A DNA stretch of 64,000 nucleotides from Siphonodentalium dalli. Lineage: Eukaryota > Mollusca > Scaphopoda > Gadilida > Siphonodentaliidae. Each line of letters opens with the position of its first letter. Positions within the stretch are counted from its first letter, which is position 1. Below the pieces are notes generated by a model. It worked only from the letters and a program-made list of their open reading frames with translations. It was not told where the DNA came from and did not search any database. Made by a program: the position numbers and the translations under genes. The DNA lies in assembly GCA_032622095.1 (NCBI GenBank), contig CP136061.1, forward strand, positions 8,008,734 to 8,072,733. Reading direction: 5' to 3'. Shown here piece after piece: positions 1 through 64,000 of the stretch.

Positions 1-472
1 AAACCAACATTTACCACACCATCATGGCCGACGGGGTTGTTTCAAAAGTATATCAGTAATAATTTTCTGATTACGATTATCAGATCCGGCAAATTCTGAA
101 TTCACCCATTGCAATTAAATTAATATGGAAATGTGTGGGAATAAAAGCTCTCTCTTCTGAAGCATTTGGGTCATCTCTGACACCAACCATTTCAAATTCA
201 CGAAAGTTTCAGGTCTTTTATAGCCGTATCTGTTATTCCATAAACGTATTAACAGGCAACTTAGAGTCATCTATTATTTTTGAAAACAGACATTGGGCAA
301 ATTTCATACTACTATGCCACTAGTGTAATAGGACTGGATGACACGTAATTCTCACCAGGGTGGAATAAAAAACTGTGTATTCATACTTATTGTGGTTTGA
401 TACAATTGCTCCAAGAATAGAAATGTGCCCTCTCAATGAAAATAAACAAAGCCTTGTTCATATGGTATTAAG
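1..472. other. Gene-free AT-rich stretch
   Basis: No convincing gene, RNA or transposon end is visible. The one open frame (135-323, plus) begins only at a GTG and shows no domain, so it is not annotated. Confidence 0.6.
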
Positions 473-616
473 AAATAAATCATGTTCAGCTGTAAACTGA
501 ATTCAGGTAAATAAATCATGTTCAGCTGTACACTGAATTCAGGTAAATAAATCATGTTCAGCTGTACACTGAATTCAGGTAAATAAATCATGTTCAGCTG
601 TACACTGAATTCAGGT
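473..616. repeat. 36-bp minisatellite, 4 copies
   Basis: Four head-to-tail 36-bp units begin at 473, 509, 545 and 581. Each runs from AAATAAATCATG through TTCAGCTG to GAATTCAGGT. The copies are almost identical; the first has GTAAAC where the others have GTACAC. The near identity points to recent expansion. Confidence 0.95.
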
Positions 617-1658
617 AAAGTATCGTTTTCCGGATCCGCATAGAATTAGTGATAATTTTATTTTTTTTATTTTGCAAAGAAATTACTCGCAAGTGAAAGT
701 ATCCATAGACCAAGTCAGTCATTATAGAGGGTATCACCCCCTCCCCCTGAATCCTGAACACCAGTTAATTTTGGGGGGTGAATCCTGAATACATCTTAAG
801 AAATAATATGCGATAAATGACATACAAATTGACTGTTTTAATATACCGGTTAATTAAAAGTTTGGAATTGGAACACAAATCAAATATAGAAACCGGATTG
901 ATACTTTGATTGATACTTTATTCTCATGATTACAAATGAATATTGAGAAATAGAGAGTGATATTTACAAAAGGATATGAAGATATATACACATACTATAT
1001 ACATGTCTCCGGTGCAATGGGGAAATCGAGATTACACTAAACAATTTTGTTTGTTTGTTTGTTTTTTTTTGTACGAAGACTTTACAGTACGTTTTTCTAC
1101 GCGAATTCCGAAATGGATCATGAGTCGAGTTGGATTCGAAGTACGACGGTAATTGTGTATTTAATTACGTTAATCGTCTATAAACAGATGTGAGTTATAT
1201 ACCAGTATGTTAATTAAATGTTGTTCCTGGTAGTATTCATAAAATTGGGCATAATGATTCTATTCACTCAGTGCAGATACTCGGTGAATGGAGCTGCATG
1301 GAATTACATTTCGCCTGGTATCGCTGTCAGTGTCAAGCTTAGCTTCGCGATCACACTGTGTTATTGCTTTTACCTATCGACTGTCTCTGTGTTGGTCAGT
1401 AGGTCATTTGCGACCTGGCATAAGTGTGATTTGCTAACAGCTGGTTGATATCGATTATTTTATAGTCATGATAATTTTTGCTAGGTGCACCATCATCAAC
1501 AGTAATTATACAATATATTAATTAATATTAATTAAGACCTATAGTTTAAATTAACTTGAAAATTAAGTGATCAGTTTTTAAAATTTTCAATACATATAAC
1601 TTGATATCACTAGCATATATACATAACAACCCTACTTGGTGTGTTTGCATCTACCATA
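617..1658. other. Gene-free stretch with simple repeats
   Basis: A TTTG/poly-T simple repeat lies near 1047-1070. The piece at about 718-795 (a GGGTATCACCCCC core followed by GAATCCTGAA) is similar, in reverse orientation, to 4430-4560, so it is probably a dispersed repeat. A 76-residue hydrophobic frame at 1218-1448 has no start context or homology that I recognise. Confidence 0.5.
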
Positions 1659-1770
1659 TTAACCCTTTGAACCCTGCCCCCCCCCCCACAACGATCGACA
1701 CCCTGACCCTGGGCTCCCAGTGGTATTTTTATATTGTGGCCAGTGTTTAGATGTATGGTGTTGTTTATAT

Positions 1771-2560
1771 GTTCAAGTGGTGTCACATTTCTGAAACGTT
1801 AGATGTATGTTCCCCATGGACCACTGATTATTTTACGATCTGGTTACATTGCCACGTGGTCACTCCCTGGTAACGGTTGCCTATGCATCTACCCGATATT
1901 GAAAGTAAAATACAATTATAGCTTTTACGGTCGTAATTCAGCCCAAGGAAATGGCGTTTTTGATGCAGTCAACACCCTATTGTGAAATTTGAGATATATC
2001 TGGCCAGAAGTCTGATCCTAACTTGTATTTAAGGGTAGCAACTAAGCAAATACCCGAAATGATCGAATGACACCATTGCCCTGTGAATCCAATTGTATTA
2101 TGCCCCAATTTAGACATTCTTGTCATGCACATGCTGATGGTTATGTTCAAATGGTGCTACAGGTCTGAAATTTTACAGGTATGTTCCCATGGGCCACTGT
2201 GTATTGCTTTTAGAACGGTATACTTTGCCACACGATCACTCCCTGGTAACGGTTTCTAAGCAACTACCCGGAACTGGAAGTATAATGCAATTATAGCTTA
2301 TAGCGTCGTATAATTCCGCGCTAAGAAACGGAATTTTCTATGCAGTCAATACCCTATTGTGAAACTGGAGATACATCAGGTCAGAATGAACCTACATGTA
2401 GTTTGTATTTAACGGTATCAATGGTTGCTAAGCATACAGCCAAAGTGATTAAATGACAACACTTCCCTGTGCATTCAATGGCATTACGTCCCGTTTTAGA
2501 AATCGCATAAAAGGCACGGTGATGGTCAAGTTCAAATGGTGCCACGAGTCTTAAACTTTA
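1771..2560. repeat. Diverged internal tandem duplication, period about 380 bp
   Basis: The start GTTCAARTGGTG recurs at 1771, 2145 and 2530, giving periods of 374 and 385 bp. Two full copies and about 30 bp of a third are visible. Shared landmarks are CACTCCCTGGTAACGGTT and ACCCTATTGTGAAA. The copies differ by many substitutions and small indels, so the duplication is old. It lies wholly inside the piggyBac-like element. Confidence 0.85.
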
Positions 2561-2780
2561 CATAATTGCTCAATAATGCACGATTTGACCACGTGTTTGT
2601 AATGTGCACGCGCAAGTAGATCGGACTAGATGGTATTGTGAACATGCAATTCATTTCCACAGTACTACTTTGGTGCAATGTCAAAACGTGCAGCTGTATA
2701 ACGCAAAGTTATGTACTATGGAGATCATTGATGTGATTGTATCATTTCACAAAAATCCATACATTTATCATTTTATCCTA

Positions 2781-3006
2781 TGCGCATGCGCGAAACAAAT
2801 CGACTCAAATAAGAAACTGCGTGTGCCTTCCTCGCATGTGACATAACATAGCACTGGTTATGTATTCAATACTAATTTAAACCAAATAGAGTGATCGAAA
2901 TGATGTCTTATCTACAATCCTGGGAAACCGCGCAACAATGTAGAGCTTTACCCGAATCGCTTCAAATAATGTACGTTTGTTGAATTCTGCGCTGTGCGCA
3001 TGCGCG
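2781..3006. promoter_or_regulatory. Two NRF-1-type palindromic sites
   Basis: TGCGCATGCGCG occurs at 2781-2792 and again at 2995-3006. Both are exact matches to the animal NRF-1 consensus YGCGCAYGCGCR. They sit in AT-rich DNA within the piggyBac-like element, about 200 bp apart. Whether any promoter is here is not shown. Confidence 0.35.
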
Positions 3007-3164
3007 TGTTTTTCTACCCCAACTAGTCGGCAACAAACTCATACACATGCACCCATGGAACTGCTGAAGATCCTTGGGATCATTTACATATATATAAGTG
3101 GATATACCAATGGTTATAACATGTATACACATGCTACATAGGTTTATGATGTCACTGAATGCTG

Positions 3165-3227
3165 CTGGTCGCTTTTGCGGCCAGTCGGGTGTATGAACGT
3201 TTTCTGGCTGGCCGCTTTTGCGGCCAG
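3165..3227. repeat. Pair of 20-nt CG-rich hairpins
   Basis: At 3165-3184 and 3208-3227, two copies of an 8-bp stem with a TTTT loop (CTGGYCGC, TTTT, GCGGCCAG) lie in direct repeat 43 bp apart. Each is followed by TCGGGT. The second copy is perfectly paired. They abut the right terminus of the piggyBac-like element and may be subterminal transposase sites. Confidence 0.8.
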
Positions 3228-3528
3228 TCGGGTTCAAAGGGTTAAGGGTTGATCTGCTGATGATGCATATCATAAAAATTTCCAGTAGTACCGGTAGTAC
3301 CCATATGAATATGCAGCACTCCATGTCACACATAGTGCAGTATGTTGATTATAATCTGCATAATGCACATGTATGGCATAGCATGGTGCATATTGATGCC
3401 AGTCAATGGTTACTGCATGCATTTAGTATATCAAGTTCACATTAGAATGAAGCGGGGGGGGGGGGGGTAATAATAACATATTTAAAACCAAGTACCGTGT
3501 AAAGTAACGGTGGAGTATGGAAAGTAAT

Positions 3529-4254
3529 TCAAGATTGTGGTACATTAGAGAGATCCTTATGAACCTTCCTCATGAGCTTGCATACTTGGTTTAGAGTTGA
3601 TGGGTTTTGTGAATTCAAAATTTCGTTCATCATCATAATGTTTGCTTTTCCACGGTATTTTTCTGGGACGATTTTCTCCCTTATTTGTCTATATTTTGTA
3701 CATTCTAGTAAATAATGAAACTCATCTCCAATCATTTTGTGTGGTACATAGGGGACACTATCTTTATGATTTGTCCCATTCCATCTCCCAGTTTCAATTG
3801 GGAGGTTATGATTAGCTGTTCTGAGTCTACAGAATTCAGTTCTGTTTCTATTTTCTAGGGTATCCAAATATTTTTCAAAATTGATATTGTGTTTGAATAT
3901 ACGATATATGTCACGTTCGGTTGCCCACTTAATTTTATAGTCCCTGATAAGGCTTCTTTTCACACAGTCTAAAAATTGGTCTGCACAGTCCAATTTACCA
4001 GCAGTCAATAATTGGGGTTGGTCGCAGCTAGACAAGATTTCTTTAATTTCTCTTGTCCACTTAAAGGTGCGTTCATTTGCTTCACTTAAAAGTTTCAGTG
4101 TTAACTCATAGAGGACTTTCCCATATCGTTTATTGGGCATGTTTATAACTTTCGACCAATATTTCAAAAGTCTTAATTTTATTGTGAGTTCCAATGGGAA
4201 TCTTCCTGATTCACCATAAATCATATAATTGGGGGTTGATTGTTTCAAATTCAC
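3529..4254 (-). pseudogene. LINE reverse transcriptase, 3' (C-terminal) fragment
   Basis: The minus-strand frame of about 241 codons matches the C-terminal part of non-LTR retrotransposon ORF2 proteins common in marine invertebrates. Visible landmarks are YGESGRFPLE near the start, then FCRLRTANHNLPIETGRW, then GDEFHYLLEC, which is the end of the zinc-knuckle-like region after the RT domain. The paired cysteines normally just before GDEFH are replaced (VPYVPHK), so the site is damaged. Homology begins abruptly near 4254, and upstream codons are unrelated up to a stop at 4297-4299. That is the 5' truncation typical of LINE insertion. No poly(A) or microsatellite tail is evident below 3529. It is a dead fragment. 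Confidence 0.8.
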
Positions 4255-4736
4255 GACCGAAGAGACGCCGGTCGCGTTATGGGCGTTATGAGGCCGTTAT
4301 GATACGATTACTGATACTTTATGATGGCATGGTGGTCGAATATGCCCAAGAAGCTATTCTACCCACTCATTCATACAGATAACTAGCACAAAATATTATT
4401 TTGCGCCATCAAAACCTGCGTCCAAGATGTTTTGCTTGAACCCGAATACCAGTTAATTCGTGGGTATGAATCTCGCGTACAGCTTCAAAACACCCTGAAT
4501 CCCGCGTACCGAAAGAGGGGGGGGGGGGGGGTGATACCCTCATTATACAATGTACAGATTAGTGTGTGACGCAGGATCGGTAAATTAAATACAATAACCA
4601 CGTGTAGGAAGAAATTAAAACAACGTCATGTCAGTTACGTAATTCTTAATTTAAAGAAACAAAATCCAACAACGAGCCTTTGATGCCCGGTGATATATCA
4701 TATGCTAACATGTCACAACACTCAAAACGGTGAGAA
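4255..4736. other. Gene-free stretch upstream of the Gly-rich exon
   Basis: It contains a poly-G run near 4518-4533 and, at 4430-4560, the inverted relative of 718-795. No gene is visible. Confidence 0.55.
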
Positions 4737-4747
4737 TATATAAAAAG
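4737..4747 (+). promoter_or_regulatory. TATA box for the Gly-rich secreted protein
   Basis: TATATAAAAAG lies 44-54 bases before the ATG at 4791. A start of transcription about 30 bases downstream would leave a 5' leader of roughly 20-30 nt. This is inferred from position and sequence only. Confidence 0.5.
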
Positions 4748-4790
4748 CTAGAACTTACACCAGTCGATCTTTGCTTATGACAATAGAGAC

Positions 4791-5087
4791 ATGAATACTT
4801 GGATAATTTTGTCGCTTTTAGCGAGCGTTTTTGCTGGATTGTGTTCGTCGTTCCATGGTGGTTCTCTCGGTGGTTCTCTCGACGTCACTCTCGGCGGCTC
4901 TCTCGGTGGTTCTCTCGGCTCCCTCGGTGGTTCTCTCGGTGGTTCACTTAGAGGTTCATTACGTGGTCGCAATGGTCGTATTAGCGGGAGGTTCGGAGGA
5001 AGATTTGGTGGCAGAAGAGGGTGGGGCAGACGGAGCGGACGGCGCGGACGAAACAGGGACGGAGGAATGGTTAACGATCTGTGGCAG
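4791..5087 (+). CDS. Secreted glycine-rich protein, probable first exon
   Basis: Ninety-nine codons start at the ATG at 4791, just after a TATA box. Residues 1 to about 20 (MNTWIILSLLASVFAGLCSS) form a clear signal peptide. GGSL repeats follow (about residues 23-53), and then an Arg/Gly-rich tract with GRFGG and RRG motifs to about residue 90. At 5087/5088 the sequence CAG|GTTAGA is a plausible splice donor in phase 0. Read without splicing, the frame ends at 5111 after eight unrelated residues. A phase-0 acceptor preceding another Gly-rich exon occurs at 13189, so I infer one gene of about 272 residues with an 8.1-kb intron. Gly-rich secreted proteins occur in shell matrix, byssus, mucus and antimicrobial secretions. 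Which of these applies cannot be told. Confidence 0.65.
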
Positions 5088-5290
5088 GTTAGACTAACCC
5101 TTTATTTATAAAACAAATTTCTCCCATCAGTTATAAAAGTATACATCGAAATGATCCTATTATTTATCTGGAGGGATTTTCGGCGAATGCAAGCAGACGA
5201 CATAAACTACAAATACAGAGGGATTCCGAATCATTTGATGGGAAATGTTTAGATAATGAGTTCAACAATATGACTGTTTCGTCCACTTAT

Positions 5291-5361
5291 CACCATATTA
5301 GTATTACTCGAGATCACCATATTAGTATTACTCGAGATCACCATATTAGTATTACTCGAGG
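5291..5361. repeat. 24-bp tandem repeat, 3 copies
   Basis: CACCATATTAGTATTACTCG plus a short AGAT linker is repeated three times without mismatch at 5291, 5315 and 5339. The last copy ends AGGT. Confidence 0.95.
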
Positions 5362-5475
5362 TAACTTATTTTTTTCAATTCAATTCTTTAATCTCAATAA
5401 ACCAATAAACATGGTACCTGAGATATACAAATTTAACTACAAATACATGAGAAAAGCACATTTAACATAATTATA

Positions 5476-6269
5476 TACACTCTTATGACTAATGTGCAGG
5501 CTTTCTACACACAGTGTGTTATTATGTGTAGCCCTGCTACACAATCATTATTCAATTTTGATGTAGTATATGTGTAGTTTTATGTTACTACACAAATTGT
5601 GTAACAATTTGTACACAATAAATGGGCCAATTTCTACACATTTATACACACTGGTGTGCATACAATCAACACATATTCCTTACACATTTTGTGTAGAGTC
5701 TTACACATATAAATCGTAGACAAGAATGTAAGTTCAGTATTCCAAACTGTGGGTATATAGTATTGATGACACGTGGATATTTATATGTTAAAACTATCAT
5801 GGCGTACAATGGTATGTAATATTTTGCTCTGTCATGTGTGAGGTTTCGTTTTAAATGAACAAACCAGGGTCGTGGCGTGGTTGCATAATATTGGTATTAC
5901 CGTATTACTATCATTTAAACGAGTCTGTTCGCCATGAACGTTTTAACAAAAAATCCTCATATATCATTAATACTACACCCACAAGTCGGAATTCTGAACT
6001 TACGTTCCTTGTCTACGATCGCCGTAGATTGTATTCCAAAACAAATACTCAAACAATATGGTCGTCATGTAGCAGACTATGAAACTGAAGGCACATCAAT
6101 GCGCATGCTCTACGTTCTTACACAATTGTGTGTAACAAAATATACACATTATTTGTAGAACGGTCCTTGGTCAATGTATTTGTATGTAAAACTACACATT
6201 GCTATGTGTATTAACCGGGTTTACACATTTGATGTGTAATCGTTTCTACACATTAGTTATAAGAGTGTA
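5476..6269. mobile_element. TIR element with TACACA/TGTGTA subterminal repeats
   Basis: The left end, TACACTCTTATGACTAATGT, is matched in reverse by ACATTAGTTATAAGAGTGTA at the right end, with one mismatch. Dense TACACA and TGTGTA motifs in both orientations fill about 250 bp inside the left end and 150 bp inside the right end, as expected of transposase-binding subterminal repeats. The roughly 790-bp body has no transposase. If the outer TA is the target duplication, the termini begin CACTCTT. The superfamily is uncertain. Confidence 0.75.
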
Positions 6270-6533
6270 ATAGTATATGTAATGTTAATGTATTCATTGA
6301 AGGCACATAACTTATGTTATGAAACCCTTAGGTGCGAATGAGACTCTTCCCTATGCGTCAGTACTGTGAATATCGCAACCTTGTTGATATTGGATCATTG
6401 AAAATAATAACAAAAATAGAAAAAAATAATTGAATAAAAAGATAAAGACAAAGTAAGAGTGGATGTGCCCGTTACTATATACAGACTATCTATATATTTA
6501 TTTGAAACACTGTAATGAAGGGTTAATCAATGA

Positions 6534-6990
6534 TATTGTGTATTTATTTGTATGCAAGTGAGTACGATGCACTGGTAGTGGGTGTCGGTATAGGCCGGTA
6601 CTGAATGACAATGTTGTGTATTTATTTGTATGCAAGTGAGTACGATGCACTGGTAGTGGGTGTCGGTACGCCGGTACTGAATGACCATGTTGTGTATTTA
6701 TGTGTATACAAGTGAGTACCGATACACTGGTAGTGGGTGTCGGTACCCGGTACTGAGTGACCGTATTATGTATTTATGTGTATACAAGTGAGAACCGATA
6801 CACTGGTAGTGGGTGTCGGTACCCGGTACTGAGTGACCGTATTATGTATTTATGTGTATACAAGTGAGTACCGATACACTGGTAGTGGGTGTCGGTACGC
6901 CGGTACCGAATGACCATATTGTGTATTTATGTGTATACAAGTGAGTACCGATACACTGGTAGTGGGTGTCGGTAAGCCGGTACTGAGTGA
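6534..6990. repeat. 76-bp minisatellite, about 6 copies
   Basis: Units contain GTGTATTTATGTGTATACAA, GTGAGTACCGATACACTGG and TAGTGGGTGTCGGTA. Successive starts are about 76 bp apart. The last copies grade into the GC-rich 43-bp array that follows, sharing CCGGTAC and GGTAC words. Confidence 0.9.
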
Positions 6991-7473
6991 CGGTACATTG
7001 GTAGCGGGTGACGGTGCGCTGGTCGTGAGAACCGGTACGCCGGTAGAGGATGATGGTACACCGGTAGCGGTGACGGTACACTGGTCGTGAGGATGATGGT
7101 ACACGGGGCCGTGGATGACGGTACACCGGTAGCGGTGACGGTACACCGATAGAGGATGATGGTACACGGGGCCGTGGATGACGGTACACTGGTAGAGGAT
7201 GGTGGTACACGGGCCGTGGATGACGGTACACTGGTAGAGGATGATGGTACACGGGCCGTGGATGACGGTACACGGGGCCGTGGATGATGGTACGCGGGGC
7301 GGTGGATGACGGTACACCGGTAGAGGATGATGGTACACGGGGCCGTGGATGACGATACACCGGTAGAGGATGATGGTACACGGGGCCGTGGATGACGGTA
7401 CACGGGGCCGTGGATGATGGTACACCGGTAGAGGATGATGGTACACGGGGCCGTGGATGACGATACACCAGTA
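6991..7473. repeat. 43-bp GC-rich minisatellite, block 1
   Basis: The unit reads GGTACACCGGTAGAGGATGA then TGGTACACGGGGCCGTGGATGAC in two half-units. About 11 copies are present, with half-unit insertions and deletions. The opposite strand gives long Pro/His/Ser-rich frames that are by-products of the repeat. Confidence 0.95.
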
Positions 7474-7856
7474 AAGACTTAGATCAAGTTTGCTCCAAAC
7501 ACTACATGACAGACTTTAGTGTAGAAATAAGACTAAGATACATACTATAATTTCCCTTGTATTATTTATGTATCAATGTATGGAATTAAAAGATGTGTTT
7601 TTATCTGCCACAGTACATTTAATACTAGGGAATGTAGAACTCAGTTATTCACAAAATCCATCTTTGACTATAACCAACCCATATAAAAAAACACCATGGC
7701 TGTAGCCCCATGATTTGAAGTAACTGACGACTTTTGAAGTAAAGAGTTTTTAAAGAGCGTTTTTGTCTTCTTCGAAGACTATATATTGACTAAATAACGG
7801 AGTTATTCAGAAATGAAAAAAAATAATACAAACATTCAAAGAGAGTTTTTATTTCC
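7474..7856. repeat. 383-bp direct duplication, copy 1
   Basis: This segment, from AAGACTTAGATCAAG to GAGAGTTTTTATTTCC, is repeated at 9176-9559 with only a handful of changes. It separates the two blocks of the 43-bp minisatellite. It contains no gene. The ends are not TG...CA, and no primer site or polypurine tract is seen, so it is not obviously an LTR. Confidence 0.9.
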
Positions 7857-8540
7857 GCCATCCTCTACCGGTGTACCGTGGATGACGGTACACCGGTAGA
7901 GGATGATGGTACACGGGGCCGTGGATGACGGTACACGGGGTCGTGGACGACGGTACACCGGTAGAGGATGATGGTACACGGGGCCGTGGGTGACGGTACA
8001 TTGGTCGTGAGAACCGGTACACCGGTAGAGGATGATGGTACACGGGGCCGTGGATGACGGTACACCGGTAGAGGATGATGGTACACGGGGCCGTGGATGA
8101 CGGTACACCGGTAGAGGTAACGGTACACTGGTCGTGATTACCGGTACACTATAGTCGTGGATGACGGTACACCGGTAGAGGATGATGGTACACGGGGCCG
8201 TGGATGACGGTACACCGGTAGAGGATGATGGTACACGGGGCCGTGGATGACGGTACACCGGTAGAGGATGATGGTACACGGGGCCGTGGGTGACGGTACA
8301 CCGGTAGAGGTGACGGTACACTGGTCGTGATTACCGGTACACTATAGTCGTGGATGACGGTACACCGGTAGAGGATGATGGTACACGGGGCCGTGGATGA
8401 CGGTACACCGGTAGAGGATGATGGTACACGGGGCCGTGGATGACGGTACACCGGTAGCGGGTGACGGTACACTGGTCATGAGAACCCGTACGCGGGTAGA
8501 GGATGATGGCAAACTGGTAGTGGGTGACGGTATATTGGTC
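7857..8540. repeat. 43-bp GC-rich minisatellite, block 2
   Basis: Same unit as at 6991-7473, about 16 copies. Interspersed CTGGTCGTGATTACCGGTAC variants recur at about 8129 and 8323, a higher-order repeat of about 194 bp. Confidence 0.95.
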
Positions 8541-8774
8541 TGACAATTTCCATCACGTATACGGAATTCAAGGAAACATTACATGTTTTATTTGACTTTT
8601 GTCTTACAATTCATTCTGAATTATTCTGAGAAACTGAACAACATATAACATGTAAAGCGCATCTAAAAAAGACATATATCCTTGTCAATTCCAAGTAAAG
8701 CATGGTATACCGCACTTACAATATCATCTGGTAAATCCCGGTGTATTATCATTACATACACAACATTAACCAAT

Positions 8775-9061
8775 GTTTCTTACAATTGTTAGGACATAAA
8801 ACAAAACATCCATTACCCTGCAGGGAGCCCCACACATATATATAAGCACATAGAAGAGTGTCGTCTGCTCATGTTTGTCTGGGGCTCTGTATGGGTGAAA
8901 TTATAAAATTGCTAAAGAATACAAGAAAAAATTATTAAAATTGTAAAAAATTGTTAGGCCAATGCATTCTCTTATATATGCGAGGCGACCTATGGTCGAC
9001 TCGCATATATAAGAGAATGCATTGGCACAGGGTACGACTGGATTTGATATGGCGGGTCACA
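8775..9061. mobile_element. 5'-truncated copy of the TGTGACCCGCC hairpin MITE
   Basis: It matches the right two thirds of the element at 56311-56770: the CTGCAGGGAGCCCC block, an AT-rich linker, one full 69-bp hairpin (8958-9026), and the terminus GGCGGGTCACA ending at 9061, followed by TATA. The left terminus and left hairpin are missing. The usual AAATCCCGAC between hairpin and terminus is shortened. Confidence 0.85.
8958..9026. repeat. 69-bp hairpin module (family entry)
   Basis: Two 33-bp arms (GCCAATGCATTCTC to GCGAGGCGACC) pair with one mismatch around a 3-nt loop. Full 69-bp copies lie at 8958-9026, 12407-12475, 12554-12622, 47121-47189, 55453-55521, 56363-56431 and 56650-56718. A 59-bp copy with a deleted centre is at 42588-42646. 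Right half-arms alone are at 46868-46900 and 55347-55374. All copies are nearly identical. Confidence 0.95.
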
Positions 9062-9175
9062 TATATACAGCAGGGATGGTGCTAATAAGGTCTTAGTTTT
9101 CAGATTGATTGGACTCCACCTTGCAGAGTTGTTTCCATTTTGGATTTGGTTGTAATGTGTTTTGTAGGTTCAGCG

Positions 9176-9559
9176 AAGACTTAGATCAAGTTTGCTCCAA
9201 ACACTACATGACAGACTTTAGTGTAGAAATAAGACTAAGATACATACTATAATTTCCCTTGTATTATTTATGTATCAATGTATGGAATTAAAAGATGTGT
9301 TTTTATCTGCCACATTACATTTAATACTAGGGAATGTAGAACTCAGTTATTCACAAAATCCATCTTTGACTATAACCAACCCATATAAAAAAACACCATG
9401 GCTGTAGCCCCATGATTTGAAGTAAGTGACGACTTTTGAAGTAAAGAGTTTTTAAAAAGCGTTTTTGTCTTCTTCGAAGAAATAAATATTGACTAAATAA
9501 CGGAGATATTCAGAAATGAAAAAAAATAATACAAACATTCAAAGAGAGTTTTTATTTCC
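9176..9559. repeat. 383-bp direct duplication, copy 2
   Basis: Nearly identical to 7474-7856, offset by 1702-1703 bp. Here it is followed by unrelated DNA and then the 45-bp array, so only the segment itself was duplicated. Confidence 0.9.
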
Positions 9560-9609
9560 AATAATTGATTTTTCAGAGGTGGTACCAGAGTACATCCCGT
9601 TTTACACCA

Positions 9610-11455
9610 ATGTTTTACCAGAGTATAATCTGTTACATTGTGGACCCTTTGACCCATGACATGCAGAGTATAATCTGTTACATTGTGGACCTATTGACCC
9701 ATGACATGCAGAGTATAATCTGTTACATTGTGGACCTATTGACCCATGCCATGCAGTGACGTGGTTACATTGTGGACCTATTGACCCATGACATGCAGAG
9801 TATAATCTGTTACATTGTGGACCTATTGACCCATGACATGCAGAGTATAATCTGTTACATTGTGGACCTATTGACCCATGACATGCAGAGTATAATCGGT
9901 TACATTGTGGACCTATTGACCCATGTTACATTGTGGACCTATTGACCCATGTCATGCAGAGTATAATCAGTTACATTGTGGACATATTGACCCATGTTAC
10001 ATTGTGGACATATTGACCCATGCCATGCAGAGTATAATCAGTTACATTGTGGACCTATTGACCCATGTTACATTGTGGACCTATTGACCCATGCCATGCA
10101 GAGTATAATCTGTTACATTGTGGACCTATTGACACATGACATGCCGTTACATTGTGGACCTATTGACCCATGACATGGTGTTACCAGAGTATAATCTGCT
10201 ACATTGTGGACCTATTGACACATGACATGCCGTTATATTGTGGACCTATTGACCCATGACATGGTGTTACCAGAGTATAATATGGTACATTGTTGACCTA
10301 TTGACCCATGCCATGCCGTTATATTGTGGACCTATTGACACATGACATGGTGTTACCAGAGTATAATCTGTTACATTGTGGACCTATTCACCCATGTTAC
10401 ATTGTGGACCTATTGACCCATGACATGCAAAGTATAATCTGTTACATTATGGACTTATTGACCCATGACATGCATAGTATAATCTGTTACATTGTGGACC
10501 TATTGACCCATGACATGCAGTGACGTGGTTACATTGTGGACCTATTGATCCATGACATGCAGAGTATAATCTGTTACATTGTGGACCTATTGACCCATGA
10601 CATGCAGAGTATAATCTGTTACATTGTGGACCTATTGACCCATGCCGTGCAGTGACGTGGTTACAGTGTGGACCTATTGACCCATGACATGCAGAGTATA
10701 ATCTGTTACATTGTGGACATATTGACCCATGACATGCAGAGTATAATCTGTTACATTGTGGACATATTGACCCATGCCGTGCAGTGACGTGGTTACACTG
10801 TGGACCTATTGACCCATGACATGCAGAGTATAATCTGTTACATTGTGGACCTATTGACCCATGACATGCAGAGTATAATCAGTTACATTGTGGACATATT
10901 GACCCATGTTACATTGTGGACCTATTGACCCATGACATGCAGTTACATTGTGGACCTATTGACCCATAACATGGTGTTACCAGAGTATAATCAGTTACAT
11001 TGTGGACCTATTGACCCATGTTACACTGTGGACCTATTGACCCATGACATGCAGTTACATTGTGAACATATTGACCCATGACATGCAGAGTATAATCAGT
11101 TACATTGTGGACCTATTGACCCATGTTACATTGTGGACCTATTGACCCATGTTACATTGTGGACCTATTGACACATGACATGCAGTTACATTGTGAACAT
11201 ATTGACCCATGACATGCAGAGTATAATCTGTTACATTGTGGACCTATTGACCCATGACATGCAGAGTATAATCTGTTACATTGTGGACCTATTGACCCAT
11301 GACATGCCGTTACATTATGGAACAATTGACCCATGACATGGTGTTACCAGAGTATAATCAGTTACATTGTGGACCTATTGAGTATAATCAGTTACATTGT
11401 GGACCTATTGACCTATTGACCTATTGACCTATTGACCCATGACATGCCGTGACGT
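9610..11455. repeat. 45-bp minisatellite, about 1.8 kb
   Basis: The unit is GAGTATAATCTGTTACATTG followed by TGGACCTATTGACCCATGACATGCA. A 26-bp sub-unit (GTTACATTGTGGACC with ATTGACCCAT) also occurs alone or doubled, and GTGACGTGG or GGTGTTACCA inserts mark higher-order variants. The array ends with four short CTATTGAC copies near 11400. Confidence 0.95.
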
Positions 11456-11549
11456 GGTTGATGCGTGGGATTTAGAATCTTTCAAGAAACTGATAGACAG
11501 ATATCCTGGATGACAGGAAATATGGATGTGACATTGTTTTCAGTATTAT

Positions 11550-11727
11550 AATGTTATTATACAATGTTGTTTTAACAGTATGTGTTTTTCTTGTACGAGT
11601 CCAGGTTGTGGTGAAAAGTCATATTTTACGAGACACGCAGTGTCGTGTCCAATATGACTTTTTGACCACAACCTGGACGAGTACATGATAAACACATACT
11701 GTACACAAAATTGTATAATGACATTTT
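11550..11727. repeat. Foldback (palindromic) element 1
   Basis: A long imperfect palindrome is centred near 11638. The left arm carries ACAGTATGTG, CGAGTCCAGGTTGTGGT and AAAAGTCATATT; the right arm carries their complements in reverse order. The core is 11575-11702, and weaker pairing (ATTATACAATGTTGT) extends beyond it. A diverged copy is at 12073-12194. Such structures are typical of foldback MITEs. Confidence 0.85.
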
Positions 11728-11894
11728 TATTATCCATGTGTATGTTTATCCAAATTTTGGGAATAAAACTTTTGTGGTTATTTTTGGTATTTGTCGGCAC
11801 TTAATTCTCTATAGAAGCCTGTGATTGATCATCAGAAGGCATGATTTGAAACGTCTGCTAAATCCACCAGTGGTGTGCGCATCACAATTTCACC

Positions 11895-12055
11895 TATTCA
11901 TTTCGCAAAAGAGTTAATTCGTGACGTCACAGAGTCCCGATAAAAAGTCATATTGCACACTTGGGAGTCCAATATGACATTCGGGAGTCCAATATGACTT
12001 TTCCCCGGATTATCACGTAGCGGCTTTTGCCAAATCAGAAATAGTGTTAGTAAAG
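11895..12055. repeat. Dispersed duplication, copy 1
   Basis: TTCGTGACGTCA, GAGTCCCGATAA, TCCAATATGACATTCGGGA and AATCAGAAATAGTGTT appear here in the same order as at 12915-13110, about 1.05 kb away. The copies are diverged with indels. Both contain inverted GTCATAT/ATATGAC words like the foldback elements next door. Confidence 0.8.
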
Positions 12056-12072
12056 GGATGATAATAATATAA

Positions 12073-12194
12073 AGTATGTGTTTTTCTTGTACGAGTCCAG
12101 GTATTGGTGAAAAGTCATACCGGACGAGACGCGCAGCGTCGAGTCAAATGTGAGTTTGCACCAAAACCTGGAACAGTACAAGAAACACATACCG
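12073..12194. repeat. Foldback element 2
   Basis: A palindrome related to 11550-11727, with AGTATGTGTTTTTCTTGTAC on the left and its near complement ending at 12194. The inner arms (GGTGAAAAGTCATACC and its partner) have decayed more than in copy 1. Sequence beyond the right end (TTGTATAATGCCATTTTAAT) is also shared with copy 1. Confidence 0.8.
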
Positions 12195-12380
12195 TACACA
12201 ACATTGTATAATGCCATTTTAATTATCCATGTGTATATTTATAAAACATTTAGGAATAAAATGGTTGTATAATTACAGGATGTGCATATAACTTTTAGTT
12301 GCAAAACTCGGGGGAGGGAGTGGGAGGTGGGGGATTGGATTACAAACAAAATTACCTTTTATTTCTGGGTATCCAGTTAA

Positions 12381-12757
12381 CCCTTTACCCAACAGAAGGG
12401 CCCTGTGCCAATGCATTCTCTTATATATGCGAGTCGACCATAGGTCGCCTCGCATATATAAGAGAATGCATTGGCTTAACACATTAAAAATTATAAAATT
12501 GTTAAAATTGTAACAAAAAATGGTAAAAAGTGTTAAAAAAAGATTTTTTTTAGGCCAATGCATTCTCTTATATATGCGAGGCGACCTATGGTCGACTCGC
12601 ATATATAAGAGAATGCATTGGCACAGGGTATAACTGTAACCATCACAATGTGGTCAATGAGCCGATTCCAATGATATCCATATTTGTATGGTTTTATTGA
12701 GACAGACCGAAGATATTTTAGGCTGTTGAAGCTTTATTTGGCCGGTTGGGTAAAGGG
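12381..12757. mobile_element. piggyBac-like MITE carrying the hairpin pair
   Basis: TTAA (12377-12380 and 12758-12761) flanks perfect termini CCCTTTACCCAAC and GTTGGGTAAAGGG. Inside is the module 12401-12628: CCCTGTGCC, hairpin, AT-rich linker, hairpin, GGCACAGGG. About 130 bp of unrelated sequence follows to the right end. At 377 bp with no coding capacity it is a MITE. A damaged sister copy is at 55339-55674. Confidence 0.8.
12401..12628. repeat. Two-hairpin module, CCCTGTGCC...GGCACAGGG
   Basis: Two 69-bp hairpins (12407 and 12554) are separated by a 78-bp A/T linker, and the module is bounded by its own inverted ends CCCTGTGCC/GGCACAGGG. The same bounded module, with a different, longer linker, lies in the TA-flanked element at 56357-56724 and partly at 46857-47195. 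That suggests it moves, or is exchanged, as a unit. Confidence 0.75.
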
Positions 12758-12914
12758 TTAAAGATAGAGATGCAAGTAAAATTTCACTCCAGTTGGAAAT
12801 GTGAAACCAGTAAAAAATTGGGACACAAGGGTTAATATAACATAGATGTCAGGACATGACATTATCAACACCAATCATATTCACTTACCTATAGAGTTAC
12901 TGCGCGTTGATTAT

Positions 12915-13110
12915 AGTTAGTTCGTGACGTCAGTCGGAGTCCCGATAACTTTTATAAAAGTTATATTGAACTCGATTCGAGTCCAATATGACATTCGGGA
13001 CTCCTGTGATGTCAGGTGGTGTATTCATGACACTTTCTGAGTCCAGTATAACTTTTCCTCGGATTATCATGTGACTGCATTTGCCCAATCAGAAATAGTG
13101 TTTGTATATA
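12915..13110. repeat. Dispersed duplication, copy 2, upstream of Gly-rich exon 2
   Basis: Diverged copy of 11895-12055 with about 35 extra bases. Its right edge contains AATAGTGTTTGTATATAAG, so the TATA-like box at 13105 lies at or just past the repeat boundary. Confidence 0.75.
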
Positions 13111-13139
13111 AGTGAGTGGAACTGAGAGTCGGTCAGACT
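13105..13139 (+). promoter_or_regulatory. Candidate TATA + initiator upstream of Gly-rich exon 2
   Basis: TATATAAG at 13105-13112 is followed at the canonical 30-base distance by TCAGACT, whose A at 13135 would be +1. Such a transcript could translate from the ATG at 13198, but the product would lack a signal peptide, and an earlier out-of-frame ATG lies at 13170. This competes with the spliced-exon model. Confidence 0.35.
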
Positions 13140-13188
13140 AGCTTTGATTTTTATTTATTTTTAATTGTAATGCATTCCACTCTTGCAG

Positions 13189-13710
13189 ACTGGAGTGATG
13201 TCGGATGATTTTAGTGGTCGCCCAGCAACCAGCGGTATCGATCAACTTTTGAGACTTCAGGTTGGCACAGACACCTATAGAGGGAACCCGTTACTAGGGT
13301 CAGCTATATTAGGATCCGATGGAATCGGCCGTGGATTAGGACGCGGTCGTGGATTAGGACTCGGTCGTGGGTTGGGAGGCGGTTTACTGACCGGTGGCTT
13401 GGGCGGTAGATTAGGCGGCGGATTAAACGGCGGCATAGGCGGTGGATTCGGCCGTTTACCAGGCGGCGGCATAGGCGGCGGAATAATCGGTGGAATAGGT
13501 GGATTAGGCGGCAGATTAAACGGCGGCATAGGCGGTGGATTCGACCGCTTACCAGGCGGCGGCATAGGCGGCAGAATAATCGGTGGAATCGGTGGATTAG
13601 GCGGCAGATTAAACGGCCGCATAGGCGGTGGATTCGACCGCTTACCAGGCGGCGGCATAGGCGGCGGAATAATTGGTAGAATCGGTGGATTAGGCGGCCG
13701 TTGGTCATAA
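13189..13710 (+). CDS. Glycine-rich protein, probable last exon
   Basis: The open frame of 173 codons plus stop follows a good splice acceptor (ATTCCACTCTTGCAG, ending 13188) and reads in phase 0, matching the phase-0 donor at 5087. The first 35 residues are not repetitive (TGVMSDDFSGRPATSG, then GIDQLLRLQVGTDTYRG). A GRGLGRG tract comes next, and then three 31-residue (93-bp) repeats built on GGRLNGGIGGGFDRLPGGG with GGIIGGIGG. The frame ends with GGRWS and TAA. There is no signal peptide here, which favours joining to the secreted exon at 4791. No AATAAA follows; a weak TATAAA variant is near 13752. The sequence resembles silk-like or shell-matrix Gly-rich proteins, but repeat bias makes homology claims unsafe. 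Confidence 0.6.
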   Translation, partial: TGVMSDDFSGRPATSGIDQLLRLQVGTDTYRGNPLLGSAILGSDGIGRGLGRGRGLGLGRGLGGGLLTGGLGGRLGGGLNGGIGGGFGRLPGGGIGGGIIGGIGGLGGRLNGGIGGGFDRLPGGGIGGRIIGGIGGLGGRLNGRIGGGFDRLPGGGIGGGIIGRIGGLGGRWS

Positions 13711-13864
13711 AACATTATTGGAACAAATAATCGGTTAAACACATATCCGGATATAAATATACACACCACAAAGAAATTTCAGGAAGAACTCGATGTGTTG
13801 CAAAAACTATGTTTCACTGTAAGTCCTACATCTTCTCGAGACACATTTTACGCAAACTTTGTTT

Positions 13865-14152
13865 CACGTGACGTTATGACACGTTTATCGCCATATATGG
13901 AGTGACACATTCGATCTGTTTGATGTGACGTTATGGCACGTTTATCGCCATATATGGAGTGACACATTCGATCTGTTTCACGTGACGTTATGACACGTTT
14001 ATCGCCATATATGGAGTGACACATTCGATCTGTTTGATGTGACGTTATGGCACGTTTATCACCGTATATGGAATGACACATTCGATCTGTTTCATGTGAC
14101 TTTATGGCACGTTTATCAACATATATAGAATGACACATTCGATCTGGATCTG
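13865..14152. repeat. 57-bp tandem repeat, 5 copies
   Basis: GTGACGTTATGRCACGTTTA recurs at 13868, 13925, 13982, 14039 and 14096, exactly 57 bp apart. Odd and even copies alternate TTCACGTG and TTGATGTG junctions, so the array grew as 114-bp dimers. Each unit includes CCATATATGG, an SRF-like CArG box. Confidence 0.95.
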
Positions 14153-14643
14153 CCATTCAAATTGGTGACTTTACGCATCAAATGTGATTTTTGTTTTGTT
14201 CATCGATCGTTGTCGAAATGTATAAATTTAAGAATTTAATTCACGTCGATTTAAAGCTGTTTGTCCCCCGATCCTTTATAACATAGAAAATAATAACAGA
14301 GCAATCGGAAACACTCTTTTTACATAAAATAAAAACTAGATCAATCAAAAGCACTCTTATAACATAAATCATCAAACCAATTGCATATCGCAATAGTTCC
14401 ATAACTGCATTTGGATAGGGATGAAGTGCCATCAATGCGTTGTTGATGTGTAGGACTTCCGGGCCCCTCACGCAGCGACCACCGATGGCCGTCTTGGAAA
14501 ATCAATCTCATATAATTCCATGTACCAATATATCTCATGCACGGTAAATATGCTTTCTATACCGGTACTTCTGTTGCGGTGTCATTTTAGTCAGCCCTAT
14601 TTTCAACCTTGAGGGAGACAATCAGAACTCCCATGGCTTGATT
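14153..14643. other. Gene-free stretch
   Basis: No gene or repeat is recognised. Short minus-strand frames at 14241-14538 show no domain. Confidence 0.5.
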
Positions 14644-17600
14644 ATTACGCCACATGGTGGTGTATCTAGTTTCGGTGATTTTGATATTGTGTGGTGGACA
14701 GGACGAATGTATTCTTGGATATTATTTTTTGTACCTTACTCAATTGTACCAATAGAATCACGTATATGCTGAAATTGTAAAGTTAACGGCACCGGTGTAT
14801 AATATGTTTTTGAAAATATGATAAATCGTATCCATAGGGTCAGGACAGGCTGAAATTGTAAACTTAAAGTCACCGGTGTAATAATATGTTGTTGAAAATA
14901 TAAATAATCTGATAGCCTGAAAATAATATATCACCCATTGGGAGCCCCTGGTGTATTCTTGGATATTTTTATTTGTACCTTACTCAATCGTACCGATAGA
15001 ATCACGTAGATGCTTAAATTGTAAAGTTAACGTCACCGGTGTATAATATGTTTTTGAAAATGTGATAAATCGTATCGATAGAGTCAGGACAGGCTGAAAT
15101 TGTAAACTTAAAGTCACTTGTTGTTGAAAATATAAATAATTTGATAGACTGAAAATAATGTGTAACCCATTGGGAACCCCAGGTGTAGTGAAGTGAATTG
15201 TGGGTAGTTTCATTGTGATTCTCCGCCATCTTTATTTTCTGGAATTATCACCAAGATTTCTCCACTCGATTCTCTTAAAATGCACCCGAATCGGTCAAAT
15301 TCTTTTGATAATTCTATCTAAATACATCTTAGCTACTATTCGGATCTGCTGTCCCGGTCGAAAAGGGTTTAGTTTGACCAAAATGGCAATTGACAAAAGG
15401 CTGTTTACAAAAATGCGTCTACTCGATGACCCGTCCACGGTCCACGCTGTAGTGTAAATTTATTATCGAAAACAAATTCAATTTCTTCCATCTAAAACAT
15501 AATTATGCGCTGAACTCTGTCATTTAAAAAAAAAGAAGAATATATACGTATTACACACATACACACCAAATTTCAGCTCAAAGTTTTGAAAAATGACAGT
15601 TTTATAGACATAAATCGATTTAAATGGGAAATCCTGTGTTAAATTTTATCATCGAAAAAAAATCATTTCTTCGATCTAAAAAATAATTACGTGCTGTACC
15701 CTGTCATTTTAGGAATATATAAGTATCCCACGCACACACCAAGTGTGAGCTAAAAATTTTTAAAAATAAGAGATTTATCGACATAAATCGATTTGTATAT
15801 GGCAGATGCAAATTGCCTTGTTAAATAAATTTTAGGGCCCTGCAAATGTTTTCTGAGCTGTTCCATATTGGGCACTAGAGTCCATATTTGACCGTTATAT
15901 CTGATAATTGTGCGACAGTACAGTCGCGTTACTTTATACGTCAACATTGATCATTATCACCCGACAAATTTATTTCGGCCTATCGTATCAACCCCTATTT
16001 TCTCACGCGTAGCTTGACTAAGTGTCAACATTGGTCTTTATCGCTCCACTAATTTGTATCGTTTCATCGGTATGAATTCCATATCCATCTATCCACATAT
16101 AACCAACCGAACCTCTAATCCCGGTCCAATTTATTTAATTTTTTATCGCTATAGTCACGTTACTTAATATTTTATCGCGTGATACTTGTACTTATATGTC
16201 TATGGTATTGCTATAGTATACCGTATACATATATCAATTGCTATTCCTTTCTATATAATCCTGGTGCCATCTATAGAGATAGAGATAATTTCATACCCCC
16301 CAATTTTATGTCATTGCTGCTTTAGTACAGTCGCGATACATTACATGGCAACATCGCTCCACTAATTTATGTCAGTTTATCGGTACGAACCCCTTTTTCT
16401 CCGAGTCCATATAACGTACCAACCCAACATCTTATAGAAGTCCATAAATGACTATTCTGGCACTATATAGAGATGACTAAGAATCTGACACCCCCTATTT
16501 TATAGCCTTGTTGCAATGTTCAGTAGAGTTGAGATGCATAATATGTCAACATTGGTCATTATCGCTCTATAAATTTGTATCGGTTCAACCCTTAGTTCCC
16601 TGTATCGCCCACCCCTCCCTGAATTTATTTTTTCATTTGTATTATAGTCTCGATCGTTACGTACACATTTTATCTCTTGTAACTTTTGCTTCAACGCGTC
16701 GAGTTCCGCTGCAGAGAATACAAAACTGACAACATTTTGAAATGTAAGCAGGCTTCAAACTCATCTTATCCAAGAAAAACTCTGGTTACATACGAAATTT
16801 GTGTATAAGGTGTACGCGCATTTGTTTCGTTAAAAACCAAAGGTCCCAAGTCAAGGTCCAAATCCCCAACACACTGTTGTGAGGTTTAACTCCATCTACA
16901 TACAGTAATGTCCAAAGTAATTGATCACTTAACCACAGCAAAATTATGGGTATTTTTTCATGATTTTAAATCCTGAAAAATTACCCATAATTATTATTTC
17001 AATGATATTTTCATTACATGGGATCCAAAACCCGACTTACGGGAGCGTGCTTCGCGCGCGACTGTATCTTAAGCATATGTGCATATTTAATAGGCCAACA
17101 ATTGGAATCCCAACAGAGAAGATTGGCGTGGGTCCCTTGTGCGAGCTGTCCATCGAAAACTATTTAGACATCTCAAGACACGTTAGACCCAATAAATTAA
17201 TATACAGAATAGATACATCTATTGCCTGAGTGACTAATATTTATATTTGTTACAATGAGGTCAAATAGTTGCGAAGCCAGCACCACAATTCTTTCCCTCC
17301 AATATTAAAACAACTTCTAAAGAATTATTAATTTACCTTATATTTGGTATGGAGCGTCCTTGGTTTACTGGAGTTCAGATTTGTTAACATCACGTCACCA
17401 AGTTAATTACTTGCGAAGCCACAGCCATAACTATTTCCCTCCATAGTAATTCTCAAAACAACTTCTTAAGAACAATTGACCAGGTCAGTCGCGCAATTAT
17501 TGGAAGAGCCACGGTCAATCATTTTTTAAAAACCAAATGTTACATTTAAATTATTGCTTTATGTAACCAAAACAAAAATTAAATGAGAAAATTAAGTTTT

Positions 17601-17861
17601 ACTACTTGCTAAATTTTATCTTTTAATTATTTCATTTAAATTTTAGTATTTACAGTATACTAAGTCCAAGTCTTTATAATCTGTTGAGTGACCCCACATT
17701 CGTTTACTTGCTTTGTTAGTAATAATTTGAAGGTTTACTTGTTTAAACGCAATTGGTATCAAAATATTTTATGTATTTTTTATAATTTATATTTATATGT
17801 AATACTATAATCTTGGTGGCGTTACCATTTCTGACTATGGTTTTCTTGTTATTATTACGCC
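14644..17861 (-). mobile_element. Long repeat element, copy 1 (3.2 kb)
   Basis: It is bounded by TTATTACGCCAC followed by a small hairpin at 14644, and by GGTTTTCTTGTTA at 17861. It matches most of 27143-33957 in inverted orientation. The left end contains two tandem copies of a subunit of about 240 bp (14711 and 14952). No transposase is visible. Orientation is set so that the ACAAGAAAACC end is 5' and the hairpin end (GTGG, CGTAATAA) is 3', which resembles Helitron-like ends but lacks the canonical CTRR. A 36-residue CLYLT...VYN frame and an 89-residue frame recur in copies. Confidence 0.65.
16960..17229 (+). other. Open frame conserved between element copies
   Basis: An 89-codon frame has a counterpart at 30841-31110 (minus) in the inverted copy. 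From ISMIFSL to the common end LIYRIDTSIA the two proteins stay alignable, and both indels between them are 6 nt, so the frame is kept. It has no known domain and no strong start. It may be an exon fragment of the element or simply conserved repeat DNA. Confidence 0.25.
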
Positions 17862-18485
17862 ACCTAGTGTGGTGTTACTTGCATTTGGTTTTTTGATATC
17901 ACATGGAGTACAGGGCGAATGTATTCTTGGAGATTGTTTGTACCTTACTCAATCGTACCGATATAATCACGTAGATGCCGAAATTGTAAAGTTAACGCCA
18001 GCGGTGTATAATACGTTTATGAAAATATGATAAATCCTATCGATAGAGTCAGGACAGGCTCAAATTGTAAACTTAAAGTCACCGGTGTAATAATATGTTG
18101 TTGAAAATATAAATAATCTGATAGCCTGAAAATATTGTATAACCTATTGGGAGCCCATAATAAATGGGAATAACCTATTGGGAGCCCCTGCTGTATTTTA
18201 TGGAGATTGTTTGTACCTTACTGAATCGTACCGATATAATCACGTAGATGCCGAAGTTGTAAAGTTAACGCCACTGGTGTATAATATGTTTATGATAAAT
18301 CGTATCGATAGAGTGAGGACAGGCTCAAATTGTAAACTTAAAGTCGAAAATATAAATAATCTGATAGCCTGAAAACATTGTATAACCTGTTGGGAGCCCC
18401 TGGTCTAGTGAACTGAATTATGGGTAATTTTAATTGGAGTGCGCATGTCTGTTTTTTTTATAGTAACGGCCATCTTTTATTTTCT
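17862..18485 (-). mobile_element. Long repeat element, copy 2, partial
   Basis: It begins with TTATTACGCCACCTAGTG directly after the end of copy 1, so the two are joined head to tail. It holds the doubled subterminal subunit of about 250 bp. Over about 180 bp (18195-18375) it is identical to the complement of 33410-33595. Similarity stops just after the TTTATTTTCTG near 18485. Confidence 0.75.
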
Positions 18486-18815
18486 GCATGCGCAGTCTAT
18501 ATGCGTTCTTTTGGGGAAATTCGCTATTTTGGTTAAGTGAAACAATGGTATGAGTTCAATGTTTGTTTGTATATAAGAAAGTATATTGAATTTTGGAGGC
18601 CGACAATTGTATCTATTTGAAGATTAAAAGTTGCTTGTGTGTATTTAGCTGTGCATGGTTCGTTAATTAGGCCAGCCTATTGTCATATTAGAACGTCTCC
18701 AATAACATACAACCTCTCTGCAGTTAACATTGTGAATTTGGCAACAGTCCAAGCAGGCCCTCTAATGGAGCACTGTGAATTTGGCAACAGTCCAAGACAC
18801 GTGGGGTATATATAG

Positions 18816-18957
18816 AATACACACGTAGTGTTTCTGAATACCAAATTTACACCACGAGTGGGATTGATGGTTTACCACACGAGCTTTAGCGAGTGTGGTA
18901 AATCATCAATCCCACGAGTGGTGTAAATTTGGTATTCAGAAACACTACGTGTGTATT
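18816..18957. repeat. 142-bp near-perfect palindrome
   Basis: The arms run from AATACACACGTAGTGTTTCT on the left to its complement at 18957, with a centre near GAGCTTTAGCGAG at 18881-18893. About 64 bp per arm pair with a single gap. No gene is inside. It is a foldback element or cruciform-forming sequence. Just upstream, TGTGAATTTGGCAACAGTCC is directly repeated (about 18731 and 18774). Confidence 0.95.
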
Positions 18958-20147
18958 TTGTTTATACCATGACCGGTACAGGAGCAACAACTGCTATGAA
19001 ATCGAAATAAACCCACTTAAATTAAGATGATTCTGTCGCACCATTCACAATCATCCCCGTTGTGTTCCCCACACTTGGCCGTACATCGACGTACACTATC
19101 ACAGCTGATCAGGCGTATTGATACATTGAATTAGGTCAACATTCAATTGTACGAATATGGTATCATTGTAGCCAATTCACAATAAACTGTAATCATGATG
19201 AAACCGCCATAAATAAACAACATGAATATATATATGGGAATACGAATTTAATGAATATAAATATAACACATTGCGGGAACTTTTTTTTCTCCGCCGTACA
19301 GTGAACAGGAAACCACGAAAGTCATTTTGAAATCCACCGTTTGTTGTTCGAGTTTTTTACGTCTATTTCTTGAAATATATGTTCAATTTGTTGATCTGGA
19401 TGTGATTTCCACGGAAATAACTGTTCGTTTTTATCGCATTAGTGAGTATAATATTCAATTGAATCGAAAGTATCAAATTGTTTTCATCGCGAGGCGCTAC
19501 ATTTTAAAAATAGAGTGATTTTGATCGAGGTCATGGAAGGTTAATGAAAGGTCAACTCGGATGTAGTTCTACTATGGGTATAAACTTTAACCATTGAAAT
19601 GCCATTAAAACGTGTTACCCACAGTAGAAACGTGTTACCCACGGTCGGACTCCTGTTCACACACAGTAGGGTGTACAGCACAAATATATTATATAGCATG
19701 TTTGTACACAGTACAATAGGGAGTCATGGTATAAAATAACTGAACACCTGTGGCCAACTTGATCTCCAGAATGTTTTTAAGTGGAAGGGACAGTGTAGTG
19801 GGGTGGGGGTGGAAGTTAGATTTTGAGTGTGTATGATTCACAACTTTTGTAAAAAAAAGTTAATGCACATGTAGTTGGAAATTTCATACATTATTACACT
19901 ACAACATAAAGGTTAAAATACATGGTTACCATTGCCTGGTATCCCAACTAGTAATTATTGTCCCCATTATGATGGGGACGGGGATCGAATGATGGAGGTA
20001 TTTTGAGGGGGTGGGAGTCACAACTGTTATAAAGAATTTTAACAGTTGGAAATTTCATACATGATTACACTAACTTTTTGTCCCCATTTATTTTACTGCT
20101 GTCTTGTTTGTTACTGTATTCCTGATATGGAAATAATAAAGAGCATT
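18958..20147. other. Gene-free stretch with an old duplication
   Basis: About 19780-19900 and 19975-20085 are diverged copies sharing GTTGGAAATTTCATACA and TTACACTA; the same GTTGGAAATTTC word recurs in 27750-29420. GTGTTACCCAC is doubled near 19610-19640. No coding region is supported. Confidence 0.5.
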
Positions 20148-21711
20148 TATTACGCCACCTGTGGTGTATCTAGCTGCTGAGATTTTGATATTGCGTGGTG
20201 GACAGGGCGAATGCATTGTGGGGCTTTTATTTATAGAGTTGGAAATTCCGTTTATTTAAAAGTCGGAACTACGCGACCAGTAGGCCAAGTCCAGTAAAAC
20301 GGTTCGTTATAGGTGCTGGTTGTTATTGTTATTTTAACGGAATTCTGAGTTGGTCATTCGCGAAACCAATATATTTTATATTCTATAATTAAAACCGTGG
20401 GTATATAATATATGATCCTCTTTATGGATATTGTAGGAAGGTAAATTTAGCTAAAGCGGTGGGATATCTTGCAAGACAACACATTTCGGTTTGCGCTATA
20501 ACTGCTCAATGTTTTAAGGTGTTACACAACGTCTGATAAAAAGAGTTCTATCGGGAATATTCACACTATTTTTTCAGAGAACATGCATAGAGTAAACATA
20601 GTCCTATCGGACTATCGTAAAGTAGTTCCGTTTAATTCGGGATTAATTAACCCTCAGACTGCCGAAACTGCCGACAATAAATTCGCTTGTTCGTGTCCGC
20701 CGAAAATCAAACTTGCCTGTTTAGAGGTCCCATTTTCGTGGCTAATGGTGATAGAATCACAATTTTTCAGTCAAATTCATGGATAAATTACATTACACTT
20801 AATCGGCTTATGTCCGCGGCCATAAACCTGCGTTTTGATAACAATTTATTTGAGACAAACTGTTGCGCGGGTATCAGTCGGCGCTTATCGGTTGAAGTTA
20901 TTATGATCGTGCAGCCTGCGCGTGCAACAAGTGTTCAAATACAACAGAAGAAAAAAATACTATGTCAAATAAATAACGTCATCAATGGACAGACAAGTTT
21001 CATTTCCGCGGGACACGAAAAAGCGAATTTAATGTCGTCAGTTTCGGCAGTCTGAGCGGTTTAATTAATCTCCTTTACGATATCCCGATAGGACTATATT
21101 TACACTATGTTCTCTGAAAAAAAATGGTGTGAATATTCCCGATAGAACTATTTTTATCAGACGTTTTGTAACACATTAAAACATTGAGCAGTTAGCGCAA
21201 TTTTCTGGAATTTCGGACTATTTCGTCTATAAAAATACGATGAGCAACTGAAAATGTTTTTCAACATTCTGGAAGGGGTAGATGTCCAGGTATATATGTT
21301 TAAAATTTCACGCATTAACTATGACAGATAACAAAGTTATAATTAGTTTTATAGGCCCACCATAAATCCCCTATAATAAACGCATGCCCCCGTAATCACA
21401 TGGCTTTGCTGTGGATGCTTTCGTTCCCAGCATGCATCATTCTCGCTATCTGTAAAATGTCTATGAACAATGGCTGTGCCACGCACTCTTAGCTTTGATC
21501 CGCATTTAGAAGCATTCTGGTGTGGCGAATGAGAAACCTGCAGTAATTTATAAGCCGTAGTTCATTGTAATAATTTGAAGAATTACTTATCTTAACGGAA
21601 TTCTGAGGCGGTCCATTCATGTAACCAATATATTTTATATTATGATTTATATTTATGGCTAATAATACGATCTTGGTGGCGTTACCATTTCTGACTATGG
21701 TTTTCTTGTTA
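20148..21711 (-). mobile_element. Long repeat element, copy 3, with a foldback insert
   Basis: It starts TTATTACGCCACCTGTGG at 20148 and ends CTATGGTTTTCTTGTTA at 21711, the same termini as copies 1 and 2. The interior differs: near its end it shares AACGGAATTCTGAGGCGG and CCAATATATTTTATATT with 58225-58480 and 59245-59510. A foldback element occupies 20490-21203. There is no transposase. Confidence 0.65.
20490..21203. mobile_element. Foldback element with inverted repeats of about 230 bp
   Basis: The left arm (TTGCGCTATAACTGCTC, ACGTCTGATAAAAA, TTCTATCGGGAATATTCACA, CAGACTGCCGAAACTG) is repeated in inverted order on the right. Pairing extends about 230 bp per arm with scattered mismatches, around a unique centre of about 270 bp. 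Frames at 20583-21055 only read through the arms. Target duplication is not clear. Confidence 0.85.
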
Positions 21712-22451
21712 GCGCTGGTGGACGGACCTCGGGCTACCCAGGTCGATCCGATACACTGTCAAAGGGTTCAGTATTATGATTTATGGGAACAAATTTGACT
21801 CTATTTAGCTGTTATGTTTCTGCCCAGCTTGTGGGTATATATTCTGGGTCAACTGAAATCATTTGGATTTGTTAACAATAGGAAGATTATAATAGTATCA
21901 TGGTGTTGGTCTAAGCTAAGAACCCGACCGGCATGAAAGGGACAATGTGAGTGGACTGGCGGATCATGATTACGTTTCATCATTGGTTATAGATTCGTTC
22001 TTATGCATGTGTATCTGGGTGCTGACTATTCCCGCTCTGCGTCCAGGGGATAGCATTATTTACATGACACTCAAACGGGCATATAGGTAAAGGGACATAC
22101 GTTAGGGACACCTCATTTCACCATGCCTAGTGTTGTTATCATATAGCCATAATCATGTATTTCGTGCTCTATAGACAGGGCTATGGTTATATATATATGG
22201 AGCCCAAATTGCATAGGGTTATAAGGACAATACATTCCAGAATGGGTGTGAGTTGTTGTGCCAAGTAATTGTCTGATAGTTTGCACGAAAAACGTGTTGC
22301 TTAAGTAGTCTACATTTGATGTTATTGTTCTCGTTTTGCAACAGGAGAACATTTATCGTAATTCATCGACTTGAATACATGTCGGCTCGTCACCTGAATC
22401 AAATAACAATTCTTGGCAGGATGTGAGTAGATCATCATCGATATTAGTAGA
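21712..22451. other. Gene-free stretch
   Basis: No gene or repeat end is identified between the end of copy 3 and the transposon-gene remnant. Confidence 0.5.
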
Positions 22452-23600
22452 TTGTTGCATTGTATGATATATTGCACTTCTTTTTCAGAAAATAAGTCAT
22501 TATGCTACCCTTTTCCTGCAACCCGAGAATACAATCCTGGTATTCAGGCAAGGCTTCACATATCATGTGTCCATGACACAGTTCCAGACAATGCCAAATA
22601 TTTAACAGGTGGTGATAACAAAGACTCCTTGACAGGCCTCTATTTTTTTCGCAAATGGTCGAGTGCAGAATCTACATGCTGTTTCAAAAACACCGAATTA
22701 TGTTTGCCATGGGGTAGAATGTCACGTGATACTGTCCGCGAATGGCGACGTTCGCTTAGAGTTTATTCCTGATCTCATTCTAGTATGTTACCACGAGCAA
22801 GCGGATACAGGTATGGTGTTACATGCAGCCAATGCAGCACGCCTTGGTCGGGAGCTAGTTATTGTTTTTATTCCCCTGACGTACATGTCGAAATACTAGA
22901 ATGTTATGTTTCTCGGTGAATAGGAGCTAGGATAATTCTTCATACTGAAACCAAAATTAGGTCAGTGCCATTTCCGTGAACGACATAGCGCACAGTATTT
23001 TCCAAGAGGTGTGTGAAACATTGCATCTAATTCACGTGTTGACAGGCTACGACATTCACAAACACCTATACAATGAAGCCGTTTGACTTAATAGTGAAAA
23101 GCAGTAAAATGCGATTCGACTTTTGCATCAATTTGTGCAATCTATTAAAGTTGACGCTGACACTATATATCCTACCAGGAGTTTGCATGTGGGCTATATT
23201 ATGGTGAGCCATAATGTCGTCAATTCGAAAAATTAATACACATGTTCTTATGTTGTATAACCGAACACTGGGACACATCTTCTGCCATCAGCAGCCACAG
23301 GCTCCTTAAGAAATCACATTAACTTATCTTCGTGCGAACTACATCAGTGATTGGCACATCATACTAACTCCTCAGCCTGGTGTACCATGTCCTGACAGCC
23401 ATGGCTGGTCGCTCTTTGATGGAGTCCTACACACCAAACGGATTATACTTCCTCCCGATCTCCTGTAACTACTGAACTTTGGCTGCAAAGATTCATGTGA
23501 ATCTAACAAATGATCTTGTTTCACCGCAAACTAACCATGTAACGATGTATGTGAGCATGTCTACAATAACCGAAATAGTGTAAAATTTGACGACTCGTAG
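22452..23600 (+). pseudogene. Frameshifted remnant of a widespread metazoan transposon-associated protein
   Basis: Pieces in several frames line up in the order of a large uncharacterised family found in many animal genomes near transposons. They are: KYLTGGDNKDSLTGLYFFRKW (about 22595-22660); CYHEQADTGMVLHAANAAR (about 22783-22845), equivalent to the family's HEEADTR..LHA motif; CETLHLIHVLTGYD (about 23012-23055), equivalent to its LP..HALTGCD motif; and a C-terminal block from LRANYISDW through DSHGW to the Cys-rich NFGCKDSCESNK (23325-23560). The last block has three in-frame stops. At least three frameshifts separate the blocks, so it is not functional. The family assignment is from remembered motif patterns, not a search. 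Confidence 0.6.
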
Positions 23601-23693
23601 GATGAGCAGAGTGAGAGAACATATAAGGACTATAGATACAATAATTATAGATTCTATACATTGATTTTTATCAGGTATTCCCCCGATAAATGA

Positions 23694-23743
<50 letters not shown>

Positions 23744-24935
23744 CTTAAGACAATCAATTACTCATTAGCTTAAATTAATTGAAAAGATAGTAGGGTTCTT
23801 CGGTTTGTTTACGGTTACCAGTGAACTCATGATTAACAATTCCCTTGTCCCCAGATAACGAACTGTCACGTTTGTGACGGAAAGTGTGAGAAATTTTGTT
23901 GGCCGTTTTGGATGCCATCCTAAATTTATTGTCAAATATGGAGCGCATGTAACGCCGTACCTATTGTCAGTTGTGATCAATGTCCCGACATGAGCGGCAC
24001 AAATAAGAAAATATCGCTCTGTATAACGTCAGTCTCACTCATAAGCCTTTGTAGCCATATGTGTTCAGTTGAAATATATGTATATATAATCTTTCCATAA
24101 CAATTCAAGTAAAAATTGAAAAATATATGAAATAGTTGACAGAAAGGTGATCGAACTTAATAATTCTAAACCAGTGTTCTCGTGAGGTTATACCATAGCC
24201 TATCAAACTTTAATCACAATGTTGTAAATTTTACAGAAATTTGTAAAAATTCTCATTTTTCACAATTTAAAAAAACAATTTAATGTTAGATTTATAATTC
24301 CCTTCATCACTCTCTGCACTGTTTCAGTTTATGCTTCTAAAACCAACTTAACATGCGGCATTCTAAGTGTAAACCACATAATTCTTTTTTTTTCTGCAAA
24401 TGTTATATTTTAGGGGGTGGGGTTAAGTTTACGCTCATATCACATTTGCACAGCAATACTCTTGGCATTCTATTTTTGAAATCGTTTTGATATGTCATTG
24501 GGACAACTATTGAGCCATGTTGCGAATCAATAGGTCATGTGGTTAAAAATTTATAGCCAATTATATGTGACAATTTCTTTTTCAAAATCCAAGTAATTTT
24601 TCGCGATTTCAAACTATTTATCGTAATTTTTTCTAACTAGCTCATAAATTGGTCTAGTTTTGTTTCTTATTTTTATGATCATTTCTTATTAATATAAACA
24701 ATATTTTGTTTATGCTCTGACACTTGTACACGAGAAAATGTTCATTTTATTTTAGGAGTAAGAGTTCTCTTCCCTGAACAATCTATTTTGGGACACGTGA
24801 TGAAACGGGCAACAAGCAAAATCTGATGACCTTTAATTTGATATATAGAAACCTTTGTTGGAGGGGGGGTGCAGCCAACTCGAAAAAGATATCTTGTTTG
24901 GCACACGGACTAAAATAACAACCGGACCGATCTAA
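23601..24935. other. Gene-free AT-rich stretch
   Basis: Contains a TA dinucleotide run (23695-23740). Otherwise no gene or recognised repeat. Confidence 0.55.
23695..23740. repeat. (TA)n microsatellite, 23 units
   Basis: Uninterrupted TA repeats about 46 bp long. Confidence 0.98.
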
Positions 24936-25181
24936 AACACTCTCATTACATTAAATAATAACTGGACCAATCGAAAACACTCTTATTATATCAAATAATA
25001 ACTGGACCAATCGAGAACACTCTTATTATATCAAATAATAACTGGACCAATCGAAAACACTCTTATTATATCAAATAATAACTGGACCAATCGAGAACAC
25101 TCTTATTATATCACATACTAACTGGACCAATCGAAAACACTCTTATTATATCAAATAATAACTGGGACCGGACCGATCTAA
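24936..25181. repeat. 40-bp tandem array, left part
   Basis: Six units with starts 40 bp apart (CACTCTTATTATATC near 24978, 25018, 25058, 25098, 25138), each followed by AAATAATAACTGGACCAATC. Alternating GAAAAC/GAGAAC variants suggest dimeric growth. It is interrupted at 25181 by a MITE and resumes at 25762. Confidence 0.95.
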
Positions 25182-25761
25182 GGGTGTGCTTACATTGCTG
25201 TATATCTGTATACAGTTATACACGCATACTAGTGTAAACGGGTTGATATAGAAATGCACACAGAAAGAAAACGGTATTCGTTCGTGTGAGCAAAAATCGT
25301 GTCCGTTAAAATTCACGGTCAACATCGATGCATTGCGACAGGCAAATATGATTTGATTAACTGTCACTCGGGCTTGGCGAATGTGCACACTTAATCTTTC
25401 TTTGTCGTTTCAACCCATGTATTTCACACTGTGTAAGCGAGAACCTGTGTACTGGTAGATGAAGTAGCCCTATTTCTATTTGTTTACATGTACACTGTTG
25501 TTTATTGTGTATTCATATGTGATTTGTTCTCATGCGCCTTTCATTCTTTCTTCGAGCCATTATCAACTGGTGTGAGAATAAACTGCTTTGGTCTGCTGAT
25601 AGTTGATTCATTTTTTTTCTGGCCTAAACTGACACGACTCATAGTGAATTGTCAATTACCACAGTACTGATGAGCGCGCGTTCACTATCAGTAATCATGT
25701 TGTGGTCACAGTAATCTGCGACACGTGACTTCACACAGATCTACAGCAATGTAAACATGAC
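25182..25761. mobile_element. PIF/Harbinger-like MITE inserted in the 40-bp array
   Basis: The array sequence GATCTAAAACACTC is split here, leaving TAA on both sides (25179-25181 and 25762-25764). The ends contain TTACATTGCTGTA and its inverse TACAGCAATGTAA, with longer imperfect pairing (ATCTGTG/CACAGAT). A 3-bp TAA target and a GGG-initial left end suit PIF/Harbinger. The 580-bp interior has no transposase. Confidence 0.7.
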
Positions 25762-25920
25762 TAAAACACTCTTATTACATCAAATAATAACTGGGCCAAT
25801 CGCAAAGACTCTTATTACATAAAATAATAACTTGATCAATCGAAAACATTGTTACAAAATAGGCAATAATAACTGGACTAATCGAAAACCCTCTGATAAC
25901 ATAAAATAATAACTGGACCG
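25762..25920. repeat. 40-bp tandem array, right part
   Basis: Four more diverged units continue the array after the MITE, ending at a poly-G run (25920-25932). Confidence 0.9.
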
Positions 25921-26940
25921 GGGGGGGGGGGGGTCCATATACAATATTTTACTTTGATTTGCAAGTGTTCTAGTCTTCTCTATTGACTAGAATGAAACAC
26001 TCAAAGTAGTTTCATCCATGACAGGTGATAACCAGCCCGCCAATGTTCACCAGAGTTTTCTTCAGGCTCATGAAATACAAGACATTATTTAGTCAACTGC
26101 TCGATATTTTAGTATGTTTCTCAATATTTATCTATTTATGACCCGATATCATGGATTGGTCTGGTTTCGGATGAGGGAAATAATCGCACTGAAAAAAACA
26201 AAAACAATGTCAGTTCTGATACGTTTTCATGGTATGCATGCAGTTAACCTCTAATCAAATGTGTGATTCCAATTTCAGCCCATGTCATTCTTCTAACGCT
26301 TCAACATGTATGAATATTGAGACAGATTTTCGGAATTAATGTAAGGCGTTTTTCTATACTGCATGTAAATGGAATTTGTAACTCCAAATGGCAGAATAAA
26401 AGCTGTGCTAACCATCAGGGCCTGGAACCTACGTCACCGGAAGAGTAACCCTACATCAAAATAACTGTAAATAAAGTTCGACTCGCTACTTCGAGATCGT
26501 TTAATAAATAAATAAAATCGATTTCGATGTAGTATTATAAGCAAAGGAGCTATGCGACCTGCAAATCTCAACAAATACAGAAACCGAAAATCGGAAAGAA
26601 TTGCTTATAATGAGAATTTCGCGTTCGCAATTCAAAATCGCGTCCGATTTCCTATTATCGTGTAGGTGTTAACGCCAACATTTCATGTTCTCCGCGCCCT
26701 AAACTCATTTAAAAACCGTATACATTGAGTTTCGGGATATTATAAATGCTAAAATTTGAATCAATAACAAATAAATAACTTTTCCGTGGTTTGTTTGTAA
26801 ATTTCTTAAGACACAAAGAATTTTTATGAATTTGTCTATTAATGGTATAACGCGCACATCGCGTTTACGCTCACATAATATTGGCCTGTTTGCACTAACA
26901 ATTGAGTCACCATCCGTATAATCCGGTAGATGAACTATTA
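25921..26940. other. Gene-free stretch
   Basis: No gene is supported. A word of about 24 bp (CAGGGCCTGGAACCTACGTC and flanks, 26413-26438) recurs inverted at 37618-37643. Confidence 0.5.
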
Positions 26941-27749
26941 GGGTACGTTCATACGCTGGCAATATTGCACTGCAAACTGCAAAAATGCCAGCTGCAAAGG
27001 TTGTTTTGTTTTGTTTTGTTAGCTGGCATTTTTGCCAGCAAACGTCAAGCTCGTGCTGTGTCGTGGCTGGTCGTCAACAATCAACGGTGATATATGATAA
27101 CGGCGTATACCTCTCTGTCGGTGGGCACAACACAAGGCCACTAACAACAAGAAAACCATAGTCAGAAATGGTAACGCCACCAAGATTATAGTATTACATA
27201 TAAATAGAAATTATAAAAAATACATAAAATATTTTGATAACAATTGCGTTTAAACAAGTAATCCTTCAAATTATTACTAACAAAGGAAGTAAATGACTGT
27301 GGGGTCACTCAACAGATTATAAAGACTTGCAGTCAGATGCTCGTAGCCCGTTTATATATAACCATGGGTATATGTCAGATATAACCGTACAAAAAAACGC
27401 CGTTCTTTTCACCGTGTATTTATCCATGGTGTGCGTGCCTGTGGTTGTCCGTAACATGGTGCCCGGTGTTATTGCTTTGAAAGGTAATCATGTTCGACTG
27501 GTGTTGTCAGATTGGTAAGATGAGATTAGCGGTTTCTATGTCTTGTCTGGTCACATTTACTGTTTGAACTTTGTCTGAAATAGACGCACTTTTTATACTA
27601 GAATTTGCGCAACAGGAGCGCAGGGAAATCGCACGTCGAGTTGGTTTAAGGGTTTTTAGAAAGTATTTATATGATATAGACAGAGACGTGGCGACAGGGG
27701 TAAAGGTTGGGATGTCTCACCCCCCCCCCAACTTTGGTCAAAATGTTCA

Positions 27750-29420
27750 ACAGTTGGAAATTTCATACCTGCCAAAACATTAGTTGGAAATTTCACACCA
27801 ACATTAAGTAGAAAATGTTCTTGTAGTTTGATTTTCAAACAAATTATTTGCATATTTTCCTATTTTTGGTAAATATTTTGGACTGAAATGGTCATCAGTC
27901 GGAAATTTCCAACTTTAGGAGGGTGATAGGTTGGAAATTTCCAACACTTGGGACAGTTTGTGTCCTGGTCCCTCCCTCGTGGCCAGTCAAAAAAATGCTA
28001 GTTAATTTAAGAAAACAATATTGTCATGCATTTGGTAAATATTGTCATTGGAATTGTCATCAGTTGAAATTGTCCAACCTAAGTGGGGGTGTCAGGTTTG
28101 AAATGTCCAACTCTAGGAAGGTCTGAGGCTAGTCTAGATGCTAGGATTTTGAGATTTTCTTGTTCAGATTAGAAAACAATTGCCGACTATCTTTGTCATT
28201 GTCCATTCCCCCGTGGCCAATACAAAACTGCAAAACAATATTTTACTTCATTTGGTCAAACTTGTGGACTTAAATAGTCATCAGTTGGAGAGTTTTTCAA
28301 CCTGAGGGGGAGTATGAGGTTTGAAATGTCCAACACCAGGAAAGGTTCAATTGAGGTCAGTCTGGATGCATGCTAGGATTTAATATTTTCTTTTATAGTT
28401 TTAAAATTTTTCTCACACCGGGCCGAAGAACCATGGTCAACCCGGTGTGTCCCCGCCTCTTGTCCGTTGCCGTGGGAATTTGTCTGGAGTTAGACCATTA
28501 GATGTTATGATTTATGCAATTGTTCAGGTTAAACTATCTGAATTTTCAAACCTGGAATATAGGTTTTTTTTAAATATATATAGGATATTAGGCGTGAGCA
28601 CTGATGTAAGGGGGATGGTGCAAATGGATTTTGTGTTTGGGGTGATTCTGATTCAAGGGGGTGCAGTTGGAATTTCCCATGGTGGACACCCCCTAACGGA
28701 AACCATATAGCCACGTCCCTGGATATAGAGAGGCAAACAGAACGATACCATATATATACAATATGCGGTTGCATCTAATTTGGATTTATTGTGATGTCTT
28801 TAGTGCACTTTTGTGGTTACGAGAGCTCATTTCCCCCTGATTTCTGTTCAATATGTGGTCTTCTTCTTTAAAAGTTTTATATGATTTCAAACAGGGGTGG
28901 CACCAGGATATCCCCGACGGGGGGGGGGGGGGGCTTTAGCTGGCGGGTTGACAATTACATAACTCACCGACGGGGGATGGCTATGACTCCCCGACAGGAC
29001 TGGGATGTAGCCCCTGACCCCCCCCCCCCCCCGTGCCACCCAACATAACTTAGTATCGATTATTTAGAATAGGGTGTCAAGTAGGGACTTGTCGACAGGG
29101 GTGGTTATGCAGGGGTCTTACCACCAATTGTAGTCATACCTAATACCCCGAGCAAAATTAATTGGAAAATTCACACCAAAATTAGGTTGAAATTGTTCTC
29201 GTAGTTTGATTTTCCAACACTTTCTTAGTGACGAATTCGTTGTTGTTAGACCAACATTTGCATATTTCCCTTTCATTTGCAAAATTATGGACTCAAATGG
29301 CCATCAGTTGGCAATTTTGAAACCTATGGGTGAGCGTCAGGTTAATAATTTCCCAGAATTGGAAAACTTGAGGCCGGTCTATGCTATAGGATTGTCAAAT
29401 GTTCATGTTCATATTTCAAA
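27750..29420. repeat. Diverged internal repeat, unit about 150-230 bp
   Basis: At least four copies (near 27780-27960, 27990-28150, 28220-28390 and 29160-29420) share, in order: CATTTGGTAAAT, GGACTSAAATGGTCATCAGTTGG, GGTTTGAAATGTCCAAC and GATGCTAGGAT. Hairpins on CACACCGGG/CCCGGTGTG (28413-28450) and a weaker one near 29432-29462 punctuate the copies. Confidence 0.7.
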
Positions 29421-29623
29421 AATGTTCTCACATCGGGCCTAACCATCGGCCGACCCGTGTGTTTCTATGTGCTTGCCAGTAGTTACTCGCTAATTAATTT
29501 AAGAAAAAATAGATCGGGGTGTAAATTTGTGTGGTGTTATACCACTAGATGTTAAGATGTTTTAATCTCATACTGGGCCGAACCATCTTTTTCACCCCCC
29601 CCCCCCGCACGACAAGTGGCCAC

Positions 29624-29900
29624 AGTATCAGTATCAGTATCATTTATTTCGAAACAAGTCATCCGACTTTTTGTTCCGATTTGAAACATGGATATAAATT
29701 ATAACGTAATCATAAACACAATATGTTAAAATCACTCATCGTACTCATATTTCTGGCTATAGAAATATGAGTCAAACAGTTCTTTGAACTGCGTCAGGTT
29801 GACGGATGAAACAATCATCTCTGGTAAATTGTTCCATGGTATAACAACTCCCTGTTTCATTTGGAATAGTCTACCATCTGGTAGTCTGTGAGGGAACATT
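29624..29900 (-). pseudogene. CR1-like LINE 3' end
   Basis: On the minus strand the last codons read QGVVIPWNNLPEMIVSS then NLTQFKELFDSYF, the conserved WN.LP...V......FK end of CR1/L2-type ORF2. The short 3' UTR carries AAAGTCGGATGACTTGTTTC and closes with an ATACTG microsatellite (29624-29645), the tail type of this clade. It is 5'-truncated at about 29900. A related tail is at 52620-52700. Confidence 0.75.
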
Positions 29901-31149
29901 TGGGAAAAATCAAGGGGGGTGCAAATTGATTTACGCAAACTTATGAGTTTGGTGTGGTTCAATGGGGTGAGGTGCAGTTGGAAATTCCAAGGTGGAGACC
30001 ACCCCAACGAAAACCCTCTAACCAAGTCTCGAGTGCCAAATATCCCACACTCAACCAGGGGTGCCTCTCGCAACTTTAGTTTCTGCCTTCCGCATAGGCT
30101 TACTTGTTTCTTATCCGATAATACACTTCACCGGCGGCAATGTATTAACCATACTCTGAAATAAAACGCTTCCGTGACGATCACACGATAAAGTCGTGCT
30201 GCAAGTAAGACGATAATTGTATTGTAGAAATGATACGGAAGACCGATTGTCAAAAAATTCAACATCAAAATACACAGGGCAAGACTTATCGATCCAAACT
30301 GTGGAGTGTGTTTTCGTTGTGTATTTTCGCATATACCCATAGTTATATATAAACGGGCTACGAGCATCTGACTGTTGGACTGTAAATACTGGGAATGTAT
30401 ATTTTTAAATTTTAGTCTAAAATTTAAATGAAATAATTAAAAGATAAAATTTAGCAAGTAGTAAAAGTTAATTTTCTCATTTAATTTTTTTTTTTTGGTT
30501 AAATAAAGGAATAATTTAAATGTAAAATTTGGTTTAAAAAAATGATTGACCGTGGCTCTTCCAATAATTGCGCGACTGACCTGGTCAATTGTTCTTAAGA
30601 AGTTGTTTTGAGAATTACTATGGAGGGAAATAGTTATGGCTGTGGCTTCGCAAGTAATTGACTTGGTGACGTGATGTTAACAAATCTGAACTCCAGTAAA
30701 CCAAGGACGCTCCATACCAAATATAAGGTAAATAAATAATTCTTTAGAAGTTGTTTTAATATTTACTATGGAGGGAAAGAATTGTGGTGCTGGCTTCGCA
30801 ACTATTTGACCCCATTGTAACAAATATAAATATTAGTCACTCAGGCAATAGATGTATCTATTCTGTATATTAAGTTATTGGGTCTTACGTGTCTTGAGAT
30901 GTCTAAATATGTTTTGATGGACAGATCGCGCAAGCGCAAGGGACCCCCGACAATCTTATTTGTTGTGATTCCAATTGTTGACAATATGCACATATACTTA
31001 AGAAACAGTCGCGCGCAAAGCGCGCTCCCGTAGGTCGGTGTTTGGATCCCATTTAATGAAAATATCATTGAAATAATCGGTTTCCCCCCAATAAACATCC
31101 ATATATTCAATATACATGTTTTTGGAGCAGAATTAGGTAGACCATATTG

Positions 31150-31570
31150 AACGCCATAATTCTGCTGTGGTTAAGTGGTCAATTACTTTGGACATTACTG
31201 TATGTAGATGGAGTTATCATTAGACCTCACATCCTTATATGGGATACAGTAATGCCCAAAGTAATTGACCACTTAACCACAGCAGAATTATGGGTAATTT
31301 TTCAGGATTTAAAATCCGGAAAAATTACCCACAATTCTGCTGTGGTTAAATGGTCAATTACTTTGGACATTACTGTATGTGGATGGAGTTATCATTAGAC
31401 CTCACATCCTTATATGGGCTACAGTAATGCCTAAAGTAATTGACAAATTAACCACAGCAGAATTATGGGTAATTTTTCAGGATTTAAAATCTTGAAAAAT
31501 TACCCATAATTCTGCTGTGGTTAAGTGGTCAATTACTTTGGACATTACTGTATGTAGATGGAGTTAAGCC
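31150..31570. repeat. Cluster of five alternately inverted units
   Basis: The unit CAGTAATGTCCAAAGTAATT, followed by GACCACTTAACCACAGCAGA and ATTATGGGTAATTTTTC, occurs in the order minus, plus, minus, plus, minus. Centres such as GGGTAATTTTTCAGGATTTA form near-perfect hairpins. Copy 1 of the host element (16900-16990) has only about one and a half such units, so the cluster expanded in this copy. Confidence 0.9.
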
Positions 31571-34500
31571 TCACATCAGTTTGTTGGGGATTTGGACCTT
31601 GACTTGGGACCTTTGGTTTTTAACGCAACAAATGCGAGTACACCTTATACACAAATTTCTGATGTAGCCAGAGTTTTTATTGGATAATATGAGTTTGAAG
31701 CCTGCTTACATTTCAAAATGTTTTCAGTTTTGTATTGTCTGCAGCAGCTAGAACTCGGCGCGTTGAAGCAAAAGTTATAAAAGAAAAATGTGTACGTAAC
31801 GAGACTATAATACAAATGAAAAAATAAATTGAGGGGGGGTGGGCATTACAGGGAACTAAGGGTTGAACCGATATACATATGTAGAGCGATAACGACCAAT
31901 GTTGACATATTATGCATCTCAACTCTACTGTTGCAACAAGGTTATAAAATAGGGGGGGGGGGGGTGTCAGAATATTAGTCATCTCTATATAGTGCCAGAA
32001 TAGTCATTTATGGACTTCTATAGTGGTACAATACAAATTAGAATCAAATGATAAAAATATGTATGTAACACAACTATACCGATGAAAATAAAAATAATAA
32101 TTTAAGCCGGGATAAGATGTTGGGTTGGTTATATGGACTCGGAGAAAAAGGGGTTCGTACCGATGAACTGACATAAATTAGTGGAGCGATGTTGCCATGT
32201 AATGCATCGCGAATGTACTAAAGCAGCAATGATATAAAATTAGGGGGGGGGGGTGTCAGAAATTATCTGTATCTCTATAGATGACACCAGAATTTTATAG
32301 AAAGGAATAGCAATTGATATACGTATACGGTATACTATAGTAATACCATAGACATATAAGTACAAGTATCACGCAATAAAATATTTCGTAACGTGACTAT
32401 ATTGATGAAAAAAATTAATAAATTGGACTGGGATTAGAGATTGGGTTGGTTATATGTGGATAATTGGATATGGAATTCATACCGATGAAATGATACAAAT
32501 TAGTGGAGCGATAAAGACCAATGTTGACACTTAGTCAGGCTACACGGGGGAAATAGGGGTTGATACGATAGACCGAAATAAATTTGTCGAGTGATAATGA
32601 CCAATTTTGACGTATAAAGTAACGCGACTGTACTGTTGCACAATTATCATGTAGAACCAGTCAAATATGGACTCTGGTGCCAATATGGAACATCTCAGAA
32701 AACATTTGAAGGGCCCTAAAATTTATTTAACATGGGATCTGCCATACAAATCGATTTATGTTGATAAATCTCTTATTTTTCAAAATTTTAAGCTCAGACT
32801 TGGTGTGTCTGAGTGGGATACGTATATATTCCTAAAATGATAGGATACAGCACATAATTATGTTTTAGGTGGAAGAAATGAATTTTTTTCGATGGTAAAA
32901 TTTAACATGGGATCTGCCATACAAATCGATTTATGTTGATAAATCTCTTATTTTTCAAAATTTTAAGCTGAGACTTGGTGTGTCTGAGTGGGATACGTAT
33001 ATATTCCTAAAATGATAGGATACAGCACATAATTATGTTTTAGGTGAAAGAAATGAATTTTTTTCGATGATAAAATTTACGGGTTTATCGAGTACGCTAT
33101 TTTATAAACAAACTTTTGTCAAAAGCCGTTTTGGTCAAACTAAACCTGTTTCGACCGGGAAAGCAGATCCGAATAGTAGCTAAGATGTATTTAGATAGAA
33201 TTATCAAAAGAATTTGACCGATCAGGGTGCATTTTAAAAGAATCGAGTGTAGAAATCTTGGTGACATCGCCGATATTTCCAGAAGATAAAAGATGGCGGT
33301 TATCACAATAGAACAGGCATAATATTACCCATAATTCACCTCCCTACACCAGGGGGGCTTACCCATAATTCACCTCACTATACCAGGAGGCTCCCAATGG
33401 GTTATATATTATTTTCAGGCTATCAGATTATTTATATTTTCGACTTTAAGTTTACAATTTGAGCCTGTCCTCACTCTATCGATACGATTTATCATAAACA
33501 TATTATACACCAGTGGCGTTAACTTTACAACTTCGGCATCTACGTGATTATATCGGTACGATTCAGTAAGGTACAAACAATCTCCATAAAATACCCACAA
33601 TTCAGTTCACTACATGCAGGGGCTCCCAATAGGTTATTCCCATTTATTATGGGCTCCCAATAGGTTATACAATATTTTCAGGCTATCAGATTATTTATAT
33701 TTTCAACAACATATTATTACACCGGTGACTTTAAGTTTACAATTTGAGCCTGTCCTGACTCTATCGATAGGATTTATCATATTTTCATAAACGTATTATA
33801 CACCGCTGCCGTTAACTTTACAATTTCGGCATCTACGTCATTATATCGGTACGATTCAGTAAGGTACAAACAATCTCCAAGAATACATTCGCCCTGTACT
33901 CCATGCGATATAAAAAAACCAAATGCTAGAAACACCACACTAGGTGGCGTAATAATTGATTGTATCTGTACCGTCCCCGATACGATCGGATAGGATCGGG
34001 GTGTGTTCTCTGTGATTCTCATACACACATAATTATACATGTGTACTGATATGTTATATGAGGATATGATGATATGGCGTGATACAAAGAGTACCAAAAG
34101 TGATGCTTCCCGAGTCATAAATGTGGGAGCTATATGGGGGAGGTGGTGGCAGGACTCACTGTGAGTATCCATGCATTGCTTCAAATGTGCTTACTTCAGT
34201 GAGCGTGTACAAATTCTCAATTGTTATCGAAATTGTCATCTATCGATCAGAATGGCACATTGAGATATCACTCAATTCAGATCAAGCTGGGGCTCGAATA
34301 CGTGCCAACACCATCTACCAAGACTGCGATATCGATGTAATTGTAGTGGGTTAAAAGTGACTGATTGTGTCGTGGTGGTGTGAGACTGTGAGTGGGGTCT
34401 AACAGTAGGGATAATGAGATGTTAGTCTTTGGCATTGATAAAGCATATATGGGCCTATATAATTATTCATGCCATTTGAATAACAATATATTGTGTGCTT

Positions 34501-35003
34501 TTGATTAACTTGTGTTACTATTTATTTGATTTCTTTGTTTTGTTTAACATCAGCACCACGCCACCCCCCGTTTTTCTTAACTTATTGTTTTGCTTAACAT
34601 GAAGACCAACGAGTTTGTGACTAAAATTATTGGAATGACAAGTTTGGAGTTTTGGATGATACCCGGGAAGATTTGAATTCGTTGGTTATCTTCGTTGAGC
34701 CAGGTGTCTAGGTGACGTTTATTGTACTCATAAATGAGCAGAATCCCAGCGAGAGAGCTGGCCGTGCCGATATCACATTCCAAACATGTCAAGTGACATT
34801 ATTTTGACTGGCCTAAGAATACCAACACGCATCGTGTTCTAATATATTGCAAACAGCTCATCAATCACGCAAAACGGCTGTCGTTCATTGATCACTACTA
34901 ACGCTGATTTGTTGACAGCGGCCAGAAATTAATCCGTTTGGCAATTTTGCAGCTGGCATTTTTGCAGTTTGCAGTGCAATATTGCCAGCGTATGAACGTA
35001 CCC

Positions 35004-37652
35004 TTAACGATCGTGGTCACATATACACACTCTGTTAAATGCGTTACAATACACAAATGGCTGTTATAGAGATGCCAATATACTATTTGATAATACTATA
35101 TATAAAGACGAACATAAATTCATGGCATAATCATTGTATTTATGTTCTCGTTGTATATTCGGTATTTTAATTAAGTGTATGTCATGTCATTCGTTCTCTT
35201 ATTCCATATTCATTGTAGTATTACTGTGTTATTCCAGTCTATTTCCGTTGGTTGAATCCATGTTTATTTGTTTATATTCCCAGTTTCGTCTGATAGTTGT
35301 CGTTAAAACATTATCATGCAATAAAGATTTCTTTAATTATATTCTATTACTAACTTCATTGTTTACCCATGTTTATTGATAATGAATTGAATGTGTTATT
35401 CGGTCCAGGAACCTTCGTTGTCAAACAATTAATCTGGTCACGCATCAATTATGTTCGCAATCCAAAACCAAAACATCGGGATATATGTAACGGATAAATA
35501 CATTTTCAAACACCCTGTCCCATCATCAGTCAATAATCATAAAGTATGGTTAGGTACTCAAGTCCCAAAAACTAATTGGTCACATATATATTAACTATAT
35601 ATAGCAGGTTATATAGTGAATTGTGAACATAATATGGTTCCTGTGGCTGGATATTCATTTAGTTTGGTTATGTTTAACATTATATATTACAAAATTTTAT
35701 ATAAACTGGATATTCCGTTTATTGAATACTTTTGCAGACAAAAATGATATATACAAGGAAATAAACCAACTTAAAGTTGAATAGAAGAAAAAATTACAAC
35801 AAAAAGAGGCTTGTTGTGTCGTCAAAGAGGGGGGTATACACAAAAAAATCCGTATATAGGGCCGGGGTGGGTGGGTGGTCCAGAGGCGGAAAAAATCGTG
35901 CTTGTAATTTTTTTCTATATAGCCTCAGATTTAGCAACATTCTGGATTTCACAGGATCGCGGACCACTTCACAGTGGACCACCGTAATAGCGTTCAGGAA
36001 ACTTATTATCAGCGGAAGAAATATTTAGTAACACAATTAATATATTACCCAGTTGTATTACTTGAATAAAAGTAATAAAACATATAAACTGTATCACAAA
36101 CTGTATCACAAATTGGATACTACATGGTGAATACTCAATGATGACTATATATCATTAACATGATTGTTGCATAACATGAAATTGAAAAGGGTATCTCATA
36201 AATTTCTAATGTCTGAAATACTGTATTGTCCTGGCATGTAATCAAATTCATTCCTTCTGGTTATTTCTCATCTTGAATGATTGGAAGTAATGTTAATTTG
36301 CAACAATTATCCAAATAAAACTGAATTGGTCATGATGAATAGCCGTTAACTGTTTACTGCTCAGACAATCCCAACTGAAGGTGACGCTATTCTCATTGAA
36401 TTTCCGAACTTCATCTTGGAGCTTTACTGCTCAACAAGACTAAACTAAAATACTAAATGTATACTGTTATCACTTACAAATAGATGAACTGAAATAATTT
36501 TTGGGGTGGTGGGTCCCTCTGGTCGGATTTTTTTTTTTGGTGTGCAATCCCCCCCCCCGCCCGGCTGGCCCAACCAATTTTCGTGGCTGCTTATCTAGCT
36601 AAGCCGGCTTAGTCACGACGTTTGTGGCTGACGAAATATGGCGGCTCAGTCGGCTGAGATATCAGACTGAGTCGTGTCGAAATAAACGATTTCGCCATCG
36701 GCAGTCACTGCATTTAATTAGTATATAAGAATGACGGTGTGTGTTGTCAATTTAGATATAACATTTGTAAAAATAACTACTTTGAACAAGATTATTCTCC
36801 ACTTCTATTCGATCACCTTACCGGAGTGTTTCACATCAGTAGTTTATTCTAACCTCCCTTTGGGAGAGTCTAAATTACAATGCGTATTTATATAACATAT
36901 GGACAGTTCAACTCAAGCAGTGGCGATATTGCGATTTATTCATTTATCAAACTTTGGTTTATTTTAGCCTATAATTATACATGTATATGATACATCAACC
37001 AGAATGACCCTTTTTCTTATTCCCTATAATAATATTGATATATAAAGGTCATATAATTACTTATTATTTTAATCATTTATGTCTTGTGATAGTTATTCCG
37101 TGAAAAACATATTAATTAGCCTGTCACAAGTGAAGTAGTCTACTTTTGAGCCGATGTATACCGATTCGCCTCGGCAATATTCGGGGATCTTATAGCAACG
37201 GAAGAATTATACTCTTGCGCTTCCATCAGTTCCATTAACTGTGAAGGCATACACTACTAACTAGTCCTAAAACTAATTGTGATAATCGGCAAGTGAAAGA
37301 AAGAATTCAGCCAAATTTCCGATTTTGGAATCAAATGTTGACTATATGTAGGCGTTACCATTTATGTCACAATTCCAGTTTTAAAAGTCAATGTATGCGT
37401 TACCATTTCAAAACTCTGAAACATGCTTCGAAAATTGGTGACGGAAACCACCTGAACGCGATAATCTGTACAACCGTTACATATATATCTCGGTATAGAT
37501 GACTGTGAGATAGCAAACAATGTTTTACAGCTCATAAACAATGATTTTTTTAGTGGTTTATGAACATAGTTTGCAAAAACGATAAATACTCACTTTTCGG
37601 TGAAAAACTTTGTTTTATGACGTAGGTTCCAGGCCCTGACCATATAAGCACA
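35004..37652. other. Gene-free, mostly single-copy stretch
   Basis: No gene is supported across about 2.6 kb. A dispersed repeat at about 36757-36840 (GTAAAAATAACTACTTTGA, then ACCGGAGTGYTTCAC) recurs at 43088-43172. Poly-T and poly-C runs lie near 36529-36560. Confidence 0.5.
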
Positions 37653-37715
37653 TCCTGCTTATAATGTGTACGACCTGCTTATAATGTGTACGACCTGCTT
37701 ATAATGTGTATGACC
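37653..37715. repeat. 21-bp tandem repeat, 3 copies
   Basis: CCTGCTTATAATGTGTACGA starts at 37653, 37674 and 37695. Confidence 0.95.
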
Positions 37716-37767
37716 TGAATATTCATATGTGTGAGGATAACTGTGGCGGTGCTGATATAAAGCACAT

Positions 37768-40700
37768 TTGAATAGTCCATCACTACATGCGATGAATAGT
37801 CCATCACTACATGAGATGAATAATCCATCACTACATGAGATGAATAGTCCATCACTACATAAGATGAATAGTCCATCACTACATGAGATGCATAGTCCAT
37901 CACTACATGGGATGAATAGTCCATCACTACATGAGATGCATAGTCCATCACTACATGAGATGAACAGTCCATCACTAAATGAGATGCATAGTCCATCACT
38001 ACATGATATGCATAGTCCATCACTACATGAGATGAATAGTCCATCACTACATGAGATGAATAGTCCATCACTACATGAGATGCATAGTCAATCACTACAT
38101 GAGATACATAGTCCATCACTACATGCGATGAATAGTCCATCACTACATGAGATGAACAGTCCATCACTACATGAGATGAATAGTCCATCACTACATGAGA
38201 TGAATAGTCCATCACTACATGAGATGAACAGTCCATCACTACATGAGATGCATAGTCCATCACTACATGAGATGAATAGTCCATCACTACATGAGATGCA
38301 TAGTAAATCACTACATGAGATACATAGTCCATCACTACATGCGATGAATAGTCCATCACTACATGAGATGAACAGTCCATCACTACATGAGATGAATAGT
38401 CCATCACTACATGAGATGAATAGTCCATCACTACATGAGATGAACAGTCCATCACTACATGAGATGCATAGTCCATCACTACATGAGATGAATAGTCCAT
38501 CACTACATGAGATGAATAGTCCATCACTACATGAGATGCATAGTCCATCACTACATGAGATGCATAGTCCATCACTACATGAGATGAATAGTCCATCACT
38601 ACATGAGATGAATAGTCCATCACTACATGAGATGAACAGTCCATCACTACATGAGATGAACAGTCCATCACTACATGAGATAAATAGTCAATCACTACAT
38701 GAGAAGAATAGTCCATCACTACATGAGAAGAATAGTCCATCACTACATGAGAAGAACAGCCCATCACTACATGAGATGAATAGTCCATCACTACATGAGA
38801 TGAACAGTCCATCACTACATGAGATGAATAGTCCATCACTACATGAGATGAATAATCCATCACTACATGAGATGAATAGACCATCACTACATGAGATGAA
38901 TAATCCATCACTACATGAGATGAATAGACCATCACTACATGAGATGAACAGTCAATCACTACATGAGATGAATAGTCAATCACTACATGAGATGAACAGT
39001 CCATCACTACATGAGATACATAGTCCATCACTACATGAGATGAACAGTCCATCACTACATGAGATGAATAGTCCATCACTACATGAGATGAACAGCCCAT
39101 CACTACATGAGATGAACAGTCCATCACTACATGAGATGCATAGTCCATCACTACATGAGATGAATAGTCCATCACTACATGAGATGAACAGTCCATCACT
39201 ACATGAGATGAATAGTCAATCACTACATGAGATGAATAGTCCATCACTACATGAGATGAACAGTCCATCACTAAATGAGATGCATAGTCCATCACTACAT
39301 GAGATGCATAGTCCATCACTACATGGGATGAATAGTCCATCACAACATGAGATGCATAGCCCATCACTACATGAGATGCATAGTCCATCACTACATGAGA
39401 TGAACAGTCCATCACTACATGAGATGCATAGCCCATCACTACATGAGATGCATAGTCCATCACTACATGAGATGAACAGTCCATCACTACATGAGATGAA
39501 TAGTCAATCACTACATGAGATGAATAGGTCATCACTACATGAGATGAATAGTCAATCACTACATGAGATGAATAGTCCATCACTACATGAGATGAATAGT
39601 CCATCACTACATGAGATGAACAGTCCATCACTACATGAGATGAATAGTCAATCACTACATGAGATGAACAGTCCATCACTACATGAGATGCATAGTCCAT
39701 CACTACATGAGATGCATAGTCAATCACTACATGAGATACATAGTCAATCACTACATGAGATGAATAGTCCATCACTACATGAGATGAATAGTCCATCACT
39801 ACATGAGATGAACAGCCCATCACTACATGAGATGAATAGTCAATCACTACATGAGATGAACAGTCCATCACTACATGAGATGAATAGTCAATCACTACAT
39901 GCGATGAATAGGTCATCACTACATGAGATGAATAGTCAATCACTACATGAGATGAACAGTCCATCACTACATGAGATGCATAGCCCATCACTACATGAGA
40001 TGAATAGTCAATCACTACATGAGATGAACAGTCCATCACTACATGAGATGCATAGCCCATCACTACATGAGATGAATAGTCCATCACTACATGAGATGAA
40101 CAGTCCATCACTACATGAGATGAATATTCAATCACTACATGAGATGAATAGGTCATCACTACATGAGATGAATAGTCAATCACTACATGAGATGAACAGT
40201 CCATCACTACATGAGATGAATAGTCAATCACTACATGAGATGAATAGGTCATCACTACATGAGATGGATAGTCCATCACTACATGAGATGAATAGTCCAT
40301 CACTACATGATATGAATAGGTCATCACTACATGAGATGCATAGTCCATCACTACATGATATGCATAGTCCATCAATACATGAGATACATAGTCCATCACT
40401 ACATGAGATGAATAGTCAATCACTACATGAGATGAATAGGTCATCACTACATGAGATGAATAGTCAATCACTACATGAGATGAATAGTCCATCACTACAT
40501 GAGATGAATAGTCCATCACTGAATGAGATGCATAGTCCATCACTACATGGGATGAATAGTCCATCACTACATGAGATGAATAGTCCATCACTACATGAGA
40601 TACATAGTCCATCACTACATGAGATGAACAGTCCATCACTAAATGAGATGCATAGTCCATCACTACATGAGATGAATAGGTCATCACTACATGAGATGAA

Positions 40701-41660
40701 TAGGTCATCACTACATGAGATGAATAGTCCATCACTACATGAGATGAATAGGTCATCACTACATGAGATGCATAGTCCATCACTACATGAGATGAATAGT
40801 CCATCACTACATGAGATGAATAGTCCATCACTACATGAGATGAACAGTCCATCACTACATGAGATGAATAGTCCATCACTACATGAGATGAATAGTCCAT
40901 CACTACATGAGATGAACAGTCCATCACTAAATGAGATGCATAGTCCATCACTACATGAGATGCATAGTCCATCACTACATGGGATGAATAGTCCATCACT
41001 ACATGAGATGAATAGTCCATCACTACATGAGATAATAGTCCATCACTACATGAGATGAACAGTCCATCACTAAATGAGATGCATAGTCCATCACTACATG
41101 AGATGAATAGGTCATCACTACATGAGATGAATAGGTCATCACTACATGAGATGAATAGTCCATCACTACATGAGATGAATAGGTCATCACTACATGAGAT
41201 GAATAGGTCATCACTACATGAGATGAATAGGTCATCACTACATGAGATGAATAGGTCATCACTACATGAGATGAATAGGTCATCACTACATGAGATGAAT
41301 AGGTCATCACTACATGAGATGAATAGGTCATCACTACATGAGATGAATAGTCAATCACTACATGAGATGAATAGGTCATCACTACATGAGATGAATAGGT
41401 CATCACTACATGAGATGAATAGGTCATCACTACATGAGATGAATAGGTCATCACTACATGAGATGAATAGGTCATCACTACATGAGATGAATAGGTCATC
41501 ACTACATGAGATGAATAGGTCATCACTACATGAGATGAATAGTCCATCACTACATGAGATGAATAGGTCATCACTACATGAGATGAATAGTCCATCACTA
41601 CATGAGATGAATAGTCCATCACTACATGAGATGAATAATCCATCACTACATGAGATTCCT
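37768..41660. repeat. 3.9-kb minisatellite of a 24-bp unit, about 162 copies
   Basis: The unit encodes MNSPSLHE on the plus strand and SSHVVMDY on the minus strand. Because 24 is a multiple of 3 and the unit has few stop words, frames of 1096 (plus) and 1114 (minus) codons arise. Variants fall at fixed sites: AAT/AAC/CAT, AGT/AGG, CCA/CAA/TCA, ATG/ATA. Most change the residue, and a 1-nt deletion at about 41033 breaks every frame. Both facts argue against a constrained protein. From 41160 to 41560 a homogeneous AGGTCA variant has expanded; earlier parts show multi-unit higher-order patterns. Confidence 0.95.
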
Positions 41661-44490
41661 ACCTGGTAAAATGAGAAGAGTGTTAGTTGCGGCATCACTT
41701 TGTTCAAAAATTCTGCCTAAACAAAATAACAAGTCTTGGGAAATTTGATACCATATATAGTTGACAGTGGTTAGCATTTTTGTTGCAATAAATCGAATGT
41801 GATAACTAAAGCGCATTTTGAAGAAATAATTGCGCTTAATAAATATTTATTCTTTTGACATTTTTATTGTTCTATGATATGCATGCATGCTGGTCTTCAG
41901 ATAGCATATATTCCTTTATGTGGTGTACTAGCCTTACAATTAAGTTGTTTTCTGTGTATGCCAATCGAAACTTTCAACATTCGAAATAGTCAATGCCAGG
42001 AAACCCCTCAAATCAGACAATGTGTTGGTGAGTCTTCTGTTAAACATGTTCTATATATCAATAATCACATCTAGTTAAGTTATCCTCATAATTTGCTATG
42101 ATGTTGGGTGGGCGGGGGTTTTGCTAATTTTATATGGTGCGGGTAGGACAAACTGAAGCTGTAAAGTATCGTTATTTGTTCTAAATTTGTCATATTCGTG
42201 GTCTTTTGTTATTCTGCGGAATGAATAAAAGAAAAGTCGCGATACATGTATCTCATCCAAAACATATATTGTAAAATATTTTAATAATGAATGTGTCAGT
42301 TTTTGCAAACCGACTATACTTGAGACATCTGTTCCTGTGGTTTTGCAAACACCGGTTCAGTAATTATTAAAATATTTATGTTATGTTTCATACAGACACT
42401 AGCTTTTTTTTTTTATAAAATCGCTTGGATTAACGCAAATAAAACCTTTAGAAATAAAATAAAGGTACTGTTTCTTGACGGCATCAGTTTGCCCTACCAG
42501 CTTCATATCAATTCAACATGACCCACAGTATAATCGTCGCAATTTAGTACGAGAACTTATTAACAAAAAAAGAAAAGAAAACCTTGTGCCAATGCATGCA
42601 TTCTCTTATATATGCGAGTCGACCATATATAAGAGAATGCATTGGCCTAAAACAAATTCTATCATTTTTTAATTGTTAAAAATTTAAGAAAAATGAAAAA
42701 AATAATAAAAATAATGTTAAAGAATGTAAGAAATAATGATAAAAAATTATAAAAATTGTTAAAAAATGGAAGAAAATAAAAAAAAAATGTTAAAGAATGT
42801 AAGAAAAATGAAAGCTAATAATAGACAGCATCGCCAAGTTCCTAATTCCTAATCACGAACTTCATAATCTAGGTTACAATACACCAAATCATTTACATAA
42901 GCCTCGGTACTACCCTTGACATTGAGAAACAAATGACAACGAAAAAAGAAAAAACACCAACCCCTCCCATAAACTATTCGCCATTTAACAGCCGCAACCT
43001 TTCACCACGTGGCTATATTTGACGTTTCTCGCGGGAAACACGTGGTGTAAATGTCCTACTAATGTCGTGTCAGGCATGAAATTTTTGGATATGATATTTG
43101 TAAAAATAACTACTTTGAGCAAGATTAATCTCCATTTCTATTTGACCACCCTACCGGAGTGCTTCACGTCACTTTAACAGGCACACCATTGGTTTGTTAT
43201 GAATGTATTATTTTACAAGTATACATATAGTCTATAAATCTCCATTGCTTCAGCACTCACCTTATCACTTATACTTGGTCAATGATTGTGCGTACTGTGG
43301 AAAATTATGTCAGTTAAACTGCACCGGTTATGGTCTACTGGTGAAATAACTCTATGCATATAGCGTGTCAGTTTTATATATGTACGGTACCATTCCCCAC
43401 TAATCACTGATTCGAAATTCGAACAACGAGAACAATTTCAACCTATATGTGGTGTATAGTTTCCAACTAATGTTGTGTCAGGCATGACATTTCCAAATGT
43501 TGATAATTGTTTACCCCAAACCCATGCATATACATGTATAGGGTAGGTGAGTTTATTTCCACAGGTCGAATTCCGGTAAATTTGGTACACAGCGGACGTT
43601 GATTTGGAGATCCGATCGAAGCCGTAATGGAGATTTCCACATTTATGCATTAGTGGGAGGAGCTTACGGATGCTAGGATACAAGGTGTTTGAAGAAATAG
43701 TCATTTTTTAAAAACATTTTCAATAAAAAAATATTTTAAATATTTTAAATTTGTATTTAAAAAAAAAAAAAATGGTTCTTTTTAGACAACTTATTGCTCA
43801 GTTTAACAGTTAAACAATTAAAATGAAAAAAAAAAAATTAACGCCGTTATAACATCTGACAGGGTGACCCGAGGCACCACACCACATTTGGTTGAACTTT
43901 GTCCATATCTTACTCTTTAATAATATAGAATATATACATCGCAGAATATTCATTTTCACCATTAATTGTGGAAGTGAAAAACATTGTTATAACCATGGAT
44001 TAATGTCCAACGTCATGGGTCAAATATAAATTTCAGTACATTATGATTTGACATTAAACAATTTTTTTAAATATAGGCAATTAAACACTGAAAGTTTGCA
44101 CGGATATCAACATTAAGATGAAGAAAGATGCATTATAATGTGCATTGCAGCAAGCGACGAAAATATCTCCTAATAATGATTTGATTGACAGCTATAGAAA
44201 GATCAATTGTGGTTATATCCACATACCCTAGCACTCTGCATTTTAATAGAACTGGTGTAACAAAATCCCCATTCAGTTTTTCCTGGATACGCTAAACAGA
44301 AGGATGCAGCATTGACACCAATTGACGAATCTCAGATTATTGACAGGCAGCGGTAGCTGACCAATCGCGTTACGGCAAACGAAGTTCAAGGCCAAACACT
44401 TCCTAAACAAAAGAGCTTCCCGAGACCCGAGGATGCATTTACGCTCGTTTTAAGACTTAGTTTAGCACGATAGTAGAACTCCTGTCCGAG
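41661..44490. other. Gene-free stretch
   Basis: Apart from the degenerate hairpin at 42588-42646, A-rich GTTAAAGAATGTAAGAAA linkers near 42660-42810 that resemble MITE interiors, and the dispersed repeat at 43088-43172, nothing is recognised. Several short frames lack support. Confidence 0.5.
42588..42646. repeat. Degenerate lone copy of the 69-bp hairpin
   Basis: The hairpin here has lost part of its centre and right arm, and the left arm has a 4-bp CATG duplication. Upstream CCTTGTGCC and downstream TTGGCCTAA match the module edges. No TIR of either host family is nearby. Confidence 0.85.
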
Positions 44491-44712
44491 ATGTTAAAGA
44501 TGCCTAGATGTGAATATGCATCTTGTAATAGTGATAGTCGTTACTTACAAAATTTGGAGCCACATTTGAATTGTAAATCAATAGTGATATTTTGGCCGAA
44601 AGCTAATAAAGAACGATGTTTACGTTGTGACTTCTGTGTAACACAATTCACTAAAAAAAAACTTCAATATCGACAGGATTACAAGGATTACAAGGAATAT
44701 CGACAGGATTAG
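44491..44712 (+). CDS. THAP-like zinc-finger N-terminus, truncated into a minisatellite
   Basis: The frame starts [20 protein letters not shown] and contains [12 protein letters not shown] around residues 34-45. The Met-Pro start, Cys-x4-Cys, an SDSRY-type segment and F.PK...ERC.RW-like spacing follow the N-terminal half of THAP (C2CH) DNA-binding domains, which are common in animal transposons and transcription factors. The second metal-ligand pair (Cys-x2-His) is not found. After about residue 57 the frame runs into the 21-bp array and stops at 44712. Either the rest is in another exon (a donor such as TGT|GTAACA near 44636 is possible) or the gene is broken by the repeat. Motif-based call, moderate doubt. 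Confidence 0.4.
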
Positions 44713-45785
44713 AAGGAATATCGACAGGATTACAAGGAATATCGACAGGATTACAAGGAATATCGACAGGATTACAAGGAATATCGACAGGATTACAAGG
44801 ATTACAAGGAATATCGACTGGATTACAAGGAATATCGACAGGATTACAAGGAATATCGATAGGATTATAAGGAATATCGACAGGATTACAAGGAATATCG
44901 ACAGGATTACAAGGAATATCGACATGATTACAAGGAATATCGACAGGATTACAAGGAATATCGACAGGATTACAAGGAATATCGACAGGATTACAAGGAA
45001 TACAAATCAATATCGACAGGATTACAAGGAATACAAATCAATATCGACAGGATTACAAGGAATACAAATCAATATCGACAGGATTACAAGGAATACAAAT
45101 CAATATCGACAGGATTACAAGGAATACAAATCAATATCGACAGGATTACAAGGAATATCGACAGGATTACAAGGAATATCGACAGGATTACAAGGAATAT
45201 CGACAGGATTACAAGGATTACAAGGAATATCGACAGGATTACAAGGAATATCGACAGGATTACAAGGAATATCGACCGGATTACAAGGAATATCGACAGG
45301 ATTACAAGGAATATCGACAGGATTACAAGGAATATCGACAGGATTACAAGGAATATCGACAGGATTACAAGGAATATCGACAGGATTACAAGGAATATCG
45401 ACAGGATTACAAGGAATATCGACAGGATTACAAGGAATACAAATCAATATCGACAGGATTACAAGTAATACAAATCAATATCGACAGGATTACAAGGAAT
45501 ACAAATCAATATCGACAGGATTACAAGGAATACAAATCAATATCGACAGGATTACAAGGAATACATATCAATATCGACAGGATTACAAGGAATACAAATC
45601 AATATCGACAGGATTACAAGGAATACAAATCAATATCGACAGGATTACAAGGAAAACAAATCAATATCGACAGGATTACAAGGAATACAAATCAATATCG
45701 ACAGGATTACAAGGAATACAAATCAATATCGACAGGATTACAAGGAATACAAATCAATATCGACAGGATTACAAGGAATACATAG
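44663..45785. repeat. 21-bp minisatellite with a longer variant
   Basis: AGGAATATCGACAGGATTAC plus A is repeated through about 1.1 kb. From about 44990-45140 and 45430-45785 a variant with a TACAAATCA insert alternates regularly. The frames on both strands, such as DIPCNPV repeats, are products of the array. The same unit returns at 46205-46395. Confidence 0.95.
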
Positions 45786-45950
45786 ATAGAACGACACAAG
45801 TGTGTGAACTGGTTGACGTTACTGCACGAGTTTGTTGAGACGCGATGGTAAAACGAGAACCGGAGGTTCGAGTTTTACCTCGCGGCATGACAAACGAGTG
45901 CAATAACGTTAACATGTTCACAAAACTGTGTTGTTCTATGTTTATTGCAC
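45777..45950. repeat. Foldback element at the end of the 21-bp array
   Basis: GTTGACGTTACTGCACGAGT and GGTAAAACGAGAACC pair with GGTTCGAGTTTTACC and the complement ending in GTTAAC at 45912. Weaker pairing (GAACGACACAAG with the downstream GTGTTGTTC) extends the palindrome outward. It is centred near 45863. GTGTGCAATAAA at 46195 repeats, inverted, the TTTATTGCACAC near 45940. Confidence 0.85.
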
Positions 45951-46204
45951 ACTCTGGAGATTGTAGCTTGTACTATTCTAAAATTTAACACTATATTGTT
46001 TATTTAATGCACAAACGTGTGCTTAGTGTAGATTATACCTAATAATTTAATGAAGAAATTGTCTGCTACGGTTGACGTCGCCAATGACGTTGTTGACGTA
46101 ATCGGTTTGTATTATTCAAGAACAATACACAATTGTTTATTGAACGTTTTGAAATATTCTGTATTTTGCTGTATATCGCACAAATAAGCCATTGAGTGTG
46201 CAAT

Positions 46205-46395
46205 AAAAATCAATATCGACAGGATTACAAGGAATACATATCAATATCGACAGGATTACAAGGAATACATATGTTTGTTACAAGGAATATCGACAGGATT
46301 ACAAGGAATACATATCAATATCGACAGGATTACAAGGAATACATATGTTTGTTACAAGGAATATCGACAGGATTACAAGGAATACATATGTTTGT
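46205..46395. repeat. 21-bp minisatellite, second block
   Basis: About seven units of the same repeat as 44663-45785 resume after 420 bp that include the foldback element, alternating with TACATATGTTTGTT variants. This suggests that the 45786-46204 segment was inserted into one array. Confidence 0.9.
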
Positions 46396-46811
46396 TCAAA
46401 GGCAGATTAATATAGTTTTTATACATTTCGGATTTTTAAAAGATATAGTTTGCAAAAATAACTTTCGTTAAGAGGGACAACAAAACAGAACAATGAATCA
46501 AACAACTCACGACCGATCTGTAAACAACGTCTCAAAGAAATCCAATATTCTACAATATTATACCTGATTCAGTAATTATCGTTTCGATGCGGCATACAAG
46601 TTTCTTGTTTCAATTGATTCTACTCATCCTTATCATATGTACAAGGTATCAAGCAATCAGACGTGGAGCAGTTCTATCTGACATTATGTAACATAAAACA
46701 AAACTTCAACTTTAAACGATGTGTATATTGTAGTACTACATACAATTTATTATGTATGAACATGACATTCTGATGAAAATAGTATTCATACCAATTTACA
46801 TAGTGTATATA
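46396..46811. other. Gene-free stretch
   Basis: No feature is recognised. Confidence 0.5.
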
Positions 46812-47340
46812 TGTGACCCGCCATATCAAATCCAGTCGGAAGTCGGGATTTTTTTACCCTGTACCCAGGTCGCCTCGCATATATAAGAGAATGCATTGGC
46901 ATAACAATTTTTTATCATTTTTTTAAAATAAATGTTTCTGACAATTTTTAGGACATAAAATAAAAAAAACATCCATTACCCTGCAGGGAGCCCCACACAT
47001 ATATAGAAGCATATAGAAGAGTGTCGTCTGCTCATGTTTGACTGGGGCTCTGTATGGGTGAAATCATAAAATTGTTAAAGAATACAAGAAAAAATTATTA
47101 AAATTGTAAAAAATAGTTAGGCCAATGCATTCTCTTATATATGCGTGGCGACCTATGGTCGACTCGCATATATAAGAGAATGCATTGGCACAGGGTAAAA
47201 GAAATCCCGACTTACGACTGGATTTGATATGGCGGGTCTATTAACCCATAGAGAGCCCCACACAGCCTGGAGCAGACGACACTATGTAGTGCATGCTTCC
47301 ATCTATGTGAGGCTCCCTGTGGGTGATATGGCGGGTCACA
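46812..47340. mobile_element. Hairpin MITE, TGTGACCCGCC family, composite copy
   Basis: Termini TGTGACCCGCCATATC and GATATGGCGGGTCACA are flanked by TA. The left hairpin is reduced to its right arm (46868-46900); the right one is complete (47121-47189). Beyond a second, internal terminus (GATATGGCGGGTC at about 47228) lie about 105 bp that resemble the CTGCAGGGAGCCCC block in reverse, so this copy is a fusion of two related elements or a tandem partial duplication. Confidence 0.85.
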
Positions 47341-48840
47341 TATGTTATCATGCATATTCCACATTAATTTGTGACTTTTCGCATTAAACTCATTCGTTCA
47401 TGCATAGAATGTATTGGGATTCGACTACAAAAAACCGGCATCGTTGAAGGTACTAAGTCAAACTTAATAATGACTACAAGTCTATAATATAAATTAGTGC
47501 AAAACATATTGCTATTAGTCGATGCATGGATGCAGATAGTTCGTTGGAAGTACAAACAGTTTAAACAACATCTATTTCTTCCCAAAGACATATAAGTTTA
47601 TCGCTTCCGTGTCGATTACCAATGCACCCAATGCCTTCGCGGATCAAACGTGTGAAAAATCAAATGGAATGCAGCCTCGTTTCCTGTGTGTTAATACGAC
47701 ACATCCATTATAGGTTGTGACATCCATTAGTTTACAACTTTATTGAGACCAATATATCAGGTTGAATAACACAGGTGCTTGTCCCGGCGATTCGAAATGG
47801 CCATCGGCTTAATATTACACTCAAAACCAAACACGACATACTTTAAGAATAGTTTGTTTTTGCTTCCTTTGTGTGACGTCACACCGGTAGATCAAAGAAA
47901 AAATCCGCCCCATAACTCAGGTGAATGATTGTCAAAAGTGATTAGCACGTGTACCAATTTCTGACGTCATTCATGTTATGATTGCTTTTGAGAAACTGAC
48001 ATGTCTGACTGGGTAGGACCACAGGCGATTGTAACAATGTTTTATATATATAATATTAACACTAAAGGTTGGTCACTGCGGGTGGGGGTGGGGGGGGGGG
48101 GGGGGTGATATTGAGTAGCCAATTTTGATGCGGCCGTGTAGGGGTTAATGAGCACCGATTTTGTTCGGATAAACGGCAAAATGTAAGATGACTTACGCTT
48201 ACAAAAAGATTAATATGCGAATTTTGAAACCTTGTGCCCTCTCTTCTTGAATTTTACAATATTTGGTATTAATAACTGTTTTCAACGACAAAACATTGGA
48301 GATTGATCGGGGATCCATCCGCATTCCATCGCGAGACCGCAGTGAATTTATTGATATTCAGCGATTGGCGGAGCTATTTGTGGATTATTTACTGGAAATT
48401 TGAACTTACTTCCGGGTTACAACTTCGAGTTAGATGAAGTGCTCGCTGCCCCCGTTGATCCAATGCGACAAACAGCGCTCTCACTTACGCTGAGGTCGTA
48501 ATAGCATTTGTTGAGGCAATTTGTTGATAACAAACAGCATGCCGTCTTATTTATAAACAAAAGTCAGTTGACATTCGGAAAAAAATAAAGAAGTATTTTT
48601 TCAATTCGACCAATCCGAAAAAAAAATATTGTCTATAGTCACTTATATAAAATCATCTAATGTATCAAATACAAACAAATTTTATTGGAATAAGGAAATA
48701 AGCAACATATGAAGCGATCACCGCTTATTATCCTGTTTGTACACGTGAGTTATTGTACGTTTAGCCGTTTACCGGAATTAAATCGGTGCAGATTAACCCC
48801 CGTCGGCCAAGGCGCCAAACCAAATTTGAATATGGCCGAC
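47341..48840. other. Gene-free stretch
   Basis: A poly-G run lies near 48086-48105. The frame beginning at 48709 has a hydrophobic start (MKRSPLIILFVHVSYC) but no other gene sign before it enters the next array. Confidence 0.5.
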
Positions 48841-49855
48841 ACAGAGAGAGAGAGAGAGAGAGAGAGAAAAAAACACACACACACGAGAGACACACACACG
48901 GACACGAGAGACACACACACGGACACGAGAGACACACACACGGACACGAGAGACACGGACACGAGAGACACACACACGACACGAGAGACACACACACGGA
49001 CACGAGAGACACGGACACGGACACGAGAGACACGGACACGAGAGACGGACACGAGAGACGGACACGAGAGACGGACACGGACACGAGAGACGGACACGGA
49101 CACGAGAGACGGACACGGACACGAGAGACACGGACATGAGAGGCGGACACGAGAGACGGACACGGACACGGACACGAGAGACGGACACGGGCACGAGAGA
49201 CGGACACGGACACGAGAGACGGACACAGACACGAGAGACGGACACGGACACGGACACGAGAGACGGAAACGGACACGGGAGACGGACACGAGAGACGGAC
49301 ACGAGATACGGATACGAGAGACGGACACGGACACGAGAGACGGACACGGACACGAGAGACGGACATGGACACGGGAGACGGACACGGGAGACGGACACGG
49401 ACACGGGAGACGGATACGGGAAACGGACACGGACACGGGAGACGGACACGGCCACGAGAGACACGGACACGGGAGACGGACACGAGAGACGGACACGATA
49501 AACGGACACGAGAGACGGACACGGAGACGGACATGGACACAAGAGACACGGACACGAGAGACGGACACGATAGACAGACACGGGAGACGGACACGGACAC
49601 GGTAGACGGACACGGACACGGGAGACGGACATGGGAGACGGACACCGACACGGGACACGGGACACCGGGACGCGGACGCGGACACACACGCGGACACGGA
49701 CACACACGCGGACACGGACACGCGGACACACGGACACGCGGACACGCGGACACGCGGACACGCGGACACGCGGACACGCGGACACGCGGACACGGAGACG
49801 CGGAGACGCGGACACGGACACACACGGACACGGACACACACCCAGACATGAATTG
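48841..49855. repeat. GGACAC/GAGAGAC minisatellite, 1 kb, free of stop codons
   Basis: It begins as (GA)n and (AC)n, then mixes 6-bp GGACAC and 6-7-bp GAGAGAC words, and ends with CGCGGACA repeats. Purines dominate the plus strand. Several frames on both strands are open for more than 100-370 codons because the words contain no stops; none has gene structure. Confidence 0.95.
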
Positions 49856-50284
49856 AGTCCGAAATCATATCAGAACATTACATTGTTTCCCTTCTTTGCA
49901 ATAGTATTGTCGTCTATTTGCGGAGATCCCCGAATTCGCGGAGGTCCCCTAAAATTGTCGAAAATATGTTGATTTTAATTAGGGAACGGGTGCGTATATG
50001 TCAATTGATACGTATTTTAAACAAATAACGACACGATCATCATAATAGCAACCACCCCGGTGGGTGTTTATACCTAAGGCGTGTGTGAATGATGACGTCA
50101 TATAATTTTACTATATATATTTCTATACGATGGAACGATTTTCAGGAAAGAGTGTATGCTATTTAGCGAAATTGACACGTGACTTCCGATTAGCAACTGT
50201 TTAAAATTGCGGAAGTGGAACAACGAGATGAAATGCCACGGCTCATGACGTCATTTACGTCATGTTGGCTTCGTAGGTGCAACA
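49856..50284. other. Gene-free spacer between two arrays
   Basis: Nothing is recognised apart from TGACGTCA-type words near 50092 and 50248. Confidence 0.5.
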
Positions 50285-52540
50285 TTAACCCTTTCACGAT
50301 GGGAGACGCGCTAGTGCAGCATTAATGTTTTTATTACGGGAGCTGTGCTGGTGCAGCATTAACCATTTCACGACGGGAGCTCTGCTGGGCAGCATTAACC
50401 CTTCCATGACGGTAGTTGAGTTGGTGCAGGATTAGTTATTTCATGAAGGGAGCTGCGTTGGTGCATCATTAAATATTTGATGATAGGAGCTGCGTTGGTG
50501 CAGCATTAACTCTTTCATGACGGGAGCTGCGCTGGTGCAGCATTAATTATTTCATGAAGGGAGCTGCGTTGGTGCAGCATTAATTATTTCACGACGGGAG
50601 CTGCGTTGATGATGGGAGCTACGCGTTGGTGCAGCATTAACTCTCTCATGACGGGAGCTGCGCTGGTGCAGCATTAATTATTTGATGACGGGAGCTGCGT
50701 TGGTGCAGCATTAACTCTTTCATGGCGGGAGCTTCGCTGGTGCAGCATTAATTATTTCATGACGGGAGCTGCGTTGGTGCAGCATTAATTATTTGATGAC
50801 GGGAGCTGCGTTGGTGCAGCATTAACTCTTTCATGACGGGGGCAGCATTAACTATTTCATAACGGGAGCTGCGCTGGTGCACCATTAATTATTTCAGGAC
50901 GGGGCTGCGTTGGTGCAGCATAACTTATTTCATGATGGGAGCTGCATTGGTGCAGCATTGACTCTTTCATGACGGGAGCTGCGCTGGTGCAGTATTAATA
51001 CATTTCATGACGGGAGTTGCGTTGGTGCAGCGTTAATTATTTTATGATGGGAGCTGCGTTGGTGCAGCATTAACTCTTTCATGACGGGAGCTGCGTTAGT
51101 GTAGCATTAATTATTTGATTATGGGAGCTGCGTTGGTGCAGCATTAAATCTTTCATGACGGGAGCTGCGTTAGTGCAGCATTAATTATTTGATTATGGGA
51201 GTTGCGTTGGTGCAGCATTAACTTTTTCATGACGGGAGCGGCGTTGGTGCAGCATTAATTATTTGCTGATGGGAGCTGCGCTGGTGCTGCATTAATTATT
51301 TCATGACGGGAGCTGCGTTGGTGAAGCATTAGTTATTTGATGATGGGAGCTGCGTTGGGGCAGCATTAATTCTTTCATGACTGGAGCTGCGTTGGTCAGC
51401 ATTAATTCTTTCATGATGGGAGCTGTGCTGGTGCAGCATTAACCTTTTTATGACGGGAGCTGTGTTAGTGCAGTATTAACCATGTTATGACGGGAGCTGC
51501 GCTGATGCAGCATTAATTCTTTCATGACGGGATCTGTGCTGGTGCAGCATTAATTATTTAATGACGGGAGCTGCGTTGGTGCAGCATTAACTAATTCATG
51601 ACGGGAGCTGCTCTGGTGCAGCATTAATTATTTCATGACGGGAGCTGCGTTAGTGCAGCATTAATTATTTGATTTTGGGAGCTGCGTTGGTGCAGCATTA
51701 ACTCTTTCATGACGGGAGCTGCGTTAGTGCAGCATTATTTATTTGATTATGGGAGCTGCGTTGGTGCAGCATTACTCTATCATGACGGGAGCTGCGCTGG
51801 TGCAGCAATAATTATTTCATGACGGGAGCTGCGTTGGTGCAGCATTAATTATTTGATGATGGGAGCTGCGCTGGTGCAGCATTAATTATTTCATGACGGG
51901 AGCTGCGTTGGTGCAGCATTAGTTATTTGATGATGGGAGCTGCGTTGGTGCAGCATTAACCCTTTCATGGCGGGAGCTGCGTTGGTGCAGCGTTAACCCT
52001 TTGGTGACGGGAGCTGTGCTGCAGTAGTAATTCTTTCATGACGGGAGCTGTGTTGGGGCAGCAATAATTATTTCATGACGGGAGCTGCGTTGGGCAGCAT
52101 TAATTCTTTCATGATGGGAGCTGTGCTGGTGGAGCATTAACCTTTTTATGACGGGAGCTGTGTTGGTGCAGTATTAACCCTTTCATGACGGGAGCTGCGC
52201 TGGTGCATCATTAATTCTTTCATGACGGGAGCTGTGCTGGTGCAGCATTAATTATTTAATGACGGGAGCTGCGTTGGTGCAGCATTAACTCATTCATGAC
52301 GGGAGTTGCGCTGGTGCAGCATTAATTATTTCATGACGGGAGCTGCGTTGGTGCAGCATTAACTATTTTATGATGGGATATGTGCTGGTGCAGCATTAAC
52401 CCTTTCATGACGGGTTGCGTGCTGGTCCAGCATTAACCCTTCCATGGTGGGAGCTGCATTGGTGCAACATTTAACCATTTCATGACGGCAGCTGTGCTGG
52501 TGCAGCATTAATTATTTTATGACGGGACCTGTGTTGGTGA
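50285..52540. repeat. 37-bp minisatellite, about 60 copies
   Basis: The unit is CATTAATTATTTCATGACGG followed by GAGCTGCGTTGGTGCAG. Alternating ATTATTT/ACTCTTT and GCGTTGG/GCGCTGG variants give 74-bp and longer higher-order periods. Copies are more diverged at both edges, as expected of an array renewed from its centre. Confidence 0.95.
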
Positions 52541-52619
52541 TGAAAAGCAAATTCGGGATACAGCATGTGTGGTTGCTCCACTACGTGTCACGTATGCATA
52601 TTATTGGTTTGTTCTATCA

Positions 52620-52700
52620 ATCATATCATCATCAGCATCATCATCATCATCATCATACGGAACAAGTCTTGCGACTTTTCGTCCCAATAATATTATTTGC
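52620..52700 (-). other. LINE 3' tail, CR1-like
   Basis: On the minus strand, GACGAAAAGTCGCAAGACTTG followed by an ATG/GAT microsatellite matches the 3' UTR and tail layout of the LINE end at 29624-29900. No WN.LP coding end is visible upstream, so only the tail remains. Confidence 0.5.
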
Positions 52701-52829
52701 AATGTTTGTTTACAAATATATGTATCGTCATTCGATATTTACTTGTGAATCACTTGAACATATTACTTGCCGTCGAACTCGTCTATATCTATATTTGCGA
52801 ATGTCTGTCTGTCTGTGTTCTATAGAAAT

Positions 52830-54620
52830 TCACAGGGGACCACCTAGATGGCACAAAAGGGGTCTAATAGGGGTAAATTTTTACGAGAAAGAAAATGGCG
52901 GGGGATACAATTTTCTAAAGTGACGCCGTTGTTGTCAGGGGCAGAAAAGAGGGAGGGGCAGAAAAAAGCCGACTGCCACCAAACTTATATATAATCATCC
53001 CCATAATATTTGGAATCTAATGGTGTGGTTTAAATATGTCAAAAGTCGCGCCGTTCGCGTCAGGGATGTCCGGAAGGGGAGAGGGGCACCAAAATTGATC
53101 AAAATAATTTTAGCGCCGAATTCCACCAAATTGATGCACATTCTTCTGAGATCTTCTGCATTATACAAGTAATCTCATTGTGCGATTTAAAGACGTCAAA
53201 TTGGTGTCGTTGAGATGAGAGATTGTGGGTGGTGGGTGTACTATATCTGATAAGAATTGGTTTAACCATGGTATGAGGTGTCTAATGGCGTGGCTTAAAG
53301 CTGTCAAAAGTGGCGTCATTTGAGTCAAGAGTGCACTGAAAGGGAGAGGGGCACCAAAATTGATACACAATATTTTTAGCGCCAATTTCCACCAAATTGA
53401 TGCACATTCTTATCCATGATATGAGGAATCTAATCGTGTGATTTTAAAGACGTCATACGTGGTGCTGCTTTGGTGATAGATGGGGGTGGGATGAGATGGG
53501 CACTAAATATGATAAAAATTTGTTTAGTCGCAGATTATAACCAAACTTACAAATAATAATCTCCATGATATCAGGAGTCTAATTGTGTGGTTTAAAGATG
53601 TCAAAAGTGTGGCCATTCGAGTCAGGGGTGCCTAGAGGGTGAGAGGGACACACACATTGATAAACAATATGTTTAGCGCCGATTTCCACCTGATTGACAC
53701 ATATTCTTCTCCGTGATACGAATAATCTAATGGTTTAAATGTACCAAATTGGTGACTTTTGGGTGAGAGATATGCAATGGTGGCCCTAAATTTGATACGA
53801 ATTTGTATACTCGCCAATTTTCATAAATTTTATCTATATTCATCTCTATAACGAGTCTAAGTGTGTGGTTTAATGATGTCAAATGTGGCGCCGATTGAGT
53901 CCGACATAGAGCCGGGAGGGTCATCAAAAACTTATAAAAATACGTTTAGTGCCAATTACCATCAAACTCATACACGTTCTTCTCAAATGTTACAATGAAT
54001 CAAATATTTGCGAATATCTCTTTGTGTTCTATATATAACTTTAAGGGTACAATCGAGATGGCACCAAGGCGGTCTAACCGGGGTCACATTTTACGAGTAA
54101 GATAATGGTGCGGGTTAAATGTTTCTAAAGTGACTTTGTTGGTGTTAGGGGAGGGGCTATTTTAGCACATATTTCGACCAAATTGATATATTATTGTTCT
54201 CCGTGATACGAGGAATATAAACGTGTGATTTAAAGACGCGAAATTTGTGCCTTTTGGGTGAGAGATGGGGGGGGGGGGGGTTATAACTATGATAAGAATT
54301 TGCTTAGTTGCCGATTACCACCAACTTTATATATAATCATCTCCATTATATAATGCGTGCATGCGTCTAATAGACATGGTTTAAATATGACAAAAGTGGC
54401 GCGGTTCAAGTCATGCATGAGGGGAGTTGAACAAAAGTTGATACAAATATATTTAGCACTGATTCCACCAAATTCATGCACGTTCTTCTCTAATGATATG
54501 ATGAATTAAATCACATTTGGGATCGTTTGGGTCATGGATGGCGAGAGAAGATTCACTAGCATTTATAAGAGTGTTCAATTCGCCGATATCCAACAAAGTT
54601 ATATATAGTAATTTCCCAGG
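52830..54620. repeat. Old tandem repeat field, unit about 140 bp
   Basis: Each unit contains, in order: TCTAATGGTGTGGTTTAAA, TGTCAAAAGTGGCGCC, GAGAGGGGCACCAAAATTGA, TTTAGCGCCGATTTCC and ACCAAATTGATGCACATTC. About 11 or 12 heavily diverged units fit this interval. AAATTGATGCACAT and AACTTATATATAATCAT types alternate, so the growth unit was a dimer of about 280 bp. Confidence 0.75.
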
Positions 54621-55338
54621 CCATCTCCATGTCGTTCTAATGAGTTTTTGGCATTCCAATTTCACAATCTCGACAAATGGTGACCGAATTAAGTCACTTG
54701 AACAATTATATCTTCTCAAATGTTATATTTATATCGGGATGGAAATCAGGGAATTCCTATAATGATCTAGCAACACAGATACATAGAAGAAAGCATTACA
54801 AGTATATTTATATCAATCTGTTTAACAGATACATATATTCATTCAAACTGAGGGACCTTGAATCGTCAGAGGATTGCATATTAGAATGGCTCATGTATAT
54901 ATTATAACACGATTGAGTCTGACCCATTCAATATAGTTTCCACAAAAAAAAGTTACAATTGCCAAGAGATATGGAAATGTAGAGCAGGCCTGTTCAAAAA
55001 TATTGATCACAGTTTGCAGTCAAATATCGTTACTTCTGAGATAAAGAAAAACTCAGTTCCGTAGCACGTGAATCCAATTTTGACATCTGACAAGGGTATA
55101 TCTGTCCGATACAGAGGATTTCTTTCATTTGTTAGAACATACTGATCGCCTAACATAAACAACTCAAAATATCGCTGTGTCGGGCACATGTAGCTGCTAT
55201 ACATGCATAACATCAATTCTTTTCAACTGAAAATTATTAGCCAATATATAGCACCAGAACTGAGGAGCACCTGGACATATCATTAAAACATGTGTATCTT
55301 ATTGAAGATATGATGAACTAGATTGATTGACCAACCAA
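54621..55338. other. Gene-free stretch
   Basis: No gene or repeat is recognised. Confidence 0.5.
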
Positions 55339-55674
55339 CAGAAGGGCCTCGCATATATAAGAGAATGCATTGGCTTAACACATTAAAATTATAAAATTGC
55401 TAAAGAATGTAAGAAAAAATGGTAAAAAGTGTTAAAAAAAGATTTTTTTTAGGCCAATGCATTCTCTTATATATGCGAGGCGACCTATGGTCGACTCGCA
55501 TATATAAGAGAATGCATTGGCACAGGGCATAACGGTAACTATCACAATGTGGTCAAGGAGCCGGTTCCAATGATATCCATATTTGTATGGTTCTATTGAG
55601 ACAGACCGAAGATATTTTAGGCTGTTGAAGCTTTATTTGGCCGGTTTTGGCCGGTTTGTTGGGTAAAGGGCTAA
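55339..55674. mobile_element. Damaged piggyBac-like hairpin MITE
   Basis: It matches 12381-12757: CAACAGAAGGGCC, a half hairpin (55347-55374), A/T linker, a full hairpin (55453-55521), the CATCACAATGTGGTCA-type right flank and GTTGGGTAAAGGGCTAA. The left terminus and left hairpin arm are lost, and GGCCGGTTT is doubled near the right end. Confidence 0.85.
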
Positions 55675-56014
55675 TACATCTCTGTGTAAAACACAATTGT
55701 CGTCTTGAAATTTTTTCGAACTAATGTGTTTATGATGTTCATGTGTCATGCTATAACGTCTGAAGTATACGCAGTTGTATAAAAATAAATACTTCTGTAT
55801 TGGTGGGACGGATTAAACGCGATAAACAAAATGTTAATCGCTCCGACCTGACAAGGTGAGCCACTACTTATATTCCATGTGTAAGAATCATGTTTTGGGA
55901 TGCCATGTGGATATACCATTTATGAGAATACGTGCAACACTTTGAGAGCAAGAGTATCCTCTATTCCCACCAAATACCCACAGAGGGTTTCACATCACTT
56001 TAACCCTGCTAGTA
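55675..56014. other. Gene-free spacer
   Basis: Only a faint match to the dispersed repeat of 36757 and 43088 is seen near 55930-56010. Confidence 0.45.
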
Positions 56015-57045
56015 TGTTATATAATAGAAGAATGAGCCTATGTATATTTTGAATTGATCGAGTGTTGGAGCCTCAACAGCGAAGTCTGGCAGAGAGTTCC
56101 AGCTATTTACCACCACCTGCGTGAAGAAATATTTTCCTATGGCCTTTGTTAACAATGGGCATCTGTAGCTTTTTATTATGTCCTCTTGTTTTTCCTGATG
56201 AATGTCTTTCTAATAGGTCACAGGCATTGATATTGTAATGACCATTCAACAGTTTATATACCTCGATTACATGGATTAGATCTCCATAACAAAACTGGCA
56301 TACAACAATATGTGACCCGCCATATCAAATCCAGTCGTAAGTCGGGATTTGTTTTACCCTGTGCCAATGCATTCTCTTATATATGCGAGTCGACCATATG
56401 TCGCCTCGCATATATAAGAGAATGCATTGGCCTAACAATTTTTTATAATTTTTTTAAATAAATGTTTCTTACAATTTTTAGGACATAAAATAAAAAAACA
56501 TCCATTACCCTGCAGGGAGCCCCACACATATATAGAAGGATATAGCAGAGTGTCGTCTGCTCATGTTTGTCTGGGGCTCTGTATGGGTGAAATTATAAAA
56601 TTGTTAAAGAATACAAGAACAAATTATTAAAATTGTAAAAAATTGTTAGGCCAATGCATTCTCTTATATATGCGAGGCGACCTATGGTCGACTCGCATAT
56701 ATAAGAGAATGCATTGGCACAGGGTAAAAAAAATCCCGACTTACGACGGGATTTGATATGGCGGGTCACATATGATATTCGATATTTTAAAGACATCAGA
56801 TTGAGTCTTATCATTCGGTCTCGGAAGCATAGAGTTTTGATTTGACGAACTAGTTTCGTTGCTTTTCTTTGTATTTCTCTAACACAATGCTTTGATATTT
56901 GTGATGCGGGCTCCATGCAGAGTTACAGTATTCGATGATAGGTCTGACCATGCTTATGTAGAGCGACTAGAAAATGTCGACGTCCAAGTTAGTGAAAATT
57001 CTGTTGACTGTGCCGATGATTTGAGAAGCTTTATTGTTTTAGGAT
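56015..57045 (-). pseudogene. CR1-like LINE reverse transcriptase, C-terminal part, split by a MITE
   Basis: In minus-strand order the pieces are: SLYISMVRPIIEYCNSAWSP (from about 56970), RKATKLVRQIKTLCFRDRM then LNLMSLKYR (about 56880-56790), the MITE, GDLIHVIEVYKLLNG (about 56270), SSGKTRGHNKKL, and finally NSWNSLPDFAVEAPTLDQF (about 56080). These are the standard landmarks of the RT C-terminus of CR1/L2/Rex-type LINEs. At least two frameshifts and the insertion make it inactive. No microsatellite tail is evident below 56015. Confidence 0.85.
56311..56770. mobile_element. Complete hairpin MITE, TGTGACCCGCC family
   Basis: The 460-bp element has near-perfect inverted termini of about 50 bp (TGTGACCCGCCATATCAAAT with CCAGTCGTAAGTCGGGATTT) and TA on both sides. 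Inside is the module 56357-56724: hairpin (56363-56431), AT-rich linker with a CTGCAGGGAGCCCC block, hairpin (56650-56718). It interrupts a LINE coding region, which proves mobility. Confidence 0.9.
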
Positions 57046-57246
57046 ATTGTAGGAACACGAATTCCACGAAAAGGCGGCCATGGATACCGATAATGGGTAT
57101 TTGCATCATTAGCATGTCATCGGGGAATGTTGTTGCGTCTTCTGTATTTCATTATTACTATCCAATGAATATATTTTGGAATGGTCATTGCCCTCACTAT
57201 ACAATCTCTTAAACACCAGATATTGTGTGACTGGGGATCAATGATG

Positions 57247-57258
57247 CGCGCATGCGCA
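57247..57258. promoter_or_regulatory. NRF-1-type palindromic site
   Basis: CGCGCATGCGCA is an exact match to YGCGCAYGCGCR. No gene start is evident nearby. Confidence 0.3.
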
Positions 57259-57649
57259 GTCAACGCATATTTTCAGATTTTGCCAAATAAGGTCAAATGA
57301 ACCAAAATATCATTTTCAAGCAGCCCAAGAGTCATTCTATGTTAATAGTGAGGCATGTGTGGAAATGTTATGTTTGTCACATTTCCCATATCACAATATG
57401 CCTCAATTACCATAGTATCCCCTTTTTGCACATATATTTTAGTACTATGACGGTTTAACCCCTACCAACAACCCGTTTCTAAGGTAAAAACAGTCGCATA
57501 GCAACCGTTGACATGGAAAGTATTTTCGTGATTGCCCCCATATCTGAAAATAATACGTGGGACATAATATACACATGTGCCAAGTTTTATGCTTGTATGA
57601 CAATGTCCGCACTTGTTACACAAAAAACTATACCAAACAAAATCGCACG

Positions 57650-58052
57650 GTGATTCCGTCACGCCCGTTGTGTGATTCCGTCACGGCGAACAAACCGAGT
57701 TAACTAGTAATATAAACACAAGTGTGTGGCAATGCGGCTTTTTTCTGCAAGTATAATGTATCTACTTTACTAATAGGGAACTTTTTCCACGTCAGCTTGG
57801 CTGAATGAGCAGGGTTCTTCAATAGTACGGACCTACCCTCATATTGATGGCACTTTTTTGGTGATTCCGTCAAGGACACAATTTGACCCAGAGTGAGATG
57901 ATACTTAAATACACATATAGTTGTATATAATCAAACAACTTAGTATAGTATGTACAATGTTTTTTTATTTTAAGCGGTACCCTACTGGTCATAATTTTAG
58001 ATTTTATAGGCCACAGAAACGTGAAATTCCGTAAAATTTGGTGATTCCGTCA
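57650..58052 (+). repeat. Four spaced copies of GTGATTCCGTCA
   Basis: GTGATTCCGTCA occurs at 57650, 57672, 57861 and 58041, all on the plus strand; three are followed by CG and the third by AG. The spacing is irregular, so this is not a simple tandem array. It may be a decayed repeat or a set of protein-binding sites. Confidence 0.6.
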
Positions 58053-58224
58053 CGCTGGAATTCATGGGAAGGCTAATCTGGCCGTGTCAAATTGAGCTAT
58101 AGCGATGGGATTTCTCGCAGGACAACACATTTCGGGTTTCCATGGGGTGTCTATTCGCTGGATGTCTTATAGTTGCAGTATGTAACTAGTATGAGCGCGT
58201 TAATTGTGCTTTCGATGTTTTTGT

Positions 58225-58480
58225 ATGAACAATGGCTGGGCCATGCACTCTTGGCGGGAATACAATGCCTCCGATTTTGAAGCTTTCTGGTGTGGTGAAT
58301 GAGAAACCTGCATTAATAAGCCGTAGTTTTTTTGTAATAATTTGAAGGATTAGTTGTTTTAACGGAATTCTGAGGCGGTGCATTCATGTAACCAATATAT
58401 TTTATATTATAATTTATATTTATGGCTAATAATATGATTTTGAGCGCGTTACCATTTCTGATTTTAGTTTTCTTGTTCAA
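58225..58480 (-). repeat. Inverted repeat of about 250 bp, left arm
   Basis: Pairs with 59245-59510 across a 765-bp loop. Shared words in inverted order include GGGCCATGCACTCTTG, GAAGCTTYCTGGTGTGG, AATCCTTCAAATTATTACA and AATGGTAACG. It also matches 21460-21711 in direct orientation. It ends TTTTCTTGTT at 58479, as the 5' terminus of the long repeat family does. Confidence 0.85.
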
Positions 58481-59244
58481 CAATGTCTGACGTTGCATAT
58501 CTTCTACTAGATTCATATTATTCCGATGCCTTCAATTTACTGAAGTTTATGATGCGGAGGCCAGGTAGCTCGAGTAACTCCAGTGGTGACTCCATGCAGT
58601 AGCGTTCTTTAACACGTGTGCCATCGGACAGCGTACTGCGGGGGGGGGGGGGGGGTTGGTTGGTATGCACACACAACAACATATATGGACAAATGTTGTA
58701 ATGGGGGGGGGGGGGGGTGGGGGGAGTCGGCATTTTGCATTCGGATCTTTATTGACTGATCTCCGATGAGACTTTTCAGCCTGACAAACTTGGTATCTGA
58801 TCGAGTTCTGATTTTTGTCAGAATACCCTTACTAGTTTCCATCCCAGGTCCGCTAGCACGAGAGACCAGTACACTACCACTCGGATACCGACCGCCCTGA
58901 TTGTGGTACAAGAAAACCATAGTCAGAAATGGTAACACGCTCAAGATCATATATTGTATACCCATGATTGTAATTATAGAATCTTTTTCAGTTCTGTTAT
59001 TTGTAATTGGCATAGCTTATCACAAACCAAAAATCAACATTATTGTCATGATGTAAACGACAATAAACGAAATTGAAATGCTCAACTACACCTTTTACCA
59101 GGCTCGGCCTCGGGGTCGCACTACAGCTCGGCCTCGGGGTCGCACTACAACATTTATTGTGTCCCAATAATTAACATTATATAAATAGAACCCCCAGCGC
59201 TATGGCAGCGCCCATGCGAAACAATATTTTGTACATTAGTATAT
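58481..59244. other. Loop of the inverted repeat; gene-free
   Basis: Contains two poly-G runs (58639-58652, 58704-58720) and a doubled CTCGGCCTCGGGGTCGCACT (59103 and 59127). A third family terminus, CAAGAAAACCATAGTCAGAA, is at 58909. On the minus strand, GAGTGGTAGTGTACTGGTCT at about 58870-58890 faintly resembles the A-box half of a tRNA-derived SINE, but no B box follows. Confidence 0.45.
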
Positions 59245-59510
59245 CGCCAGAAAACCGTGGTCAGAAATGGTAACGCCCTCAAGATCATATTATTAGCCAT
59301 AAATATAAATTATAATATAAAATATATTGGTTACATGAATGCACCGCCCCAGAATTCCGTTAAAACAACCAATCCTTCAAATTATTACAAAAAACTACGG
59401 CTTATTTCTGCAGTTGCTCATTCACCACACCAGGAAGCTTCTAGATGAGGATCAAAAATCGGAGGCATTGTGTTCCCGCCATAAAATCTTCAAGAGTGCA
59501 TGGCCCAGAG
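59245..59510 (+). repeat. Inverted repeat of about 250 bp, right arm
   Basis: Partner of 58225-58480; starts CCAGAAAACCGTGGTCAGAA and ends near GAGTGCATGGCCCAG. The pair could be the arms of a foldback element of about 1.3 kb or two inverted copies of the same 5' terminus. Confidence 0.85.
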
Positions 59511-60645
59511 AAGAATAGATGTCTCGTTAGAGCCACATCTAAAAATAGAATCTTTGGGTCTAAAATTGGTTGTACTATAATATTCCCAAAACTTCCAAAA
59601 TATCAAAACCCCAAAAAAAATTTCAAAACTTCCAAACAATTTATTTTTTCCAAAAAATTTCAAAACCCTAAAATTAATTTTTTCCACAAAAAAATTCAAA
59701 ACCCCCAAATTTCAAAAAAAAGAAAAAATTTCAAAACCCTCAAAATACTTTCTCTAAAAAAAAGTTTAAATAAAAAATTTATAACGAGTTTTTCGGTTTC
59801 TGATAATCTCGATATTAAAAAATATCGAATGTTAAATTATTTGCGCGTAATATCTTTCGTTATTTTTTTGTTCAACCAATGTTTCAATGTATTTATTAAT
59901 CGATGTTTAGAAATATCTTTATACCAATTATATGTGTATGGACAGTCGCTGTAATGTTGGACATTGTGACCAACGGTATGAATGCATACATTCCAGTGTT
60001 TAACGGACGCAGTTCATATAATTGTCATACATGAAAATAGACACCATTACTTTTACATAAATAATAAAGAGCGTTTATTCTTTACTTATCTCTATATGAA
60101 GTTATTGAGTATATGACAGGCGTGTATTTTCGTGAATTATTGGAAGTATTGAAATGTACTATGTTGAATCACTAACGGTCGAAAATGGTAAGGCGAAATT
60201 ACAACCCCCCAGAATGAACTGTCATATTGAATGAATGATGATTTAATCTCAGCCATTTTTTTTACATGGAACATGAGCGATGTACACGCAATCACACACG
60301 CCACATTGGTCGTGTGTCACACCTTTGCTTTACCAAATGAATTCTATTATTTCCCCGGTCACAGCTATATGGTATTCAGAAAACATATCGATTTAATGTC
60401 TGAACAAACGAGTTAGTATCAATTAAGGTTGATAAACTGTGTCATTCACACGATAATTAGTTAGCCAAAACATGCATACATATTACGTCAGGTCGTGAGA
60501 CACTCAATTATAGAAATTGCTTTGATGACATTGTTATAACAACATTACGTAATAACCCCTTATCACTCCATTCACACTTACGACCATTTTGTATGCCGAA
60601 AACTCCAGGTAGCACCGATGATGTAACATTATATCACTGCTATTG
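59511..60645. other. Gene-free stretch with an A/C-rich low-complexity tract
   Basis: About 59580-59760 repeats TTTCAAAACCCYMAAAA-type words degenerately; the 169-residue frame through it (59445-59954) is low-complexity. Nothing else is recognised. Confidence 0.55.
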
Positions 60646-61200
60646 TACCAATGATAGGTTCAGACATGTCAACAGCTACAGGCATTATCATAGGGTTATA
60701 CTGTCTTGCATGTACACACGCTATGACATCATTAAAGGCGGACAATCCACTCACGGTGTGACAACAGATACAGACATAGGCATAGTGTTATACTATCTTA
60801 CATGTACACACGCTATGACATCATTCGAAGGGGCAATAGACTCAAGGAGTTAATGTGACACGAAACAAGGGACGTGATGTAATATTGGTGTTTGAATCTT
60901 AAAGGAACACAAGACACTCTAAAGGGACATGCATTATGAATGAATGTTAACAATACAAGCACACGAATGAAGAGCGTTGAACATATACAAAATTACTACA
61001 CGAATGAACCTTGAAATTTATATTTCACATCTTACCAACAGCTACAGACATAATCATAGTGTTATACTGTCTTGCATGTACACACGCTATGACATCATTA
61101 AAGGCGGACAATCCACTCACGGTGTGACAACAGATACGGACATAGGCATAGTGTTATACAGTCTTCTATGTACCCACGCTATGACACCATTAACGTACAT
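60646..61200. repeat. Duplicated segment, left set
   Basis: Units share ACAGCTACAGRCATWATCAT, GTACACACGCTATGACATCA, TTAAAGGCGGACAATCCACT and ACGAATGAAGAGCGTTGAAC. One whole unit of about 370 bp and the start of a second (61041) precede the ATGAGCAA array. The set continues at 62710-63260. Confidence 0.85.
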
Positions 61201-61234
61201 TGGATGTTAGGTCTATGACTCTTGAGTATGCACC

Positions 61235-62057
61235 AATCAATGAGCAAATGAGCAAAAAAAATGAGCAAATGAGCAAAAAAAATGAGCACATGAGCAAGAA
61301 AATGAGCAAATGAGCAAGAAAATGAGCAAATGAGCAATAAAATGAGCAAATGAGCAATAAAAATGAGCAAATGAGCAAAAAAATGAGCAAATGAGCAAGA
61401 AAATGAGCAAATGAGCAATAAAATGAGCAAATGAGCAAGAAAATGAGCAAATGAGCAATACAAATGAGCAAATGAGCAAAAAAATGAGCAAATGAGCAAT
61501 AAAAATGAGCAAATGAGCAAAAAAATGAGCAAATGAGCAAGAAAATGAGCAAATGAGCAAGAAAATGAGCAAATGAGCAATAAAAATGAGCAAATGAGCA
61601 AATAAATGAGCAAATGAGCAAAAAAAATGAGCAAATGAGCAAGAAAATGAGCAATAAAAATGAGCAAATGAGCAAAAAAATGAGCAAATGAGCAAGAAAA
61701 TGAGCAAATGAGCAAGAAAATGAGCAAATGAGCAATACAAATGAGCAAATGAGCAAACAAATGAGCAAATGAGCAAAAAAATGAGCAAATGAGCAAGAAA
61801 ATGAGCAAATGAGCAATAAAAATGAGCAAATGAGCAAAAAAATGAGCAAATGAGCAAGAAAATGAGCAAATGAGCAATAAAAATGAGCAAATGAGCAAAA
61901 AAATGAGCAAATGAGCAAAAAAATGAGCAAATGAGCAAGAAAATGAGCAAATGAGCAATAAAAATGAGCAAATGAGCAAATAAATGAGCAAATGAGCAAA
62001 AAAAATGAGCAATAAAATGAGCAAATGAGCAATAAAAATGAGCAAATGAACAAAAAA
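61235..62057. repeat. ATGAGCAA array, about 820 bp
   Basis: ATGAGCAA words alternate with short AAAA, GAAA, ATAA or ATAAA spacers, giving a period of about 17-18 bp. On the minus strand this yields hydrophobic FAHLLIFLLICSF frames of up to 358 codons that mimic membrane proteins, but all three minus frames are similarly open, as expected of a repeat. Confidence 0.95.
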
Positions 62058-62709
62058 ATGGGGCATACCTGTATGTAGGCCTATCAGTGGATGAATAGTC
62101 TGCCGGAGAAGTACTGTGTAGACAGGTCTTGACGGTAAGAGAGTCAGACGAGAAGTGAAGTCTTGGCTATTAAAACATAGTAATGCGATAGCGAACATCA
62201 AACGAGTCTGCGCACACATATCTGTCAAAAGGATACAATAGCAGTCATTGGTCAATTTATCCCCGGTGTCAGCTCAGTACCCAATCGGGACGAAGCCGAA
62301 GGTCAACTCATTTTTTTTTTTGCTCATTATAGTACGTCACTTGGACATTTTATCAGTTTATCACGTGATCACTAAATGTGGCAATCGGGTATCCACCGAT
62401 GCCTGCAATTTATTATTTATAATAATTGGACTCATTGATCTCACGTAAATAATACTCTTAGTTGTTCCAATAAAATAGTTATCAAATTCGATCACCAATA
62501 GATTTGACTGTGGAATATAATGACCTTTAACTTATTTATCGATCTATGTTAGAACATGGTCTTAACAAAAAACTTGACCATAACAAAAATTACCTTACAT
62601 TTAGGCATGAATCTAATTAGACCATACGTAAATATTGTCAGCTTATCGTCTGATGAGCAAATCCGATGTTTATCAAAAATAGTACAACTTCCAGTTGGTA
62701 ATTACTCTT
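62058..62709. other. Gene-free spacer
   Basis: No feature is recognised. Confidence 0.5.
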
Positions 62710-63260
62710 ACGAATGAAGAGCGTTGAACATATACGAAATTACTACACGAATGAACTGAAATTTATATTTTCACATCTTACCAACAACAGATACAGACAT
62801 AGTCATAGTGTTATACTATCTTACATGTACCCATGCTATGACATCATTCGAATGGGCAATACACTCAAGGAGTTAAAGTGACACGAAACAAGGGACGTGA
62901 TGTAATATTGGTGTATGAATCTTAAAGGAACACAAGACACTCTAAAGGGACACTCATTATGAAGGAATGTTAACAATACAAGCGCACGAATGAAGAGCGT
63001 TGAACATATACGAAATTACTACACGAATGAATTGAACCTTGAAATTTATATTTCACATCTTACCAACAACAGCTACAGGCATTATCATAGGGTTATACTG
63101 TCTTGCATATACACACGCTATGACATCATTAAAGGCGGACAATCCACTCACGGTGTGACAACAGATACAGACATAGGCATAGTGTTATACAGTCTTCTAT
63201 GTACCAATGCTATGACATAATTAAAGGGGGATAATACACGCACGGTGTGGAATGTTAAAG
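62710..63260. repeat. Duplicated segment, right set
   Basis: ACGAATGAAGAGCGTTGAAC begins units at 62713 and 62986 (273 bp apart); an earlier one starts at 60964. The units match 60646-61200 closely (for example AAGGGACGTGATGTAATATTGG). The ATGAGCAA array and 650 bp of other DNA therefore lie inside a locally duplicated block. Confidence 0.85.
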
Positions 63261-63350
63261 TGACACGCGGTAAGGGACGTGGTGTAATATTGGTGAAACC
63301 CCCTCCCCCACTTATAGATATATAACGAAGACGAGAATAACATGTTGATG

Positions 63351-63726
63351 AAGTTTATTGAAATTTAATCATTGTCTGAATCTTCGCCCGTTAGATTTAC
63401 TTCTAAGAGTTTCTTGAATTTTCTCATCGCTTCATCCGCAGCCCATTCATTATTATATCCGTGTTTGGTCAGTTTGACCATTTTCTTCATGATAGCGTTA
63501 TGTATGCGGGATGTTTTCAATCGATGCTGGTATTCTAGAAGTTTATTGAAATTTAATCATTGTCTGAATCTTCGCCCGTTAGATTTACTGCTAAGAGTTT
63601 CTTGAATTTTCTCATCGCTTCATCCGCAGCCCATTCATTATTATATCCGTGTTTGGTCAGTTTGACCATTTTCTTCATGATAGCGTTATGTATGCGGGAT
63701 GTTTTCAATCGATGCTGGTATTCTAT
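63351..63726. repeat. 188-bp tandem duplication of a gene's 3' end
   Basis: 63351-63538 and 63539-63726 are almost identical, with one substitution seen (TTCTAAGAG against TGCTAAGAG). Each copy holds the last coding bases, the stop and the AATAAA of the minus-strand gene. The distal copy (63351-63538) lies beyond the first stop and poly(A) signal. Confidence 0.95.
63542..63547 (-). terminator. Poly(A) signal AATAAA
   Basis: AATAAA on the minus strand begins 5 nt past the stop codon at 63553-63555, an unusually short 3' UTR. A second, duplicated signal is at 63354-63359. Confidence 0.6.
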
Positions 63727-64000
63727 CAATCGTCTGTAACTTTTGAGAAAGAGAGAAAACTCTGTGTCGATGCGTTCTAGCTGAGCTTTTCCATCATCCT
63801 CTTCTCCCGACACGCCCTCTTCTTCCATCAGTTGATCAAACTTATCAGACAATGCTTTCACATCATCGATGACGCGTTTCATCATACTTTTGAATGTGTT
63901 CATCTCATTGACGCATCGCGCAGCTTTCTTACGGCCGAATACCGTTCTACTACCGGCGATAGTATCATCCTCTGAATCTGATAGAGTTCCCCGTTCATCT
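63553..64000 (-). CDS. Unknown charged helical protein, 3' part (5' end outside the window)
   Basis: The frame is open from the window edge to the stop, 148 codons in view. A Met at 63903 is internal, because codons upstream (DERGTLSDSEDD and on to NE) are also open. The protein is rich in Lys, Glu and Asp. An acidic stretch (SDSEDD) comes first, then a helical, coiled-coil-like part around MKRVIDDVKALSDKFDQLME, another acidic patch (SGEEDDGK), a basic helix region (LKSYRRLIEYQHRLKTSR), and an acidic end GEDSDND. No family is recognised. A poly(A) signal right after the stop and normal amino-acid composition support a real gene or a retrocopy. Confidence 0.6.
   Translation of the reverse strand, partial: DERGTLSDSEDDTIAGSRTVFGRKKAARCVNEMNTFKSMMKRVIDDVKALSDKFDQLMEEEGVSGEEDDGKAQLERIDTEFSLFLKSYRRLIEYQHRLKTSRIHNAIMKKMVKLTKHGYNNEWAADEAMRKFKKLLAVNLTGEDSDND

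Follow-up and report, generated by a model that had tools for sequence, protein, structure and literature searches.

How do transposable elements with unrelated ends come to carry the same pair of hairpins? The question is raised by a 64,000-nt stretch of the genome of the scaphopod mollusc Siphonodentalium dalli (contig CP136061.1, positions 8,008,734 to 8,072,733 of the forward strand; hereafter the window), in which two MITE families, here called A and B, each enclose a pair of nearly identical 69-bp palindromes. An earlier, sequence-only reading had offered three solutions: a foldback transposon that inserted into both families, a sequence exchanged by gene conversion, and a functional RNA or cruciform kept by selection. 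As discussed below, the evidence favours selection on the copies that amplify, most simply on a putative subterminal cis-element. The explanation as a whole, in which several MITE families of non-autonomous DNA transposons have in common a module that acts in cis, could well be right, though we stop short of calling it probable.

The shared module and its hosts

The window holds seven full 69-bp hairpins, the number counted in the sequence-only reading, each running from GCC to GGC (Table 1). In five of them a 27-bp stem is followed by one mismatch and then by a 5-bp stem that closes a 3-nt loop, and the remaining two, those with a change, deviate near the tip only. Folding energies lie between -49.9 and -54.3 kcal/mol (z -11 to -14), and none of 200 shuffles equalled them. 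Half hairpins persist in the second copies of both families. As had been described, two hairpins flank a linker in A and in B and the module is bounded by CCCTGTGCC and GGCACAGGG, found at 12401 and 12620 in A and at 56357 and 56716 in B. Left and right hairpins are reverse complements of each other, and the module therefore amounts to a single inverted repeat with a palindrome in each arm.

Table 1. Copies of the two MITE families, their modules and their hairpins in the window
Feature	Position	Strand	Remarks
Third B copy	8772..9064	+	left part missing, right flank shortened
Full hairpin	8958-9026	+	inside third B copy
MITE family A, full copy	12377..12761 (element proper 12381-12757)	+	TTAA both sides; ends CCCTTTACCCAAC.../...GTTGGGTAAAGGG
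Shared module in A, 228 bp	12401..12628	+	bounds CCCTGTGCC and GGCACAGGG
Left hairpin of A	12407..12475	+	tip CGACC ATA GGTCG, T.C mismatch; fold
Linker of A	12476..12553	+	AT-rich; partly homologous to right linker of B and to D linker
Right hairpin of A	12554..12622	+	reverse complement of left hairpin; fold
Diverged, shortened single hairpin	42582..42650 (hairpin part 42593-42645)	+	one edge (CCTTGTGCC)
Second B copy	46812..47238	+	left hairpin half deleted (46874-46899 kept)
Full hairpin	47121-47189	+	right hairpin of second B copy; 1 change
Second A copy	55346..55646	+	left hairpin half deleted (55348-55373 kept)
Full hairpin	55453-55521	+	right hairpin of second A copy
MITE family B, full copy	56311..56770	+	TGTGACCCGCCATATC...; long terminal inverted repeats
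Shared module in B, 368 bp	56357..56724	+	same hairpins, longer linker
Left hairpin of B	56363..56431	+	1 change from consensus; fold
Right hairpin of B	56650..56718	+	fold

The two hosts belong to different kinds of MITE. TTAA flanks A on both sides in 61 of the 62 copies examined, in keeping with the target first proposed, and the A termini (CCCTTTACCCAAC and GTTGGGTAAAGGG) form an exact inverted repeat of 13 bp. These termini contain, in inverted orientation, the motif CC[C/T]T given for piggyBac-like MITEs in PMC2872659. The ends of B, TGTGACCCGCC, lack TTAA. For B the sequence-only reading had proposed TA targets; a 2-bp match, seen in 18 of 28 copies, hints at such a duplication, the shuffled mean being 12.8 and the shuffled maximum 18. 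In short TA-target MITEs of the Tc1/mariner kind the terminal inverted repeats are long and the targets AT-rich, in many cases TA; B resembles them in its long terminal inverted repeats and AT-rich target, though less clearly in its TA duplication.

Two hosts had been recognized at the outset, and that number proved too small. Families D and E, both TTAA elements, also carry the module. D, with CCCTTTGAGTGCCAGG... ends, has its right half only, in the two copies read through (L032:2446-2688 and L034). E, with CCCTTTCATGACGGG... ends, has the whole module in diverged copies with a short, different linker (L006, L013, L024 and L041; damaged copies in L022 and L047). When A, B, D and E were compared pairwise outside the module, the only common sequence was CCCTTT, six bases present in A, D and E, with no other sign of shared ancestry there, and the termini do differ as first described. 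The palindromes lie 26 and 135 bp from the element tips in A, 52 bp in B and about 46 bp in E.

The claim that linkers differ between hosts fared less uniformly. Scored against 2000 shuffles, the left parts of the A and B linkers do not resemble each other (z -0.9), as claimed, whereas the right linker of B matches that of A at z 9.1 (55-kb A copy) and z 5.6 (12-kb A copy), with no shuffle as high. The D and B linkers are likewise similar (z 9.2, 0 of 2000 shuffles as high), and A and D more weakly so (z 3.2, matched by 15 of 2000). Right linkers of A and B are thus homologous, and it is the entire module, rather than the hairpins alone, that the two families have in common. The alignable linker of A and B spans 53 bp and differs at about 20% of positions, while the consensus of both hairpins is identical in the two families, which upholds the near identity first reported.

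Several further arrangements involve these elements. A long-linker form of A occurs in L088, L089, L098, L104, L106 and L127, with right hairpins 0 to 2 bases off consensus. The B linker includes an extra 80 bp or so, a relative of which (about 76%) is inserted at 47241-47319; it forms part of an insert at 47236-47345, with ends TTAACCCATAGAG.../...CCCTGTGGG, which stands at the right end of a B copy; after it, about 20 bp of the B terminus recur. A tandem array at 50268-52539, with a 37-bp period and about 60 copies of the E left terminus (TTAACCCTTTCATGACGGGAGCTGCGCTGGTGCAGCA), is a satellite built from a transposon end. In L080 a B element is inserted within an E-type hairpin, at a TATATA run, and the two elements can therefore be ordered in time.

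Other features of the window include a long 24-bp tandem repeat (37650-41716) in which each strand has an open frame exceeding 1000 codons, and many inverted matches of 85-98% between 14724-18398 and 27142-33956; these two regions are separated by 9-19 kb and may derive from an ancient inverted duplication. There is also a glycine-rich open frame at 13171-13710, which we take to resemble mollusc shell-matrix proteins.

Copy number and the question of independent movement

Copies were counted by sequence patterns across the 2.2-Gb genome (nine contigs). The exact 20-base module edge GAGAATGCATTGGCACAGGG occurs 152,002 times, and its reversed control not at all. With at most two edges per element, this corresponds to at least about 76,000 elements. 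The edge is joined to the A right end at 43,844 places, to the A left end at 41,520 and to the B end (spacer 3-10) at 18,966, leaving about 48,000 edges outside these patterns, though the A and B patterns start slightly inward, by a few bases, of the one used for the total and do not split it exactly. In 20 spaced 10-kb stretches of the genome, hairpins were present in 6, at 18 places, partial ones included. On contig C1, at 735748-779435 and 831192-920842, edges recur every ~14,558 bp and ~11,175 bp, respectively, suggesting long tandem units. A search for relatives in phages, viral contigs (arm plus B end) and bacterial and archaeal genomes found none, as expected for an animal-like genome.

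The identity of the hosts was sampled in several ways. In 20 stretches picked among the first 100 edges listed (17 with one edge and 3 longer, spanning C1 1.06-5.24 Mb and skipping the first megabase, where evenly spaced repeats abound), the host was B in 7, A in 6, E in 3 and D in 2, and a known host was absent from 2; two B pairs, the host-less pair (L114 = L124) and two E stretches are probably duplicates of the same loci. Among the best 40 of a ranked search, twenty B-type modules were picked; they had B on both sides in 15 cases, on one side in 2 and on neither in 2, and one had an A fragment on one side. Nineteen modules picked for an edge followed by AAAAT gave B on both sides in 12 (including one whose tip is shortened and another with a gap of one base), on one side in 3 (L072, L076 and L078) and on neither in 4 (L074, L075, L077 and L081); near duplicates are included in this set (L069/L079, L074/L075 and L083/L084), and L077 was read in part. 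Finally, A right ends with an odd edge occur at 520 places, and all 20 of those picked had a module or its remnant, so that no module-less A family was found among the 20 read.

Foldback elements have long inverted repeats able to fold back, and the module might be, or have been, an independent transposon of this general sort, with CCCTGTGCC ends, that inserted once in each host, after which the host transposase multiplied the nested product. We consider this origin somewhat improbable, although the identical, sharp edges in four hosts speak for it. TA adjoins both edges in B and one edge in some E and D copies, but there is no TA to the left of the module in A. Three of the four host-less copies read on both sides (L032:6946, L055 and L081) have TA on each side, as a 2-bp target duplication would leave, and other edges without a known host occur in L060, L074 = L075, L077 and L114 = L124. 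Yet the TA repeat lies within a T tract and an A tract that are also present in B, nothing is duplicated beyond the tracts, and L081 and L049 retain further B bases, so these host-less copies may be eroded B copies. L060 has no TA repeat but, at a greater distance from its edges, a longer direct repeat (23 shared 14-mers).

The frequency of such copies points the same way. The option had been raised in the sequence-only reading, and it fits few of the 20 stretches picked: 18 lie inside A, B, D or E, and the two that do not represent one duplicated locus. Unlike foldback elements, moreover, the palindromes here are carried within other elements, and no clear target duplication of their own was found. 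That said, the edges are the same in every host, which leaves room for independent movement of the module in the past.

Constancy of the hairpins

The history of the copies can be read by separating private changes, found in one copy, from inherited variants, shared by two or more, in 33 copies of A and 20 of B. Private changes in A affect 15 of 4422 cells in the hairpins, 17 of 2633 in the linker, 21 of 3530 in the right host part and 4 of 660 in the left (42 of 6823 outside the hairpins). Inherited variants are distributed quite differently: none in 134 hairpin columns, against 6 of 80 in the linker, 8 of 107 in the right host part and 1 of 20 in the left (15 of 207 in all). Compared by columns, this contrast gives p 0.0006 overall in a set of non-independent copies of one family, drawn mostly from the best 40 of 360 candidates (B: of 347) ranked by module similarity and thus biased to conserved modules, and p 0.002 for hairpin against linker alone, the linker lying within the same query and being the sole control for that ranking bias. 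Family B follows with private changes in 25 of 2610 hairpin, 50 of 4370 linker and 19 of 1533 host cells, and inherited variants in 4 of 134 hairpin, 14 of 220 linker and 5 of 79 host columns (19 of 299 outside the hairpins; p 0.17, not significant alone); A and B together give p 0.0008. Hairpins of A are accordingly less diverged than their host (0.0034 against about 0.016 per site), which answers the question of relative divergence raised at the outset.

Because private rates differ mildly and inherited variants are nearly absent from the hairpins, most of the difference lies in amplifying lineages. Private changes are also somewhat rarer in the hairpins (pooled A + B ratio 0.65, p 0.02), and some of the conservation may therefore postdate insertion. 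The effect is mild, and continuing gene conversion, as the sequence-only reading had envisaged, is unneeded as the main cause. Nor did any A or B copy examined have matched changes on both arms, which gives no sign of arm-templated correction for recent changes.

Comparison of old and young hairpins extends this picture. The young hairpins of A, B and D have the tip CGACC-ATA-GGTCG and those of E the tip CTCCC-ATA-GGGAG, with an identical mismatch and loop; two compensatory pairs distinguish them. Pairing has thus been retained across a genuine change of sequence. At 214 hairpin places in the DNA examined (the duplicate of the window, L001, left out), 170 tips are young, 12 are of E type and 32 are unclassified. 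Pairs 5/73, 30/41 and 31/40 have changed on both sides (13 hairpins, 12 distinct), and the covariation score is 0.105; the shuffles gave 0.060, with none of 500 reaching the observed score, and slid controls never exceeded 0.044. Pairs with a double change (3) are no more numerous than in shuffles, 344 of 500 of which reach 3, and since the rows are related they represent at most three events. A genome pattern without G at the second tip position matches 5454 places, and among the 72 tips read there, 35 are of the paired E type, 26 are young tips with G-to-A at CpG and 11 are other single-step forms, with no third paired tip among them.

These data bear on the possibility that recombination, or template switching in gap repair, carried a functionless module from family to family, helped by high copy number and palindrome breaks, its hairpins being constant simply because the founders are recent. 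Copies that such exchange could have produced do exist, among them the chimeric L068, with an A right-end fragment to the left of a B-type module, the single-hairpin A copy L117, the half hairpins at 46874 and 55348, and D with its half module. Against this, the module edges coincide instead of scattering, the linker and host of the very A copies whose hairpins have no inherited variants do bear them, and the two-pair change of the tip preserves pairing. On balance we regard a passive spread as unlikely.

Selection, the last of the options first raised, is the best supported, as selection on source copies: A hairpins have no inherited variants and pairing is kept, findings that apply alike to a DNA and an RNA target. 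If the target were RNA, the hairpin would be kept through transcription into a double-stranded or microRNA-like product. The RNA fold is very stable and the changes on both sides preserve pairing, but symmetric protein binding accounts for the same pairing changes, and no Rfam match reaches the gathering score in the window, a result that says little about a new RNA. An RNA role seems to us very improbable.

A putative cis-acting part and its known counterparts

The reading that best accommodates these observations is that of a cis-acting part. A, B, D and E have identical edges but unrelated outer sequence, and the module behaves like a functional part and not a passenger, being kept in source copies, kept palindromic and subterminal. 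We infer that it descends from the old TTAA family E and that the founders of A, B and D acquired a derived form of it with an altered tip, by whatever route and however often, D taking half only. In the likeliest case, a two-fold symmetric protein would recognize the palindromes and help to pair or cut the element ends; for the TTAA hosts the obvious model, by analogy, would be a piggyBac transposase whose cysteine-rich domain dimer sits on subterminal palindromes. Selection would then act through transposition: copies with damaged palindromes would fail as source copies, inserted copies would mutate nearly freely, and the hairpin would remain constant along active lineages.

Piggybac-type transposase genes are present in the genome, with 128 PF13843 match rows, many without stops and some representing two parts of one gene. 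In a search for an autonomous element with A ends, the 100 odd A edges listed (of 520) were compared with the listed PF13843 matches, and none had such a match on its contig at a distance of 300 kb or less. Two features sit less easily with a cis-acting part: D spreads with one hairpin, and B is not a TTAA element, so that one transposase cannot simply serve all hosts. The latter leads to a stronger version, in which the palindrome pair would be a portable transposition enhancer, independent of the outer ends, and both TTAA and non-TTAA families would have become hugely abundant after acquiring it. This we think quite doubtful.

Why some MITE families multiply enormously while others stay modest in number has long been asked. 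Here one discrete DNA module, with its exact edges in six-figure number in one genome, is a factor common to four families. It allows a clean test, in which the same MITE with and without palindromes is compared for each candidate transposase, and would further demonstrate that cis-acting parts of transposons can move from one family to another whose ends differ.

Among papers on MITEs with palindromes, hairpins or shared cores, judged by title and abstract opening, none described anything closer than the CMITEs of Acropora corals; a search by exact sequence strings gave nothing relevant by title. According to the available part of that description (Wang et al. 2010, PMC2872659), several TTAA MITE families that differ in their piggyBac-like ends have a common internal core of 75 bases, better conserved from family to family than the ends are, of unknown origin and estimated at about 1,600 copies in A. 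millepora. The authors suggest a role for the core in transposition, and describe tandem arrays and nested new elements. The likeness lies in a core that is more conserved between families than are the ends. The differences, drawn from description only, are that the coral families are all TTAA elements, whereas B has TGTGACCCGCC ends; that the coral core is not described there as a palindrome pair, whereas here two 69-bp palindromes stand in inverted order; and that 152,002 edges compare with some 1,600 copies.

The piggyBac transposon itself provides a second comparison. In piggyBac and piggyBat (PMC11707139), both of which target TTAA, transposase dimers bind subterminal palindromes: piggyBac has identical 19-bp palindromes in both ends, bound via cysteine-rich domains of the transposase, and piggyBat has a different palindrome, in its left end. 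Those palindromes measure about 14-19 bp; the ones described here measure 69 bp, with a conserved mismatch and loop, and their binding by protein is putative. What is new relative to the CMITEs, as they are described, is the palindrome pair, the abundance, the compensatory changes, the comparison of private with inherited variants, and a host outside the TTAA class.

Follow-up and report, generated by a model that had tools for sequence, protein, structure and literature searches.

Why does the same hairpin stand, in inverted pairs, inside two transposable elements that differ in their ends and target sites? The question arises from the window, i.e. the whole stretch of 64,000 nucleotides of Siphonodentalium dalli DNA analysed here. 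Its first-pass annotation had reported seven full copies of a near-perfect 69-bp hairpin, two of them paired in a TTAA-flanked MITE and two in a TA-flanked MITE. Three origins had been offered: insertion of a foldback transposon into each of the two hosts, gene conversion, or a fold kept by selection. The seven hairpins were recovered (at positions 8959, 12408, 12555, 47122, 55454, 56364 and 56651), along with an eighth that is shortened, and the 26-nt arm gave 18 matches in the window at up to 3 mismatches, against none in each of 100 shuffles. The two hairpin pairs, their bounds and the target sites of their hosts were likewise as described (Table 1).

Folded singly, five of the seven window hairpins form the complete stem (26 bp within the core of 67 nt), with a T-C mismatch and a 5-bp tip. 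The hairpins at 47122 and 56364 have one extra mismatch each. The two inverted hairpins of a module can also pair mutually along their whole length.

Table 1. Elements of the window that carry the hairpin, and their parts (positions within the window).
Feature	Position	Strand	Remark
Family A MITE, complete, TTAA on both sides	12377..12761	+	Among the 40 best genome matches, the other 39 have 97-99% identity
Family A two-hairpin module	12401..12628	+	Bounded by CCCTGTGCC...GGCACAGGG
Family A left hairpin	12408..12474	+	67-nt core; 69 counting the outer G-C pair
Family A linker	12475..12554	+	AT-rich; partial homology to B and D linkers
Family A right hairpin	12555..12621	-	Inverted copy of the left hairpin
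Family A copy lacking the left end and the 5' arm of the left hairpin	55335..55674 (approximate limits)	+	
Family B MITE (TA...TA) with both hairpins	56309..56772	.	Terminal repeats extend through the hairpins
Family B two-hairpin module	56357..56724	.	Bounded by CCCTGTGCC...GGCACAGGG; linker with additional small foldback (GGAGCCCCACAC...)
Family B copy	46810..47342	.	Left hairpin without outer arm; right end with nested small foldback
Family B partial copy	8772..9063	+	One complete hairpin (8959-9025)
Decayed single hairpin	42582..42808	+	Hairpin at 42593-42645; linker-like AT-rich tail; no known outer end

The hairpin is extremely abundant. Exact 26-nt arms number 274,080 (137,002 + 137,078) in the 2.23-Gb genome of nine contigs, with none for the reversed control, and an even sample of 20 stretches of 10 kb held 29 of them where 25 were expected from the genome count. 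The arm had no match in viral contigs. Exact left ends of the first family (A, below) occur 43,627 times and exact ends of the second (B) 19,653 times, the reversed patterns again giving none. At three places on contig C1, arms or module ends recur at a regular period, of about 11.2 kb (C1:785830-926267), 97 bp (C1:544309-544722) and 7.9 kb (C1:94237018-94292244); these are larger tandem arrays containing the hairpin.

Sorting the genome matches by their outer TIR, a step proposed with the first-pass annotation, was done on samples and revealed at least four MITE frames around the hairpin, with ends TTAACCCTTTACCC (family A), TGTGACCCGCC (B), TTAACCCTTTCATGAC (C) and TTAACCCTTTGAGTGCC (D). The module junction, GGCACAGGG, is sharp in every frame. 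When 73 ends were tabulated and read by eye, a few frames accounted for the flanks beyond it, with about six exceptions; in family A the end sequence past the junction is TTAACCCTTTACCCAAC. The ends of A, C and D have only TTAACCCTTT in common, and those of B are unrelated to them. Among 20 C1 loci picked only by an exact arm and classed by reading, we counted nine A, five B, three D, one C, and two without a known end. These two (L040 and L044), and one more from the even sample (L013), have B-type module DNA and no B ends.

Families A and B are MITEs by their short length, non-coding sequence, TIRs, target-site duplication and high copy number. Family A is about 390 bp long; 40 stretches yielded 32 right ends, and 31 of these have TTAA. 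Family B measures about 459 bp, and its flanks at 20 loci are TA/TA (14), AA/AA (3) or AA/TT (3). Family C is older and ragged (20 copies or pieces were aligned), and D has one hairpin per element. The TTAA duplication and the CC[C/T]T end motif that mark piggyBac-type elements, the motif as defined in the text of PMC2872659, were found in A by count and in C and D by reading.

Longer loci were also met. L069/L110, a candidate autonomous A element, was rejected as such: some 2 kb of other DNA is nested in the linker of what is otherwise a family A copy, and the sole open frame of at least 90 codons in L110 falls largely within the A part. At L092 (C1:4495900-4497800) and L093 (C1:4549480-4551400), an insert of inverted-repeat DNA, about 1.25 kb long, splits the loop of a B-type hairpin. 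This insert holds a frame of the Bcl-2 family (L093:608-1138; Pfam PF00452, E=1.7×10−13; best PDB match, Bcl-xL), open in L093 and interrupted in L092. Their common flanks suggest that the two loci are a segmental duplicate.

The first-pass annotation was right that the termini of the two window hosts differ. Its further statement, that the linkers differ as well, does not hold in the sense of unrelated sequences: the A and B linkers have a common segment of 53 columns with 45 matches, its alignment score is reached by none of 500 dinucleotide shuffles, and linker alignment against such shuffles rejects unrelated linkers for A, B and D. The C linker does not significantly resemble the others: in its comparisons, 27 to 86 of 500 shuffles did as well. 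Families A and B share a single hairpin consensus, which 4 of 6 D copies match exactly (partly by reading). These likenesses are what would be expected if the module were a neutral passenger, present in a few source copies per family, recently exchanged between them and uniform simply through shared ancestry, playing no part in copying; the related linkers would then indicate that the modules of A, B and D derive from one ancestor. The linkers of those same modules have nevertheless diverged, an objection that returns below with the site counts.

Whether the module moves by itself was judged from its association with its hosts. Each of 40 A ends, chosen among about 100 listed, leads directly into the module, and hairpin arms are present at every one of 20 B loci, chosen among about 100 places listed and some of them for unusual spacing. 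Exact A left and right ends at most 25 nt apart were found 5 times genome-wide, each joint keeping different scraps of the module: these 5 module-less copies are separate internal deletions. This pattern misses copies with the linker kept and both hairpins lost, and its base differs from that of the 43,627-end count. No empty A host, and no amplified module-less A subfamily, was found by it. Single-hairpin A copies number 463 genome-wide. In the 28 whose loops were written out, the right loop is kept in 18, the left in 3, a hybrid in 5 and another in 2; such copies look like products of repeated recombination between both hairpins.

An A or G directly after the module end, an odd flank normally absent from the frames, was counted 1,460 times. 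Among the first 100 listed, 20 were classified; 18 turned out to have an A, B or C host in which one base was altered or added, the other 2 being hostless. Since the 40 A ends and 20 B loci all carry the hairpin, and A copies without a module are nearly absent, we conclude that the hairpin is an integral part of its MITEs and no visitor.

This bears directly on the foldback transposon of the first-pass annotation, which would have ends CCCTGTGCC and would have inserted once into the founder of each family. The sharp junction in all frames suits such an element, as do the three loci without a recognised outer end and the two hostless cases among the odd-flank ends. In family B and in L013 the module has TA at either side, which would fit a TA duplication. 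However, the A and C junctions show no evident target duplication, and the TA flanks of the B module may belong to the symmetric terminal repeat of B. With no empty A host and hostless copies as rare as 2 in 20 odd flanks, movement of the module as an independent element at the present day was rejected as the main account, and even the founder insertions seem quite improbable.

We then asked whether the hairpin varies less than its surroundings. The site counts rest on 47 copies, 30 of family A and 17 of family B, taken largely from the initial 12.6 Mb of contig C1. Nine of 40 A copies were left out beforehand for hairpin deletions, insertions or misalignment, leaving 31, from which a segmental duplicate was removed for the 47-copy count; a stricter count dropped three more near-duplicates. 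On the B side, a near-duplicate (L102) was excluded, four copies picked by exact arm were kept out of both of these counts, and loci L090-L094 were unused for site counts.

Variants present in at least two of the 47 copies occupy 2 of 268 hairpin sites versus 30 of 481 elsewhere (p=1.2×10−4); for at least three copies the numbers are 0 and 12 (p=0.0056). Removing near-duplicates gave 1/268 versus 28/481 (p=4.4×10−5) and 0/268 versus 11/481 (p=0.0096), respectively. The alignment of the AT-rich linker is less sure than that of the hairpin; with the linker left out, 1 of 268 hairpin sites has a variant in at least two copies, against 14 of 180 (p=2.0×10−5).

Singletons, which mostly date from after insertion, behave differently from shared variants. 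They are rarer in the hairpin when the linker is included (42/6184 versus 122/10693, p=0.003), and hardly differ when it is left out (43/5782 versus 42/4310, p=0.23). In the 31 copies of family A, the hairpin has 17/4121 against 25/4050 in the right flank (p=0.22) and 48/6443 in flank plus linker (p=0.04); in 22 copies of family B, hairpin (23/2867) and linker (40/4749) are equal. An early count in family A (two of 15 copies dropped), with 6/1681 hairpin singletons versus 39/2964 (p=9×10−4), was discarded as biased, many of its copies being exact-arm picks. Nor is the hairpin obviously slow-mutating, because it has more CpG than the right flank of family A, at nearly equal length (8 versus 3).

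Inserted hairpins thus decay nearly like their surroundings, and it is the source copies that keep the hairpin: shared variants are rare in hairpins and singletons hardly differ once the linker is set aside, which places the constraint mostly on source copies. Equal divergence of hairpin and host had been named in the first-pass annotation as the result that would speak against selection or independent movement, and for shared variants the two are unequal. Its proposal that the hairpin is kept by selection is favoured, in a narrower form, with the constraint seen mostly in shared variants, i.e. in source elements, and little in singletons. For the neutral passenger, the small difference in singleton rates is as expected, but shared variants occur in the linkers and outer portions of A and B elements and are almost missing from the hairpins of those elements, and we consider this explanation unlikely.

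Paired changes in the stem were examined both between families and within copies. Relative to the hairpins of A, B and D, the C consensus, read by eye from the family C alignment, differs at three pairs (4:64, 29:39 and 30:38), and each is altered on both sides. The 47 inserted copies contain 45 mutated hairpin pairs, all of them without a compensating change. As to the gene conversion of the first-pass annotation, no conversion from arm to arm is thus visible after insertion. A related explanation is that the arms are homogenised, by template switching between arms or conversion among copies, and so stay perfect without selection. In yeast, template switching has been described to homogenise inverted-repeat arms and to flip spacers (PMC8604942), and the hairpins here often lose sequence or fuse, as in the 5 hybrid loops of 28. 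Against the 45 uncompensated pairs, though, homogenisation would have to act solely in moving copies, and we regard it as improbable.

Changes that preserve structure suit RNA as well as DNA, and a transcribed hairpin might be a small-RNA precursor that controls or shields the elements. The 26-bp perfect stem with its 5-bp tip stem is, we assume, a plausible Dicer substrate. A search of the element against Rfam gave 33 matches to E=1, but none at gathering score; the best, MIR841 (E=1×10−20), reached 94 bits of the 200 required. We hold a precursor role to be very improbable.

Our preferred reading, to which we give about even credence, is that at least four MITE families contain the paired hairpin as an inherent component, which likely serves as a cis-acting structural module raising the copying rate. 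It draws on the same module and junction in A to D (with one hairpin in D), the scarcity of A copies that lack the module, the shortage of shared variants in hairpins, and the compensated changes of C. Differences in mutation or alignment may explain part of the constraint, since singletons too are rarer in hairpins when the linker is included, and the rarity of module-less A copies may merely mean that deletions are rare. Two hairpins are not strictly required, given that family D carries just one and that A copies with a single hairpin survive. Also counting against this reading are the three loci with B-type module DNA but no B ends, the lack of an exact A, C or D end among 10 piggyBac 5' ends (below), and the concentration of the site counts on one part of contig C1. 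The stricter site count adds about as much support as the TA on either side of the B module takes away.

Mechanistically, the folded pair would act in cis, favouring the copying of its host element, and the shared-variant deficit would reflect selection among copies for propagation. The active form would be a folded strand, for which we favour DNA, as a hairpin or cruciform arising during replication or during repair of an excision site, RNA being possible; the likely physical routes would be a single strand folded at the replication fork, or in gap repair after excision. New families would arise when the module acquires new transposon ends, and different transposases would then move it, piggyBac-like for A, C and D and a TA-type enzyme for B. 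More speculatively, and with considerably less confidence, the hairpin pair may be a second-order parasite: an amplification engine neutral to the transposase, crossing between TTAA and TA kinds, kept for its fold and not its letters, and giving the ends that it acquires a very high copy number.

The puzzle addressed here is that few MITEs reach huge copy numbers and most remain rare. One structural module common to several abundant families with different ends implies that ends and engine are separable. A copies without the module (5), with one hairpin (463) and with two coexist in one genome, which makes the role of interior structure directly testable.

Possible movers of the TTAA elements are present. 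With 116 of 649 candidates scored, the genome shows 128 matches to the piggyBac domain PF13843, and many of these lie in reading frames that stay open for 560-720 codons. In the 5' stretches of 10 sampled piggyBac genes no exact A, C or D end was found. Two of the 10 have TTAACACGTTGAGTGCC, with 14 of 17 letters as in the D end, one has TTAACCCTTTATCTGC, and another candidate end in the sample is TTAACCCCCG; these ends were assigned by position only.

Among known systems, the CMITEs of Acropora corals appear to be the closest precedent. They are TTAA-flanked, CC[C/T]T-ended MITE families with different TIRs and one common interior, which is better conserved than the TIRs and for which a role in transposition was proposed (Wang et al. 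2010, PMC2872659). According to the same text, they are about 100 bp long with a 75-bp interior, all have TTAA, occur in tandem arrays, and are estimated at 1,600 copies in A. millepora (PMC2872659). Here too, families with different TIRs have in common an interior better conserved than those TIRs, and tandem arrays are present. Unlike in CMITEs, family B is mostly TA-flanked with unrelated ends, the common part is a pair of near-perfect hairpins (the terms hairpin, palindrom, stem and secondary structure are absent from the main text of PMC2872659), copies are tens of times more numerous (43,627 exact A ends alone), and constraint at the source level and compensation were measured. The likeness drawn here is one of description. 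Our results extend the coral observation from TTAA families to a TA family, with population-genetic support. Besides CMITEs, the open-access literature yielded no other close precedent for nested, chimeric or hairpin-bearing MITEs or for conserved interiors.

MER6, a mariner MITE containing the V highly conserved domain of SINEs (Luchetti et al. 2019, PMC6887750), is similar in having a conserved block in unrelated kinds of transposable elements; it differs in that the V block is a SINE domain common to a retroelement and a MITE, and the abstract of that paper makes no mention of a hairpin. We would therefore rank it as a looser analogue than CMITEs.

Foldback transposons also have long inverted repeats able to snap back, and those of Drosophila, FB, have tandem repeats within their terminal repeats as a hallmark. 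In the present case such tandem repeats are not seen; in contrast to FB and to the nematode foldback transposon Tm1 (PMC3169594), the hairpins lie inside other MITE ends, as single units.

Three further features were noted in or near these elements. A small foldback, GAGCCCCACAC ... GGGGCTC, is nested in family B linkers, with a similar one in the B right end (window 47240-47335). At window positions 50268-52539 lies a tandem array whose 37-bp unit, from TTAA to TTAA, resembles the left end of family C; it is likely a minisatellite made from a MITE end. Finally, positions 13171-13710 hold a glycine-rich repetitive reading frame (GGGIGGG-type), which presumably resembles structural or shell matrix proteins.
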